A DNA stretch of 64,000 nucleotides, taken from contig NC_092679.1 in assembly GCF_964355755.1 (NCBI RefSeq), positions 17,536,932 through 17,600,931 on the forward strand, read 5' to 3'. Each line of letters starts with the position of its first letter. The stretch's first letter is position 1. The position numbers were made by a program, and so were the translations under genes. Origin of the DNA: Antedon mediterranea. Taxonomy: Eukaryota; Echinodermata; Crinoidea; Comatulida; Antedonidae. Positions 1 to 64,000 of the stretch are shown here, piece by piece. Below the pieces are notes generated by a model. That model searched no databases. It saw only the letters and a program-made list of their open reading frames with translations, and had not been told where the DNA came from.

Positions 1-170
1 AATATTATAATACCCTCCATTGTTGTAACCTAAACAAACGTATATGTTCGATAGAATCGTCGGTATTTTATTAGATAACTATATTAAATTTGCTTTGTTA
101 CTTCATTGATATACAATAAATGTATGCAGTAGCATCAATAATTTATGAAATAAATTTGTACCAATTGTAG

Positions 171-3100
171 GCACACACTGATGAACTGTGGGGAATGGCC
201 ATTCACCCAACCCAGCCTTTGTTCCTCACCTGTGGACATGACAAGACAATTATAATGTGGGACAGTGAATCCCATCGACCATTATGGACCAAGACAATTG
301 AGGTATGTCTCAAGCTCTGTCTACACTATCAAACTTTATTTGACAAAAACAATGTGATGAGTCCATATATGGACATGATGATGTCATATCACCACCATAT
401 TAAGCATATCACTACCATATTTGGGCACTTTTTTTTCAAACTAGTTTGACGAATTGACAGAAAATAGCTTATGTATCCCATGTGACCATATAGTCTGTTC
501 TCTATGTATTTGAAAGAAACTAATACAGTAATGACCTTATAGTATGTGTTAAAATTACAATATTATCTTATATATTTTGCATTTGTAGGATTCTTGCCAG
601 TCTGCTCACTTCCATCCTTCTGGTGAGGTCTTTGCAATTGGAACCACCACAGGCCGTTGGATTGCATTTGATACACAGAGTAAAGACCTTGTCACTGTCC
701 ACACTGATGGCAATGAGCAACATGATATTGTCCGATATTCTCCAGGTATAATTATTTGCTTTTTTGAGAGGAACTTAGTGCAGTGGTCACTGTACAGCCT
801 AAAAATGTTATCTGTTTTTTATATTAACTATCTGTATATAATTCTTTACGCTAAACCATTTATGAATACATACGTGTGCGACGTTTTGACTTGTTTTCAA
901 CAAATCTTCATCTGGCAATGACTAGATGTTAGTGAAACGTCACACATGTATGTATTTATGAATGGTTTAATGTAAAGAATTATATACAGATAGCCTAAAA
1001 CTTATTAGGATTGTTTGTGGTTGAAAATGGATCTATTGCCATTGTCCCTACATGCATGTAAAAATTATGTATATACTTTACATCTGCAATCACAAAGTAT
1101 ATTTTCTTGTTTGTCTTTTCAGATGGAAACTACATTGCCATCGGTTCTCACGATAATTACATTTACGTCTACGCAGTCACCGAAAATGGCCGAAAATACA
1201 GCAAAGTAGGCAAGTGTAGCGGACACTCTAGCTACGTTACCCACTTAGATTGGTCAGCTGACTCGCAATGCCTTCAGAGTAATTCTGGAGATTACGAGAT
1301 TCTTTTCTGGACAGCATCCACCTGTAAACAAATCACTTCATCTTCATCGATGAAGGACACTGAGTGGGCAACGTTTACTTGTACTCTTGGATACCCAGTC
1401 ACAGGTGAGTGTAAAGCGCTGTCTACACTATCGAACTAGTTTGACTAAAAAGTGTCATGTGCCCAAATATGGTAGCGATATGCACAAATATGGTAGTGAT
1501 GTGACATCATCATGTCCATATATGGGCACATTACACACATATAAAGTTTGATAGTGTAGACCGAGCTAAACGACTATAAATTGAGATAGATAAACTACAT
1601 TGACCTTTTTCACATCTGTACTTGTAACCAGGTTTGATCTCCTGATTTATTACATGTTTTCATACACATATGCAAACCATGAGAAATCTTGGGAGAAAGC
1701 ATAGTTGCGCGCTGTTTGATTACTGTGATTGGTCAGTTTAATACCAGGGAAATACATGCTGCGCAGTAACTCGGGACATCTCGGAACAAAAATAGGCCTT
1801 TCATCGTTTCTTTTTTACAGGGACAATTTCCTGAAAATTGTCTTCACACTGAAGGCAAGGGTAGCATCAGTTGGGGACAGCCCCATGCAGGAAATTGATT
1901 GGGGGGTGGGGGAAATGTTTAAATGATACATACGTTTAAGTAACCACAAGCATCATTTTCAGGTACTGTGTCAGTATAATGTTGGCCACCAGGCTATTTT
2001 TAGTAAAGCAGTTTAAATCTTGATATAAAGTTTGCAGTACAACATAGTAAGGACTATCTAAGTATATTGAATTGTCCCCTGTCTGGTCACAGGACCAAAT
2101 CCTGGTATCAATGATTTAAAATATTCCTGCTCCTTGCATTTTAATGCATTACTCCATCATATCATGATAATAGTGTGAGTTACAATAGCTGTTTTCATAA
2201 GAATATGTTCTTACCTTAATGGACACATTTCATTTCATGTTCACTATATTAATTTGTTATTTTGTCTTTATCAGGAATTTGGCCTGAGGGTTCTGACGGA
2301 ACAGATATCAATTCAGTAGCTCGTTCCAACAATAGCAACATTTTAGCAACTGGTGATGATTTTGGAAAGGTTAAATTGTTTAAGTACCCTTCAAATAGAC
2401 CAAAGGTAATTAATACATTCATATCCTAAAAATATTATATAGTATTAATTAGTAGTAGTTTTTCAATCTTGACACAATTGTACAATTATCAGCATTAATT
2501 GTATTGAGCCTATTGTATAGTATGTACTTATGCTTTTTATGTTGTTTATTTAAAGATGTATTGTCCCTTTGAATAATTAAAAAAAAATTAAAAATTAAAT
2601 ATTTGGCTACTCTGTATGCATAATCATAAAACTTCCTTGTGATCTGTGTGAAAACACATTCTCAACTGGGACGAGTTGTAAACAATCCTAATTAGCATCA
2701 TGCATAATGCATACTCATGGTTTGAAATCTTTGTTTACTTTCGCTCATGACGATTTTTCAGGCGAAATGTAATCAAATTATTTTACCTGTTACGTAAACT
2801 TTTTGTTTTTGGCTCGAATTTTCTACTTAAAGTGAATAACTTTAATATTACTTTAATATGGCCAATTTAAATTTAGAATATTTTGACCTTCATTTTTTGT
2901 GTTTCAAAGGGCAATACATCTTACAAATAATTGTATTAAACAAATGATGTTTTGCAAACAATGAATAAAAAACAGTGAACAATGGTTTTTGTGTTGTGAA
3001 AAAGTTACTCATTGTTTTGTTTTTTTCTTCTGTATTTTTTTAGTCTGCTTCTAATGCATTCTCTGGCCATAGTTCTCACGTTACATCAGTGGATTTCTTC

Positions 3101-3175
3101 AAAGACGACTCCAAGCTTATTTCGACAGGGGGCAAGGATATGTCATGTATTCAATGGAAGATCGAGCCATTCTAA
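171..3175 (+). CDS. EML (echinoderm microtubule-associated protein-like) WD40 protein, C-terminal part
   Basis: EML proteins bind microtubules through an N-terminal region and carry two beta-propellers of WD40 repeats; this is the C-terminal propeller. Five exons are visible: 171-302, 589-745, 1123-1404, 2275-2405 and 3044-3175. All have GT-AG borders and compatible phases (0, 1, 1, 0), giving 277 residues to a TAA stop. Family signatures are HTDELWGMAIHP, the WD blade end TIIMWD, LQSNSGDYEILFW, WPEGSDGTDIN, TGDDFGKVKLFKYP and the terminal GGKDMSCIQWKI. The last blade closes right at the stop, as in EML1-4. The 5' exons lie outside the window, so which EML paralogue this is cannot be settled. 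Introns 1-3 carry short foldback elements, one starting only 9 bp after a splice donor. A poly(A) signal lies at 3491-3496. No frame break is seen, so it is probably functional. Confidence 0.95.
312..450. mobile_element. Foldback MITE, TCTGTCTACACTATC family, copy 1
   Basis: The left end reads AAGCTCTGTCTACACTATCA. The interior has the family motifs of 'ccatatttgggcac' and 'gatgtcatatcac', and the right side keeps CAAACTAGTTTGAC but lacks the outer terminal repeat. It sits in EML intron 1, 9 bp downstream of the splice donor. It is a non-autonomous, non-coding element. Confidence 0.7.
829..992. mobile_element. Foldback (inverted-repeat) element in EML intron 2
   Basis: The arms at 829-886 and 936-992 are near-perfect reverse complements. 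The outer ends read TATCTGTATATAATTC and its complement, around a roughly 50-bp loop. A short direct repeat AGCCTAAAA flanks it at 796-804 and 992-1000. It is non-coding and looks like a MITE unrelated to the TCTGTCTACAC family. Confidence 0.7.
1413..1567. mobile_element. Foldback MITE, TCTGTCTACACTATC family, copy 2
   Basis: This is an intact foldback with AAGCGCTGTCTACACTATCG at one end and the complementary TTTGATAGTGTAGACCGAGCT at the other. Internal motifs 'cccaaatatggtag' and 'gacatcatcatgtccatat' are shared with the other copies. It lies 8 bp after the splice donor of EML intron 3. Confidence 0.8.
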
Positions 3176-4654
3176 CCACATAACATGCCCCTCTGCTAGA
3201 ATCCAGCAGTCATTAGAAACAAAACCTAGAGAGGGCAGTATTTATAGTCTCAGAAGATTTAAGAATGCTTGCTTTGTTTCATGATGTTCGTTCTCAAACG
3301 CTGCCCTCTAGAGTAAAGATTTTGGTAACGCTTGTATTTAACGTAAAGTTGAATAACAAGATTTTACACTTGGTGGAGATGAATGGAATTCTTAAATGTG
3401 TTTTTGTCTGATATTTTGGCGTGTATTGTATTCTTTGCTAGGCTAACCAAATCAATACATGATTTGGTTATAAAACTATGGAGATGGTACAATAAAAATA
3501 TAAAAATAACTTTTTTTTAAATGGTGCATAGTATAAAGTTACTAATAAAATAATGAAAATATCTTTTAAATCTATAATTATAATATAATGCCAAAGTTGT
3601 ACACTTTAAAGAATTAATAACATTTCTACTAAGAACAAATTGAGCATTTTTGAACAAATTTATATTAGATAAAAGCATTTTAGATGTATTTTTTAACAAG
3701 TTTAAACAAAGAAACTATCATGCAAAAAAAACGAACAAACTATTCACCAAATAGTGATGGCGATCCGTTTCCCAAACGTATATTTCTGAACTAAAGAAAA
3801 CATGGGAAGCTTCAATTAATTTTTTTTTTACAGGGTAATTAGCAATTTAGTACAAAAACAGCTTTTAGATGTCCCTGTATAAGCTATTTCAAATTTTACC
3901 TAAAATGAATGAATTCACTAAAAAGAAAAAAAATTCAATTTATATTTTGCAAAATAATTGGCAAACTATGTTTAGTACCGTAGGATTTGTACAAGGTATC
4001 AGTAGACGATTTAAAAAAATGTATACATTTACAATTTTGTCAAATGCTTGCTTATGTTTTTATTTGGATAATTTAAAATTTATATTTATTTATGGCTAAT
4101 ATCTGACCCTTGACCCATAACAGTAAGCAACGAACAATTGTATACTTAAGTACAACAGTGTATAAAATGATACTGATTAATTATCAGAAATTGCTAAGTG
4201 ACTCGTGTAGTTAGTAAATTTTTAAGGACGATGAGTCGCATATGGTACTAGTTTACTTACATAATGCATGTTTATATAATATAGTGTTATAGATTTTCTA
4301 AAAGACAAACTGGTGATTTTTCTTTTTTTCTAGATATATATTTCAGGATATAACATTAATTAGTTTACTAGATTGTCTTTTCATACAAATGTCAACGTAC
4401 AGGAAATAATATCCTATTTGAAGCTAGAGTCTTTTGGCATGAATATAGATTTTCTCTATTCCGTAAAATGATTATAGAATAAATGCGACTACAGGCATAG
4501 CTTTTTTTATGGTGTTTATTATATTTATTAGATTATAATTTGAATATTTGTATTTAGTTTTCCATATAAATTCAGTTCCAGGTATTGATAGTGCATCGCA
4601 ATACTAATTCGTGATTATTGACTGCGAGGCTTATTCGTTTATGCCACTTATTTG
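3176..4654. other. EML 3' UTR and AT-rich intergenic DNA
   Basis: The first 0.3 kb is probably EML 3' UTR. The rest is AT-rich DNA with long A and T runs, and the open frames in it are short and compositionally biased. No gene, RNA or recognisable transposon was found up to the duplication breakpoint. Confidence 0.6.
3491..3496 (+). terminator. Poly(A) signal of the EML gene
   Basis: An AATAAA hexamer lies 316 bp after the EML stop codon, the first canonical hexamer downstream in the right orientation. Confidence 0.5.
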
Positions 4655-4675
4655 ATTGTGGCCTTATTAATTTGC

Positions 4676-5243
4676 ACCGTGGTACTTGTTCTACGCTGGT
4701 GGTGCTTCTTTGTTTGTGGTACTTATAGTATCATAGAACTTTGTAAAATTCTATTGTGCTTGTTTGTGGCACCGGCATTTCTTCGTTTGTCGCACTTCGT
4801 AACTTTTTTGCGCTTTCAGCGGCGTTTTGTCACGCTTCTTCGTTTGCGGCGCTTCTTCCTTTGCGTCGTTCCTTAGCTTTGTTTGCGGCACTGGCGTTTT
4901 TTCGTTTGTCGCACTTCTTCGTTTATGCCTATCTTTCGTTATAGTACTTATTCCATGGTTGCGATGTTTATTTGTTGCGATTCTTTGTTTCTGGTACATA
5001 TTCGATTGCGATTCTTCGTTTGTTGCGTTTCTTCAATGAATTATATTCGTGTTTGACGCTTCTTAGGTTCGTGTCTGGTATACATATTCGATTGCGATTC
5101 TTCGTTTGTTGCGTTTCTTCAATGAATTATATTCGTGTTTGACGCTTCTTAGGTCCGTGTCTGGTATACATATTCGATTGCGATTCTTCGTTTGTTGCGT
5201 TTCTTCAATGAATTATATTCGTGTTTGACGCTTCTTAGGTCCG
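4676..5243. repeat. Pyrimidine-rich degenerate repeat plus 82-bp minisatellite
   Basis: 4676-4990 is a degenerate array of TTCGTTTGTGGCACTTC-like units. It is followed by three near-identical 82-bp units beginning TGGTACATATTCGATTGCG or TGGTATACATATTCGATTGC at about 4995, 5078 and 5160, with a partial fourth near 5359. Several frames stay open by chance because of the repetition; I do not consider them genes. The array begins about 20 bp inside the proximal duplication breakpoint. Confidence 0.85.
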
Positions 5244-5873
5244 TTTCTGTTACTTATATTCATATTCATTTATTATCCAGAAAAATAAAAACAATAATAC
5301 AAAAAGCATAAATTACATAAAACAAAAACAAGCATAGAAAAACGCAGGACACTATCCTGGTATACATATTCGATTGCGATTCTTCGTTTGTTGCTTTTTA
5401 ATATTTGTTGCTGATATTTCCTCGTTGTTTTGTTACTTATTTGACTAACGGTTAAATCGACAAAAACAAAATAAAATAACGGAATATATACAATTGTTTT
5501 TCCTTTGTCCTTTCGTAAAGCTAAAGACATTAAAACGTCACAAGTCCTTTGGTGTAAAGTGTTATACAAATACATTTACAATAAAAACTCGATTAACGTA
5601 TATTACCTTGTCCAAACAATGTTGATTCAGACAACAAAAGCATAATATTCTTTATTACATAAATTAAATAATCAAGGATAAACATGCTTTTGTTCCGCTT
5701 CTTCTCGCATAGCAACCGTGGTCGTTCAATATAAAAAAGCTTTTAAAGAACGTTCGCATGAATGAATTCGCTCTTCCCTCCTGGTTCACACTGAGCCGAA
5801 TCCCGGTCCTAAGATTTGAGAAGAAAAAAAATGAAAATGGGTGTTACATACAGAATAGGAGCGTTCACACTAA

Positions 5874-6207
5874 AACTTGGTTCCTGCTAGGACGCACCGC
5901 AAGCACGTAAACGCAACGCAAGCGTGTTTAAGCGTGGTTCCCACACTAGCGACGCAACACAAGGACGTAACGCAAGTGAATTGACCAATCACAAGCGATG
6001 GCTTATTCGCTTGTGATTGCTAACTGTCTATAACTTCGCTTGTCATTGGTTAAAACGCTTGCGTTGCGTTTACGTCCTTGCGTTACGTTCTAGTGGGAAC
6101 CAAGCTTTACCAACGACAAGTGACAGTTCGAATAATCCATCGCTTGTGATTGGTCAACTCACATGCGTTGCGTCCTTGTGCTGCGTCTCTAGAGTGGGGA
6201 ACCAGAC
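5874..6207. mobile_element. Nested foldback MITEs, AAGCTTGGTTCCCACT family
   Basis: Terminal repeats ending in TAGTGGGAACCAAGCTT frame sub-terminal arrays of GACGCAACGCAAGGACGTAA and its complement. Inside are the paired motifs ACCAATCACAAGCGATGG and its complement. At least two elements overlap: an outer 5' end at 5874, an inner one at 5932-6108, and a further right half ending near 6207 (GGGGAACCAGAC). The distal part is missing from duplication copy 2. Confidence 0.75.
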
Positions 6208-6964
6208 ATTAGGTATACTGAATTCCGTACGTATAAGTTCGGATGCACGGATTTTGGAGCGATGGATTTCTTGAGATCAATTTTGTTTTTGAAATCGTAA
6301 GGTTTTCCCTCTGACCAATCAGCGTTTGTGCTGAAATTGTGACGGACTGTAACTTCCCTAACAGTAATTAATAATATATGAGTACGATTAAAATACATGA
6401 TAATAAAAAACGCAACAAGTATGTAACGTAAGCCTGACCTGGTTAGTAACAGGTTACTTGTTTGATCGAGACAATTGTTTGTCCGCCTATATTTTTACAA
6501 AAACGTATCCTGCTGTAGGCCTAAGAGGTGCAAATATTTGTACGTCTACTATCTGAAAGAAGGTGGAATAACAAATATTGTTCTACCGAATTGCTGTCTG
6601 CTGTAAAAGCACAAGAAAGTACTGTACATACATTAGGACTTCTGGGGTGTTTTTTTTTAAATAACATCCCGGACCTCAATATTGACTTTTTAAGGCGACC
6701 ACATGCACATGAACCAACAACGTAAGCGCCCGCAAAAAATGTGACCAATTACAAGTTTCTTGACGTTTTTACTTTATGCTTGGTTTATACTCTAGGACGC
6801 GTCGCAACGTAAGAAGGGCGCAAACAAGAATTGAAAAATCACAAGCGATATATACTGTCGTCATTGGTCACGTTGCGCTAACGTCCTTGCGTTGCGTCCT
6901 AGTGGAAACCAAGCTTTGTGCGTTGGATACCAAGTGTTAGCGAGGATGACACAATTAACTGTTA
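6166..6964. other. Segment present only in duplication copy 1 (799 bp)
   Basis: Copy 2 jumps from the base equivalent to 6165 to that of 6965 with only TT in between. The segment contains one complete foldback MITE and half of another, and no gene. A deletion in copy 2 with a 2-bp filler is the simplest reading; an insertion in copy 1 is less likely because the ends do not match element termini. Confidence 0.9.
6778..6915. mobile_element. Foldback MITE, AAGCTTGG family, unique to duplication copy 1
   Basis: The left end reads GCTTGGTTTATACTCTAGGAC and the right end GCGTCCTAGTGGAAACCAAGC, with the family GACGC-rich arms and a central ACAAGCGATAT / GTCATTGGTCA pair. It lies wholly in the 799-bp segment that copy 2 lacks. 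Confidence 0.7.
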
Positions 6965-7035
6965 GTGTTATAGATTTTAATTTTATACCTCGATGGGATA
7001 ATTTCATATTTTCGAGAACATGAAACAGCGGGCAT

Positions 7036-7372
7036 TGTAACGTTGTTTTGTAAGCCAGTCAAAACCATACACTAACATTCATTATTTGTTCTGGAAAGTA
7101 CGGTAAATTGAATAGTTCTATCTATTCTTATCCACCATACATAGTATTATTTTTAGACGATAGAGATTCAATTCAATTATTGTTAGTTTTGTGCCTTAGG
7201 TCCTGTAATGTTGTTTTGTAAGCCAGTCAAAGATCATACACTAACATTCATTATTTGTTGTGAAAAATACAGTAAATTGAATAGTTCAATATATCCTTAT
7301 CCACCATGCATTGTATTATTTTTAGACGATAGATTAAATTCAATTAATTGTTAGTTTTGTGCCTTTTGACAA
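7036..7372. repeat. Two tandem 170-bp units upstream of SPEC3 gene A1
   Basis: Units at 7036-7204 and 7206-7372 both run from TGTAA(C/T)GTTGTTTTGTAAGCC to TTGTTAGTTTTGTGCCTT, with roughly 10% divergence between them. They are non-coding and of unknown origin, about 0.9 kb upstream of the A1 start codon. Confidence 0.8.
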
Positions 7373-7900
7373 CAATATGTTATGCGTTGACGATTTATTA
7401 CAAGAGTGTTAACGAAACTTAATATTTTTGTTTACATATAATTTGAATGCAATAGAAACTGAAGATTTTGAAATGTTTTCAATTACTCTAAAATGTTCCT
7501 ACTACTAGCCTAGTACTAGTAGTTTGAATGCGATTTTTTGTATTGCATTTAAATAATGCAATTTTAAAATGATTACTGTTAAAAAATAATTACTGTAGTT
7601 ATTATAATTATGTTAAAAACAGTGAGTTATTGGTTGTTGATAGCGTGACTGACGCGCCGTAATTCGTTCCAAAAGTACGCGTTACCCCCATACGCGCGCG
7701 AACTATTCGTGCGATAGAACTTAATAACGTTAAATTTGCCAAATAAATTCATTCGGTCGCGGCCATATGCCTTTAAAAAAATCTGTAACCTGGAATTGAT
7801 AATACTGTTAGGCCTAGGCCTACATCATATTCAGAATCTTCCGCGTTATTAATTTTGTTTTTTCTATTTGAGGAGGAGAGCGCGTCACTTCCTCCATCAG

Positions 7901-7905
7901 CCAAT
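7901..7905 (+). promoter_or_regulatory. CCAAT box upstream of gene A1
   Basis: CCAAT occurs in a locally GC-richer stretch (CGCGTCACTTCCTCC just before it), 360 bp upstream of the A1 ATG. No TATA box in a convincing position was seen, so this is a candidate promoter region only. The duplicate is at 23866-23870. Confidence 0.3.
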
Positions 7906-8263
7906 GAATGAACTTGTACCAATAGCACCAACACCACTCAGTGTGTGAGGAGTCGCAACTGACAAGTGACAGTTCAACCAACATAACTTAGCCTACGTTA
8001 GCCTACTGGGTTTTCTAATGTTAGCGTAAACACAGTAGCTGTTTCCTTGGTTGCCTTAAGTTAAGGATTAAGACACCACGAAACTAACCGGTCATCACAG
8101 ACAAGCGTTGGGATCCTACGATATCTGGTGATCGACGATTTCTAGAATCTGGCGGACAGTAAATTGACTTTTTAAAAAACCGCTTTAGCTAAAGTTTTTG
8201 GAATAATTAACGCGAAATTAGGCCTAAGGAGTTTTATTTGTTAAAGCAGAGTTAAAATTGAAT

Positions 8264-11200
8264 ATGGCAGCACCTTATGGACAACCACCGCCTCAACAAG
8301 CGGGTGGTACTGTTACTACTGTTACGGTCGTACAAACGGAACAGAAACCTAATGCCTGCCGAGCCGCAATTCCCGCCATGCACATTGCGATGGCCGTTGT
8401 CTGTTTGATTTTCAACATATTCATTCCTGGATTTGGTAAGTATCTGGGCTTTATTAGGTATCTGTAGGCTATATTAATACCACACATGACATTCTTTGAA
8501 AGAAGGCGAAACATCGAACTTTTAGAAATAACTTTCTTTATTGTAACCTACTTAGGACCTAGGAGTACTTTATAATCGACAACTTTATTTATTCACGAAA
8601 TTATAAAATACAAAAGAAGAAAATATAAAACTCGTTCGCCATAAAATAAAGGTGTTCTCCCACAGGTTCGTCATAGGTAATATACAAATAATACAGTGTA
8701 TACAGTGTATATACATTCTCAATCAAAACTTATTAATATGAAACAATATTATTTCGATTAGGCCTAGGGCCTAGACTTGCTTTCTTACATTGATATGCCT
8801 AGGTAGGGCATAGGCCTAGACCACACTTTTTATTTGGAGAACCACTTTTTTTGGAGGGGGAGGGGGTGGGAGGAGGGGGGGGGGGTGGGAGGGGGGGGGG
8901 GTGGCGGGAAACAATCTGTACCTTAGTGGTGTCGGAGACAAAAGTTAGCTAGGCTAATTACTTGAAAGTAATGCATGATACATTTTATGGAAACCAGTTA
9001 ACTACACTGGATAACAAAATAAAGAAATAAATATGTAGACTTATAGGTAGGTTAAACAAAGTAAAAATGTAGATGTTGCTTTTCGTAGGATTTAAAAATA
9101 AAATAGAATTGTTAGCTGCGTTCTGCGCCTAGCTGAAATGACCCTTTAAAAGACATGGCACGTGGATTAGTCGCGCGAAAGGAAGAAGATAATTGATTCA
9201 ATTCAATTCAATTTCTTTATTGCTGCAAATGCCATCAAGGGCTAATATCCGCTTAAACATACTACATCATACAAACATAATTATACATATTTACATTTAA
9301 AATTTAAACACATAACAATTATAGTCATTACTACTGTAGTTATTATTATTTTTGATTATTGTAATTATTGTTATTATGATTATTGTTATTATTGATCTGA
9401 TCTATATTGCCTAATACTCCTATACTATTGTTTACCGTATACAAATTCGATTTTCTATAATAATAATTCATCAAGTACGCATAATAATTCTAATGCACAA
9501 TAATCGATTTAACGACTGAAAATTGTATCTTCTTCCAGTAGTATTGTATCTTGTATCTTGTATCTTGTATTGTAATTTTACGTTTTATGTTATTATTATT
9601 CATGCATATTCCCTCTCAGTCGCTGTGTTCGTCTGTTCTAACAATACTAAATATTGTGAATGCATAATTGTGTATTTTGCATGCAATGAGGTGGGGAAAA
9701 AAATACAGAATTTGAGTTAGTCGTGCGAAGAAATACATTTTCTTTACATTAGGCCTGATCCAAATATGGAATAATAATTAATGCCAAAATAAGTGCAGTA
9801 ATAAAAATGAATTATGACCGTAATGATGTTTTGTGCGGGTTTATCTTTTATGTATATCCAAGTACTTTTGTGATTGAAATTATCTCATCATAACATCATC
9901 AAAATCAAAATAAGATTTTAAAAAAAACAAGCTTTTTCAAATTTTATTCTAACGGTGATAGGTAACCTAACCATATACCTATTGTAATTTTTAAGCTCTG
10001 TCTACACTATCAAACTAACTTGACAATAAAAGTGTAATGTGCCCAAATATAGTAGTGATATGCTCAAATTTGGTAGTGCTATGACATCATGATCCATATG
10101 GGCACATCATTGTTTGTCGCATAAAGTAGACAGAGCTTTTATGTTTGTTTTTGTCGATGGGATACATGAACACTGTTGTTGCTTGGTAACTCATTATTTG
10201 GCATGGTTACTTGGTAACATAAATTAAATTATAAATGTTGTTTAAAATGTTACCATGATTACATATGAATTCAGTTAATACTCATTATGGAAATATTTCT
10301 ATGGGAAATTTAAATCATAATTTAAAATCGTACGGTAGATCGTTTAGGCCTATAATCATGGGACACGTATAGGCGGCCCCCTCCATGGAAGCTGCTGCGT
10401 ATTTGACGTCTGTTTTAAAGTTCAGATGCAGAAAAACACTACTTATCATACATTCTAATAAATATCGATTTATGTTTCCCTTGTTTCATAATTGTTGAGG
10501 TTTGTTCACGGAGTTTTTGGATAATTTATTGGGGATGGATGGGGCCGGTGTTGTAGGTTAAAATTCATATAATTTTGCGTACAAATAATATTGTAAATAA
10601 CGAGGCATTAAAACAATTATGAAAAATAAAGTATGGCAAGCATTTTTTATCACATTCGTATATATAAATGTTCTAGGGAGTCATCACTGTGGTAACCAGG
10701 TTAAACTACCTAGCTAAATGAAAAAAGAAGCTGAAAATAAAAATAAAAAACAAAGTACAGATAACATTTTCTAAATAATAGATAATACATGAGAAAAGGG
10801 GGTACCCCACTGGAAGCTTAAGCTTTAAAATGTGGGTCCAGGCAACATAGTTAAGTAAGGTAAGAAACATGTAAAAAACATGATAATGAACAAAAATGGC
10901 ATTTAACTTAACAAATGCCGTATAATTTAACTTAAAACAGATTATATTAATTAACTTAAACAATAATAGTAGAAACAAGGTATTCATTTAATTTGAACTT
11001 AAACAAGAGATAAAATTAATAATGTTGAGTTCTTCTGCTAGAGAATTCCATATTTTGGGTCCTTGAAAAGTTTGAAATTTTTAATAGCATAAATTTGCAA
11101 AATTCTGTATTTGATAATTAAGATATTTTTTTAAAAAAATGCACATTGGACAATACTAGCTATTAGCTAATTAACCTAATGGGTAATTTATCCACTATCT

Positions 11201-13179
11201 ATATTTGTAATTCGAATGCCGGTTATAATTGGCCTACTAATAGAGATTGATGATCTATACTCTATGCGCCTGTTACGCATTTTATAATACTAAACTTGAT
11301 TAAGGGCCCCATTATACTAAACGATATTCCTATCAAATGCAATATAGTAAGAAGTTTATCTGCTACTATGGACATTTAGGATCATAATATTATGATGTTG
11401 TTATGGTGGCATGTATTTACCTATCGATTTGTTTAAACAGTCCACAATTGTGTTTTTCCATTTTGGTCCTGTTTATATACGTTGAATAGTAATATGATAT
11501 GTACACCAATTTGATCATAAAGACACATCTCAAATTCAATACGGAGACTAATAGCTTAGATACCACCTGATAAGCTAAATTTATTTTGTAATAATTACGG
11601 TATTGTAAAATAAATGGTCGCAAGATTCTGTTCTACTATAATATAGCCTATATAAGGTCAATAACGTCAATAACGTAATATAGAAGCCTCTATAATTTGT
11701 TTAAAAATAAATTTATAATAATAATTTATATAATAATTACATGGACGCAAAATTCTGTTCTATTATAACATAGTCTACTTAAGTGAAAGTTGGGCTTTGG
11801 CTTTCGTCGTAATACAGAAGCCTCTATAATGTGTTTACATTGAATTAGGCCTAAAGGCCATTTATTTTAATGAATTTTGTGAATTAATCATTTAGTATGA
11901 ACTAACTATCCACTGGAGCTAGCTATATGTTGAAACTTTTCATTGTCTGTATTTGTAATAGCTCATAATTCGTTGAGTCGTGTTCCGTTTTACGTCGCTA
12001 CTCAATTTTTTTTCTTTCTTTTTTTCTTTCATTTATTTGGCATCTCAATACATAACATTAAAAATACATCAATAGGCCTAATATATATTATCACCTTAAT
12101 ACGATTTTCTAATATTTATCGAAAGGGTGCTGTTCAAAATCAATTAGTTACCATTGGAAACATTTTTTTTACAAAGTGAATATGATAAAACGATTATGTG
12201 GAAATAATTAGGATTGAGTAAATGTTGGTATAGGATAAACACTGTACGTTATGCAATTGTATTAATATTAGTATAGTAAAACATGTTCACGTTGACACTG
12301 TTGTTTGTAGGCCTACGTAAATAACCTAGTATAGAAATGAGTAAAATACACATTGTAATCAAATACTGTTTTTCTAATAATTGTAAATTATTCTAGTAAA
12401 ATTAATTTAAAATAAATTATATTTATGATTTTAGGTACAATTATGGCGGCGTTTGCAGTGTTCTGCTGTGCGAACACAGGCCAGTCGGGTGGAGGGAAAG
12501 TTGGTACGTTTTGTCTCAACTTCTGGGTAGGACTTCTGCAGTTGGCGACGTGTTGGATCTTTTTGATTGGCTGGATCTGGAGCATTATGTGGGGAGCTGC
12601 TTTTATAGGAATGTCAGGTAAGAACGTGCCATTATCTCATCATTTCCATCATAATTGAGTTTATAAAGTAGCATAGGGATCGATTGTATGACGTCATTTG
12701 TCTCAAGTCGTCGAGGTCCACTAAAATCGATTTCGATCCGACGACCGTAAACCGAAAAGAATGCGCATGTCTGTGACATCCAGGTCGTCACCTGAACCTA
12801 TATGTGCCGCACCAAATTCAAGCTCACGATGCGCTTCGACACAGTTTTGGTGGTTTCTAGGTGCAGGCGGCGTCGACCGACGATACATCGATGCGTAAGA
12901 CCGGCCTAGGTCGTCACAAGTTAAAATCTCCGTATTATTGTGTTGATATATACAGGTACAAATACATCTTTTTAAATGTTTCTTTCAGCTGATTATCATT
13001 CAACTAATGAGCCTACAACCACAGTAGTGACGACAACGGCAGCGGCACCACCACCACAACAGGCAATGGTTGTAACTAATCCGCCACCATACAGCCAACC
13101 ACCATACAACCAGCCACCCCCAGCTAACCTACCACTTCAGCCAATGCCTGGTCAACCAGATTATCCGGAGAAGGTCTAG
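8264..13179 (+). CDS. SPEC3/Stum-family two-pass membrane protein, gene A copy 1
   Basis: SPEC3 (Pfam Spec3, 'ectodermal ciliogenesis protein') was described in sea urchin ciliated ectoderm; the fly homologue Stum acts in mechanosensory neurons. Exons 8264-8435, 12435-12617 and 12989-13179 join with phase-1 introns to give 181 residues. Residues 1-38 are Pro/Gln/Thr-rich. Hydrophobic segments lie at about 41-69 (spanning IFIPGFG and the exon junction) and 83-117, with the family core LIGWIWSIMWGAAFIGMS. The tail (119-181) is Pro-rich and ends in EKV. It contains PPPY (150-153), a WW-domain ligand of the PPxY type. The start is the first ATG in frame, with no upstream acceptor. Of the three paralogues here, A is closest to SPEC3 itself because of the WVGLLQL...AFIGMS core and Pro-rich tail. 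A poly(A) signal is at 13263. Confidence 0.93.
8853..8908 (+). repeat. G-rich tract in intron 1 of gene A1 (G-quadruplex potential)
   Basis: A 56-bp stretch is almost all G, with runs of 5 to more than 11 G broken by single A or T. It has ample G-runs for an intramolecular G-quadruplex on the coding strand, and hence in the pre-mRNA. Confidence 0.8.
9193..9330 (-). mobile_element. Retroposon 3' end remnant, reverse orientation
   Basis: The plus strand shows GATTCAATTCAATTCAATTT followed by CTTTATTGCTGCAAATG, that is, on the minus strand a 3' UTR ending in an (AATTG)n tail. The tail resembles that of the remnant at 47283. AT-rich (ATT)n-like sequence follows to 9395. No coding remains. The duplicate is at 25158-25295. 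Confidence 0.45.
9993..10139. mobile_element. Foldback MITE, TCTGTCTACACTATC family, copy 3
   Basis: AAGCTCTGTCTACACTATCA at the left pairs with AAAGTAGACAGAGCTTTT at the right, with CCCAAATATAGTAGTGATATG inside. It lies in intron 1 of gene A1, 38 bp before an X-box-like cluster. The duplicate is at 25958-26104. Confidence 0.75.
10178..10262 (+). promoter_or_regulatory. Cluster of RFX X-box-like motifs in intron 1 of gene A1
   Basis: RFX factors, the regulators of ciliary genes, bind GTNRCC-(0-3)-RGYAAC. Here GTTGCTTGGTAAC (10178-10190) and GTTACTTGGTAAC (10206-10218) each match 11 of 12 consensus positions with a 1-bp spacer. GTTACCATGATTAC (10249-10262) is a weaker third. The sites lie about 1.9 kb downstream of the A1 start codon. 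They were predicted from the consensus only. Confidence 0.4.
12702..12930. repeat. CpG-rich dispersed sequence in intron 2 of gene A1
   Basis: This stretch is richer in CG dinucleotides than its surroundings and contains repeated AGGTCGTCAC. It shares ACACAGTTTTGGTGG and a following TTAGGT-like string with 60297-60450. It may be an old dispersed element; no ends were defined. The duplicate is at 28667-28895. Confidence 0.3.
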
Positions 13180-13262
13180 AAAAAAACAACTTCGTTGTGT
13201 ATTTTTACAGACATTCTATATATTTTTTAAAATCTGATCGATTCCACCGTGTGATATAAGAT

Positions 13263-13268
13263 AATAAA
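13263..13268 (+). terminator. Poly(A) signal of gene A1
   Basis: AATAAA lies 84 bp after the A1 stop codon, a normal 3' UTR distance. Confidence 0.6.
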
Positions 13269-13556
13269 ATTAGATAATTTTGGTACTGCAGACAACTTGA
13301 TTAAAGTGTATATAAGCCAACGTGAACATATTTTCGTTTGTTTTTTTCGTCTAGTGGGTTTAAGTATTTGTTTTCTTAACCAATTGAATCTGTGATGATG
13401 CCGCATAAGCGGATGATACGGATTATTAGATAATGAACTACGCATGGTCAATTTCTATAGTAATACGCGCCCGTATAAACATTAAACTTGTATCACTGTT
13501 TGAATGCGTTTGAATTTTTCCGCGCTATCTTATTTTTGTCAAATCAACACAATGTT

Positions 13557-13826
13557 AAGCTCTGTCTACATTATTAAACTGTATGTGAAAAAAAAAAGGG
13601 ATGTGCCCATACATGTCGACCTTCATCGACTTTTTTTTATTGTAATTGTTGTTTACATATTTTGTTTTTGTATATTTCTTATGGATGCACCTTCCACTTG
13701 GTCTAGTGCCACTAGTGTAAACTCAAAATAGATTATTATTATTATTATGGATACGATGACGTCATATCACTACCATATTTGGGTACGTCACATTTTTTGT
13801 CAAACTATAGTTTAGACAGAGCTTTA
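13557..13826. mobile_element. Foldback MITE, TCTGTCTACAC family, copy 4, with nested insertion
   Basis: The left end is AAGCTCTGTCTACATTATTA and the right end TTTAGACAGAGCTTTA. Family motifs are split by about 130 bp (roughly 13616-13745) ending in (ATT)n. This is consistent with a 5'-truncated non-LTR retroposon tail inserted into the MITE. The duplicate is at 29522-29791. Confidence 0.65.
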
Positions 13827-14637
13827 GAAACAAATGTCACTATTTTTTATACAGGCTATAGTTAGTAGCACGCCTATATTAAGGGGACACCCCCACCCCC
13901 GACACTCAATAAAGTATCTATACTCCATATAGTTATCTCTGAATAGGCGATACTGGACTGTTAAAACATGCATTTTTGTTCGTTTATCATTAAGTTTCCC
14001 TTTTTATGGAAATGCGTAATACGCGTATATACAAACCTACTTCGGTAGTTAATGTTGTTATATAATAATGTATTTCCCTGTATGAAGCTCAGTATCAGTG
14101 AATTGAGCGCCGTTTGCTTTATACGAAACTGATTTTTCAATAGAGGCCGGCGGCCAAGTTTATAATGAATACATACTCGACTCCCATATTGTAGGTGTTG
14201 TAAATAAACGTAACTAAAACTGAATTTTGAAGTATCTTTTTAAGAATTAAAGTAAGTAAAATATTATTTCTTATAAGTAGACACTGTTGATTTAGCCTAA
14301 TAAGATTAAGAGGGAATTTGACGTTAACGATAAATGAAAGATATACCTCTAAATGTATTTAAATATGGTCTCCTCTGACCTCATCCTCAGCGTTTGGACC
14401 TTTTTTTTGTGGTTTAGCTCTGTTTTACATACTTCTCGCAGGACGTCTGCTTGTAATACGCTAAATTAAGTAGCCATCATGGTACGGTTTACCCAGGTAC
14501 TTCCCGGTACTTACTAACTGTGTTCTATGCCACTGGTGGGCCACACATTGGTTTTTAATTGGATGGTTTCTTATTATTGATTTTAATATGGTCTTTAATT
14601 AGAGGAATACTTCGTACCGGTATATGTTTGTCTATAT

Positions 14638-14889
14638 TAAGCCTGGTTTCCATTAAAATCGCTACAGCGTTTCCATTAAAATCGCTGCACGCGCAGATGT
14701 CGCCGACGCAATCGGGAAGGCTCCCCGATTCATCGCAGTCAAATCGGCAAAGTTCAACCATGTTCAACTTTGCCGATTTTGTCGGCGATGAATCGTATAC
14801 GCAAAGAATATTTAGCGCTCGCGTACGTACTAGATCCCCGATAAATTCTACACGACAGAGCGTAGCGATTTTATGGAAACCAGGCTTTA
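14638..14889. mobile_element. Foldback element with TAAGCCTGGTTTCCAT ends
   Basis: The ends read TAAGCCTGGTTTCCATTAAA and TTTTATGGAAACCAGGCTTTA. Inside are complementary segments around AATCGCTACAGCG / GAGCGTAGCGATT, and an inner hairpin of CAAAGTTCAACCATG / CATGTTCAACTTTG. Both strands have long open frames only because of this symmetry; they are not genes. The duplicate is at 30603-30854. Confidence 0.8.
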
Positions 14890-15765
14890 CTAATTCGTTT
14901 GGTTACTACTTCACATGATAAGTAATGTCAAATTATGTTTTCAAACATTGTGAATAAATTAATTTTATATTATTAATAGTGTGTCTCTTTGAATGTATTA
15001 TTTTTTATAAATCCAACTTTCATTTCAGACAATGTCCATCTAAAATTGTACTGTAATTTATGACTTCTTTCTGAATACAATGTTGTATGCAGCTTGGATT
15101 AACGTACAGTTATTGTATAAAATAGACGTACGGTTTCGTTCCTAATATAGCCATTAGTACGGTGATGACGATGATAATACCATACGAAATGAAGTACCAG
15201 AGATGAAGTGAACTTATGGTTTTTATGCTTAAACGAGTTTTCCTTTTTATTCTCCTGTGTTTAATATCAGAAGCAAATACTCACCTATAAGTACATGATA
15301 TAAACAGATTCTGACATTTTACCTTAATTGAAGTAAAAATTGAGGTTTTACAATTTTAAAGTTAAGAAATAACAAGTGGGTATCAGTTTCATACAGCGCC
15401 CCCTATCGTTTGATTCAATCGCAGATGAATTTATAAATGATAATATATCATCTTTATTGAGTGCTAATAAAATATTAAGTAACAGATACCCCGTATGTTG
15501 GCTTGCAAACGTCAGCGATCCGCATGCTGTGCGAGAGAAGTCAAAATGTTTGTGAACAATCCATCAGCAAGCTATATGTAAGGAATATGCATATCGTCTG
15601 CTACCGAACAGGTTTTTATTTTTAATCTTCATGCTCTAACTTCGGGGAATATTGTATGATTTCTACTAATTTGTTCTTCTTGATTTACATCTCTGTAACA
15701 TTTTTTTAGTAAATTAAATGGATTTTTCTTCAATAATAATCTTTCATTAATATTGTTGTTTTTAA

Positions 15766-15786
15766 ATGGAATTTTTCGAAAATTAA
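15766..15786 (+). promoter_or_regulatory. Short upstream ORF before gene B1
   Basis: ATG GAA TTT TTC GAA AAT TAA: a six-codon upstream ORF ending one base before the B1 start codon. It could lower initiation at the main ATG, or allow reinitiation. The duplicate is at 31731-31751. Confidence 0.4.
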
Positions 15787-15787
15787 A

Positions 15788-18700
15788 ATGACGTCAACAG
15801 AGACAGTACCAAATACCTCAGAAGTAAGACTCAGTAAGACGACTTTGAACAGCAACACTGAAGATCCTTCACGTAATTCTGCGGTAGTTACAGCGGCGGC
15901 ACACTGGAAGAGCAATCGTCTGCAAAGTATCTCCCTGCCACCGAACACAAATCTTCTAAGGGCCGATAGTGCCCTCAAGGAGGAGGATGCAACTTCTGAT
16001 CCATCTGATCAACAACATTCAAGAAAAAACTCAAGAACGTCTTTGATTCCTGGAAGTCTGCCTCATAATGTTGCCGCTCAAAATGGCCAAAACTTAGCTC
16101 CGTCTTCAGAGATCATTAAATACCAGATACAAGCTGCCGCCGTCATTGGCCAGGGAATAAACGCACAGAATGGAGAACTTGTAGAGAATGCCAACACTCG
16201 TGTTGGAGATTCCCTTCTTTTTACAATTCCATATATGGATGTTAAGCTTGCCTACATCTGCCTGTTTCTGAATATTGTAATCCCAGGACTAGGTAGGTCT
16301 TTTTCGTTTTCTTAAATCATCATTGATGCCCAAAAAAAGTAACACGAATGTCACTATCAGAGTGGTACCACTACGTCACTGGTGAAAACTTCTCCCGTCA
16401 AATGACAGAATATGAATATATTTTTATTAGTTGAATTCCACATTGTTCGTATTATTATATTATGTAATTTAAATTTGTAATGTTGTACTGATGACTACAT
16501 TGCCGTATTTTATTTAAATATTTATTATATATTTGAATATTTCATTATAAAATATTACAAACATTAAAAATTGTATGTTCTAATAATCTGCTTGGCATTT
16601 TGGGTTATACACAATGAACGTAAGATCATTGTAAAACTGTGTTGAATATTATTACAAATATCAATTAATTTAAAATTACTGTTTTAGAACACATTATTTT
16701 CAACCATAACAATCATTCACTCAAAATTCCTTTATTAAAAGAAAACATGGTTCCAGATAGACCATTCATTGTTTTTTTTTTGTATCATTAGAAAATATAT
16801 TTCCAAAAGTAGTATTTTATTGTAGATATATGAACATTATTTCGTAATGTTTTTGGTAATTGTCGACTTTAAACTAACGTTTAATTGTGGCATTTTTCTG
16901 TTGCTCAAACCAATGATATGCGATTTGTATTAAGTAGGCTATTTGTAACGTTGTATTGATATTCATTTCGGTTGCCATGTCGACGCTATAATAAAGACTT
17001 ATTAAACTTCTTAATAGTAATTGCATTGGATTTGCTATTTAATCTAGTGTTCATTTATGGCATTCAAGCGTAAATGATGATTATAATGAAATATTCAAAC
17101 GATTTCAAATTGTTTTGGAGAAAATTTACAAAATGGGATCAAATTACATCATTATTACCGGTTTCATATTATAATTATCTCAATTTTAATCAACGTAATA
17201 TTAAACAACCTTGCCATGATGTGACGTCATAATCATAATCATCATCTTTGGCCATACACAAATTATAGGTTAATTTTTGAAACAATCAGATAAATTATTA
17301 AAAAAATAAATTGCGCATGAGCAGACATTACCGAACAACCAAGATCCCAATTACAACGCAACAATTTGTTCTTCAGGGTTACACATTATCGCATTTATCC
17401 GATAATTATTATCTGATTCGAATGAGAGATAATTATCGGTTAATTTTCGAGCGGAATCGGTTAAACCCCGTTTCTACAGGAACTTTATCGGTTTTAAGTA
17501 TACAAATTATCGCATTTATCCGATTATCTGATTCGAATGAGAGATAATTATTGGTTAATTTTTATCGGGTAATTATCGGTTAATTTTGGCTGCGTTCCAT
17601 TATCATCCTCTCTGTCATTATCATCTTTTCATTGTTCTGCATCTTCAATGGTCATTAACATTTTAATATTATAATTATCATTATTATATTACTGTTATTA
17701 ACAACATTTCAGGCAACTCACAATATTATCAAGCATGTTTTACGTATATGGTTATGCAAATTGTAAACAGTCTCAACCTATATTGAGTTTAATTACATTA
17801 TAACATACAATTGAAATTTAGACCGTATTGCACGATCTGCCATAGTATTATAATGGCTGTAAGATATTGAGATATACTCACTGTATTATTAATAATATTC
17901 TGTGCGTAGGAATGAAAATAGGTAGAATAACTGATCATAATAATCATATTGATTTTATTCTGTCATTATTAGCAATTTGTATTCTATATTGTTCATCTAG
18001 GATAAGTTCAAATAAGTAATAACAGACACGAAGTAACAATAATAGCAATTGAAGTGATCGTTGCCAATCATTTAAATATAAACATTAGATTTGCCTTAAG
18101 TCTGTATTTATTGTCCTTTTTTAGTCGCGCGCAACGCGACTATACAGCTAACTATGTCGGTCGGTTGATCGGTCGGTTGGTCGGTAAACACTAACTTGAG
18201 CACGCGACTGCAGCCATGTATATGGCCTTTTTATGTTAGCCCACCAGACGACGTGTCGATTTTCAAGTATTATTTAATTTCTTTTCATTCACATTTATTT
18301 AAAACATAACAGTAAAAGAAACAAACATACATTTACAATATTATACAAATATGAAACGCCAAATGTACCAAAATAGTTATCTTGTTACTAATATCCGATA
18401 GATAAGTACTGTATTACCGGTAGATAATTTATATTATGTCTTATACACTATCAAACTATTAAAAAAATGTGATGTCATATCACTACCATAGTTGGGCAAA
18501 TCACACTTTTTTTGTCAAACTAGTTTGATAGTGTAGACAGGCCTTAAAATATCAGTACTGATAATCCTCTAGATAACTGAGGTTGTCCCGATCCGTTAGT
18601 TAGCTAGTTTTCACACGCTTTCCATACATTGCGTCAAGATGAACGCAACGCATTTTATTGCCAAGTTAGGTCACCTGTGCTACCGGGATATTCAAATTTC

Positions 18701-19601
18701 CTTTGATAAGTATGCTCTATCTTGGAAACGATATACAATAGGGAACACTGGCTTGAACGGCACTAAAGCTGTTAAATTATTCAAAGTACAGTAACTAGTG
18801 TTTTGGAAAGTAAATAATTGTGTTCTTCACTTAAGGTAAGGACAGGCCTAACATTCTGTTCTCTGTTTTTCTCTTAGGTACAATCTTGTCCGGGTTTAGT
18901 GTGCTCTGCTTAAGTAGCAGTACACCTCAAGATGACCGTAAGCAAGACGAAGTAATACAACTCTGCTGTTCCAATCTCTGCGTAGGCCTGTCACAAATGT
19001 TCACGATTACTTTCTTTCTGGTTGGCTGGATATGGAGCATAACGTGGGGTGTCAATATGGTTCTTTTAGCAAGTTAGTTTTGCTTTTTGTGGAATTTTCC
19101 ATCTTTTATCATAAATAAGTAAACGAGTGTTGGTCTCTAGAAGAGATATCATTGTTCGAACACATTTACATGTGCCTCTAGCTCACCACCTCACCACACT
19201 CGTCGCGGTAATACACCGACAAAATTGATAAAAAAAGGGAAGAAAAAGACTACATTCCCGACAAAAACCTGTTATTTTTGTGTGTATGTTTTATATTAAT
19301 TTCCATATCAATCGATAACTATATTGCACGGTCGGTCATAAAAGGCTTATTACACACTCTCATGCAGTAATAATAATAATCATAATGAAACCATAACAAG
19401 ACCTGAATTATTATATTAGAAAAAAAAATCAAACGTAACAATATTAGTAAAAAAACAAAATTAATAAAAACAAACTTTTCTCTACTCGACTACTAAAGTG
19501 TTCAAAATCTTCTTTTTTCAGACCATCACAGGAAGACCCAACAAGAGAATCGTAACCTTAGCACTACTGTGTCTGTAGCTCGAGCGTTTATGAGGATGTG
19601 A
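15788..19601 (+). CDS. SPEC3/Stum-family membrane protein, gene B copy 1
   Basis: Exons 15788-16292, 18878-19072 and 19522-19601 are joined by phase-1 introns at the same places as in genes A and C, giving 259 residues. Residues 1-144 are a Ser/Thr/Asn-rich, probably disordered cytosolic region unlike anything in A. The core begins with TIPYMDVKLAYICLFLNIVI (about 144-163) and PGLG at the exon junction. It continues through TILSGFSVLC and a second hydrophobic stretch at 203-233 (SQMFTITFFLVGWIWSITWG). The short tail starts NHHRKTQQ. B and C share the SLL.TIPYM..KLA and CVGLSQMFTITF..VGWIWSI.WG.NM signatures and are closer to each other than to A. The role is inferred from the family (cilia or mechanosensation). 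AATAAA hexamers occur at 20000 and 20039. Confidence 0.9.
17395..17588. repeat. 111-bp tandem duplication with internal inverted repeats
   Basis: ATTATCGCATTTATCCGAT starts at 17395 and again at 17506; each unit also has GAATGAGAGATAATTA. ATAATTATCGGTTAATTTT and its near-complements give several hairpins. It lies in intron 1 of gene B1 and is probably a decayed foldback element. The duplicate is at 33360-33553. Confidence 0.65.
18122..18228 (-). mobile_element. GTCGCG-hairpin element, copy in B1 intron 1
   Basis: One end is the hairpin TAGTCGCGCGCAACGCGACT. GGTCGGTTGATCGGTCGGTT repeats follow, then CACTAACTTGAGCACGCGAC and ATGTATATGGCC. The same unit occurs, reversed, at 45244, 54312 and 58691. 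Read on the minus strand the element ends with the hairpin and CTAA. The duplicate is at 34087-34193. Confidence 0.75.
18443..18547. mobile_element. Foldback MITE, TCTGTCTACACTATC family, copy 5
   Basis: This is a short internally deleted copy with TACACTATCAAACTATT left, GTTTGATAGTGTAGACAGGC right, and one central block with CACTACCATAGTTGGGC. The duplicate is at 34408-34512. Confidence 0.75.
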
Positions 19602-20840
19602 CCACCAGAGGCTGCAACTAAGACAATTAGTGATGTAGAATAAGTATTTTGTGATAGGACTGTCACTTTTTTTCATAGTGAAGGTCAATTACACAGACGA
19701 GCGGCAACGGTAATGAAAAATATAGAATCCTTGTACATATTATGAACATTTACACAAACGCGGAGCGAACGGGTGCTTTCCGCTCAAGATAGATACAGAT
19801 TACACGTGGGACAAGCTCGCAGTTTTCAGTGTAAATTGGCCTTAACTGACTCTCATTTTATGAATATTTAATAATTGTATCAACTTCTACTATTTTATAA
19901 ATACACATATATTAGTTTACGAATTAAGAGATGTTTATTATATAACCATGGAGAAATCTAAATCTAACTTAGGCCTATTTCTTCATGATATAACTTTAAA
20001 ATAAAATTTAATGACAATGGTTTTGGAACCATTCTCAAAATAAAAAGCACCAGAGGGTGACAGTAAATACTTAAATAATTAGTTACTAAGACTAAAAGCC
20101 TGAAAGGCTAGGCACTTGCTAGTTCCTGAAAATGTTCCACGATGGTTCCGAAACGTCAATCTTTTTGAAAAATTATTTTAAAGATAGTTTAAGTACAATA
20201 CTTATTACTAGCCGATTTGTACACATATAGCAAATTATTTCACATATCATAAAGCTCTACACTATCAAACTATGTGTGATGTGCCCAAATATGGTAGTGG
20301 TATGACATCATCGTGTCCATATGGGCACATTACATTTAAGTAGACCTTAAGTATAAGTAAAACAAAAGTTTGAAATAATGAGTAGGTTCTGATGATTTCA
20401 CGTGATTCGATTTTGAGGAAGATTGTCAGTGGTTGAATGCGCGGGTCAAATTTCGTCACGTAGCGTCAATTAAGACCTTGGGGATAGAATATTATATTTA
20501 AAGCGTAACAAATACAAAATCGACGTATAAGAAGTAAGATTATTGACCAAACCTATTCAAAAGTATATAAATATGTAAATACGGACAATTGAAAATCGAA
20601 AGTCACTTAACGAATCATGAAGTATTGTTGCTCAATGTAGTCGTTAAGAAAACAATGCAATTGTGCAAATGATAACCAATCGATGCAGGTAAATAAATAC
20701 AGCTTTCAAACATACAAGTTTGTGAGACACTACTTAACACCTTTACTGCATAATTGTGAATAAAATAAAGTCATTATTGTTGGATAGGCTAATTACGTTG
20801 TACGAGTACTAAATTGATACGTTAAAAAGAATGGAATGGT
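19602..20840. other. B1 3' UTR and B1-C1 intergenic region
   Basis: It holds B1 3' UTR with AATAAA hexamers at 20000 and 20039, one foldback MITE (20251-20349), and AT-rich unique sequence that may carry the C1 promoter. No further exon is recognised. The duplicate is at 35567-36805. Confidence 0.5.
20251..20349. mobile_element. Foldback MITE, TCTGTCTACACTATC family, copy 6
   Basis: AAAGCTCTACACTATCAAAC begins it, with GCCCAAATATGGTAGTGGTA and CATCATCGTGTCCATATGGG inside and AAGTAGACCTTA at the end. It is short and degenerate. The duplicate is at 36216-36314. Confidence 0.65.
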
Positions 20841-20877
20841 ATGTTTAGTAATCGTGGTAGAAGATCCTCAATCGTAG
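20831..20877 (+). promoter_or_regulatory. Three staggered ATGs at the start of gene C1
   Basis: ATGs at 20831, 20836 and 20841 lie in three different frames. The first opens a 5-codon uORF (stop at 20846-20848). The second opens a 13-codon uORF (stop at 20875-20877) that overlaps the main frame. The third starts the C protein. Scanning ribosomes must pass both uORF starts, so translation may be tuned. The duplicate is at 36796-36842. Confidence 0.5.
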
Positions 20878-21222
20878 AACCAATGATGGAAGCTGAGGTG
20901 GTTAAAGAATTCCAGATAGATGAGTCTATAAAGTATAATGATGCAGCTGTGGAGGCTTTTAAGGTGTGGCGAACGAAGACTGAAGCGAATAAAACAATTG
21001 CTAATGCCTCTGCAAAGAAAGGCATTTTGAATCGGATAGCTGGAAGTTTCAAGAAGAGCAATGACAACCGGGAAGAACGGGAGTTCATGGCAAAACAAAT
21101 GGAACTATCTGTAATCTACGCAACGATTTGGGAAAGTGACTCTCTATTATCGACTATACCTTACATGCCACTTAAGCTGGCCTTTGTCTGTGCATTTTTA
21201 AACATAATTTTACCTGGGATTG
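20841..21222 (+). pseudogene. SPEC3/Stum-family gene C copy 1: orphan first exon
   Basis: This exon is identical to exon 1 of C2. It encodes 127 residues: a charged N-terminal half (MFSNRGRRSSIVEP start, Lys/Glu-rich to about residue 90) and the first membrane segment STIPYMPLKLAFVCAFLNII, ending PGI with a phase-1 donor at 21223. The duplication ends 197 bp later, so its own exons 2 and 3 are absent. Without splicing, translation stops after 12 more residues, at 21260. The next downstream acceptor of the family, A2 exon 2 at 28400, is in the matching phase. A C-A chimeric protein could therefore be made; equally this may be a dead fragment. Confidence 0.8.
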
Positions 21223-21437
21223 GTAAGTTTATTCTAGAGTATAAGGTTTATTCTGTATAGTATGATGTGTAGTGTTTCTCTTTCGTATCATACATTTATT
21301 TATTCTATTAGATATTGTTAAAACATTGAAATGAATTATCTTCGAACTATTATAGTTTAGGATTTTTAACTGAAACTGCGAGCAGCGACAAGGTTGCTTG
21401 TTAGCCGGATTATGATATTGTGGCCTTATTAATTTGC

Positions 21438-22005
21438 ACCGTGGTACTTGTTCTACGCTGGTGGTGCTTCTTTGTTTGTGGTACTTATAGTATCATAGAA
21501 CTTTGTAAAATTCTATTGTGCTTGTTTGTGGCACCGGCATTTCTTCGTTTGTCGCACTTCGTAACTTTTTTGCGCTTTCAGCGGCGTTTTGTCACGCTTC
21601 TTCGTTTGCGGCGCTTCTTCCTTTGCGTCGTTCCTTAGCTTTGTTTGCGGCACTGGCGTTTTTTCGTTTGTCGCACTTCTTCGTTTATGCCTATCTTTCG
21701 TTATAGTACTTATTCCATGGTTGCGATGTTTATTTGTTGCGATTCTTTGTTTCTGGTACATATTCGATTGCGATTCTTCGTTTGTTGCGTTTCTTCAATG
21801 AATTATATTCGTGTTTGACGCTTCTTAGGTTCGTGTCTGGTATACATATTCGATTGCGATTCTTCGTTTGTTGCGTTTCTTCAATGAATTATATTCGTGT
21901 TTGACGCTTCTTAGGTCCGTGTCTGGTATACATATTCGATTGCGATTCTTCGTTTGTTGCGTTTCTTCAATGAATTATATTCGTGTTTGACGCTTCTTAG
22001 GTCCG
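21438..22005. repeat. Pyrimidine-rich repeat and minisatellite, copy 2
   Basis: Duplicate of 4676-5243 at offset 16762. In copy 2 it lies just after the junction, about 7 kb upstream of A2 exon 2, and so inside the first intron of any C1-A2 read-through transcript. Confidence 0.85.
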
Positions 22006-22635
22006 TTTCTGTTACTTATATTCATATTCATTTATTATCCAGAAAAATAAAAACAATAATACAAAAAGCATAAATTACATAAAACAAAAACAAGCATAGA
22101 AAAACGCAGGACACTATCCTGGTATACATATTCGATTGCGATTCTTCGTTTGTTGCTTTTTAATATTTGTTGCTGATATTTCCTCGTTGTTTTGTTACTT
22201 ATTTGACTAACGGTTAAATCGACAAAAACAAAATAAAATAACGGAATATATACAATTGTTTTTCCTTTGTCCTTTCGTAAAGCTAAAGACATTAAAACGT
22301 CACAAGTCCTTTGGTGTAAAGTGTTATACAAATACATTTACAATAAAAACTCGATTAACGTATATTACCTTGTCCAAACAATGTTGATTCAGACAACAAA
22401 AGCATAATATTCTTTATTACATAAATTAAATAATCAAGGATAAACATGCTTTTGTTCCGCTTCTTCTCGCATAGCAACCGTGGTCGTTCAATATAAAAAA
22501 GCTTTTAAAGAACGTTCGCATGAATGAATTCGCTCTTCCCTCCTGGTTCACACTGAGCCGAATCCCGGTCCTAAGATTTGAGAAGAAAAAAAATGAAAAT
22601 GGGTGTTACATACAGAATAGGAGCGTTCACACTAA

Positions 22636-22927
22636 AACTTGGTTCCTGCTAGGACGCACCGCAAGCACGTAAACGCAACGCAAGCGTGTTTAAGCGTGGT
22701 TCCCACACTAGCGACGCAACACAAGGACGTAACGCAAGTGAATTGACCAATCACAAGCGATGGCTTATTCGCTTGTGATTGCTAACTGTCTATAACTTCG
22801 CTTGTCATTGGTTAAAACGCTTGCGTTGCGTTTACGTCCTTGCGTTACGTTCTAGTGGGAACCAAGCTTTACCAACGACAAGTGACAGTTCGAATAATCC
22901 ATCGCTTGTGATTGGTCAACTCACATG
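22636..22927. mobile_element. AAGCTTGG-family foldback MITEs, copy 2, right half truncated
   Basis: Duplicate of 5874-6165. The distal half-element stops at 22927, where the 799-bp deletion begins. Confidence 0.75.
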
Positions 22928-23000
22928 TTGTGTTATAGATTTTAATTTTATACCTCGATGGGATAATTTCATATTTTCGAGAACATGAAACAGCGGGCAT

Positions 23001-23337
23001 TGTAACGTTGTTTTGTAAGCCAGTCAAAACCATACACTAACATTCATTATTTGTTCTGGAAAGTACGGTAAATTGAATAGTTCTATCTATTCTTATCCAC
23101 CATACATAGTATTATTTTTAGACGATAGAGATTCAATTCAATTATTGTTAGTTTTGTGCCTTAGGTCCTGTAATGTTGTTTTGTAAGCCAGTCAAAGATC
23201 ATACACTAACATTCATTATTTGTTGTGAAAAATACAGTAAATTGAATAGTTCAATATATCCTTATCCACCATGCATTGTATTATTTTTAGACGATAGATT
23301 AAATTCAATTAATTGTTAGTTTTGTGCCTTTTGACAA
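23001..23337. repeat. Two tandem 170-bp units upstream of SPEC3 gene A2
   Basis: Duplicate of 7036-7372 at offset 15965. Confidence 0.8.
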
Positions 23338-24228
23338 CAATATGTTATGCGTTGACGATTTATTACAAGAGTGTTAACGAAACTTAATATTTTTGTTTAC
23401 ATATAATTTGAATGCAATAGAAACTGAAGATTTTGAAATGTTTTCAATTACTCTAAAATGTTCCTACTACTAGCCTAGTACTAGTAGTTTGAATGCGATT
23501 TTTTGTATTGCATTTAAATAATGCAATTTTAAAATGATTACTGTTAAAAAATAATTACTGTAGTTATTATAATTATGTTAAAAACAGTGAGTTATTGGTT
23601 GTTGATAGCGTGACTGACGCGCCGTAATTCGTTCCAAAAGTACGCGTTACCCCCATACGCGCGCGAACTATTCGTGCGATAGAACTTAATAACGTTAAAT
23701 TTGCCAAATAAATTCATTCGGTCGCGGCCATATGCCTTTAAAAAAATCTGTAACCTGGAATTGATAATACTGTTAGGCCTAGGCCTACATCATATTCAGA
23801 ATCTTCCGCGTTATTAATTTTGTTTTTTCTATTTGAGGAGGAGAGCGCGTCACTTCCTCCATCAGCCAATGAATGAACTTGTACCAATAGCACCAACACC
23901 ACTCAGTGTGTGAGGAGTCGCAACTGACAAGTGACAGTTCAACCAACATAACTTAGCCTACGTTAGCCTACTGGGTTTTCTAATGTTAGCGTAAACACAG
24001 TAGCTGTTTCCTTGGTTGCCTTAAGTTAAGGATTAAGACACCACGAAACTAACCGGTCATCACAGACAAGCGTTGGGATCCTACGATATCTGGTGATCGA
24101 CGATTTCTAGAATCTGGCGGACAGTAAATTGACTTTTTAAAAAACCGCTTTAGCTAAAGTTTTTGGAATAATTAACGCGAAATTAGGCCTAAGGAGTTTT
24201 ATTTGTTAAAGCAGAGTTAAAATTGAAT

Positions 24229-27200
24229 ATGGCAGCACCTTATGGACAACCACCGCCTCAACAAGCGGGTGGTACTGTTACTACTGTTACGGTCGTACAA
24301 ACGGAACAGAAACCTAATGCCTGCCGAGCCGCAATTCCCGCCATGCACATTGCGATGGCCGTTGTCTGTTTGATTTTCAACATATTCATTCCTGGATTTG
24401 GTAAGTATCTGGGCTTTATTAGGTATCTGTAGGCTATATTAATACCACACATGACATTCTTTGAAAGAAGGCGAAACATCGAACTTTTAGAAATAACTTT
24501 CTTTATTGTAACCTACTTAGGACCTAGGAGTACTTTATAATCGACAACTTTATTTATTCACGAAATTATAAAATACAAAAGAAGAAAATATAAAACTCGT
24601 TCGCCATAAAATAAAGGTGTTCTCCCACAGGTTCGTCATAGGTAATATACAAATAATACAGTGTATACAGTGTATATACATTCTCAATCAAAACTTATTA
24701 ATATGAAACAATATTATTTCGATTAGGCCTAGGGCCTAGACTTGCTTTCTTACATTGATATGCCTAGGTAGGGCATAGGCCTAGACCACACTTTTTATTT
24801 GGAGAACCACTTTTTTTGGAGGGGGAGGGGGTGGGAGGAGGGGGGGGGGGTGGGAGGGGGGGGGGGTGGCGGGAAACAATCTGTACCTTAGTGGTGTCGG
24901 AGACAAAAGTTAGCTAGGCTAATTACTTGAAAGTAATGCATGATACATTTTATGGAAACCAGTTAACTACACTGGATAACAAAATAAAGAAATAAATATG
25001 TAGACTTATAGGTAGGTTAAACAAAGTAAAAATGTAGATGTTGCTTTTCGTAGGATTTAAAAATAAAATAGAATTGTTAGCTGCGTTCTGCGCCTAGCTG
25101 AAATGACCCTTTAAAAGACATGGCACGTGGATTAGTCGCGCGAAAGGAAGAAGATAATTGATTCAATTCAATTCAATTTCTTTATTGCTGCAAATGCCAT
25201 CAAGGGCTAATATCCGCTTAAACATACTACATCATACAAACATAATTATACATATTTACATTTAAAATTTAAACACATAACAATTATAGTCATTACTACT
25301 GTAGTTATTATTATTTTTGATTATTGTAATTATTGTTATTATGATTATTGTTATTATTGATCTGATCTATATTGCCTAATACTCCTATACTATTGTTTAC
25401 CGTATACAAATTCGATTTTCTATAATAATAATTCATCAAGTACGCATAATAATTCTAATGCACAATAATCGATTTAACGACTGAAAATTGTATCTTCTTC
25501 CAGTAGTATTGTATCTTGTATCTTGTATCTTGTATTGTAATTTTACGTTTTATGTTATTATTATTCATGCATATTCCCTCTCAGTCGCTGTGTTCGTCTG
25601 TTCTAACAATACTAAATATTGTGAATGCATAATTGTGTATTTTGCATGCAATGAGGTGGGGAAAAAAATACAGAATTTGAGTTAGTCGTGCGAAGAAATA
25701 CATTTTCTTTACATTAGGCCTGATCCAAATATGGAATAATAATTAATGCCAAAATAAGTGCAGTAATAAAAATGAATTATGACCGTAATGATGTTTTGTG
25801 CGGGTTTATCTTTTATGTATATCCAAGTACTTTTGTGATTGAAATTATCTCATCATAACATCATCAAAATCAAAATAAGATTTTAAAAAAAACAAGCTTT
25901 TTCAAATTTTATTCTAACGGTGATAGGTAACCTAACCATATACCTATTGTAATTTTTAAGCTCTGTCTACACTATCAAACTAACTTGACAATAAAAGTGT
26001 AATGTGCCCAAATATAGTAGTGATATGCTCAAATTTGGTAGTGCTATGACATCATGATCCATATGGGCACATCATTGTTTGTCGCATAAAGTAGACAGAG
26101 CTTTTATGTTTGTTTTTGTCGATGGGATACATGAACACTGTTGTTGCTTGGTAACTCATTATTTGGCATGGTTACTTGGTAACATAAATTAAATTATAAA
26201 TGTTGTTTAAAATGTTACCATGATTACATATGAATTCAGTTAATACTCATTATGGAAATATTTCTATGGGAAATTTAAATCATAATTTAAAATCGTACGG
26301 TAGATCGTTTAGGCCTATAATCATGGGACACGTATAGGCGGCCCCCTCCATGGAAGCTGCTGCGTATTTGACGTCTGTTTTAAAGTTCAGATGCAGAAAA
26401 ACACTACTTATCATACATTCTAATAAATATCGATTTATGTTTCCCTTGTTTCATAATTGTTGAGGTTTGTTCACGGAGTTTTTGGATAATTTATTGGGGA
26501 TGGATGGGGCCGGTGTTGTAGGTTAAAATTCATATAATTTTGCGTACAAATAATATTGTAAATAACGAGGCATTAAAACAATTATGAAAAATAAAGTATG
26601 GCAAGCATTTTTTATCACATTCGTATATATAAATGTTCTAGGGAGTCATCACTGTGGTAACCAGGTTAAACTACCTAGCTAAATGAAAAAAGAAGCTGAA
26701 AATAAAAATAAAAAACAAAGTACAGATAACATTTTCTAAATAATAGATAATACATGAGAAAAGGGGGTACCCCACTGGAAGCTTAAGCTTTAAAATGTGG
26801 GTCCAGGCAACATAGTTAAGTAAGGTAAGAAACATGTAAAAAACATGATAATGAACAAAAATGGCATTTAACTTAACAAATGCCGTATAATTTAACTTAA
26901 AACAGATTATATTAATTAACTTAAACAATAATAGTAGAAACAAGGTATTCATTTAATTTGAACTTAAACAAGAGATAAAATTAATAATGTTGAGTTCTTC
27001 TGCTAGAGAATTCCATATTTTGGGTCCTTGAAAAGTTTGAAATTTTTAATAGCATAAATTTGCAAAATTCTGTATTTGATAATTAAGATATTTTTTTAAA
27101 AAAATGCACATTGGACAATACTAGCTATTAGCTAATTAACCTAATGGGTAATTTATCCACTATCTATATTTGTAATTCGAATGCCGGTTATAATTGGCCT

Positions 27201-29144
27201 ACTAATAGAGATTGATGATCTATACTCTATGCGCCTGTTACGCATTTTATAATACTAAACTTGATTAAGGGCCCCATTATACTAAACGATATTCCTATCA
27301 AATGCAATATAGTAAGAAGTTTATCTGCTACTATGGACATTTAGGATCATAATATTATGATGTTGTTATGGTGGCATGTATTTACCTATCGATTTGTTTA
27401 AACAGTCCACAATTGTGTTTTTCCATTTTGGTCCTGTTTATATACGTTGAATAGTAATATGATATGTACACCAATTTGATCATAAAGACACATCTCAAAT
27501 TCAATACGGAGACTAATAGCTTAGATACCACCTGATAAGCTAAATTTATTTTGTAATAATTACGGTATTGTAAAATAAATGGTCGCAAGATTCTGTTCTA
27601 CTATAATATAGCCTATATAAGGTCAATAACGTCAATAACGTAATATAGAAGCCTCTATAATTTGTTTAAAAATAAATTTATAATAATAATTTATATAATA
27701 ATTACATGGACGCAAAATTCTGTTCTATTATAACATAGTCTACTTAAGTGAAAGTTGGGCTTTGGCTTTCGTCGTAATACAGAAGCCTCTATAATGTGTT
27801 TACATTGAATTAGGCCTAAAGGCCATTTATTTTAATGAATTTTGTGAATTAATCATTTAGTATGAACTAACTATCCACTGGAGCTAGCTATATGTTGAAA
27901 CTTTTCATTGTCTGTATTTGTAATAGCTCATAATTCGTTGAGTCGTGTTCCGTTTTACGTCGCTACTCAATTTTTTTTCTTTCTTTTTTTCTTTCATTTA
28001 TTTGGCATCTCAATACATAACATTAAAAATACATCAATAGGCCTAATATATATTATCACCTTAATACGATTTTCTAATATTTATCGAAAGGGTGCTGTTC
28101 AAAATCAATTAGTTACCATTGGAAACATTTTTTTTACAAAGTGAATATGATAAAACGATTATGTGGAAATAATTAGGATTGAGTAAATGTTGGTATAGGA
28201 TAAACACTGTACGTTATGCAATTGTATTAATATTAGTATAGTAAAACATGTTCACGTTGACACTGTTGTTTGTAGGCCTACGTAAATAACCTAGTATAGA
28301 AATGAGTAAAATACACATTGTAATCAAATACTGTTTTTCTAATAATTGTAAATTATTCTAGTAAAATTAATTTAAAATAAATTATATTTATGATTTTAGG
28401 TACAATTATGGCGGCGTTTGCAGTGTTCTGCTGTGCGAACACAGGCCAGTCGGGTGGAGGGAAAGTTGGTACGTTTTGTCTCAACTTCTGGGTAGGACTT
28501 CTGCAGTTGGCGACGTGTTGGATCTTTTTGATTGGCTGGATCTGGAGCATTATGTGGGGAGCTGCTTTTATAGGAATGTCAGGTAAGAACGTGCCATTAT
28601 CTCATCATTTCCATCATAATTGAGTTTATAAAGTAGCATAGGGATCGATTGTATGACGTCATTTGTCTCAAGTCGTCGAGGTCCACTAAAATCGATTTCG
28701 ATCCGACGACCGTAAACCGAAAAGAATGCGCATGTCTGTGACATCCAGGTCGTCACCTGAACCTATATGTGCCGCACCAAATTCAAGCTCACGATGCGCT
28801 TCGACACAGTTTTGGTGGTTTCTAGGTGCAGGCGGCGTCGACCGACGATACATCGATGCGTAAGACCGGCCTAGGTCGTCACAAGTTAAAATCTCCGTAT
28901 TATTGTGTTGATATATACAGGTACAAATACATCTTTTTAAATGTTTCTTTCAGCTGATTATCATTCAACTAATGAGCCTACAACCACAGTAGTGACGACA
29001 ACGGCAGCGGCACCACCACCACAACAGGCAATGGTTGTAACTAATCCGCCACCATACAGCCAACCACCATACAACCAGCCACCCCCAGCTAACCTACCAC
29101 TTCAGCCAATGCCTGGTCAACCAGATTATCCGGAGAAGGTCTAG
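24229..29144 (+). CDS. SPEC3/Stum-family membrane protein, gene A copy 2
   Basis: Identical duplicate of gene A1 with exons 24229-24400, 28400-28582 and 28954-29144 (181 residues). The promoter region within 1.3 kb is also duplicated. Exon 1 has no splice acceptor, so a transcript entering from the upstream orphan C1 exon would skip it and use the acceptor at 28399. The copy is intact; whether both A genes are expressed cannot be seen from sequence. Confidence 0.93.
24818..24873 (+). repeat. G-rich tract in intron 1 of gene A2
   Basis: Duplicate of 8853-8908. The homopolymer lengths are the same as in copy 1, which is notable because such runs mutate quickly. Confidence 0.8.
26143..26227 (+). 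promoter_or_regulatory. Cluster of RFX X-box-like motifs in intron 1 of gene A2
   Basis: Duplicate of 10178-10262 with sites at 26143-26155, 26171-26183 and 26214-26227. Confidence 0.4.
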
Positions 29145-29227
29145 AAAAAAACAACTTCGTTGTGTATTTTTACAGACATTCTATATATTTTTTAAAATCT
29201 GATCGATTCCACCGTGTGATATAAGAT

Positions 29228-29233
29228 AATAAA
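29228..29233 (+). terminator. Poly(A) signal of gene A2
   Basis: AATAAA lies 84 bp after the A2 stop, the duplicate of 13263-13268. Confidence 0.6.
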
Positions 29234-31752
29234 ATTAGATAATTTTGGTACTGCAGACAACTTGATTAAAGTGTATATAAGCCAACGTGAACATATTTTC
29301 GTTTGTTTTTTTCGTCTAGTGGGTTTAAGTATTTGTTTTCTTAACCAATTGAATCTGTGATGATGCCGCATAAGCGGATGATACGGATTATTAGATAATG
29401 AACTACGCATGGTCAATTTCTATAGTAATACGCGCCCGTATAAACATTAAACTTGTATCACTGTTTGAATGCGTTTGAATTTTTCCGCGCTATCTTATTT
29501 TTGTCAAATCAACACAATGTTAAGCTCTGTCTACATTATTAAACTGTATGTGAAAAAAAAAAGGGATGTGCCCATACATGTCGACCTTCATCGACTTTTT
29601 TTTATTGTAATTGTTGTTTACATATTTTGTTTTTGTATATTTCTTATGGATGCACCTTCCACTTGGTCTAGTGCCACTAGTGTAAACTCAAAATAGATTA
29701 TTATTATTATTATGGATACGATGACGTCATATCACTACCATATTTGGGTACGTCACATTTTTTGTCAAACTATAGTTTAGACAGAGCTTTAGAAACAAAT
29801 GTCACTATTTTTTATACAGGCTATAGTTAGTAGCACGCCTATATTAAGGGGACACCCCCACCCCCGACACTCAATAAAGTATCTATACTCCATATAGTTA
29901 TCTCTGAATAGGCGATACTGGACTGTTAAAACATGCATTTTTGTTCGTTTATCATTAAGTTTCCCTTTTTATGGAAATGCGTAATACGCGTATATACAAA
30001 CCTACTTCGGTAGTTAATGTTGTTATATAATAATGTATTTCCCTGTATGAAGCTCAGTATCAGTGAATTGAGCGCCGTTTGCTTTATACGAAACTGATTT
30101 TTCAATAGAGGCCGGCGGCCAAGTTTATAATGAATACATACTCGACTCCCATATTGTAGGTGTTGTAAATAAACGTAACTAAAACTGAATTTTGAAGTAT
30201 CTTTTTAAGAATTAAAGTAAGTAAAATATTATTTCTTATAAGTAGACACTGTTGATTTAGCCTAATAAGATTAAGAGGGAATTTGACGTTAACGATAAAT
30301 GAAAGATATACCTCTAAATGTATTTAAATATGGTCTCCTCTGACCTCATCCTCAGCGTTTGGACCTTTTTTTTGTGGTTTAGCTCTGTTTTACATACTTC
30401 TCGCAGGACGTCTGCTTGTAATACGCTAAATTAAGTAGCCATCATGGTACGGTTTACCCAGGTACTTCCCGGTACTTACTAACTGTGTTCTATGCCACTG
30501 GTGGGCCACACATTGGTTTTTAATTGGATGGTTTCTTATTATTGATTTTAATATGGTCTTTAATTAGAGGAATACTTCGTACCGGTATATGTTTGTCTAT
30601 ATTAAGCCTGGTTTCCATTAAAATCGCTACAGCGTTTCCATTAAAATCGCTGCACGCGCAGATGTCGCCGACGCAATCGGGAAGGCTCCCCGATTCATCG
30701 CAGTCAAATCGGCAAAGTTCAACCATGTTCAACTTTGCCGATTTTGTCGGCGATGAATCGTATACGCAAAGAATATTTAGCGCTCGCGTACGTACTAGAT
30801 CCCCGATAAATTCTACACGACAGAGCGTAGCGATTTTATGGAAACCAGGCTTTACTAATTCGTTTGGTTACTACTTCACATGATAAGTAATGTCAAATTA
30901 TGTTTTCAAACATTGTGAATAAATTAATTTTATATTATTAATAGTGTGTCTCTTTGAATGTATTATTTTTTATAAATCCAACTTTCATTTCAGACAATGT
31001 CCATCTAAAATTGTACTGTAATTTATGACTTCTTTCTGAATACAATGTTGTATGCAGCTTGGATTAACGTACAGTTATTGTATAAAATAGACGTACGGTT
31101 TCGTTCCTAATATAGCCATTAGTACGGTGATGACGATGATAATACCATACGAAATGAAGTACCAGAGATGAAGTGAACTTATGGTTTTTATGCTTAAACG
31201 AGTTTTCCTTTTTATTCTCCTGTGTTTAATATCAGAAGCAAATACTCACCTATAAGTACATGATATAAACAGATTCTGACATTTTACCTTAATTGAAGTA
31301 AAAATTGAGGTTTTACAATTTTAAAGTTAAGAAATAACAAGTGGGTATCAGTTTCATACAGCGCCCCCTATCGTTTGATTCAATCGCAGATGAATTTATA
31401 AATGATAATATATCATCTTTATTGAGTGCTAATAAAATATTAAGTAACAGATACCCCGTATGTTGGCTTGCAAACGTCAGCGATCCGCATGCTGTGCGAG
31501 AGAAGTCAAAATGTTTGTGAACAATCCATCAGCAAGCTATATGTAAGGAATATGCATATCGTCTGCTACCGAACAGGTTTTTATTTTTAATCTTCATGCT
31601 CTAACTTCGGGGAATATTGTATGATTTCTACTAATTTGTTCTTCTTGATTTACATCTCTGTAACATTTTTTTAGTAAATTAAATGGATTTTTCTTCAATA
31701 ATAATCTTTCATTAATATTGTTGTTTTTAAATGGAATTTTTCGAAAATTAAA

Positions 31753-34700
31753 ATGACGTCAACAGAGACAGTACCAAATACCTCAGAAGTAAGACTCAGT
31801 AAGACGACTTTGAACAGCAACACTGAAGATCCTTCACGTAATTCTGCGGTAGTTACAGCGGCGGCACACTGGAAGAGCAATCGTCTGCAAAGTATCTCCC
31901 TGCCACCGAACACAAATCTTCTAAGGGCCGATAGTGCCCTCAAGGAGGAGGATGCAACTTCTGATCCATCTGATCAACAACATTCAAGAAAAAACTCAAG
32001 AACGTCTTTGATTCCTGGAAGTCTGCCTCATAATGTTGCCGCTCAAAATGGCCAAAACTTAGCTCCGTCTTCAGAGATCATTAAATACCAGATACAAGCT
32101 GCCGCCGTCATTGGCCAGGGAATAAACGCACAGAATGGAGAACTTGTAGAGAATGCCAACACTCGTGTTGGAGATTCCCTTCTTTTTACAATTCCATATA
32201 TGGATGTTAAGCTTGCCTACATCTGCCTGTTTCTGAATATTGTAATCCCAGGACTAGGTAGGTCTTTTTCGTTTTCTTAAATCATCATTGATGCCCAAAA
32301 AAAGTAACACGAATGTCACTATCAGAGTGGTACCACTACGTCACTGGTGAAAACTTCTCCCGTCAAATGACAGAATATGAATATATTTTTATTAGTTGAA
32401 TTCCACATTGTTCGTATTATTATATTATGTAATTTAAATTTGTAATGTTGTACTGATGACTACATTGCCGTATTTTATTTAAATATTTATTATATATTTG
32501 AATATTTCATTATAAAATATTACAAACATTAAAAATTGTATGTTCTAATAATCTGCTTGGCATTTTGGGTTATACACAATGAACGTAAGATCATTGTAAA
32601 ACTGTGTTGAATATTATTACAAATATCAATTAATTTAAAATTACTGTTTTAGAACACATTATTTTCAACCATAACAATCATTCACTCAAAATTCCTTTAT
32701 TAAAAGAAAACATGGTTCCAGATAGACCATTCATTGTTTTTTTTTTGTATCATTAGAAAATATATTTCCAAAAGTAGTATTTTATTGTAGATATATGAAC
32801 ATTATTTCGTAATGTTTTTGGTAATTGTCGACTTTAAACTAACGTTTAATTGTGGCATTTTTCTGTTGCTCAAACCAATGATATGCGATTTGTATTAAGT
32901 AGGCTATTTGTAACGTTGTATTGATATTCATTTCGGTTGCCATGTCGACGCTATAATAAAGACTTATTAAACTTCTTAATAGTAATTGCATTGGATTTGC
33001 TATTTAATCTAGTGTTCATTTATGGCATTCAAGCGTAAATGATGATTATAATGAAATATTCAAACGATTTCAAATTGTTTTGGAGAAAATTTACAAAATG
33101 GGATCAAATTACATCATTATTACCGGTTTCATATTATAATTATCTCAATTTTAATCAACGTAATATTAAACAACCTTGCCATGATGTGACGTCATAATCA
33201 TAATCATCATCTTTGGCCATACACAAATTATAGGTTAATTTTTGAAACAATCAGATAAATTATTAAAAAAATAAATTGCGCATGAGCAGACATTACCGAA
33301 CAACCAAGATCCCAATTACAACGCAACAATTTGTTCTTCAGGGTTACACATTATCGCATTTATCCGATAATTATTATCTGATTCGAATGAGAGATAATTA
33401 TCGGTTAATTTTCGAGCGGAATCGGTTAAACCCCGTTTCTACAGGAACTTTATCGGTTTTAAGTATACAAATTATCGCATTTATCCGATTATCTGATTCG
33501 AATGAGAGATAATTATTGGTTAATTTTTATCGGGTAATTATCGGTTAATTTTGGCTGCGTTCCATTATCATCCTCTCTGTCATTATCATCTTTTCATTGT
33601 TCTGCATCTTCAATGGTCATTAACATTTTAATATTATAATTATCATTATTATATTACTGTTATTAACAACATTTCAGGCAACTCACAATATTATCAAGCA
33701 TGTTTTACGTATATGGTTATGCAAATTGTAAACAGTCTCAACCTATATTGAGTTTAATTACATTATAACATACAATTGAAATTTAGACCGTATTGCACGA
33801 TCTGCCATAGTATTATAATGGCTGTAAGATATTGAGATATACTCACTGTATTATTAATAATATTCTGTGCGTAGGAATGAAAATAGGTAGAATAACTGAT
33901 CATAATAATCATATTGATTTTATTCTGTCATTATTAGCAATTTGTATTCTATATTGTTCATCTAGGATAAGTTCAAATAAGTAATAACAGACACGAAGTA
34001 ACAATAATAGCAATTGAAGTGATCGTTGCCAATCATTTAAATATAAACATTAGATTTGCCTTAAGTCTGTATTTATTGTCCTTTTTTAGTCGCGCGCAAC
34101 GCGACTATACAGCTAACTATGTCGGTCGGTTGATCGGTCGGTTGGTCGGTAAACACTAACTTGAGCACGCGACTGCAGCCATGTATATGGCCTTTTTATG
34201 TTAGCCCACCAGACGACGTGTCGATTTTCAAGTATTATTTAATTTCTTTTCATTCACATTTATTTAAAACATAACAGTAAAAGAAACAAACATACATTTA
34301 CAATATTATACAAATATGAAACGCCAAATGTACCAAAATAGTTATCTTGTTACTAATATCCGATAGATAAGTACTGTATTACCGGTAGATAATTTATATT
34401 ATGTCTTATACACTATCAAACTATTAAAAAAATGTGATGTCATATCACTACCATAGTTGGGCAAATCACACTTTTTTTGTCAAACTAGTTTGATAGTGTA
34501 GACAGGCCTTAAAATATCAGTACTGATAATCCTCTAGATAACTGAGGTTGTCCCGATCCGTTAGTTAGCTAGTTTTCACACGCTTTCCATACATTGCGTC
34601 AAGATGAACGCAACGCATTTTATTGCCAAGTTAGGTCACCTGTGCTACCGGGATATTCAAATTTCCTTTGATAAGTATGCTCTATCTTGGAAACGATATA

Positions 34701-35566
34701 CAATAGGGAACACTGGCTTGAACGGCACTAAAGCTGTTAAATTATTCAAAGTACAGTAACTAGTGTTTTGGAAAGTAAATAATTGTGTTCTTCACTTAAG
34801 GTAAGGACAGGCCTAACATTCTGTTCTCTGTTTTTCTCTTAGGTACAATCTTGTCCGGGTTTAGTGTGCTCTGCTTAAGTAGCAGTACACCTCAAGATGA
34901 CCGTAAGCAAGACGAAGTAATACAACTCTGCTGTTCCAATCTCTGCGTAGGCCTGTCACAAATGTTCACGATTACTTTCTTTCTGGTTGGCTGGATATGG
35001 AGCATAACGTGGGGTGTCAATATGGTTCTTTTAGCAAGTTAGTTTTGCTTTTTGTGGAATTTTCCATCTTTTATCATAAATAAGTAAACGAGTGTTGGTC
35101 TCTAGAAGAGATATCATTGTTCGAACACATTTACATGTGCCTCTAGCTCACCACCTCACCACACTCGTCGCGGTAATACACCGACAAAATTGATAAAAAA
35201 AGGGAAGAAAAAGACTACATTCCCGACAAAAACCTGTTATTTTTGTGTGTATGTTTTATATTAATTTCCATATCAATCGATAACTATATTGCACGGTCGG
35301 TCATAAAAGGCTTATTACACACTCTCATGCAGTAATAATAATAATCATAATGAAACCATAACAAGACCTGAATTATTATATTAGAAAAAAAAATCAAACG
35401 TAACAATATTAGTAAAAAAACAAAATTAATAAAAACAAACTTTTCTCTACTCGACTACTAAAGTGTTCAAAATCTTCTTTTTTCAGACCATCACAGGAAG
35501 ACCCAACAAGAGAATCGTAACCTTAGCACTACTGTGTCTGTAGCTCGAGCGTTTATGAGGATGTGA
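31753..35566 (+). CDS. SPEC3/Stum-family membrane protein, gene B copy 2
   Basis: Identical duplicate of B1 with exons 31753-32257, 34843-35037 and 35487-35566 (259 residues). All splice sites are retained, and the uORF just upstream is duplicated too. If C1 exon 1 transcripts failed to splice at A2, exon 2 of B2 (acceptor at 34842) would be the next phase-compatible target. Confidence 0.9.
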
Positions 35567-36805
35567 CCACCAGAGGCTGCAACTAAGACAATTAGTGATG
35601 TAGAATAAGTATTTTGTGATAGGACTGTCACTTTTTTTCATAGTGAAGGTCAATTACACAGACGAGCGGCAACGGTAATGAAAAATATAGAATCCTTGTA
35701 CATATTATGAACATTTACACAAACGCGGAGCGAACGGGTGCTTTCCGCTCAAGATAGATACAGATTACACGTGGGACAAGCTCGCAGTTTTCAGTGTAAA
35801 TTGGCCTTAACTGACTCTCATTTTATGAATATTTAATAATTGTATCAACTTCTACTATTTTATAAATACACATATATTAGTTTACGAATTAAGAGATGTT
35901 TATTATATAACCATGGAGAAATCTAAATCTAACTTAGGCCTATTTCTTCATGATATAACTTTAAAATAAAATTTAATGACAATGGTTTTGGAACCATTCT
36001 CAAAATAAAAAGCACCAGAGGGTGACAGTAAATACTTAAATAATTAGTTACTAAGACTAAAAGCCTGAAAGGCTAGGCACTTGCTAGTTCCTGAAAATGT
36101 TCCACGATGGTTCCGAAACGTCAATCTTTTTGAAAAATTATTTTAAAGATAGTTTAAGTACAATACTTATTACTAGCCGATTTGTACACATATAGCAAAT
36201 TATTTCACATATCATAAAGCTCTACACTATCAAACTATGTGTGATGTGCCCAAATATGGTAGTGGTATGACATCATCGTGTCCATATGGGCACATTACAT
36301 TTAAGTAGACCTTAAGTATAAGTAAAACAAAAGTTTGAAATAATGAGTAGGTTCTGATGATTTCACGTGATTCGATTTTGAGGAAGATTGTCAGTGGTTG
36401 AATGCGCGGGTCAAATTTCGTCACGTAGCGTCAATTAAGACCTTGGGGATAGAATATTATATTTAAAGCGTAACAAATACAAAATCGACGTATAAGAAGT
36501 AAGATTATTGACCAAACCTATTCAAAAGTATATAAATATGTAAATACGGACAATTGAAAATCGAAAGTCACTTAACGAATCATGAAGTATTGTTGCTCAA
36601 TGTAGTCGTTAAGAAAACAATGCAATTGTGCAAATGATAACCAATCGATGCAGGTAAATAAATACAGCTTTCAAACATACAAGTTTGTGAGACACTACTT
36701 AACACCTTTACTGCATAATTGTGAATAAAATAAAGTCATTATTGTTGGATAGGCTAATTACGTTGTACGAGTACTAAATTGATACGTTAAAAAGAATGGA
36801 ATGGT

Positions 36806-39242
36806 ATGTTTAGTAATCGTGGTAGAAGATCCTCAATCGTAGAACCAATGATGGAAGCTGAGGTGGTTAAAGAATTCCAGATAGATGAGTCTATAAAGTA
36901 TAATGATGCAGCTGTGGAGGCTTTTAAGGTGTGGCGAACGAAGACTGAAGCGAATAAAACAATTGCTAATGCCTCTGCAAAGAAAGGCATTTTGAATCGG
37001 ATAGCTGGAAGTTTCAAGAAGAGCAATGACAACCGGGAAGAACGGGAGTTCATGGCAAAACAAATGGAACTATCTGTAATCTACGCAACGATTTGGGAAA
37101 GTGACTCTCTATTATCGACTATACCTTACATGCCACTTAAGCTGGCCTTTGTCTGTGCATTTTTAAACATAATTTTACCTGGGATTGGTAAGTTTATTCT
37201 AGAGTATAAGGTTTATTCTGTATAGTATGATGTGTAGTGTTTCTCTTTCGTATCATACATTTATTTATTCTATTAGATATTGTTAAAACATTGAAATGAA
37301 TTATCTTCGAACTATTATAGTTTAGGATTTTTAACTGAAACTGCGAGCAGCGACAAGGTTGCTTGTTAGCCGGATTATGATATTATAATAATAATAATAA
37401 TATTTATTCGGCATCATCAAGCATAATCTTATTAATCGCCAGGAGCTGCAATCAACAGAATTAACTACTCTTGCTCCAACGAAATACAACAATAATTTAT
37501 AAACAAAGTTAGCAAGTTAGTTAAAATGACATAAAAACAAAAACTAAACTAAATATACAAAAGATTATACATGATTTAGGCATACATTAAAAATGAAAAT
37601 ATAAAATAAAAGGGTATATTGTCAAAGTTAGTATGATGAAATCAGGTGATCAAATTTGAGCTTTAAAGTTAGTGAACAAAATGCAATTTTTAATATATCT
37701 TCTGGGATCATTTTTCCATAGTCTAGAAAAAATTACAAAAGAGAAGTTTAGATATAGATAGGCAGAACATAGATCGTCTGGTAAATCTTTCTAGTGTAGC
37801 ACTTATGTTATGCTGTAGGCCTACTTTTAGTGTATAAAAAAGTATTTTTCTCCAGATGAAATTCCGTACTAAGTAGTTTTTAGGGATAAATTAATGTCCA
37901 TGTTATTAATTCTAATATGCATTAATTCCTTAGAAATCACAAAAAGTCTTCGGTTTTCAGATTAGGAAGTTGTATATCTAAATATCTAGACGTATCTTAA
38001 CATTTAATCCGATCTAATCAACTCATTCAGTAATTATTTTTATCCATAATTTTGTTTTTCTATTCAGGAACGTTGATTGGCGCTGTGAGTATATTTGTAT
38101 GCAGTAATCCACAAGGTTTGTCAAAACGTGAACCTGATGTTCTACAAGAGGCCTTTATAAGCAACGTGTGTGTTGGCTTATCCCAAATGTTCACAATCAC
38201 GTTTCTTCTTGTCGGCTGGATATGGAGTATCGTATGGGGTATCAATATGATACTTGTCTCCAGTAAGTGGCAATTGTTTCTATCGTAATTTCCATCACGT
38301 TATGGCGACAACCACTTTATGTCTTGTGCGGTTTATTCATACATCCAATGATACCACGTTCTCTCTTCTCTTATTACTATTTCACCCTTGTCTTGTTACT
38401 ATTTCACCCTTTTCTTGTTACTATTTCATCTTCCTATTTCACCCTTCTATTATTACTATGTCACCCTTACTTTTTTACCATTCTCTTAGTACTATTTCAC
38501 CCTTATCTTATTACTATTTCACCCTTCTCTTATTACTTTTTTACCCTTCTCTTACTACTATTTCACCCTTTTCATTACTATTTCACCCATTATTAAAACT
38601 ACTGTTTTCGCTCATTTTCTGTTCATACTTATCATTATCATTCACATCAATTGAATATTCATAATCATCGTCTTATCCATTCATAATACTCCACATTATC
38701 GTAATTAAACATTCTATAATAATCATTACATTTCAGACCAATGTCTGTCTTGTTCAATAGTCATAAAATTCAGCTGTTACCTCATATAACATTTTGTTAA
38801 TGCATGGAAATTACAATTAAGTGTATGTAAAATATTAGTAGGCCTACACTGAAAGCGTGGTTCCCACTAGAGATGCAACCCAAGAACGTAGACGCAACGA
38901 AAATGGGCTGACCAATGACAAGCAACAGTATAATATATCAATCAACGTTGCGTTACGTCCTTGCGTTGTGTCTCTAGAGGGAACCAAGCTTCTTATGCAA
39001 CAGAAATATTTGTTTTTGTTTTTTTGTTGTAAAAATCACTGTAAATATTCGTTATTATGGTTACCATTATAATACCAAAAAAATGTACGATTGATTGAAT
39101 AAAGTTCACATATTAATTACATACAATACTGTTTTTTCTATCTTTTTTTTTAGAACACCACAATAGTCTTGTTGATAGAGAAATACATCGAATTAAAGCG
39201 TTATCGTTGACAACCAAGCTGTTTGGTGTTCAAGACTTATAG
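36806..39242 (+). CDS. SPEC3/Stum-family membrane protein, gene C copy 2 (complete)
   Basis: Exons 36806-37187, 38068-38262 and 39154-39242 with phase-1 introns give 221 residues. Exon 1 lies in the duplicated block; exons 2 and 3 are in single-copy DNA. Residues 1-104 are charged and hydrophilic. Membrane segments lie at about 108-140 (across PGIG at the exon junction, then TLIGAVSIFVC) and 161-192 (SQMFTITFLLVGWIWSIVWG). The tail is KHHNSLVDREIHRIKALSL and ends FGVQDL. The N-terminus differs from A and B, but the core is close to B. If intron 2 is retained the frame ends 9 codons later (KWQLFLS). A poly(A) hexamer lies at 39419. Function is inferred from the family: cilia or mechanosensory membranes. 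Confidence 0.92.
37385..37960 (-). mobile_element. Retroelement 3' remnant at the distal duplication breakpoint
   Basis: The plus strand starts with (ATA)n and TATTTATTCGGC, the mirror image of a non-LTR 3' tail ending in (TAT)n. It continues as AT-rich 3' UTR-like sequence with TCTTCTGGGATCATTTTTCC, which resembles segments near 11040 and 47520. No intact coding was found. It lies in intron 1 of C2. Confidence 0.4.
38366..38588 (+). repeat. Pyrimidine-rich 24-bp minisatellite in C2 intron 2
   Basis: About nine imperfect units of TTCTCTTATTACTATTTCAC are followed by CC. The array starts about 100 bp after the exon 2 donor. Open frames through it reflect the periodicity only. Confidence 0.85.
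38854..38992. mobile_element. Foldback MITE, AAGCTTGGTTCCCACT family, C2 intron 2
   Basis: AAGCGTGGTTCCCACTAGAG at the left pairs with CTCTAGAGGGAACCAAGCTT at the right; GACGCAACG and TTGCGTTACGTCCTTGCG lie inside. This copy is outside the duplication. Confidence 0.8.
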
Positions 39243-39418
39243 CCTAGCTATAATAATTACATTGCCTCGACAATTAATAAGATCATAGCCTACAAACAGC
39301 TAAAAGCTGATGGTAACAGAGAAAAAAAAACTATTTATTATGTACCATAATTAATATTTGTCTGAAGTCTAAAATTATAGTAAAATATAAAAAAGTCACT
39401 AAAGAGTTATTTTATTAG

Positions 39419-39424
39419 AATAAA
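39419..39424 (+). terminator. Poly(A) signal of gene C2
   Basis: AATAAA lies 177 bp after the C2 stop, the first canonical hexamer downstream. Confidence 0.5.
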
Positions 39425-40859
39425 TCCTTCTTGGCACCAACACCCATAATATGTTATTAGGGATATTATTAGTAAATCTCTTTATATCACACTCATCTTC
39501 TCTGAATTTCGTAACCAATTGCAGGATCTTTTATTGTAGACAAATTATTTTTTTAATGAGCCGCTAAGAAGGCTTAGGCCTACTGGCCAAATTTACTGTG
39601 AAGGGCAGAGCAGAATGAGATACAACCTCTCTCCTTGATTGAAGATTCTGTAGGCCTATATTGAGTGATAATTTTTACGGATAATAGAAATTCAAACCAT
39701 CATTATCGATTTATGTTTTCATTATCGATTATTCACGAATTGAAATGTGTTTACAATGCCGTTTAACATTATGTACATTATTTACTTTTAGCGTTATTTT
39801 AAGATGTACATATAAATGATAACGCTTTATATTCGCGCGAATAGATTAGCTAAGTGGAAAGGTTTTTATCAGCCTATAGACCTATTTAATTATAGTAATT
39901 AAGCCTAGTCCCTGGCCTACTGTATATCTTATTACCAATGGTCTGTTTCAATCCTTTACACGTATTTTTTCATTATTATCGTAAGATATTGATATAGAAT
40001 TTTTAATTAAGAAATTGATTAATGTTTCTTGGCAACTTCTTTCTAGTGACATAAGTATCAGGTATTAGAGAGGGCAGCATTTAAATAATTTTCCGAGATC
40101 AACCAAGGAAGACAGACGCTCTCAGCGGCTATATTGGAGCGTGTAGTAGGCCTAACAGTGTTTGAAACCACACGATAGAGGACGACATTTATTTATAGAA
40201 TATTATTCAGTTATATTCAGAATATATTTCAGTCATGATTGATTCAAATGTCGGTTATGACGGCTAATTGGAAATCAGTTACTATAACCGCCGCCCAAAT
40301 TAATATTATTTTATGCTATGGCGAAGATGAGTCACAGCATACTTCTTAAACGGATAACATAATTAGTTGGTATGGATATAAAATTGATGGTCGAAATTGT
40401 ACATATATGAATTTGCGTTTTTTTTTTGTAATTAAGAGTTGTTATCACTACGTAAAAAGTGTTTATACACTAAACCGTCTTAGCGCAATGATGTTTCTCT
40501 CCGTGGCCCTATCTTCACAGGGACTTAGGCCCCATACCTGTATAACTTGCAAGAGTGTCTTGCAATTATCGGGTTGCATGCTACCTCCACCATAGACTGC
40601 CATAATGTTAGTCAGTCATGTCACCAGTCTAGATTTTTAGTCTAGAAACTTCGACCTCAAGTATATTACCTATGAAACGCAATGTGAACATATTCTTTTT
40701 ACCAATAATTAAGTCGAAATACACAGTAGAACCTAGGCTAACGCCACCAAAATATAACGCTTATTCGCCAATGGCAGTAATCCGCGTAAGTGCTAAAAAC
40801 TGCTCATTATTAGTATTATGACTAACGAGAAATGTTTTATAGTAATTGATATTTGAACT

Positions 40860-40980
40860 CCTGTGTTTCACCTACATTCATGTTATAGTGCCACATTCTC
40901 TGATCTTACCTTTTCATAATGTAATTTTATTTATTTTATGACAAATAAAATTTTATCTATATCTATCTATCTATCTATCT
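40860..40980 (+). mobile_element. Retroposon 3' tail with (TCTA)n microsatellite
   Basis: TTTATTTATTTTATGACAAA and AATAAAATTTTA are followed by (TCTA)n at about 40955-40980, the typical arrangement of a LINE or SINE 3' end. The 5' boundary is not defined and no coding is seen. Confidence 0.45.
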
Positions 40981-41815
40981 AAAAACAATGGTAATGATAA
41001 AAATGATAAACGTCAATCGGGCAGGACGTTACGTCGTATTTGGTCTCGCTCGTAAATATTATAGATATGATTTTCAAAAATAGAAGAGTATAGATTCCCA
41101 GTGTCTATTATTAAACAAAGTGGTTACCATGGGTCTGTAGAGGAACAATTGAATTTCATTTCAGTAAATACAAGAGATGCATTAATTTTAATTTGTGTTT
41201 TAGCATTTCCCTAAATTCAAAATAGATTTATTTATTCAAACCAATACAACAACACAATACAGTGGTTGTCTGTTGTAGTGAACAAAGATTATACCCCCCT
41301 AAGCAAAAGATATTTGAAGTGAACAATAATATTGATGGACTTGTTTAGTTACAGAATACTGTCTGGAATGAATAGGCTATAAAAACTATGAACAATTATG
41401 GTATACCAAATATAACCACGCTATCATACACACACTGCGTGAATAATAATAATAAATAATACAAGTAAATTTATTCATTCGTTGATTTCTTTCATATACA
41501 TACATCCATAGTAACATACAAACAAACAGTACAATCAGACAATCAACCAGAAAGAAATTCTTCCACAAAATTCACCCATAAAAAGTGCCCCCCCCCCCCC
41601 ACATTTTTAAAAATTAAATATTTCACTCAAAGGCTCATCGAAATGCAAAGCCTTAGTCTCGAGACCCCTTTTATAATAGGGACGTCCCTAAATAATGACC
41701 GTATTGCTAAAGCATTTCACCCTCGTCCGGTTTTGGAAACATGTTCCCTTAATTCCCCGAATAAGTCCCCCTACGGAGGGGTTCCTCTGTAATTGTAAAA
41801 GAATATTTTATTATT

Positions 41816-41966
41816 AAAGCTTTGTCTACAGTATCAAACTAGTTTGACAAAAAATGTGGCCAAATATGGTAGTGATATGCCTAAATACGGTTGTGATATG
41901 ACATCATCATGTCCATACATGGGCACATCACATTTTTTGGCACATAATGTTTGTAGACAGAGCCTA
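41816..41966. mobile_element. Foldback MITE, TCTGTCTACACTATC family, copy 7
   Basis: AAAGCTTTGTCTACAGTATC is at the left and TTTGTAGACAGAGCCTAAA at the right. CAAATATGGTAGTGATATGC and CATCATCATGTCCATACATG lie inside. This is a full-length copy of about 151 bp outside the duplication. Confidence 0.8.
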
Positions 41967-43112
41967 AAGGAGTATTGTCAGATATTCAATGATTTATATC
42001 ATAGTTGATTGATCGAATGATCATTTCACCCCTTTGATCGTTATGTATAGTGGTGACATTTTGTGGGTTTAAAGATAATTTATAGGTGTAAAACAGAGTG
42101 TTGAGACATTGTGATATTCTTATGACTGTTTAATTAAATGTTTTATTAAAACAGTATTATGAATAACATACGTTAGAATCCCTTATGTCATTAATATCTT
42201 ATTACCTGTACCTATTTCATTATCGTAGTCAAGATCATAAAAGGAAATTGCCGACCTGTCGGTCTGTGTGTCTAAGGACATAATCACTAATAATGTTAAT
42301 AAATACTATAATAATAATGATACAGACGTCCTCCTATAGAATGCTGGACGTGCTTAATATGATCTTTAATTTGGTTCATAGAGTAAATCGGTTAAAAAAG
42401 TAAATAATTTCATTTCTTGTTCATTATGTTAAAAATGTGACCTTCGCATTTCTGTTTACGTAATAATTTTCATTACTATCACTTATTAAACCTAATTAGT
42501 TGTCTGGTAAATTTACGCAAACATAATTGATTGTCGAATTAACATGACGGAGTTCATTATTCAGATAATAATCATGGTATCAGTTTCGTAATTATTTTTT
42601 AAAGGATAATTATGGTAATACTATTATGACATATCCATTATTACAAGAAAAATAATAATAATTTGATAAATAATGAGTAATTGAAAGACGAAATGATAGT
42701 CTTAAGATATTTAGTGTTATTAGCATCAACCCCAAGAATCTTCTTCATCACGATTGTTCTTTAGATCTTCTATACCCAGACGTTTTATTATTGTTATTTA
42801 TGAACTCTTACATTGTATATTATTTGGGTCAAAGGCTATATAATAAATGTTTCTTGGATATTCCAAGGAAAGGAAGTTAGAATCTGTAAGTACAGTAGGT
42901 TAATTAAATATACTGGCTTTTAACCACATGCACCCTTAACATCACTCCCCCACAGCATACCGCAACATCTCCACAGAACCTCTAATCACCCCCATAACAT
43001 TACCCTCACAGCAAGCACCCTATATAGTATACCCGCCTCCCCCTCCCCTCCCCCCAGTATCCCACCACCATACCCACATAATCCCCACAGGCTTCCTCAC
43101 CATACCCTAAAA

Positions 43113-43957
43113 CAGGCCCGTATAGCCAGGATTTTTATGGATGGGTTCGCTCGAATTTTAAAAAAATGGAGCCTTAAGTATGGTTAACTGACCAACCAAT
43201 TACGTTGTAATAACGTTAAAAAATTGGACATACTGGGACGGATGTCGTAGTTGAAATGGGGTTTGGGGTCCAGATGAATGTGATTTTTGCGACCAACCAA
43301 ACCAACAGGGGACTCCAAACTCGCTTCATCCCCACTATGGTTGAGATTAAGATGAGCAAAATTTAAATAGGGCACCTGTCGATACTCGGAAATGGCACTC
43401 TCATAATAACATTTTTTTGGGAGTCTGCAATGTTATGTTGATCGGTAACGCATAGTTTTTGTGACGGAAATGTTGGCTAATATTGTCCATAAATAATGGC
43501 TTATTGTAAAATATTCAATTAAATATTAACATCAAAACATTTGTTTCTTTTCATGAATTAATGTTTTCATTCATTAATTTAAAAACATTCAAATTAAAAT
43601 AAAAATTTATAATAATGGCTTATTGTAAAATATTCAATTAAATATTAACATCAAAACATCTGTTTCTTTTCATGAATTAATGTTTTCATTCATTAATTAG
43701 AAAAAAATTCAAATTTAAATTAATTTTGAATTTTATTAGTACAGTATCAATTTTTATATTTTAAAAATTTGAATTAACATTTTTGTTTGTTTGTTATAAT
43801 ATGCTCGAGGTTCATGGTGACGGTTTGTGATTTAAATTAAGTTTATATTTATGTAATTCATTTATTTCTTTTGATTTTTTTTTAAATTCTTTTTCTCGGA
43901 GCCTGTTAGCAAACTGCGTGCTTCGTTTGAACCCCCCACCCCCTGGCTACGGGTCTG
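43113..43957. mobile_element. 845-bp non-autonomous DNA transposon, CAGRCCCGTA ends
   Basis: Terminal inverted repeats CAGGCCCGTATAGCCAGG and CCTGGCTACGGGTCTG are flanked by a direct repeat TAAAA (43108-43112 and 43958-43962), read as a 5-bp target-site duplication. The interior holds a 119-bp tandem duplication (43492 and 43611) and no transposase-like frame. The superfamily cannot be fixed from ends this short. Confidence 0.7.
43492..43729. repeat. 119-bp tandem duplication inside the 845-bp transposon
   Basis: AATAATGGCTTATTGTAAAA starts at 43492 and at 43611. The two units stay nearly identical through TTTTCATTCATTAATT and then diverge in an AT-rich part. Confidence 0.85.
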
Positions 43958-44646
43958 TAAAACAAAGTTGTTTACTGTACTTGATGGTCAAGCTCACTCT
44001 GTAGTATCTGAAAGTTAATCAAAAGTATCCGACAACATTATAATATATAAGACAGAACCATGTTACATTTAACACAAATAAAGTTCATGAACATATTTAC
44101 ACTCTATTTTGAATGTTTACCCAAGCGACACAATATGTTTCTACTTGATACGAATATGTTAATATTTAATGATTTCCTACAAGGAAACAGTAATTGTATG
44201 AACAACATTAGCATAAGACGCACTGTGACAATTGAGTCGCATTGTATCCGTCAGCTCAAACTTTGTTTTAATGTGGCAACGGACATGTTCTATTTATAGA
44301 CAATTCCCACAGGAGCTGTTACTATTAATTAGAGGATGATTATAAAATATTGCTTTTAAAATCATAACCTAAATTATTTTGTTTTATTATTATTAGTATG
44401 TATGATTCCTTCATGTATCATTATTTTAAAAGAAAGTGTTAAATTGAAGCAATTTAAATAGATTGGCAAATTTAATCTGACAAGGAAACATAATTACGAT
44501 ATTGAGAAAATTGTCAATATAATCATACCGGTAAGTCATTTGAAAAAAGGCTGTTGCGGTAGCTTAGTTTACCGACAGTTAATATCAAACAGAATCCAAA
44601 GAGGTTAAAATGAAGGTTTAAATAATGTGCATAAGTGAACGGCCCT

Positions 44647-44780
44647 AAAGCTTGGTTCCCACGCAACGCAAGGACGTAAGCGAGTTGACCAATCACAAGC
44701 GGACAGTCTGATAATCCATCGCTTGTGATTGGTTAAATTGCTTACGTCGTTGTATTACGTCCAAGTGGGAACCAAGCTTA
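44647..44780. mobile_element. Foldback MITE, AAGCTTGGTTCCCAC family
   Basis: This is a compact 134-bp copy: AAAGCTTGGTTCCCACGCAA left, CCAAGTGGGAACCAAGCTTA right. Near-complementary GACCAATCACAAGCG and CGCTTGTGATTGGTT flank a short centre. Confidence 0.85.
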
Positions 44781-45243
44781 AACAAAATGGAGTTACTGCA
44801 GTAACTGCAGTAGAAGAATGTTTACACTAGCGAACATAACACATAATTCAAGACATCCGTTCAAAGTTCTAATAATGTTATTAGTCACAAAACTAACCGT
44901 TTTTTCACAAAACATCATGTTAATAAATAAGTTATATTACTAAATTATTTATGAATTTATTTAATGGACTCCATGAACCGATGGTTATTTAAAGAAAATG
45001 TACGTTGTATGAGGCAGTTTACCTTATATTGCGAGATTCCCGTAAACAAACAAAGGCGGGAAATATTAATGTTTTACACGTATACCAGAAAACAAACCAA
45101 ATATCATCAGATTTCCGGTGCTGTATCTAGATTCTCAGTATCATAGAAACATTTGGTAATACAGCATCACATGTATCGCCTAGTATCAAGACCATAACCC
45201 ACCTCTTACAATACACAGACACCAAATGTAAAACAGTCATATT

Positions 45244-45331
45244 ACATGGCTGCAGTCGCGTGCTCAAATTTAAGTTAGTGTTCCGACCGACCGACATAGT
45301 GAGCTGTGGAGTCGCGTTTTCACGCGACTAA
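45244..45331 (+). mobile_element. GTCGCG-hairpin element
   Basis: ACATGGCTGCAGTCGCGTGC at the left, then GTTAGTGTTCCGACCGACCG, CATAGTGAGCTGT, and the terminal hairpin GTCGCGTTTTCACGCGAC followed by TAAAAAC. Same family as 18122 (opposite orientation). Confidence 0.75.
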
Positions 45332-45867
45332 AAACAAATGATGTATTACCAAATTTTTCTATAAAATGGGAAAATGTTGTAGATTGAGATATAGCACTGA
45401 GAAAATATATATTTATAGTAGAAGTTTATTAATTATGTAGAATTATAAGTCATAATAATAAATAATATTGTAAAGGATACATGACATACATTCACAGTGG
45501 TACTCAATCACATCCAAAGCCATTAATCAATGATTAGTATCAAAAGTGCAACAATAACTTATGAAAAGAAATGATTTTGTTCAGACTACTGACTGGAATT
45601 ACATTTAATTAATTTAAGTCCATACTAATTGCTTCTACATGTATAAACCTAAACAGGGCCTACAAATTGTCTAAAACAACAGCTTCTGTGTGAAACTTCG
45701 GACTCTATCTCTCTGTCTATTTCAAAAGCCAGTCATATCCATGAAATGGTTTTGTGGCCGCCGCAATCGTTACCCTCTCCATCCTCGATCTAGTGCACCT
45801 TGCTGAGAAGGTATACAGGTACCATAGAGAAGGAGAGGTGCTTACCGTCCTAGAGCAAGCAATTACA

Positions 45868-45873
45868 TTTTAT
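45868..45873 (-). terminator. Poly(A) signal of the TMEM26-family gene
   Basis: TTTATT on the plus strand is AATAAA on the minus strand, 138 bp beyond the TMEM26 stop codon. Confidence 0.45.
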
Positions 45874-46010
45874 TAGAAATACGTGTCAATGTTTCTGTTG
45901 TTTAATGAGTTAACCCTTTAGGCTTTTATCTAAAAAAAAATCCTGGAAATTTACATTTCAATATACATTTTTACATTACACTTTCAAATTTAATTTACAC
46001 AGGGATCGTC

Positions 46011-49000
46011 TTATTCACCCTTTACATCTAGTGCTACCATGTCGCCACTCTGAGAACTCTTCTTGCTCGGTTCACTTGCGTCTTCCATCACCTCAACAGC
46101 ATCACCACTATCCTCCGCTGGCTCGATCTGATTTGAATCGGTGCAGACGATAAGAATTCTGTAAGCCTGCAACATTATGACTAGAATGTTTTTGCACGTG
46201 AAGAAAATCATCATTTGGTTGACAACGTTATGGTGGATAAGAAGATAAAGCCTCATCACCAGGAACGGTCCATCCTGCATCAGTAGCGTGATCGACAACG
46301 CCCATATCTCATTCTCGCAGCACAGACACGCTCGACAAATGTATATCTTCTTCGTCTTTCTAAACATTCGCACCTTGGCGCCGCTGACGGACGTTAGCAC
46401 GAGCGTAAACTGGAGTAGGCTCCAGGCCCAGAGGCCTAGAATCATATAGATGAGTACAGCATTGCATTTCACATTGTCTTCTTTTAAATTTTCAATTGAA
46501 AATTCAAGAATGTCAGCTGCCATGCCGATGTAGACGAGTAAAAGTTGCGATAGTTGATCACGTGTCAGTTCCCCTTTTGGAAGCAGCCATCGTCCCAGAA
46601 CCAAAAGACACAGTAATATTTGTTCAAGTGCGAGCACCCAATCACTTTCACTCAACGATATGGGTATGGTTACCTGTTTAAAGTAAACAATTAATTACTT
46701 TGCATTTCAAATTTTATTTTTGAAGCAGCCATTTTAAGATTCCATTCATCTTACGAGTGCGGAGTTGTTTGTTTCGCAGTAAATGCCCCTGTATATAGTT
46801 AGTGCCCAGTGGCGGATTCAGAATGTTTAAAAATAGGATGGAGGAATGTTTATCTTTGGAATTGTATTTTGTACACGTAAGTGGTTGGGGTGCCTTGGAT
46901 CACCGTGTATAGGTCTACATTAATGTTTAACTCTGAATCCACCCATGTAACATAATGCACATTATATCGTACTGACAAATTAGTGCTGTAAAAAATAAAT
47001 TAATGACGTACCCCGTTAACTTCTGAAAGGGCCACAGTGCTGTCATTTGCATAGCTGACACATTCGTCCCATCCCTGTTCATCACGATAGTCGATCCGGT
47101 TTTCATACAGTTGTAACTCCAGTAAGTAGATTCCGGGAACGACACTTGCTAGGTACAGCAACACACTTGGACAAAACCTAGATATAATAAAAACAATAAT
47201 ATAATTGTTTCTGACTGTATTGTAAGTTGTGTGTTTTTAAATGTCAATAATAAAATAATTTATGATATGTATATATATATTTTCAATTCAATTCAATTCA
47301 ACTTTTATTACAGACAATTGTCCATATGGTATAATACATTACACACAAAAAATGAAGGAGAGAGGACCAAAACTTTTATCTATTGGTATATAATGCCTCT
47401 CTCCATTTGTAGTACATGTTTGAATCAATCAACAAATATTTATATATACAAATTAACATTCTGTTTTCGCTTTTCATTATTCTTGTAAGAAATCGGTAAG
47501 TCGAAATCCTTAAATATTCATAAAATGATGGAATATTGTTTTCCACAAACAAATTCCTCGCACTAACAAATATATAAACCATTGTTAATAATTTTAATAA
47601 TACTTTGTTGGCAAGTATATACTTTATTTTGTATTATGATATATACAGTATATTCAATCTATTGTCTATTGATATACACCTTTAAAATGATCAATTTTGC
47701 AGTATTGTTTGTTTGTTTTATCTTTATACTGGGTGACCTCTTCAGTCAAAGACTGATCTCCCAGAGGGCCCAGTTGATGATCAGTGGCTGTGATGTACTA
47801 ATACACAGGGGTAACCCCCTACTCGTCTCGAAAGATGTACTAGGTTCTTTAAAGTGCACACGAGCAAGTTGTGTACACTGGACCTACGGTTTATAGTCCT
47901 TATCCGAGAAGACTCGTTCTACCACCAGAACCATGGAGTGAGTGAGCCTCGAACTCGAACCCCTGCCGATGTTATGGCTACGTGATTACGGTTCCACTGT
48001 CTTAACCGCTCGGCCACTCACTCACTCACAACTATCAATCAGGACTTAATCATTTAATGATTAAGTCCTGATTGATAGTTGTGAGTGAGTGAGTGGCAGG
48101 TGTATATACTTAATGATTAAGTATATACACCTGCTCTTCAATAGTTTTCGATCACATACTGCCGTAAGTAATTTACATACGAATGGACACAGACGGTTAA
48201 TTAGAATCTGAAAACAAAAGCATGACAACAATGGCTTCAACCGGTGAAGACGTGCTTAACCCACTATAGCTCCTGTGATTTTCAATTTTACAATTGTACC
48301 TATGTTGGTCCTATGTAGTGTCACTCTTCGCAAATGCATTGAACAACTCCAACCTGCCAGAAAATCTATGTCACAAACATATTACTTTTCAATTAAATGA
48401 AAAGGTACGGTAAATATTGAAGAGGAATGCGAGGATTTCCATTTTTCGATTGCTGTATTGAGGTTAAAGATTAAATTAAGGAAACACAATTACAACTATT
48501 GACCATTGACATGATAATGAGTTTTCATAACTGGAGAAGGAGAACTTGACCAACCCGAACAAGCTAGCGAAAGTTAACGTATTCAATGGCGATACTTAAT
48601 CGATTATCGGACAGAAGCCAGAGAGGTTGATGCATATTTCTTAAACAGTAACGATGTCATACAGCCATTATTGAATAATAATAATAGAAACAAAACACAA
48701 TGACACAATACATACTACCTCTGTGGATATCTTTTGGAGCTTTCTGATCAAAGCTTCAAGTCTATGGATGATACGCGACAATGTCATGACGCAAGGATTG
48801 GAATATAGCTGCCTTGCTCATCTTCATTTGAAGTTTCGGTAAGAGACATACATATTCACAATTTAACAACTTTTCATTTTTAATCATTTCTTATTTTACC
48901 AGGGCAATTAGTTGTTCAAAGGTTTTTAAACTACGTAGTCAACCGCTCCCATGGTGATTTCATTAAATAGGTTCTTCCTAGGGTCCTACTAAACACCACC

Positions 49001-51998
49001 GGGTACCACCGGAAAACTACCGGAGCCTAATCGACAATGTTGCATGGGATTTAGACTTTTAACTCACACAAATTGCAAGAAAAGGTTTTTTTGATGAAAT
49101 GTGTTCTTTAGACCCTACTGAACACATTTATCAACGTTAGGACATTTTTCGACAACAGGAAGTAGCCTAATTTGCATAATTAAAAATGGCGGCCATTTTT
49201 AATAACGTACTATGTATCTTGGAAACCGCTAGTCACAGATACTTAATTATAATGTTAAAATCGTTAGAATATATGTTTTTATATTCACTTTAATGAAAAA
49301 GTTTGTCCAAAAATGAATGGAAGTGCTATTTCTAACATTATTGACCTTTGACCTTGATTTATCATATCTCAGCAACCACTAATCGGAGATATACAAATTA
49401 GGGCTTAAATTGTTCAGAAACTACACATTTATATCCAGTCTAATGGCATGTTTTTGCAAAAAAATGGCGGATTCTAACATTATTGACCTTTGACCTTGAT
49501 TTATCATATCTTAGCAACCACTAATCTGAGAGACACACAATATGGCTCAAGCTGTTCAGAAACTACATATTTATATTTAGTCTAATGGCATGTTTTGGCC
49601 AAAAATGGCCGATTCTAACATTATTGACCTTTGAACTTTGCACTACATAATATCGCATAACTTTGAAAATATTGTACATATGAAATTATTTTTAGTGTCA
49701 AATTATTCAGAACATACATGTTTCTATAGAGTCCAATGACACATTATGTCCAATAATGACCTATTGTATGGTTATTAACATTTGAACTATATTTGAAAAG
49801 GATTTTAAACCCGGAATCTTCTTCATGTAGGCATTCATTAGAATGAATTGTTTCTGAACAATTTAAGCCCTAATTTGTATATCTCCGATTAGTGGTTGCT
49901 GAGATATGATAAATCAAGGTCAAAGGTCAATAATGTTAGAAATAGCACTTCAATTCATTTTGGACAAACTTTTTCATTAAAGTGAATATAAAAACATATA
50001 TTCTAACGATTTTAACACCATAATTAAGTATCTGTGACTAGCGGTTTCCAAGATACATAGTACGTTATTAAAAATGGCCGCCATTTTTAATTATGCAAAT
50101 TAGGCTACTTCCTGTTGTCGAAGATTGCGTGTACTATCTATAATAACGTGTACAGATTATTGTAACAAATCATAATTTCTTGTGTCGTATGTCACATTGT
50201 TTTTCCCTGTACATATAGTACCTTAACCTGAACAATCCATGAACAAATTAATTAATAATATATATATACAGTATATATATTTTATGTCGCATCTGGTATT
50301 CGATTTGCAGATGATGACATGCGTTCTCGTTGGAACGCTGTCCTTCACAAAAAAGCTTGTCAACTCAATGAGATCCAAATTGGCAATTGCCGCAAAATCC
50401 TCACTGAGTTTGAACTAAGAACTAAGAAGTTGAAAAGAGAACTTCCTGCATCCGAGTTTCAAAACAAACTCAGGATTATCGCCAATGATTGCCGTAAGCA
50501 ATCAACGGCAATGGCCCGAAGGGGACATCACAAATTTGGTCTACCTGCAGACTTGGTCATTTCAACACAAATGACTCTACCTTCGGATGATTTCAGGGCT
50601 TTTAGGAAACCCTGCAGAAGGTTCGTTCGGACTTATAACAAGAATCGGAGCAACACCTCTGATTCAGTTGTTGAAATTAATTGCCGACTTTCCGAAGGAG
50701 AGAAAACACTTATTTCCCGAGGACTTAAATTCTGCCCAAAACCAAGGCAGGTCGGCGCACAACAACTATCTTTGGATATGGAGTCTTTCTCCAGAAGATT
50801 ACGATTACGTGAACATTTTGCTGATTCAGACAGCAGCACCACGCAAAACGAAGGCAACGCTAACAAATTTAAACCAAAAAGTTCCTGGAATCCACCTAAA
50901 AATCGTTGTCCAGCTTTAGAAACATTTATTTAGGCTGTTGAGGAGGATGTACAAAACTACGTCCCGAGTCCAGATAAACGTGACAATTTCTCAAAACAAG
51001 AGAGGCAGGCCATTGCCAAATTGCGTCAGCGTAATGATATTATCATTAAACCCGCTGATAAAGGTTCTGCCACTGTTGCCATGGACATCAAATTTTATGA
51101 AGAGGAGTCCTTAAGACAGCTAAACAATCCTCTTCATTATCGTAAACTTACAATGGATCCCACCCCGGAAATTGCGGATAAGGTGGCCAAATCTGTTTCT
51201 GTGATGGTAAAAAAACACTCCATCGATCCTAAGATTGGACCTCATTTGGCACAGGTCAATCCAGTTCCAGGCAGATTTTATTTCCTACCTAAAATCCACA
51301 AAGCAGGCAATCCTGGTAGACCCATTATTTCGGGCAATGGCACTGCTACAGAGAAAATTTCTGAATATGTGGATGATTTACTTAGACCATATGTGACTGA
51401 TCTCCCTTCATACATTCAGGACTCCACGGACTTTATCCGCAAAATTAACCAAATTCAAAATTTACCTAATAATTCTGTTCTGGCTACATTAGATGTTTCA
51501 TCATTGTCCTAATATCCCTCATGAAGAAGGAGCCGACGCATGTATTTTAAATTACAAACAAATTCCAGACAAAACGCCTACTATAAGCTCATTTACGAGA
51601 ACTGGTCATGTTGATTTTAACCAACAACAATTTTATTTTTGGAAATGACCATTACCTTCAAATTCATGGCACAGCGATGGGCACAAAAATGGCGCCATCT
51701 TTTGCAAATTTATTTATGGGACAATTTGAGGCCAATTTTCTGTCCCTCCAACCAAATAAACCACTTGTTTGGTTTAGATACATTGACGACATCTTCATGA
51801 TCTGGACCCATGGTGAAGATAATTTGGAATCTTTTCTTCTCAATATTAATTCAGCCCACCCAACTATCAAATTTACAGCTACCAAATCCACTAGTAGCGT
51901 AATAATAATATATATATATATCTTTATCGTTTCAAATTAATTAATTAAATTTCAGTATATCACCGGGCGGTTTAGAATTAATGTTCTTTGCCTCTTGT

Positions 51999-52074
<76 letters not shown>

Positions 52075-55000
52075 TATATAAGTAATTTTAACGAACATGT
52101 GATGCTAGCCAATGAAAGTCTCATGTAGTGATAGCACAAATCAAAGATCGGAAGAATCTGGTTTCCGATTTATTGGATTTGCTAATGTGCCTGATGGCTG
52201 TAGGCCTATATAAAACATTATCATTATGAATGTTGTACATCGTACAATACTAAGCAAAAGTTGCAAGTGCATACTATTTTTTTAACCTAATGTACAAAAG
52301 ATTGAGCCATGCGCTAGTATTTTACAAAGGCTTTTTAATTCATATGAATCCGCTCTGTTTTTCCATTTAACACTGTATATTCTGTCAATTGATTTCTAAC
52401 ATCTTAGAATTTATATTTTAAATAGTCTTTCACCTCGGCTGCTGACGTGCTTAAAGGCTTAATCTAATGTGTTTTTATACACATTTAACATCACTTTTCA
52501 ATCAATTATTTAGATTTAACACATAGGTTTAGTGCCATAACAAAAAGTCAATTTTCATGCTTAAACCCCAAGAGCAAAAGTACAACACGTACGTGACTTA
52601 AAACCGTAGTAGGCTTCTTGTAACATTTCTGGCTTAGCTGCTGCACAACCGCAACATACTAACAAAACGTACACTTAAATACAGTAAACAATCCCACCGT
52701 AGCGAATAGCAACTACAGTTTAGTACGTTTTTTTATATCAAATTATAACATAATAATAATAACAATTACAATGCATGCCATCTTTATTACAATAGGCATT
52801 GTATCTGATTAGATAATCGTATCAGTATGTTATAGTCATTATACTTAAATATTTTAAAGCTTAAGCTTCCTTTTCTCATTTATTATGTATTATTTTAGAA
52901 AAGGTTATCTGTACTTTTGTTTTTATTTGAGAAATACAATTTATTATTGATATTATAATAACTAGATGGTACGCTCGCTTCGCTCGCGTACCATCTAGGT
53001 CGTGCCCACAGCAGATGGTTCTCGAATACACAGTAATTTCAGCGTAACAAAACTGGCGATTTCAAATGTACGTACCGCAGGACTATAATACATTGTCGTT
53101 TACAGAAACGAATAAATAGACACGATGATTTATGTAGTCAACTAAAATTAGCACCCTGGAAATTACTTCCGAAGGAGAAACTTACCACAAAATGAGTCCA
53201 AATTTTTGAGTTGGTGTTTTGTATGTAACATTAGGGTTGAGGGATGGGAAAGCGGATAGGTACAAAGAGGAACAATTTTTAAATATATTCTTTATCCACT
53301 CAGTAACGAAATATTTTTTTCATGTTTTATAGGCCTATAAATAATATACCTCTAAATACAGTAAAACACTTTGTTAAAACTGTCACTGTCATAATCGATT
53401 GAAATATTAAAGTACATGTCACGATACACCACTACGACGTTTATATTATTGGTAATTATTAATTAATACAAACGTTGAGAAGGAACTGTCAGTATAAAGT
53501 TTATTTGTATATCTAACAGTAGAGCCTATCTACAATCTCAGTAATAAAATTTATTTGTATATATTTTTTTATTACATCTAACAGTACGAACATTCTAAGA
53601 AATGCTCGATTCAAATGAGGACCAAAAATAGTTAATAGGTATTTACAGTATTGTCAAAGTATTGCAAGTTTATTCTCAAAGGGCCCATATATTTACCTAC
53701 CGTATGTGTTAAACCAAGGGCTCATAAATTTACCTACTTGTGTTAAACCAAACTCTGGCAGACTGAGAGATTGGGATGTTCCATTCATCGCAAATCAATA
53801 CATTTGTATAATCGTATATTAAATCTATCAAAATAGTATTTTTTAAGAAAATCGGCCTTTCTTCAACATTATGATGCTGTACTCTAGCTGTTCAACCGGT
53901 TTTCAGCTATTAAAAACAATTATCGTAGGAGGAGATAGGAAAATGCGAAGCATCCTCGCATTTTTGTGGCGGGTATTTTTCAAGATGGACATCCATTAGA
54001 CAGTGTATACCACGATCGGAAAACACCCCTATTTGGGGCAAATCGTTGAACCTAAATTCGTTTTAATCGTCAATAACTAATTATCTAACTTAAGTTAATT
54101 AGTAAACAGGGTTACATCAGGTGGTTAAAATCAGTACCGAAAGTACGAACCAACTTTATATACCATCGAGTAAAAATTCTAGAAGTAAAAGGCGTGATTT
54201 ACCGAATTTTGCCCTTACGTAAATTTATATATAGATGTACAGTAGTATTATATTAACGGGACCACACAAAGTGTCTAAAATTATAGGATGTGTAGTCTGG
54301 TAGTGATAACAAGGCCATATACATGGCTGCAGTCGCGTGCTCAAGTTAGTGTTTCCGACCAACCAACCGACCGACATAGTGAGCTGTTAGTGTCGCGTTG
54401 CACGCGATTAAAAACCCCTTGCGTTTCACGGGAAAGTGTGCCCTTAGTAAAGATGTACACTGAATAAGGAGGGCTTCTGATTGCTCTAAAAAATAAACAT
54501 AACTAACAGTGACTTGTTTAACAGTTAGCCTATTTATAATAAAACATACGTAATATAATCAAGGAATCAACAGCCTTCCGTGATATATAATAAATGCAGG
54601 GTCACTGTGCTCGTGGTTTTGCAGTAACTCATGGCGATCGATACTAACCGTTAAGTTGTTTATCAGATCCACAAATTAATTACTAACATTATATTCATAT
54701 TAATTAAATTGATATCATATAATCAGTCATGTTTAATGAAGAAGAAAAGGTAATGGTTGCCAGACCACTTGTAGCAAACGACAACAGCAAATAATAGCGG
54801 TACGGTAGAGGATATTGTTGTTTGTAGAAGCCTATGACCTGAAAAGACCAAGCCTATTACATTAGCCCATTAAACCGATATTATCGATTTGTCACAGAGC
54901 TATGTGTATTAACGTTGATTTGTTTAGTAATGATATCCGTTTTACATTGGGCCTGTCGTGTTTGATCATTCTTAACTTGTTCATACTTCCCAGAAAATAT

Positions 55001-58000
55001 ACATCCTGAGACGTACACACTTTTTAATTAGGCTTAATAATTTCTCCATAACTTGAAATATGATCAATAACAATATCATATTTTCTTGCAATTTAATTTT
55101 TTTATGACTTTGCATAAATAAATCTTTTGTTCACCACTGTCTCGAAGTTATTACTAATGTGGTTGCACATTTTAATTAACAATAACAATTCGTTAAACCC
55201 GGATTTTTAGTGGTTTACCTTGTCCATGGATCTTGGAATATAGTTCTTTGTGATCGACTTAAATTAGGCCACCTATTGAATATATTGAGTTGTCTTACAT
55301 TGCTTACTGAAATAAACATTTACATTCAAATAAAGATTAGGCCTACGTTAATGATAAATTGATGTCTTTTAGTAGTACTATACATTCTTTTTCATCAACA
55401 TCCACAACATTTACCAACATCCACAACATTTACCAACATTTACCAACATCCACAACATTTACCGTATCCATACATAACCCTGCGTATGAAAAGTTGCCTA
55501 ATGTGGTTATTACAATGTATCCGTGGTTTACTAATAAGGTAATACATTATTATTTTCTTAAACCATGCTTAACCCATTATGTAACACCGTCATTTTCTTA
55601 AAATTGGCGTACGTTAATGATAAATTCAAATGACTTTTACAGTACATCATTCTTTTTATCAAAATCCATTGAACAACAGTGAAACGTTGCGGCAGTGTAA
55701 CCCACTGAATGCGGTTACATAAAGCCATTGGTATTCGCGGTTTATTAATAAGTGTAGACGATGGTTCTCGGAATGATAATGTTCTCCTTATACATTTTCT
55801 GTCGGTTACCATTATTAAAATGTTTGACATTCGTAAAACTAAACTACTTTGTTTCACAGTGTTTGAGATGATTAATAACATTTTAAAGTATAGTTTTTAT
55901 TGTTTGGTAGGGCCCTTTGGGGAGGCGGAGGTCATTTGAGGGAGGTGCTTATTCGAGGGATATATGTTACATTTTTTAGTTTTAATAATATGGTAGCATT
56001 TATAATCAAATGAAATCCTCTAATAGATATGAAAAGTGGTAAAAAAGAATAACAAATGCTTGGTAAATTGTAGATAACAGTGCGGTGAATTCTACTACAA
56101 ATAGTATAATTGTGTTATTATAAATATGTGGATGGACGTTTATTAGATAGTTGGGTGGGGGGGGGGGGGTTTATTATTGTGATGTTTTATTGGAGAGGCG
56201 TTTATTCAAATGAATACCATCCTAATAATTATTAATACATTCTTTAATTTAATCATCTTTTGAAACTAACTGCCGTGGGCCTAAGAAAGAAGACATTACG
56301 GCTTGCAACATGGGCAGACATCTCGGTCCTAACGGGACACAGGAAGATAGCCTACAGTTATTCCTGCAAGCTTACTCTTAATAAAACTCAGCTATCGGGA
56401 TTTCACTCGAAAAATGTCTTATCATCAAATCTCCCAATATATTCTGATTCTTTATGGCGTATATTTAATTTGATCTTTATTAATTTGCAGTATAATTTCT
56501 ATTATTTAACTACTGTACCTTCACACACGCGCGGTATGTTTTAAAATAAACAAAAAACTGAAATGGCTATGACTAATGGCCAACTTAAAGCTCCAGTCCT
56601 ACTATCTGATTTTTTTTTCATCTTCCAAAGGGACACTGTATTGATTGATGGAAAGTGCCTGTTTCCAGTCACCTTTAGGGTCAAATCTATTATTTTAACT
56701 GCTCCCTTGTGTATACAAGAGAGAAAATATTTGAAACCAGGTTGTTGCAAGGTGAACTTATCTTAAACCCGGAAATTACTTTGACCGGGAAGAATTGAAA
56801 TTGAGATGAAAATCTAATGTTGAAATCATAAATTTTGTTAAAAAACTCTTTATAATATCTTCCTAAGATAGAAATATGGAACAATAGCGTCGATGTGAAC
56901 ACTAATGTTATAAAATATACGTTTCACGGTACATCTAAGATAGATAAGGTAGGTATCCAAGGCGGAGATTTGTACCGAAGTTTTTGCATTGTGCTCGCTC
57001 GCTGATCACTTACAAAGCGTTACATGGGCTTGCCCCTGATTATATTCGCGAGCTCATTTCTGAATACATCCCGTCGCGCTCTTTAAGGTCTGGTGATCAA
57101 TTTCTTCTAACATTACCAAAATCATCCACTGCTTATGGTAGAAGGTCTTTTGCAGCAATAGCACCTTCATTATGGAAAAAACTTCCACTCTTTGTGAGAC
57201 TTGCTCCTTCAGTCAGTATTTTTAAATCACGACTGAAAGCCCATCTGTTCTCATCCGGTATTAATTAACTTATTCATTCATTCATTTATTCCTTCCCCGA
57301 AACCTTGACTCAGAAATACCGGGATGGTGTCCGGCGGGGGATAGTTTAACCCTAGCTTAAGTTGTGCATGCTTCATTTTACTCTCTATTCTTAATTCTGG
57401 CCCCGAAACCTTGACTCAGAAATACCGGGATGGTGTCCGGCGGGGGATAGTTTAACCCTAGCTTAAGTTGTGCATGCTTCATTTACTCTCTATTCTTAAT
57501 TCTGGCCCCGAAACCTTGACTCAGAAATACCGGGATGGTGTCCGGCGGGGGATAGTTTAACCCTAGCTTAAGTTGTGCATGCTTCATTTACTCTCTATTC
57601 TTAATTCTGGCCCCGAAACCTTGACTCAGAAATACCGGGATGGTGTTCGGCGGGGGATAGTTTTACCTTAATTAAGCATAGTTAAGCTTAGTTACATTTT
57701 TTTTTTTCACATTATTGATTGTCTCCATCCCCAAAACCTCGACTAAGAAATACTGGAATGGTGTCCGGCGGGGGATAGTTTATTACCATTAGTTAAGGTC
57801 CTATGTAAAGCACCTAGAGGGGTCAGTGATCCATTAGGCGCTATATAAATACTGTTTATTATTATTATTATTTATGTCAGAATTAACCATAATTTATATA
57901 TAGATGGTAATATTTATTATTAATTATTATTTCCTTAAACCATGCTTAACCGAATTAAATAACAACGTCATCATATTAGTATTATTATTTATATTGTTTG

Positions 58001-59154
58001 TTTTCATTGAGACAAAATAAATAACTTATCTCATTCTAATTTTATACATTCTTACATTTAACACGCATTGCTACGTGTGCGTTATGGTATTTTACCTCGA
58101 TTTTTCAATAGTAATTTCCTGTTATTTCAAACATCACACACAAACGTCGTGTACTTCCGATATTTTTGTGAAAATCATTACTCTTTCTATTATTTTCAAC
58201 AATGTGTACATTTTTAGTAGGATAGTAAACAACACAAGTATAGGCCTTTAATGCGTTTTGTGTATTTTTAAATATAGAATCTTGACAAGTTAAACTTACA
58301 TCAATAATGCTTAGATTTTAAAGACAGACGACAGATTTATTTTGTCTGAGTGATGTACATATTTATTTTTATATACAGTACTTCATTATGTTAATTATAT
58401 TAATTTAAATTAAATAAATCACTGTAATAACGTTGCAGGATTAATGACTAATTTGTTTGACTAAAGAAGAGTCTTTTTGAATTGTTGTTTTGATTATATA
58501 TAGAGGGCCCATAGATAATTATCATCTCCCCGCTGCGAAGGAACTGGAAAGGCCACTGTCTGTAAATGTTGAAATAAAAAAGAATAGGTCTAGGGCACCT
58601 CGTCTGTTCGGATCTAGGACTCCTGAAACGCGGGTGCCTATGTGTTTTATTGGTACTCTATACCTTCTCTATACTTATGGTTTTATAAACAAGGCTATAT
58701 ACATGGCTGCAGTCGCGTGCTCAAATTTAAGTTAGTGTTACCGACCGACCGACATAGTGAGCTGTAGAATAGGTGATATGAACAGGTTGGACTTATATGA
58801 GTACGATATCAGCGCTTTATCTTATATGGTTTAAGCAATCTTAGACATTACGTTTGTTTGTTTTACCATGTTTCTTATAGACACATATTTAAATATAATA
58901 TTCTTAATTACCTCTTGTTTCTGAAATTATTTGTTAAAATTGGTATTAAAAGTAAGCACCTACCATTTCCATTCACCGTTTTCAGTAAACTTCAACGTAA
59001 AAATCATCTCCACCGCCAGTAAAACCACCGGTATAAGGAGCAGATAGTAGATCTGATCATCCTCTAAATCGGTCACTCTCCACGCGACCAAAACTCCATG
59101 TACAGCGAATAAAAGTCTCGCCACTACCGCTTTGATGAGAGATATTACAGACAT
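46011..59154 (-). CDS. TMEM26-family multi-pass membrane protein
   Basis: Three minus-strand exons, 59154-58964, 47177-47012 and 46673-46011, join with consistent phases (2, 0) to 339 residues; human TMEM26 is of similar length. The N-terminus reads MSVISLIKAVVARLLFAVHG. The first splice junction restores GEWKWFCPSVLLYLASVVPG, and the second exon ends SEVNG with an NDS glycosylation sequon near residue 108. The third exon carries the family core: RWLLPKGELTRDQLSQLLLV, AADILEFS, LWAWSLLQFTLVL, MQDGPFLVMRLYLLIHHNVV and FFTCKNILVIMLQAYRI. An acidic Ser-rich tail follows. Several hydrophobic helices run from about residue 10 to 290. The family is of poorly known function (a surface marker of beige fat in vertebrates). 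Intron 1 is 11.8 kb and stuffed with transposons; intron 2 is 338 bp with a MITE. No frame break is present. Confidence 0.93.
46807..46947. mobile_element. MITE with CAGTGGCGGATTCAG ends, TMEM26 intron 2
   Basis: CAGTGGCGGATTCAGAATGT at the left and CTCTGAATCCACCCATG at the right are imperfect inverted repeats. CAGTGGCGGATYCAG ends are common in hAT-like non-autonomous elements, but no 8-bp target duplication could be fixed here. Confidence 0.5.
47283..47600 (-). mobile_element. Retroposon 3' remnant in TMEM26 intron 1
   Basis: TTCAATTCAATTCAATTCAA followed by CTTTTATTACAGACAATTGT indicates a minus-strand element with a (TTGAA)n tail, as at 9193. The rest is AT-rich and decayed, with no convincing coding. 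Confidence 0.45.
47735..48030 (-). mobile_element. tRNA-derived SINE
   Basis: On the minus strand the head reads TGGCCGAGCGGTTAAGA (A-box, plus 47999-48016) and GGTTCGAGTTC (B-box, plus 47951-47961). They are spaced as in a tRNA-Ser or tRNA-Leu type Pol III promoter. The head is followed by a body containing CTTTAAAGTGCACACGAG in plus orientation. The anticodon region does not fold into a real tRNA, so this is a SINE, not a tRNA gene. Its GTGAGTGAGTGAGTG 5' end forms one arm of the adjacent palindrome. Confidence 0.7.
48015..48134. repeat. Two contiguous perfect palindromes (81 bp and 39 bp)
   Basis: 48015-48054 and 48056-48095 are exact 40-bp reverse complements around one T. Directly after them, 48096-48114 and 48116-48134 are exact 19-bp reverse complements around one G. 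Both centres contain TTAATGATTAAG. No transposon ends are visible outside the SINE head on the left. Confidence 0.95.
49148..50122. mobile_element. Long foldback element with internal 141-bp tandem units
   Basis: Arms 49148-49421 and 49850-50122 are near-perfect reverse complements of about 273 bp. They include TCGACAACAGGAAGTAGCC at the outer ends and TGTTCAGAAAC at the inner ends. From about 49330 the unit TCTAACATTATTGACCTTTG recurs at 49472 and 49613, so the left arm's inner part is itself one tandem unit. No coding. It lies about 200 bp upstream of the Penelope-like fragment. Confidence 0.85.
50290..51903 (+). mobile_element. Penelope-like retroelement fragment, inactivated
   Basis: The reading frame from about 50310 shows the N-terminal part of a Penelope-like polyprotein (SEGEKTLISRGLKFCPKP, FSRRLRLREHF). 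Reverse transcriptase blocks follow: IIIKPADKGSATVAMD, FYFLPKIHKAGNPGRPIISG, VLATLDVSSL, HGTAMGTKMAPSFANLFMGQ and the catalytic YIDDIFMIW. It is broken by an in-frame TAG at 50931-50933 and by a frameshift near 51507 inside the DVSSL-YTNIPH block. It is cut off at about 51903 by TA-rich sequence, so the RT C-terminus and the GIY-YIG endonuclease expected for most of the class are missing. It sits between TA microsatellites (50258-50280 and 52002-52069) in TMEM26 intron 1, on the opposite strand. Confidence 0.85.
52002..52069. repeat. (TA)n microsatellite
   Basis: An uninterrupted TA array of about 34 dinucleotides lies 100 bp after the truncated Penelope-like frame. Confidence 0.98.
52070..54311. 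other. TMEM26 intron 1, AT-rich non-coding stretch
   Basis: Apart from the hairpin at 52962-52998 I see no coding exon, RNA gene or bounded element. Confidence 0.5.
52962..52998. repeat. CTAGATGGTACGC hairpin
   Basis: Arms 52962-52974 and 52986-52998 are exact 13-bp reverse complements around an 11-nt GC-rich loop (TCGCTTCGCTC). It is markedly GC-rich for its surroundings and may be the terminal hairpin of a transposon. Confidence 0.8.
54312..54412 (+). mobile_element. GTCGCG-hairpin element
   Basis: AGGCCATATACATGGCTGCA, AGTCGCGTGCTCAAGTTAG, CCGACCAACCAACCGACC and the terminal GTCGCGTTGCACGCGATTA. Same orientation and layout as 45244 and 58691. Confidence 0.75.
55396..55463. repeat. CCACAACATTTACCAACAT minisatellite
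   Basis: CAACATCCACAACATTTAC repeats about three and a half times with one shorter unit. It is non-coding, despite an open frame through it. Confidence 0.85.
56960..57868 (+). mobile_element. LINE (CR1/L2-like) 3' end with tandemly repeated 3' UTR
   Basis: 56990-57268 encodes the C-terminal end of a non-LTR reverse transcriptase: TYKALHGLAPDYIRELIS, PSRSLRSGDQFLLTLPKS, RRSFAAIAPSLWKKLP and FKSRLKAHLFSS, then a stop. The 3' UTR is a set of five units of about 105 bp. The element ends GGCGCTATATAAATACTG followed by (TTA)n, the tail expected for CR1/L2 LINEs. It is 5'-truncated and oriented against TMEM26. Confidence 0.85.
57295..57780 (+). repeat. 105-bp tandem repeat in the LINE 3' UTR
   Basis: Units begin CCCCGAAACCTTGACTCAGA at 57295, 57401, 57506 and 57611, with a diverged fifth near 57729. 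Each contains GGGATGGTGTCCGGCGGGGG. The first four are nearly identical, so amplification is recent compared with the fifth. Confidence 0.92.
58691..58766 (+). mobile_element. GTCGCG-hairpin element, truncated
   Basis: AGGCTATATACATGGCTGCA through GACCGACATAGTGAGCTGTA is present, but the terminal GTCGCG hairpin is missing. It lies 200 bp downstream of TMEM26 exon 1, in intron 1. Confidence 0.7.
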
Positions 59155-62100
59155 TTTGATTATTTACATTTAGTTAACTTAGGCATAGACCGCAATTTTC
59201 GAACACAATTAGCCTGTTCGTATAGTCTCCTTGTACAACAATCCTTTTGGTTATTCTAAAATACAATGCTAGAAACAGAAGTATTCCTTTACAAAGCTTG
59301 ATTAAAAAACTGATATAAAGTTAGTTTACTGCTTTCAGTACACAATTTAATCCCAAATTACGACTAGTTCCAATCTTGAAAAAGTTTCAGTTTAGAATTG
59401 GAATAATCACAATCCGATTTGCAGTTTCTTCGGCGCATTCATGGTTGTATTCGACAGAGAGTAATCGTGAAAGTGTGTGTGTGTGAGTTTTCCCATCACC
59501 GAGTCGTGACAAATATTTCTATTGATCAAAAATCCATGTGTCGGAAACGTCATCGGCTAAATCCTATAGGACAATCGTTTTTGTTGCTACGTTACGTGAT
59601 ACAATGGACAAATAGTTTGTTTTGTTGTAATGGTTCGTTGGTCTTATTCTTTTAAATGGATTTAGCAAGAATTATCATACAAAGTTGATGCACAGACGAA
59701 AGGCTAAAATGCTGTATTATCAATAAACACTTCATATCAGTTAAACTTTTCGTTATTTCGGATTGAATGTCAAATGTGAACGCAACGCAATGGAGTTGTT
59801 TTCAATTAATTGATAGCAAAATAATATTAATCACGAATTAAACTATAGTTTTCCATAAAGATAATGATCCAATTATACAGTATTAAGAAAGATCTTTAGC
59901 TATATAACTATAAGTTGTTTGTTACGGTGTAGGTTCAAAACTGTATTTCAACAATATAAGCTAAATATTTCGGCAAATATAGCGTTTCATACGTATAAAA
60001 AATCGAAACGCCGACTGGTGGACTACCCGTTTTATTAGTCTCATATTACTATGTGATTTTTTCTTAAATGCTGTAATATATTATATTGATATAGGCCTAA
60101 TTTCATTTTTATATATGTTTTAAGGATAACCATAAAGTTTTATTGAAGATAATTATTTTTTTTTTTGTGAAAAACCTCGATTGTAGAAAGTGACATGTAA
60201 TAATAATATTCAAGAATTCAAATAGAATGTGGATAGATTTATGCTAAGAAGGAAAATACAAATAAATAGTAGGGCGCGTTCAACAGGAGTTACACAGTGT
60301 GACGTCGTGACATGCTAACTCATAGGGACATGTAGAGAGACATGGGAAGTTCTTTCACTCCATGATCAACACAGTTTTGGTGGATTTTAGGTCAAAGCGA
60401 CGATATGCACAATTAGGTCGTAGGTCACAGGTAGTCACAGACCAAAACCTTCTTAATCTATTTATTTAACAGTAACTTAAGTGTGCAAAATGTGGTTTTT
60501 TTTTTACATTAAGCAATACAGACACATAGGGGGCGCTTGACTTCAACAACTGTACCTTCCAAAAGTATAGTATTTGTAATATATTACGTACTCCACAATA
60601 CTCAAATGTAGGTATTTGAAATTAAACACAAATAATGCACTAGTACAATAACAACGCTTGGTGACATCCTGTCAAGTTTTATTAATTGTTTCTTTATGTA
60701 ATTCCCGGCATGCTATTTCCTGCTGGAGTCATTGCCATTTCTTGAAACTTCTTGTTTTTGGCTGCTAACAGAAAATATTTACTAACTGATACAATACAAA
60801 CAAAATGCTCCAATATTTAATCTTTAATCATCTACTACGATGCAGACAAATTGTTGACAAATACAATTTGATCGAACGCAGATCGATATTAAAATACCAA
60901 GAAGTTGGATAATTACCAGCAGTTCATTTAATAGTACTATATCATACTTCTGTACAAACTACTATAAATTAATGGAAATACCCTTTACTGCATTTTCTTG
61001 TTTAACTTCGGTTTAAATTCTTCTTCAATTCAATTCCTGTCCTATGATTTGCATAATAGACAATTATGTCGTTCTGGGACCGCATCATAATACAATATAA
61101 AAATACCTCCAGAAGGTTACAAAAGCCATGACACATCATCTTTTGTTTTAACATACCTCTATATCCTTCCCTCTATATGCAGCAGATATTAGTAAACCAT
61201 TGACTTTGTATTTCTTTTTAACTCATTTATTCATGCTTTTTCCAGTGGAATGTACGGTTTTTACTGTATATGAAACTTACACACTTGGTTTTCATGTCTG
61301 TTTATTTTTTAAATATTCTAATTCAATTATACACCAATACTACAGTTCGCATTTGCATACGGTTTTAAAGCATCATCTAATATTTATTCAAATTAAATAG
61401 AAGTTTACGTTTATTTCTACAATGGTTCGTGTTATGATTAGACAAACATAATGCTAGAAGTAAAATATACACACTTGAAAGACTTTTTCGACAATAGAAA
61501 CGATAAACGAATTTGCCATTTAAACAGATGTTTAGTTTATTTATTGTTATAATTATAAATTACATAAATAGAAAATGCCTGTATGTATTATGAAAGTACG
61601 TTTTTTTTTATATTTTATTTATTTTTTTCTTTACATCTGAAGACTAAATATTCTGAATGGAAGTTTATTCAAGCATAACGACTTTGTTAGGAATGCTGAT
61701 AATATACAAATAATGAATGTTTATGAGTGTAATGGTACAAATAATGGCAGGAGGTGAATGATGAAAGGGTTATACTCAACGAGGCAAAGCCGAGTTGATA
61801 TACCTTTCGTCATTCACCAAATGCCATTATTTGTACCTTTACACGAATAAAAAACATTCAAGTAGTGTACATGGAGGCCTAGTCAGTCGTGGTTATAACA
61901 ATGGTTAACAATGGGGATAGTATAAGACAATAGAGTATATCATTTAACTAGAATTGTTATATAGATTTGTTATATATTAATATACATTATAATATAAAAT
62001 TAATAAATATTAAATAAAAATGATATGGTTATTTAGTTGCTTGTGATGAGAACAAATGGTTTACATTGGTTGAAGTCAATAGGTGTTATGTTTCGGATTA

Positions 62101-62680
62101 TAATACAATGGTTAACATAGGGTAAGGAAGTGAGACAATATAGTTTTTGTAAGATTTGAATTAGTCATGGATTCAATAAAGATGCACCTGGTTAATTAAA
62201 ACTAGTTAATTGAGGTTTTTGCTTGATGTATGCCGACATAATACAAAGACATAAGTTATTTGATCCGGATATTATAACAATGACTAAAACAAAAAGATAA
62301 GAATGAATAGTTTAAATAGCGTTTACAGGCAAAATATAGGCAAAATTGTAAGTATAAGTCAGATGTACAAATTACTGAAAAACAAATTACTAGGAAGTAT
62401 GAAACAATAGTTATTGTGTTTCGGGGCATATAACAATATATGTTAAAGGTGTCTTCCGACATATAATTAATACGGGGTATTTTATAACAAAGACAAAAAT
62501 AAAAAGAAGACTATAATGAAGTGATATAATAAGTATGTCTTGCTTGATCTTTGGCGACATAATCCAAAGACATAAGGCATTTTCTTCCGGATATTTAGGA
62601 TTTGAAAATAAAGGTTATTTAAGTATGTACAATTAAGTAAATAAAAGGTAATCTTCTGATGTCATGCATAAATTAATTTG
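59155..62680. other. TMEM26 5' flank and intergenic DNA
   Basis: The TMEM26 promoter should lie near 59155-59450, but no TATA or other clear element was identified. The rest is AT-rich. It holds a foldback MITE at 61714 and a CG-rich patch at 60297-60450 that shares a 15-mer with 12840. No gene is recognised. Confidence 0.5.
61714..61860. mobile_element. Foldback MITE with TGAATGTTT ends
   Basis: Arms are imperfect reverse complements: TGAATGTTTATGAGTGTAAT and GGTACAAATAATGGC at the left, with their complements at the right. They meet at ACTCAACGAGGCAAAGCCGA and GTTGAT. The central hairpin is CAACGAGGCAAAGCCGAGTTG. No coding. Confidence 0.85.
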
Positions 62681-62849
62681 TTATGTTTAAATATCGGGGG
62701 GGGGGGGTATTATTTGAAATTCTATGTCAGTGTTTTCAATTACATCGAAGTCACTCAAACTCTAGTACTAGTTCCAAAGTATTACCGTTACACGAGGTTA
62801 AAAGATTAATTCTAACGTGCATACCGGTAATGAACAATAATTTGAAAAC

Positions 62850-63306
62850 AGCAGTCTTAGCGGTAACGAGGAATTTTTGTTAGAAATTCTTGATGACAAC
62901 GATGAATTGGTAAGTTGAATCAATTTGTACAAGAAAAAAAAAAGAAATTTACGTATATTATTTTCCAAATGTTATTAAGATTTAATTTGTTCTGTCTGTT
63001 ACATGGGGTCTTGTTATTTAATTTTCAGATTCGATGTATAGAAGAGTTAATTGATGATCAGAACGAATTATGTAATGAAATGGTAAGTTACTATTTCTAT
63101 AAATTTATTTTTAAAATGGTAATAATATATGATATTTAGTCTAATATAAACAACATTTTGTATTACAGTACGGTATTTTGATTGAAAGTAGTAATAACGA
63201 AAGGGAAGAAACACTTCAATTAGAGAATGACATGGCAGTTGCAGAAATTTGCCGCATTGCAAGAAACAAAAGAGGTAATTTAGACGAAGAAGAAAATGAT
63301 TTATGA
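62850..63306 (+). CDS. Possible small exons of an unrecognised gene
   Basis: Three phase-0 compatible segments with good splice sites are seen. The first ends at 62909 (EEFLLEILDDNDEL, donor GTAAGT) with an uncertain 5' border. The second is 63029-63082 (IRCIEELIDDQNELCNEM, acceptor TTTTCAG, donor GTAAGT). The third is 63169-63306 (YGILIESSNNEREETLQL onwards, acceptor ATTACAG) to a TGA. The product is acidic and probably helical. ILDDND.LIRCI faintly recalls the SSXT (SS18) N-terminal motif, but the match is too short to name it. An alternative donor GTAATT at 63275 could join the third segment to the acidic frame downstream. No start codon was identified. Confidence 0.35.
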
Positions 63307-63493
63307 GTATGATTGCACTTCGACCAATGTTCCGACAGGAAATACAACAATGACAATTGGCTGAAACAAATTTAGTAAATGCCGAATGTAATCCTTTGAC
63401 TGTATATAACTCTCGATTATTTTGTAATCTTTACCTCATTCTACAACGCTACAGCGCTCGACAAGACAGACCAAAAACCAACAACTAGTTACT

Positions 63494-64000
63494 ATGGTTT
63501 CCGTGATTGAAATCATTGATCTTACTATGGACTCTGATGTCGAAGAAGATGTTATATATATAAGCAGTGATTCGGAATTTGAAGACGATTTTACAGCAGA
63601 GGAGGAGGAAGAGATGAGGGAAGAGATGGGGGATATGACGTGTTTAATGGCGATTCAACCCCCACCTCCAATGAACGTTGATTTCAATAATGTATCTAAT
63701 ACTGAAGAAGACGAACATTATATATCGAGAATAATTTCTGAAGAGGAGAGGATTGTATACGACGACACGTCATCGGTAGTTGACTACCACCTATTTCTGG
63801 CAAGAAAAGCCGATGTAGAAGATGAGGTAGAAGATGGGGTGTTTGCGGAAGAGTACCTGAACCCTGTGCTGGAGGCGGAGATTAAGAAAGAAACTACCGA
63901 ACTTGAGTACAAAGAAATAATGAGAACAATTGAGAAGGTTTTCATAGAAGAATTTATATTCATTCTGAAGGACATGGTTGAACGTTATAACTTTCACGGC
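63494..64000 (+). CDS. Acidic protein with tandem SUMO-interaction-like motifs, 5' part
   Basis: An ATG at 63494 opens a frame with no stop for 169 codons to the window edge. About 30% of residues are Asp or Glu (50 of 169), against about 12 Lys or Arg. The N-terminus VSVIEIIDLTMDSDVEEDVI, followed by YISSDSEFEDD, holds two hydrophobic cores (IIDLT and VIYIS), each followed by Asp/Ser/Glu. That is the layout of SUMO-interaction motifs in RNF4-type proteins. A short QPPPPM proline run lies near residue 57, and the last 60 residues look helical. No catalytic domain is visible in this part. A weak acceptor (AG at 63487-63488) would put an upstream exon in frame, so 63494 may not be the true start. 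Function is unknown. Confidence 0.55.
   Translation, partial: MVSVIEIIDLTMDSDVEEDVIYISSDSEFEDDFTAEEEEEMREEMGDMTCLMAIQPPPPMNVDFNNVSNTEEDEHYISRIISEEERIVYDDTSSVVDYHLFLARKADVEDEVEDGVFAEEYLNPVLEAEIKKETTELEYKEIMRTIEKVFIEEFIFILKDMVERYNFHG

Follow-up and report, generated by a model that had tools for sequence, protein, structure and literature searches.

A probable, very recent head-to-tail duplication in a crinoid Spec3/Stum gene cluster and the chimeric protein predicted from it

What becomes of a first exon that keeps its splice donor, loses the rest of its gene and comes to lie upstream of a complete set of paralogues? This question is raised by a 64,000-nucleotide stretch of the genome of the crinoid Antedon mediterranea (the window; C10:17536932-17600931), which contains the last part of an EML gene (a WD40/EML propeller), a cluster of Spec3/Stum genes, termed here A, B and C, and a TMEM26 gene. 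The DNA is rich in TAGGCCTA, and no RNA family was found in this stretch. For the Spec3/Stum family we found neither a solved structure nor usable literature on function. The genome-wide searches mentioned below span 354 Mb in 18 contigs.

Self-comparison of the window identifies a block of ~16 kb that is repeated head to tail. Positions 4655-6165 are the same as 21417-22927 (1511 bp, 100%), and positions 6960-21419 align to 22926-37384 with 0 mismatches and one 1-bp gap. The copies therefore differ by no substitution in 15.97 kb, which by the rule of three bounds their divergence at <1.9e-4 per site (95%). The left edge of the unit is located ~1.5 kb past the last EML exon and 3.6 kb before A1. 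The EML coding sequence ends near 3173 and its likely polyadenylation signals reach up to 4478, so that the EML gene is outside the duplicated unit. The join between the copies lies 194 bp 3′ of the C1 exon 1 donor, within intron 1 of gene C, and its sequence across 21416/21417, AGCCGGATTATGATATTGTGGCCTTATTAA, occurs once genome-wide. The join and the right edge of the unit have ATT in common; beyond these 3 bp, no homology that could support unequal crossing-over was found between the unit edges. Genes A and B were copied whole, gene C through exon 1 only. Copies as identical as these could result from a duplication that is very recent, from recent homogenisation or from an error of assembly. 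In our opinion the duplication is probably real; it would then be very recent and may be a private variant.

The duplicated unit ends in C intron 1, and for this reason C exons 2 and 3 are present once, with C2 only. No exon 2 of its own was found for C1 in a genome-wide Spec3 search, the exon-2 matches being those of A1, A2, B1, B2, C2 and a fourth gene, paralogue D. A sequence-only reading had described C1 as an orphan exon of just this kind, with a good phase-1 donor at 21223; both points hold, as does every coordinate given in that reading, the donor being good, not exceptional. Splice scores, here and below, come from approximate general metazoan matrices and are rough. On this scale the donor 9-mer of C1, TTGGTAAGT, scores 4.2 bits and is identical to that of the A exon-1 donor, which is the natural partner of the A2 exon-2 acceptor. 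The next family acceptor downstream of C1 is indeed, as had been proposed, that of A2 exon 2 at 28400, in the same phase and at the same point of the fold.

Table 1. Features bearing on the predicted C1-A2 chimera (window positions unless a contig is given)
Feature	Position	Strand	Remarks
Tandem copy 1: A1, B1, truncated C1	4655..21416	+	self-BLAST
Tandem copy 2: A2, B2, C2 exon 1	21417..37384	+	self-BLAST
Duplication junction, inside C1 intron 1	21416..21419	.	3-bp ATT microhomology, no N
~795 bp in copy 1 only	6166..6964	.	sole inter-copy difference; compared with 22927/22930
C1 exon 1 (127 codons + 1 nt), ends PGIG^	20841..21222	+	identical to 36806-37187; Spec3 N-part
C1 donor GTAAGT	21223..21228	+	TTG^GTAAGT, phase 1, 4.2 bits; read-through stop at 21258-21260
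Rival internal exon: cryptic acceptor 23866 + A2 exon 1	23866..24400	+	C frame ends after PGIGANE
A2 exon 1, coding part	24229..24400	+	skipped in predicted chimera
A2 exon 2	28400..28582	+	acceptor for predicted chimera
A2 exon 3: Pro-rich tail with PPPY, stop	28954..29144	+	AATAAA at 29228
B2 exon 2	34843..35037	+	alternative partner; strongest acceptor
C2 exon 1 (intact gene C)	36806..37187	+	identical to C1 exon 1
C exon 2	38068..38262	+	single copy
C exon 3 + stop	39154..39242	+	single copy
Paralogue D	L007 = C10:7814800-7824799		exons near 1914-2148 and 8326-8507

C1 exon 1 joined to A2 exons 2 and 3 gives 756 nt that are open throughout and encode 251 aa without a stop; joined instead to B2 exon 2, it is open as well (218 aa). 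The predicted hybrid junction, 21222 to 28400, is ATTTTACCTGGGATTG^GTACAATTATGGCGGC, and the joined C exon 1-A exon 2 sequence, ATTTTACCTGGGATTGGTACAATTATGGCGGC, would be out of order in a single-copy A-B-C arrangement. Membership in PF15795 was taken as a match over the whole 85-position model with the curated cut-off of 27 bits; the predicted chimera belongs to this family, with 104.8 bits over model positions 2-85, between its parents C (93.1) and A (108.9). It also has the phase-1 first coding junction PGxG^T, which is common to A, B, C and D, the full set of Spec3 genes in this genome; D is located on the same contig, ~9.7 Mb away from the other three. A perfect tandem duplication accounts for the layout, and the position and phase of the intron are common to the four members; hence the fit of the two parts is not due to chance.

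The junction maps to the PG turn within the first hydrophobic stretch (108-140). The hybrid was earlier described as the first membrane segment of C joined to the second of A: the hybrid frame itself stands, whereas the exchange point is not a boundary between segments but lies within stretch 108-140. In exon 2, C resembles B (SNxCVGLSQMFTITF), while A resembles D (VFCC, WIWSIMWG) and is its closest relative there; the hybrid would therefore mix two sub-lineages.

The splicing outlook for such an RNA is mixed. Of the six acceptors in the cluster, that of A2 exon 2 scores lowest (-1.1 bits vs 3.5 to 7.8, by the rough matrices), and on the same rough scale it is equalled or exceeded by 45 other AGs in 21260-28399. 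The new intron would be 7.2 kb long, of which 4.0 kb is A intron 1, and gene structure implies that cryptic sites in this part are already passed over when A is spliced from the same donor 9-mer. Within 21223-24400 the only donor of at least 3 bits is that of A2 exon 1 itself, which leaves the inclusion of A2 exon 1 as the one serious internal-exon rival. In most read-through chimeras, the upstream gene is spliced to the second exon of its downstream neighbour (PMC4744188). The read-through unit includes the A2 promoter, and interference between the two may occur.

The explanation that we propose is as follows. A duplication through the 3-bp microhomology would have produced the partial copy of the cluster, in which C1 retains the upstream DNA and exon 1 of C and has lost the acceptors and the 3′ end. 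Because these are lost, a polymerase starting from C1 should run into copy 2. The likeliest spliced product would then follow the usual read-through pattern, C1 exon 1 to A2 exon 2, and would encode a Spec3 protein with the cytoplasmic N-terminus and first hydrophobic half of C and the second half and PPPY tail of A. Here promoter activity of C1, read-through and splicing are what we infer. Taken as a whole, from recent duplication to C1-A2 splicing, we regard the explanation as evenly balanced between right and wrong. If the duplication is real, a C1-A2 RNA is somewhat likely to be detectable, and it would most likely be a by-product alongside prematurely ended C1 RNAs.

The sequence-only reading had gone further, to a new gene created in one step by tandem duplication. 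The structural requirements for this are all present in the DNA: layout, frame, phase and an intact domain. The step to a new gene is unsupported, because rival RNA fates are plausible and the copies are too young for selection to be read. It is improbable, in our estimate, that C1-A2 represents a newborn Spec3/Stum hybrid that is translated, seen at a stage when the parent copies have yet to acquire a substitution and combining the expression pattern of C with the PPPY tail of A; the chance of a functional new gene is very slight. None of these gradings of duplication, RNA and function was computed; they express our judgement. As it stands, the chimera is a sound prediction rather than an established result.

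A possible, if doubtful, alternative is that C1 is a dead 5′ fragment, the RNA of which is polyadenylated in 21223-24228 or else retained and degraded. The lost acceptors and 3′ end are what this alternative would expect, as are the in-frame stop at 21260, which limits the product of unspliced C1 to a truncated C of no more than 139 aa with the end GKFILEYKVYSV, and the AATAAA/ATTAAA signals, with AATAAA at 22046 (the first), 22232, 22342 and other positions. Yet the number of such signals in 21223-24228 (7 seen) is what composition gives by chance (6.0 expected), and A polymerases must cross the 16 of A intron 1. Furthermore, the intact donor of C1 would be expected to suppress polyadenylation close by through U1.

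An artefact of assembly, with C1 absent from the animal, is unlikely. Assemblies often contain false duplications, which are recognised by depth, gaps and k-mers (PMC9516828); the zero substitutions and a unit length near that of a long read would suit such an origin. However, the window with 60 kb on either side (184 kb) contains no gap or N, and the same 184 kb holds no other perfect repeat >0.5 kb, which also counts against an artefact. The join shares only 3 bp, with no longer homology at the edges, and an overlap-based misjoin therefore has nothing to act on. Two misjoined alleles would normally be expected to differ by many SNPs. The ~795-bp difference between the copies, in turn, implies two distinct molecules. 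This segment is located 1.3 kb upstream of the A start codon, and at its junction 2 bp overlap and 1 more bp is lost. At full length it is unique in the genome, only a ~50-bp repeat-like part near its end being dispersed; for this reason its reading as a mobile-element insertion was set aside, a deletion in copy 2 being as likely.

Splicing of C1 to a cryptic acceptor at 23866 would bring in A2 exon 1, stop the C frame (PGIGANE*) and leave C1 as a second promoter for A2 or as a poorly translated long leader. Such an outcome is decidedly improbable: this acceptor is the best-scoring in the interval (5.2 bits, rough scale) and would pair with the real A exon-1 donor, but the resulting 535-nt exon would start in the apparent A promoter (two CCAAT boxes, as read from the sequence), A itself has no sign of an upstream acceptor, and read-through usually skips exon 1 of the downstream partner (PMC4744188).

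The predicted C1-A2 chimera can be compared with several known systems. In Drosophila yakuba, tandem duplications have produced 76 chimeric genes, many with altered expression (Rogers et al. 2017, PMC5460883). The present case resembles them in being recent and probably polymorphic, and here too a head-to-tail duplication has a breakpoint inside a gene (C intron 1). In the Drosophila chimeras, however, a 5′ gene part is fused directly to a 3′ part from a second gene. In the present case the gene parts do not abut, since the left edge at 4655 is intergenic, and a hybrid can consequently form only if transcription continues past the 5′ end and exon 1 of a gene that is itself intact; the DNA layout fits the "recruited non-coding sequence" class of the same study better. 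Unlike in Drosophila, the partners are paralogues. In feline APOBEC3 A3CH (PMC2397500), likewise, a hybrid protein arises from highly similar head-to-tail tandem paralogues via read-through and splicing; A3CH, however, gains a whole domain after stop skipping, as shown by cDNA, whereas half a domain would be swapped here, as predicted from DNA. The pattern is also that of cis-splicing of adjacent genes, in which splicing runs from the final usable donor upstream to the second exon of the neighbour downstream (PMC4744188). There, termination fails; C1 has instead physically lost its 3′ end. As in other members of PF15795, a complete domain spans the predicted splice point, but unlike in those members a B/C-type first half would be followed by an A/D-type second half and tail. 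An exon-shuffled chimera made by tandem duplication and read-through is a well-known kind of event, among which the present case stands out as young and clean.

If C1-A2 RNA is indeed produced, the locus represents a chimeric gene at age zero with identical parents, in which the effect of exon shuffling could be measured before selection. Should the translated hybrid prove true, a single duplication would have swapped exons inside one membrane domain. If the RNA is not made, a perfect structural set-up fails to yield a gene. For annotators, it should be noted that any C1-A2 gene model here depends on a duplication that needs confirmation by reads.

Some further features were observed. A long, G-quadruplex-like G run at 24820-24872 lies in A2 intron 1 (in A1 too) and falls within the predicted chimera intron. 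A weak Spec3 match (21.5 bits, one internal TAA) at C9:22268703-22268882 is possibly a decayed or distant family member. Elsewhere in the window, an inverted repeat at 49143-50127 (arms of 170 bp and 133 bp; 98% and 92%) immediately precedes a broken series of reverse-transcriptase-like ORFs (50259-51940), and five tandem copies of a 105-bp unit at 57271-57809 adjoin the apparent C-terminal part of a non-LTR retroelement (56948-57268). At the right edge, a 3.3-kb inverted repeat with 98.6% identity extends from window position 62354 to C10:17606627.
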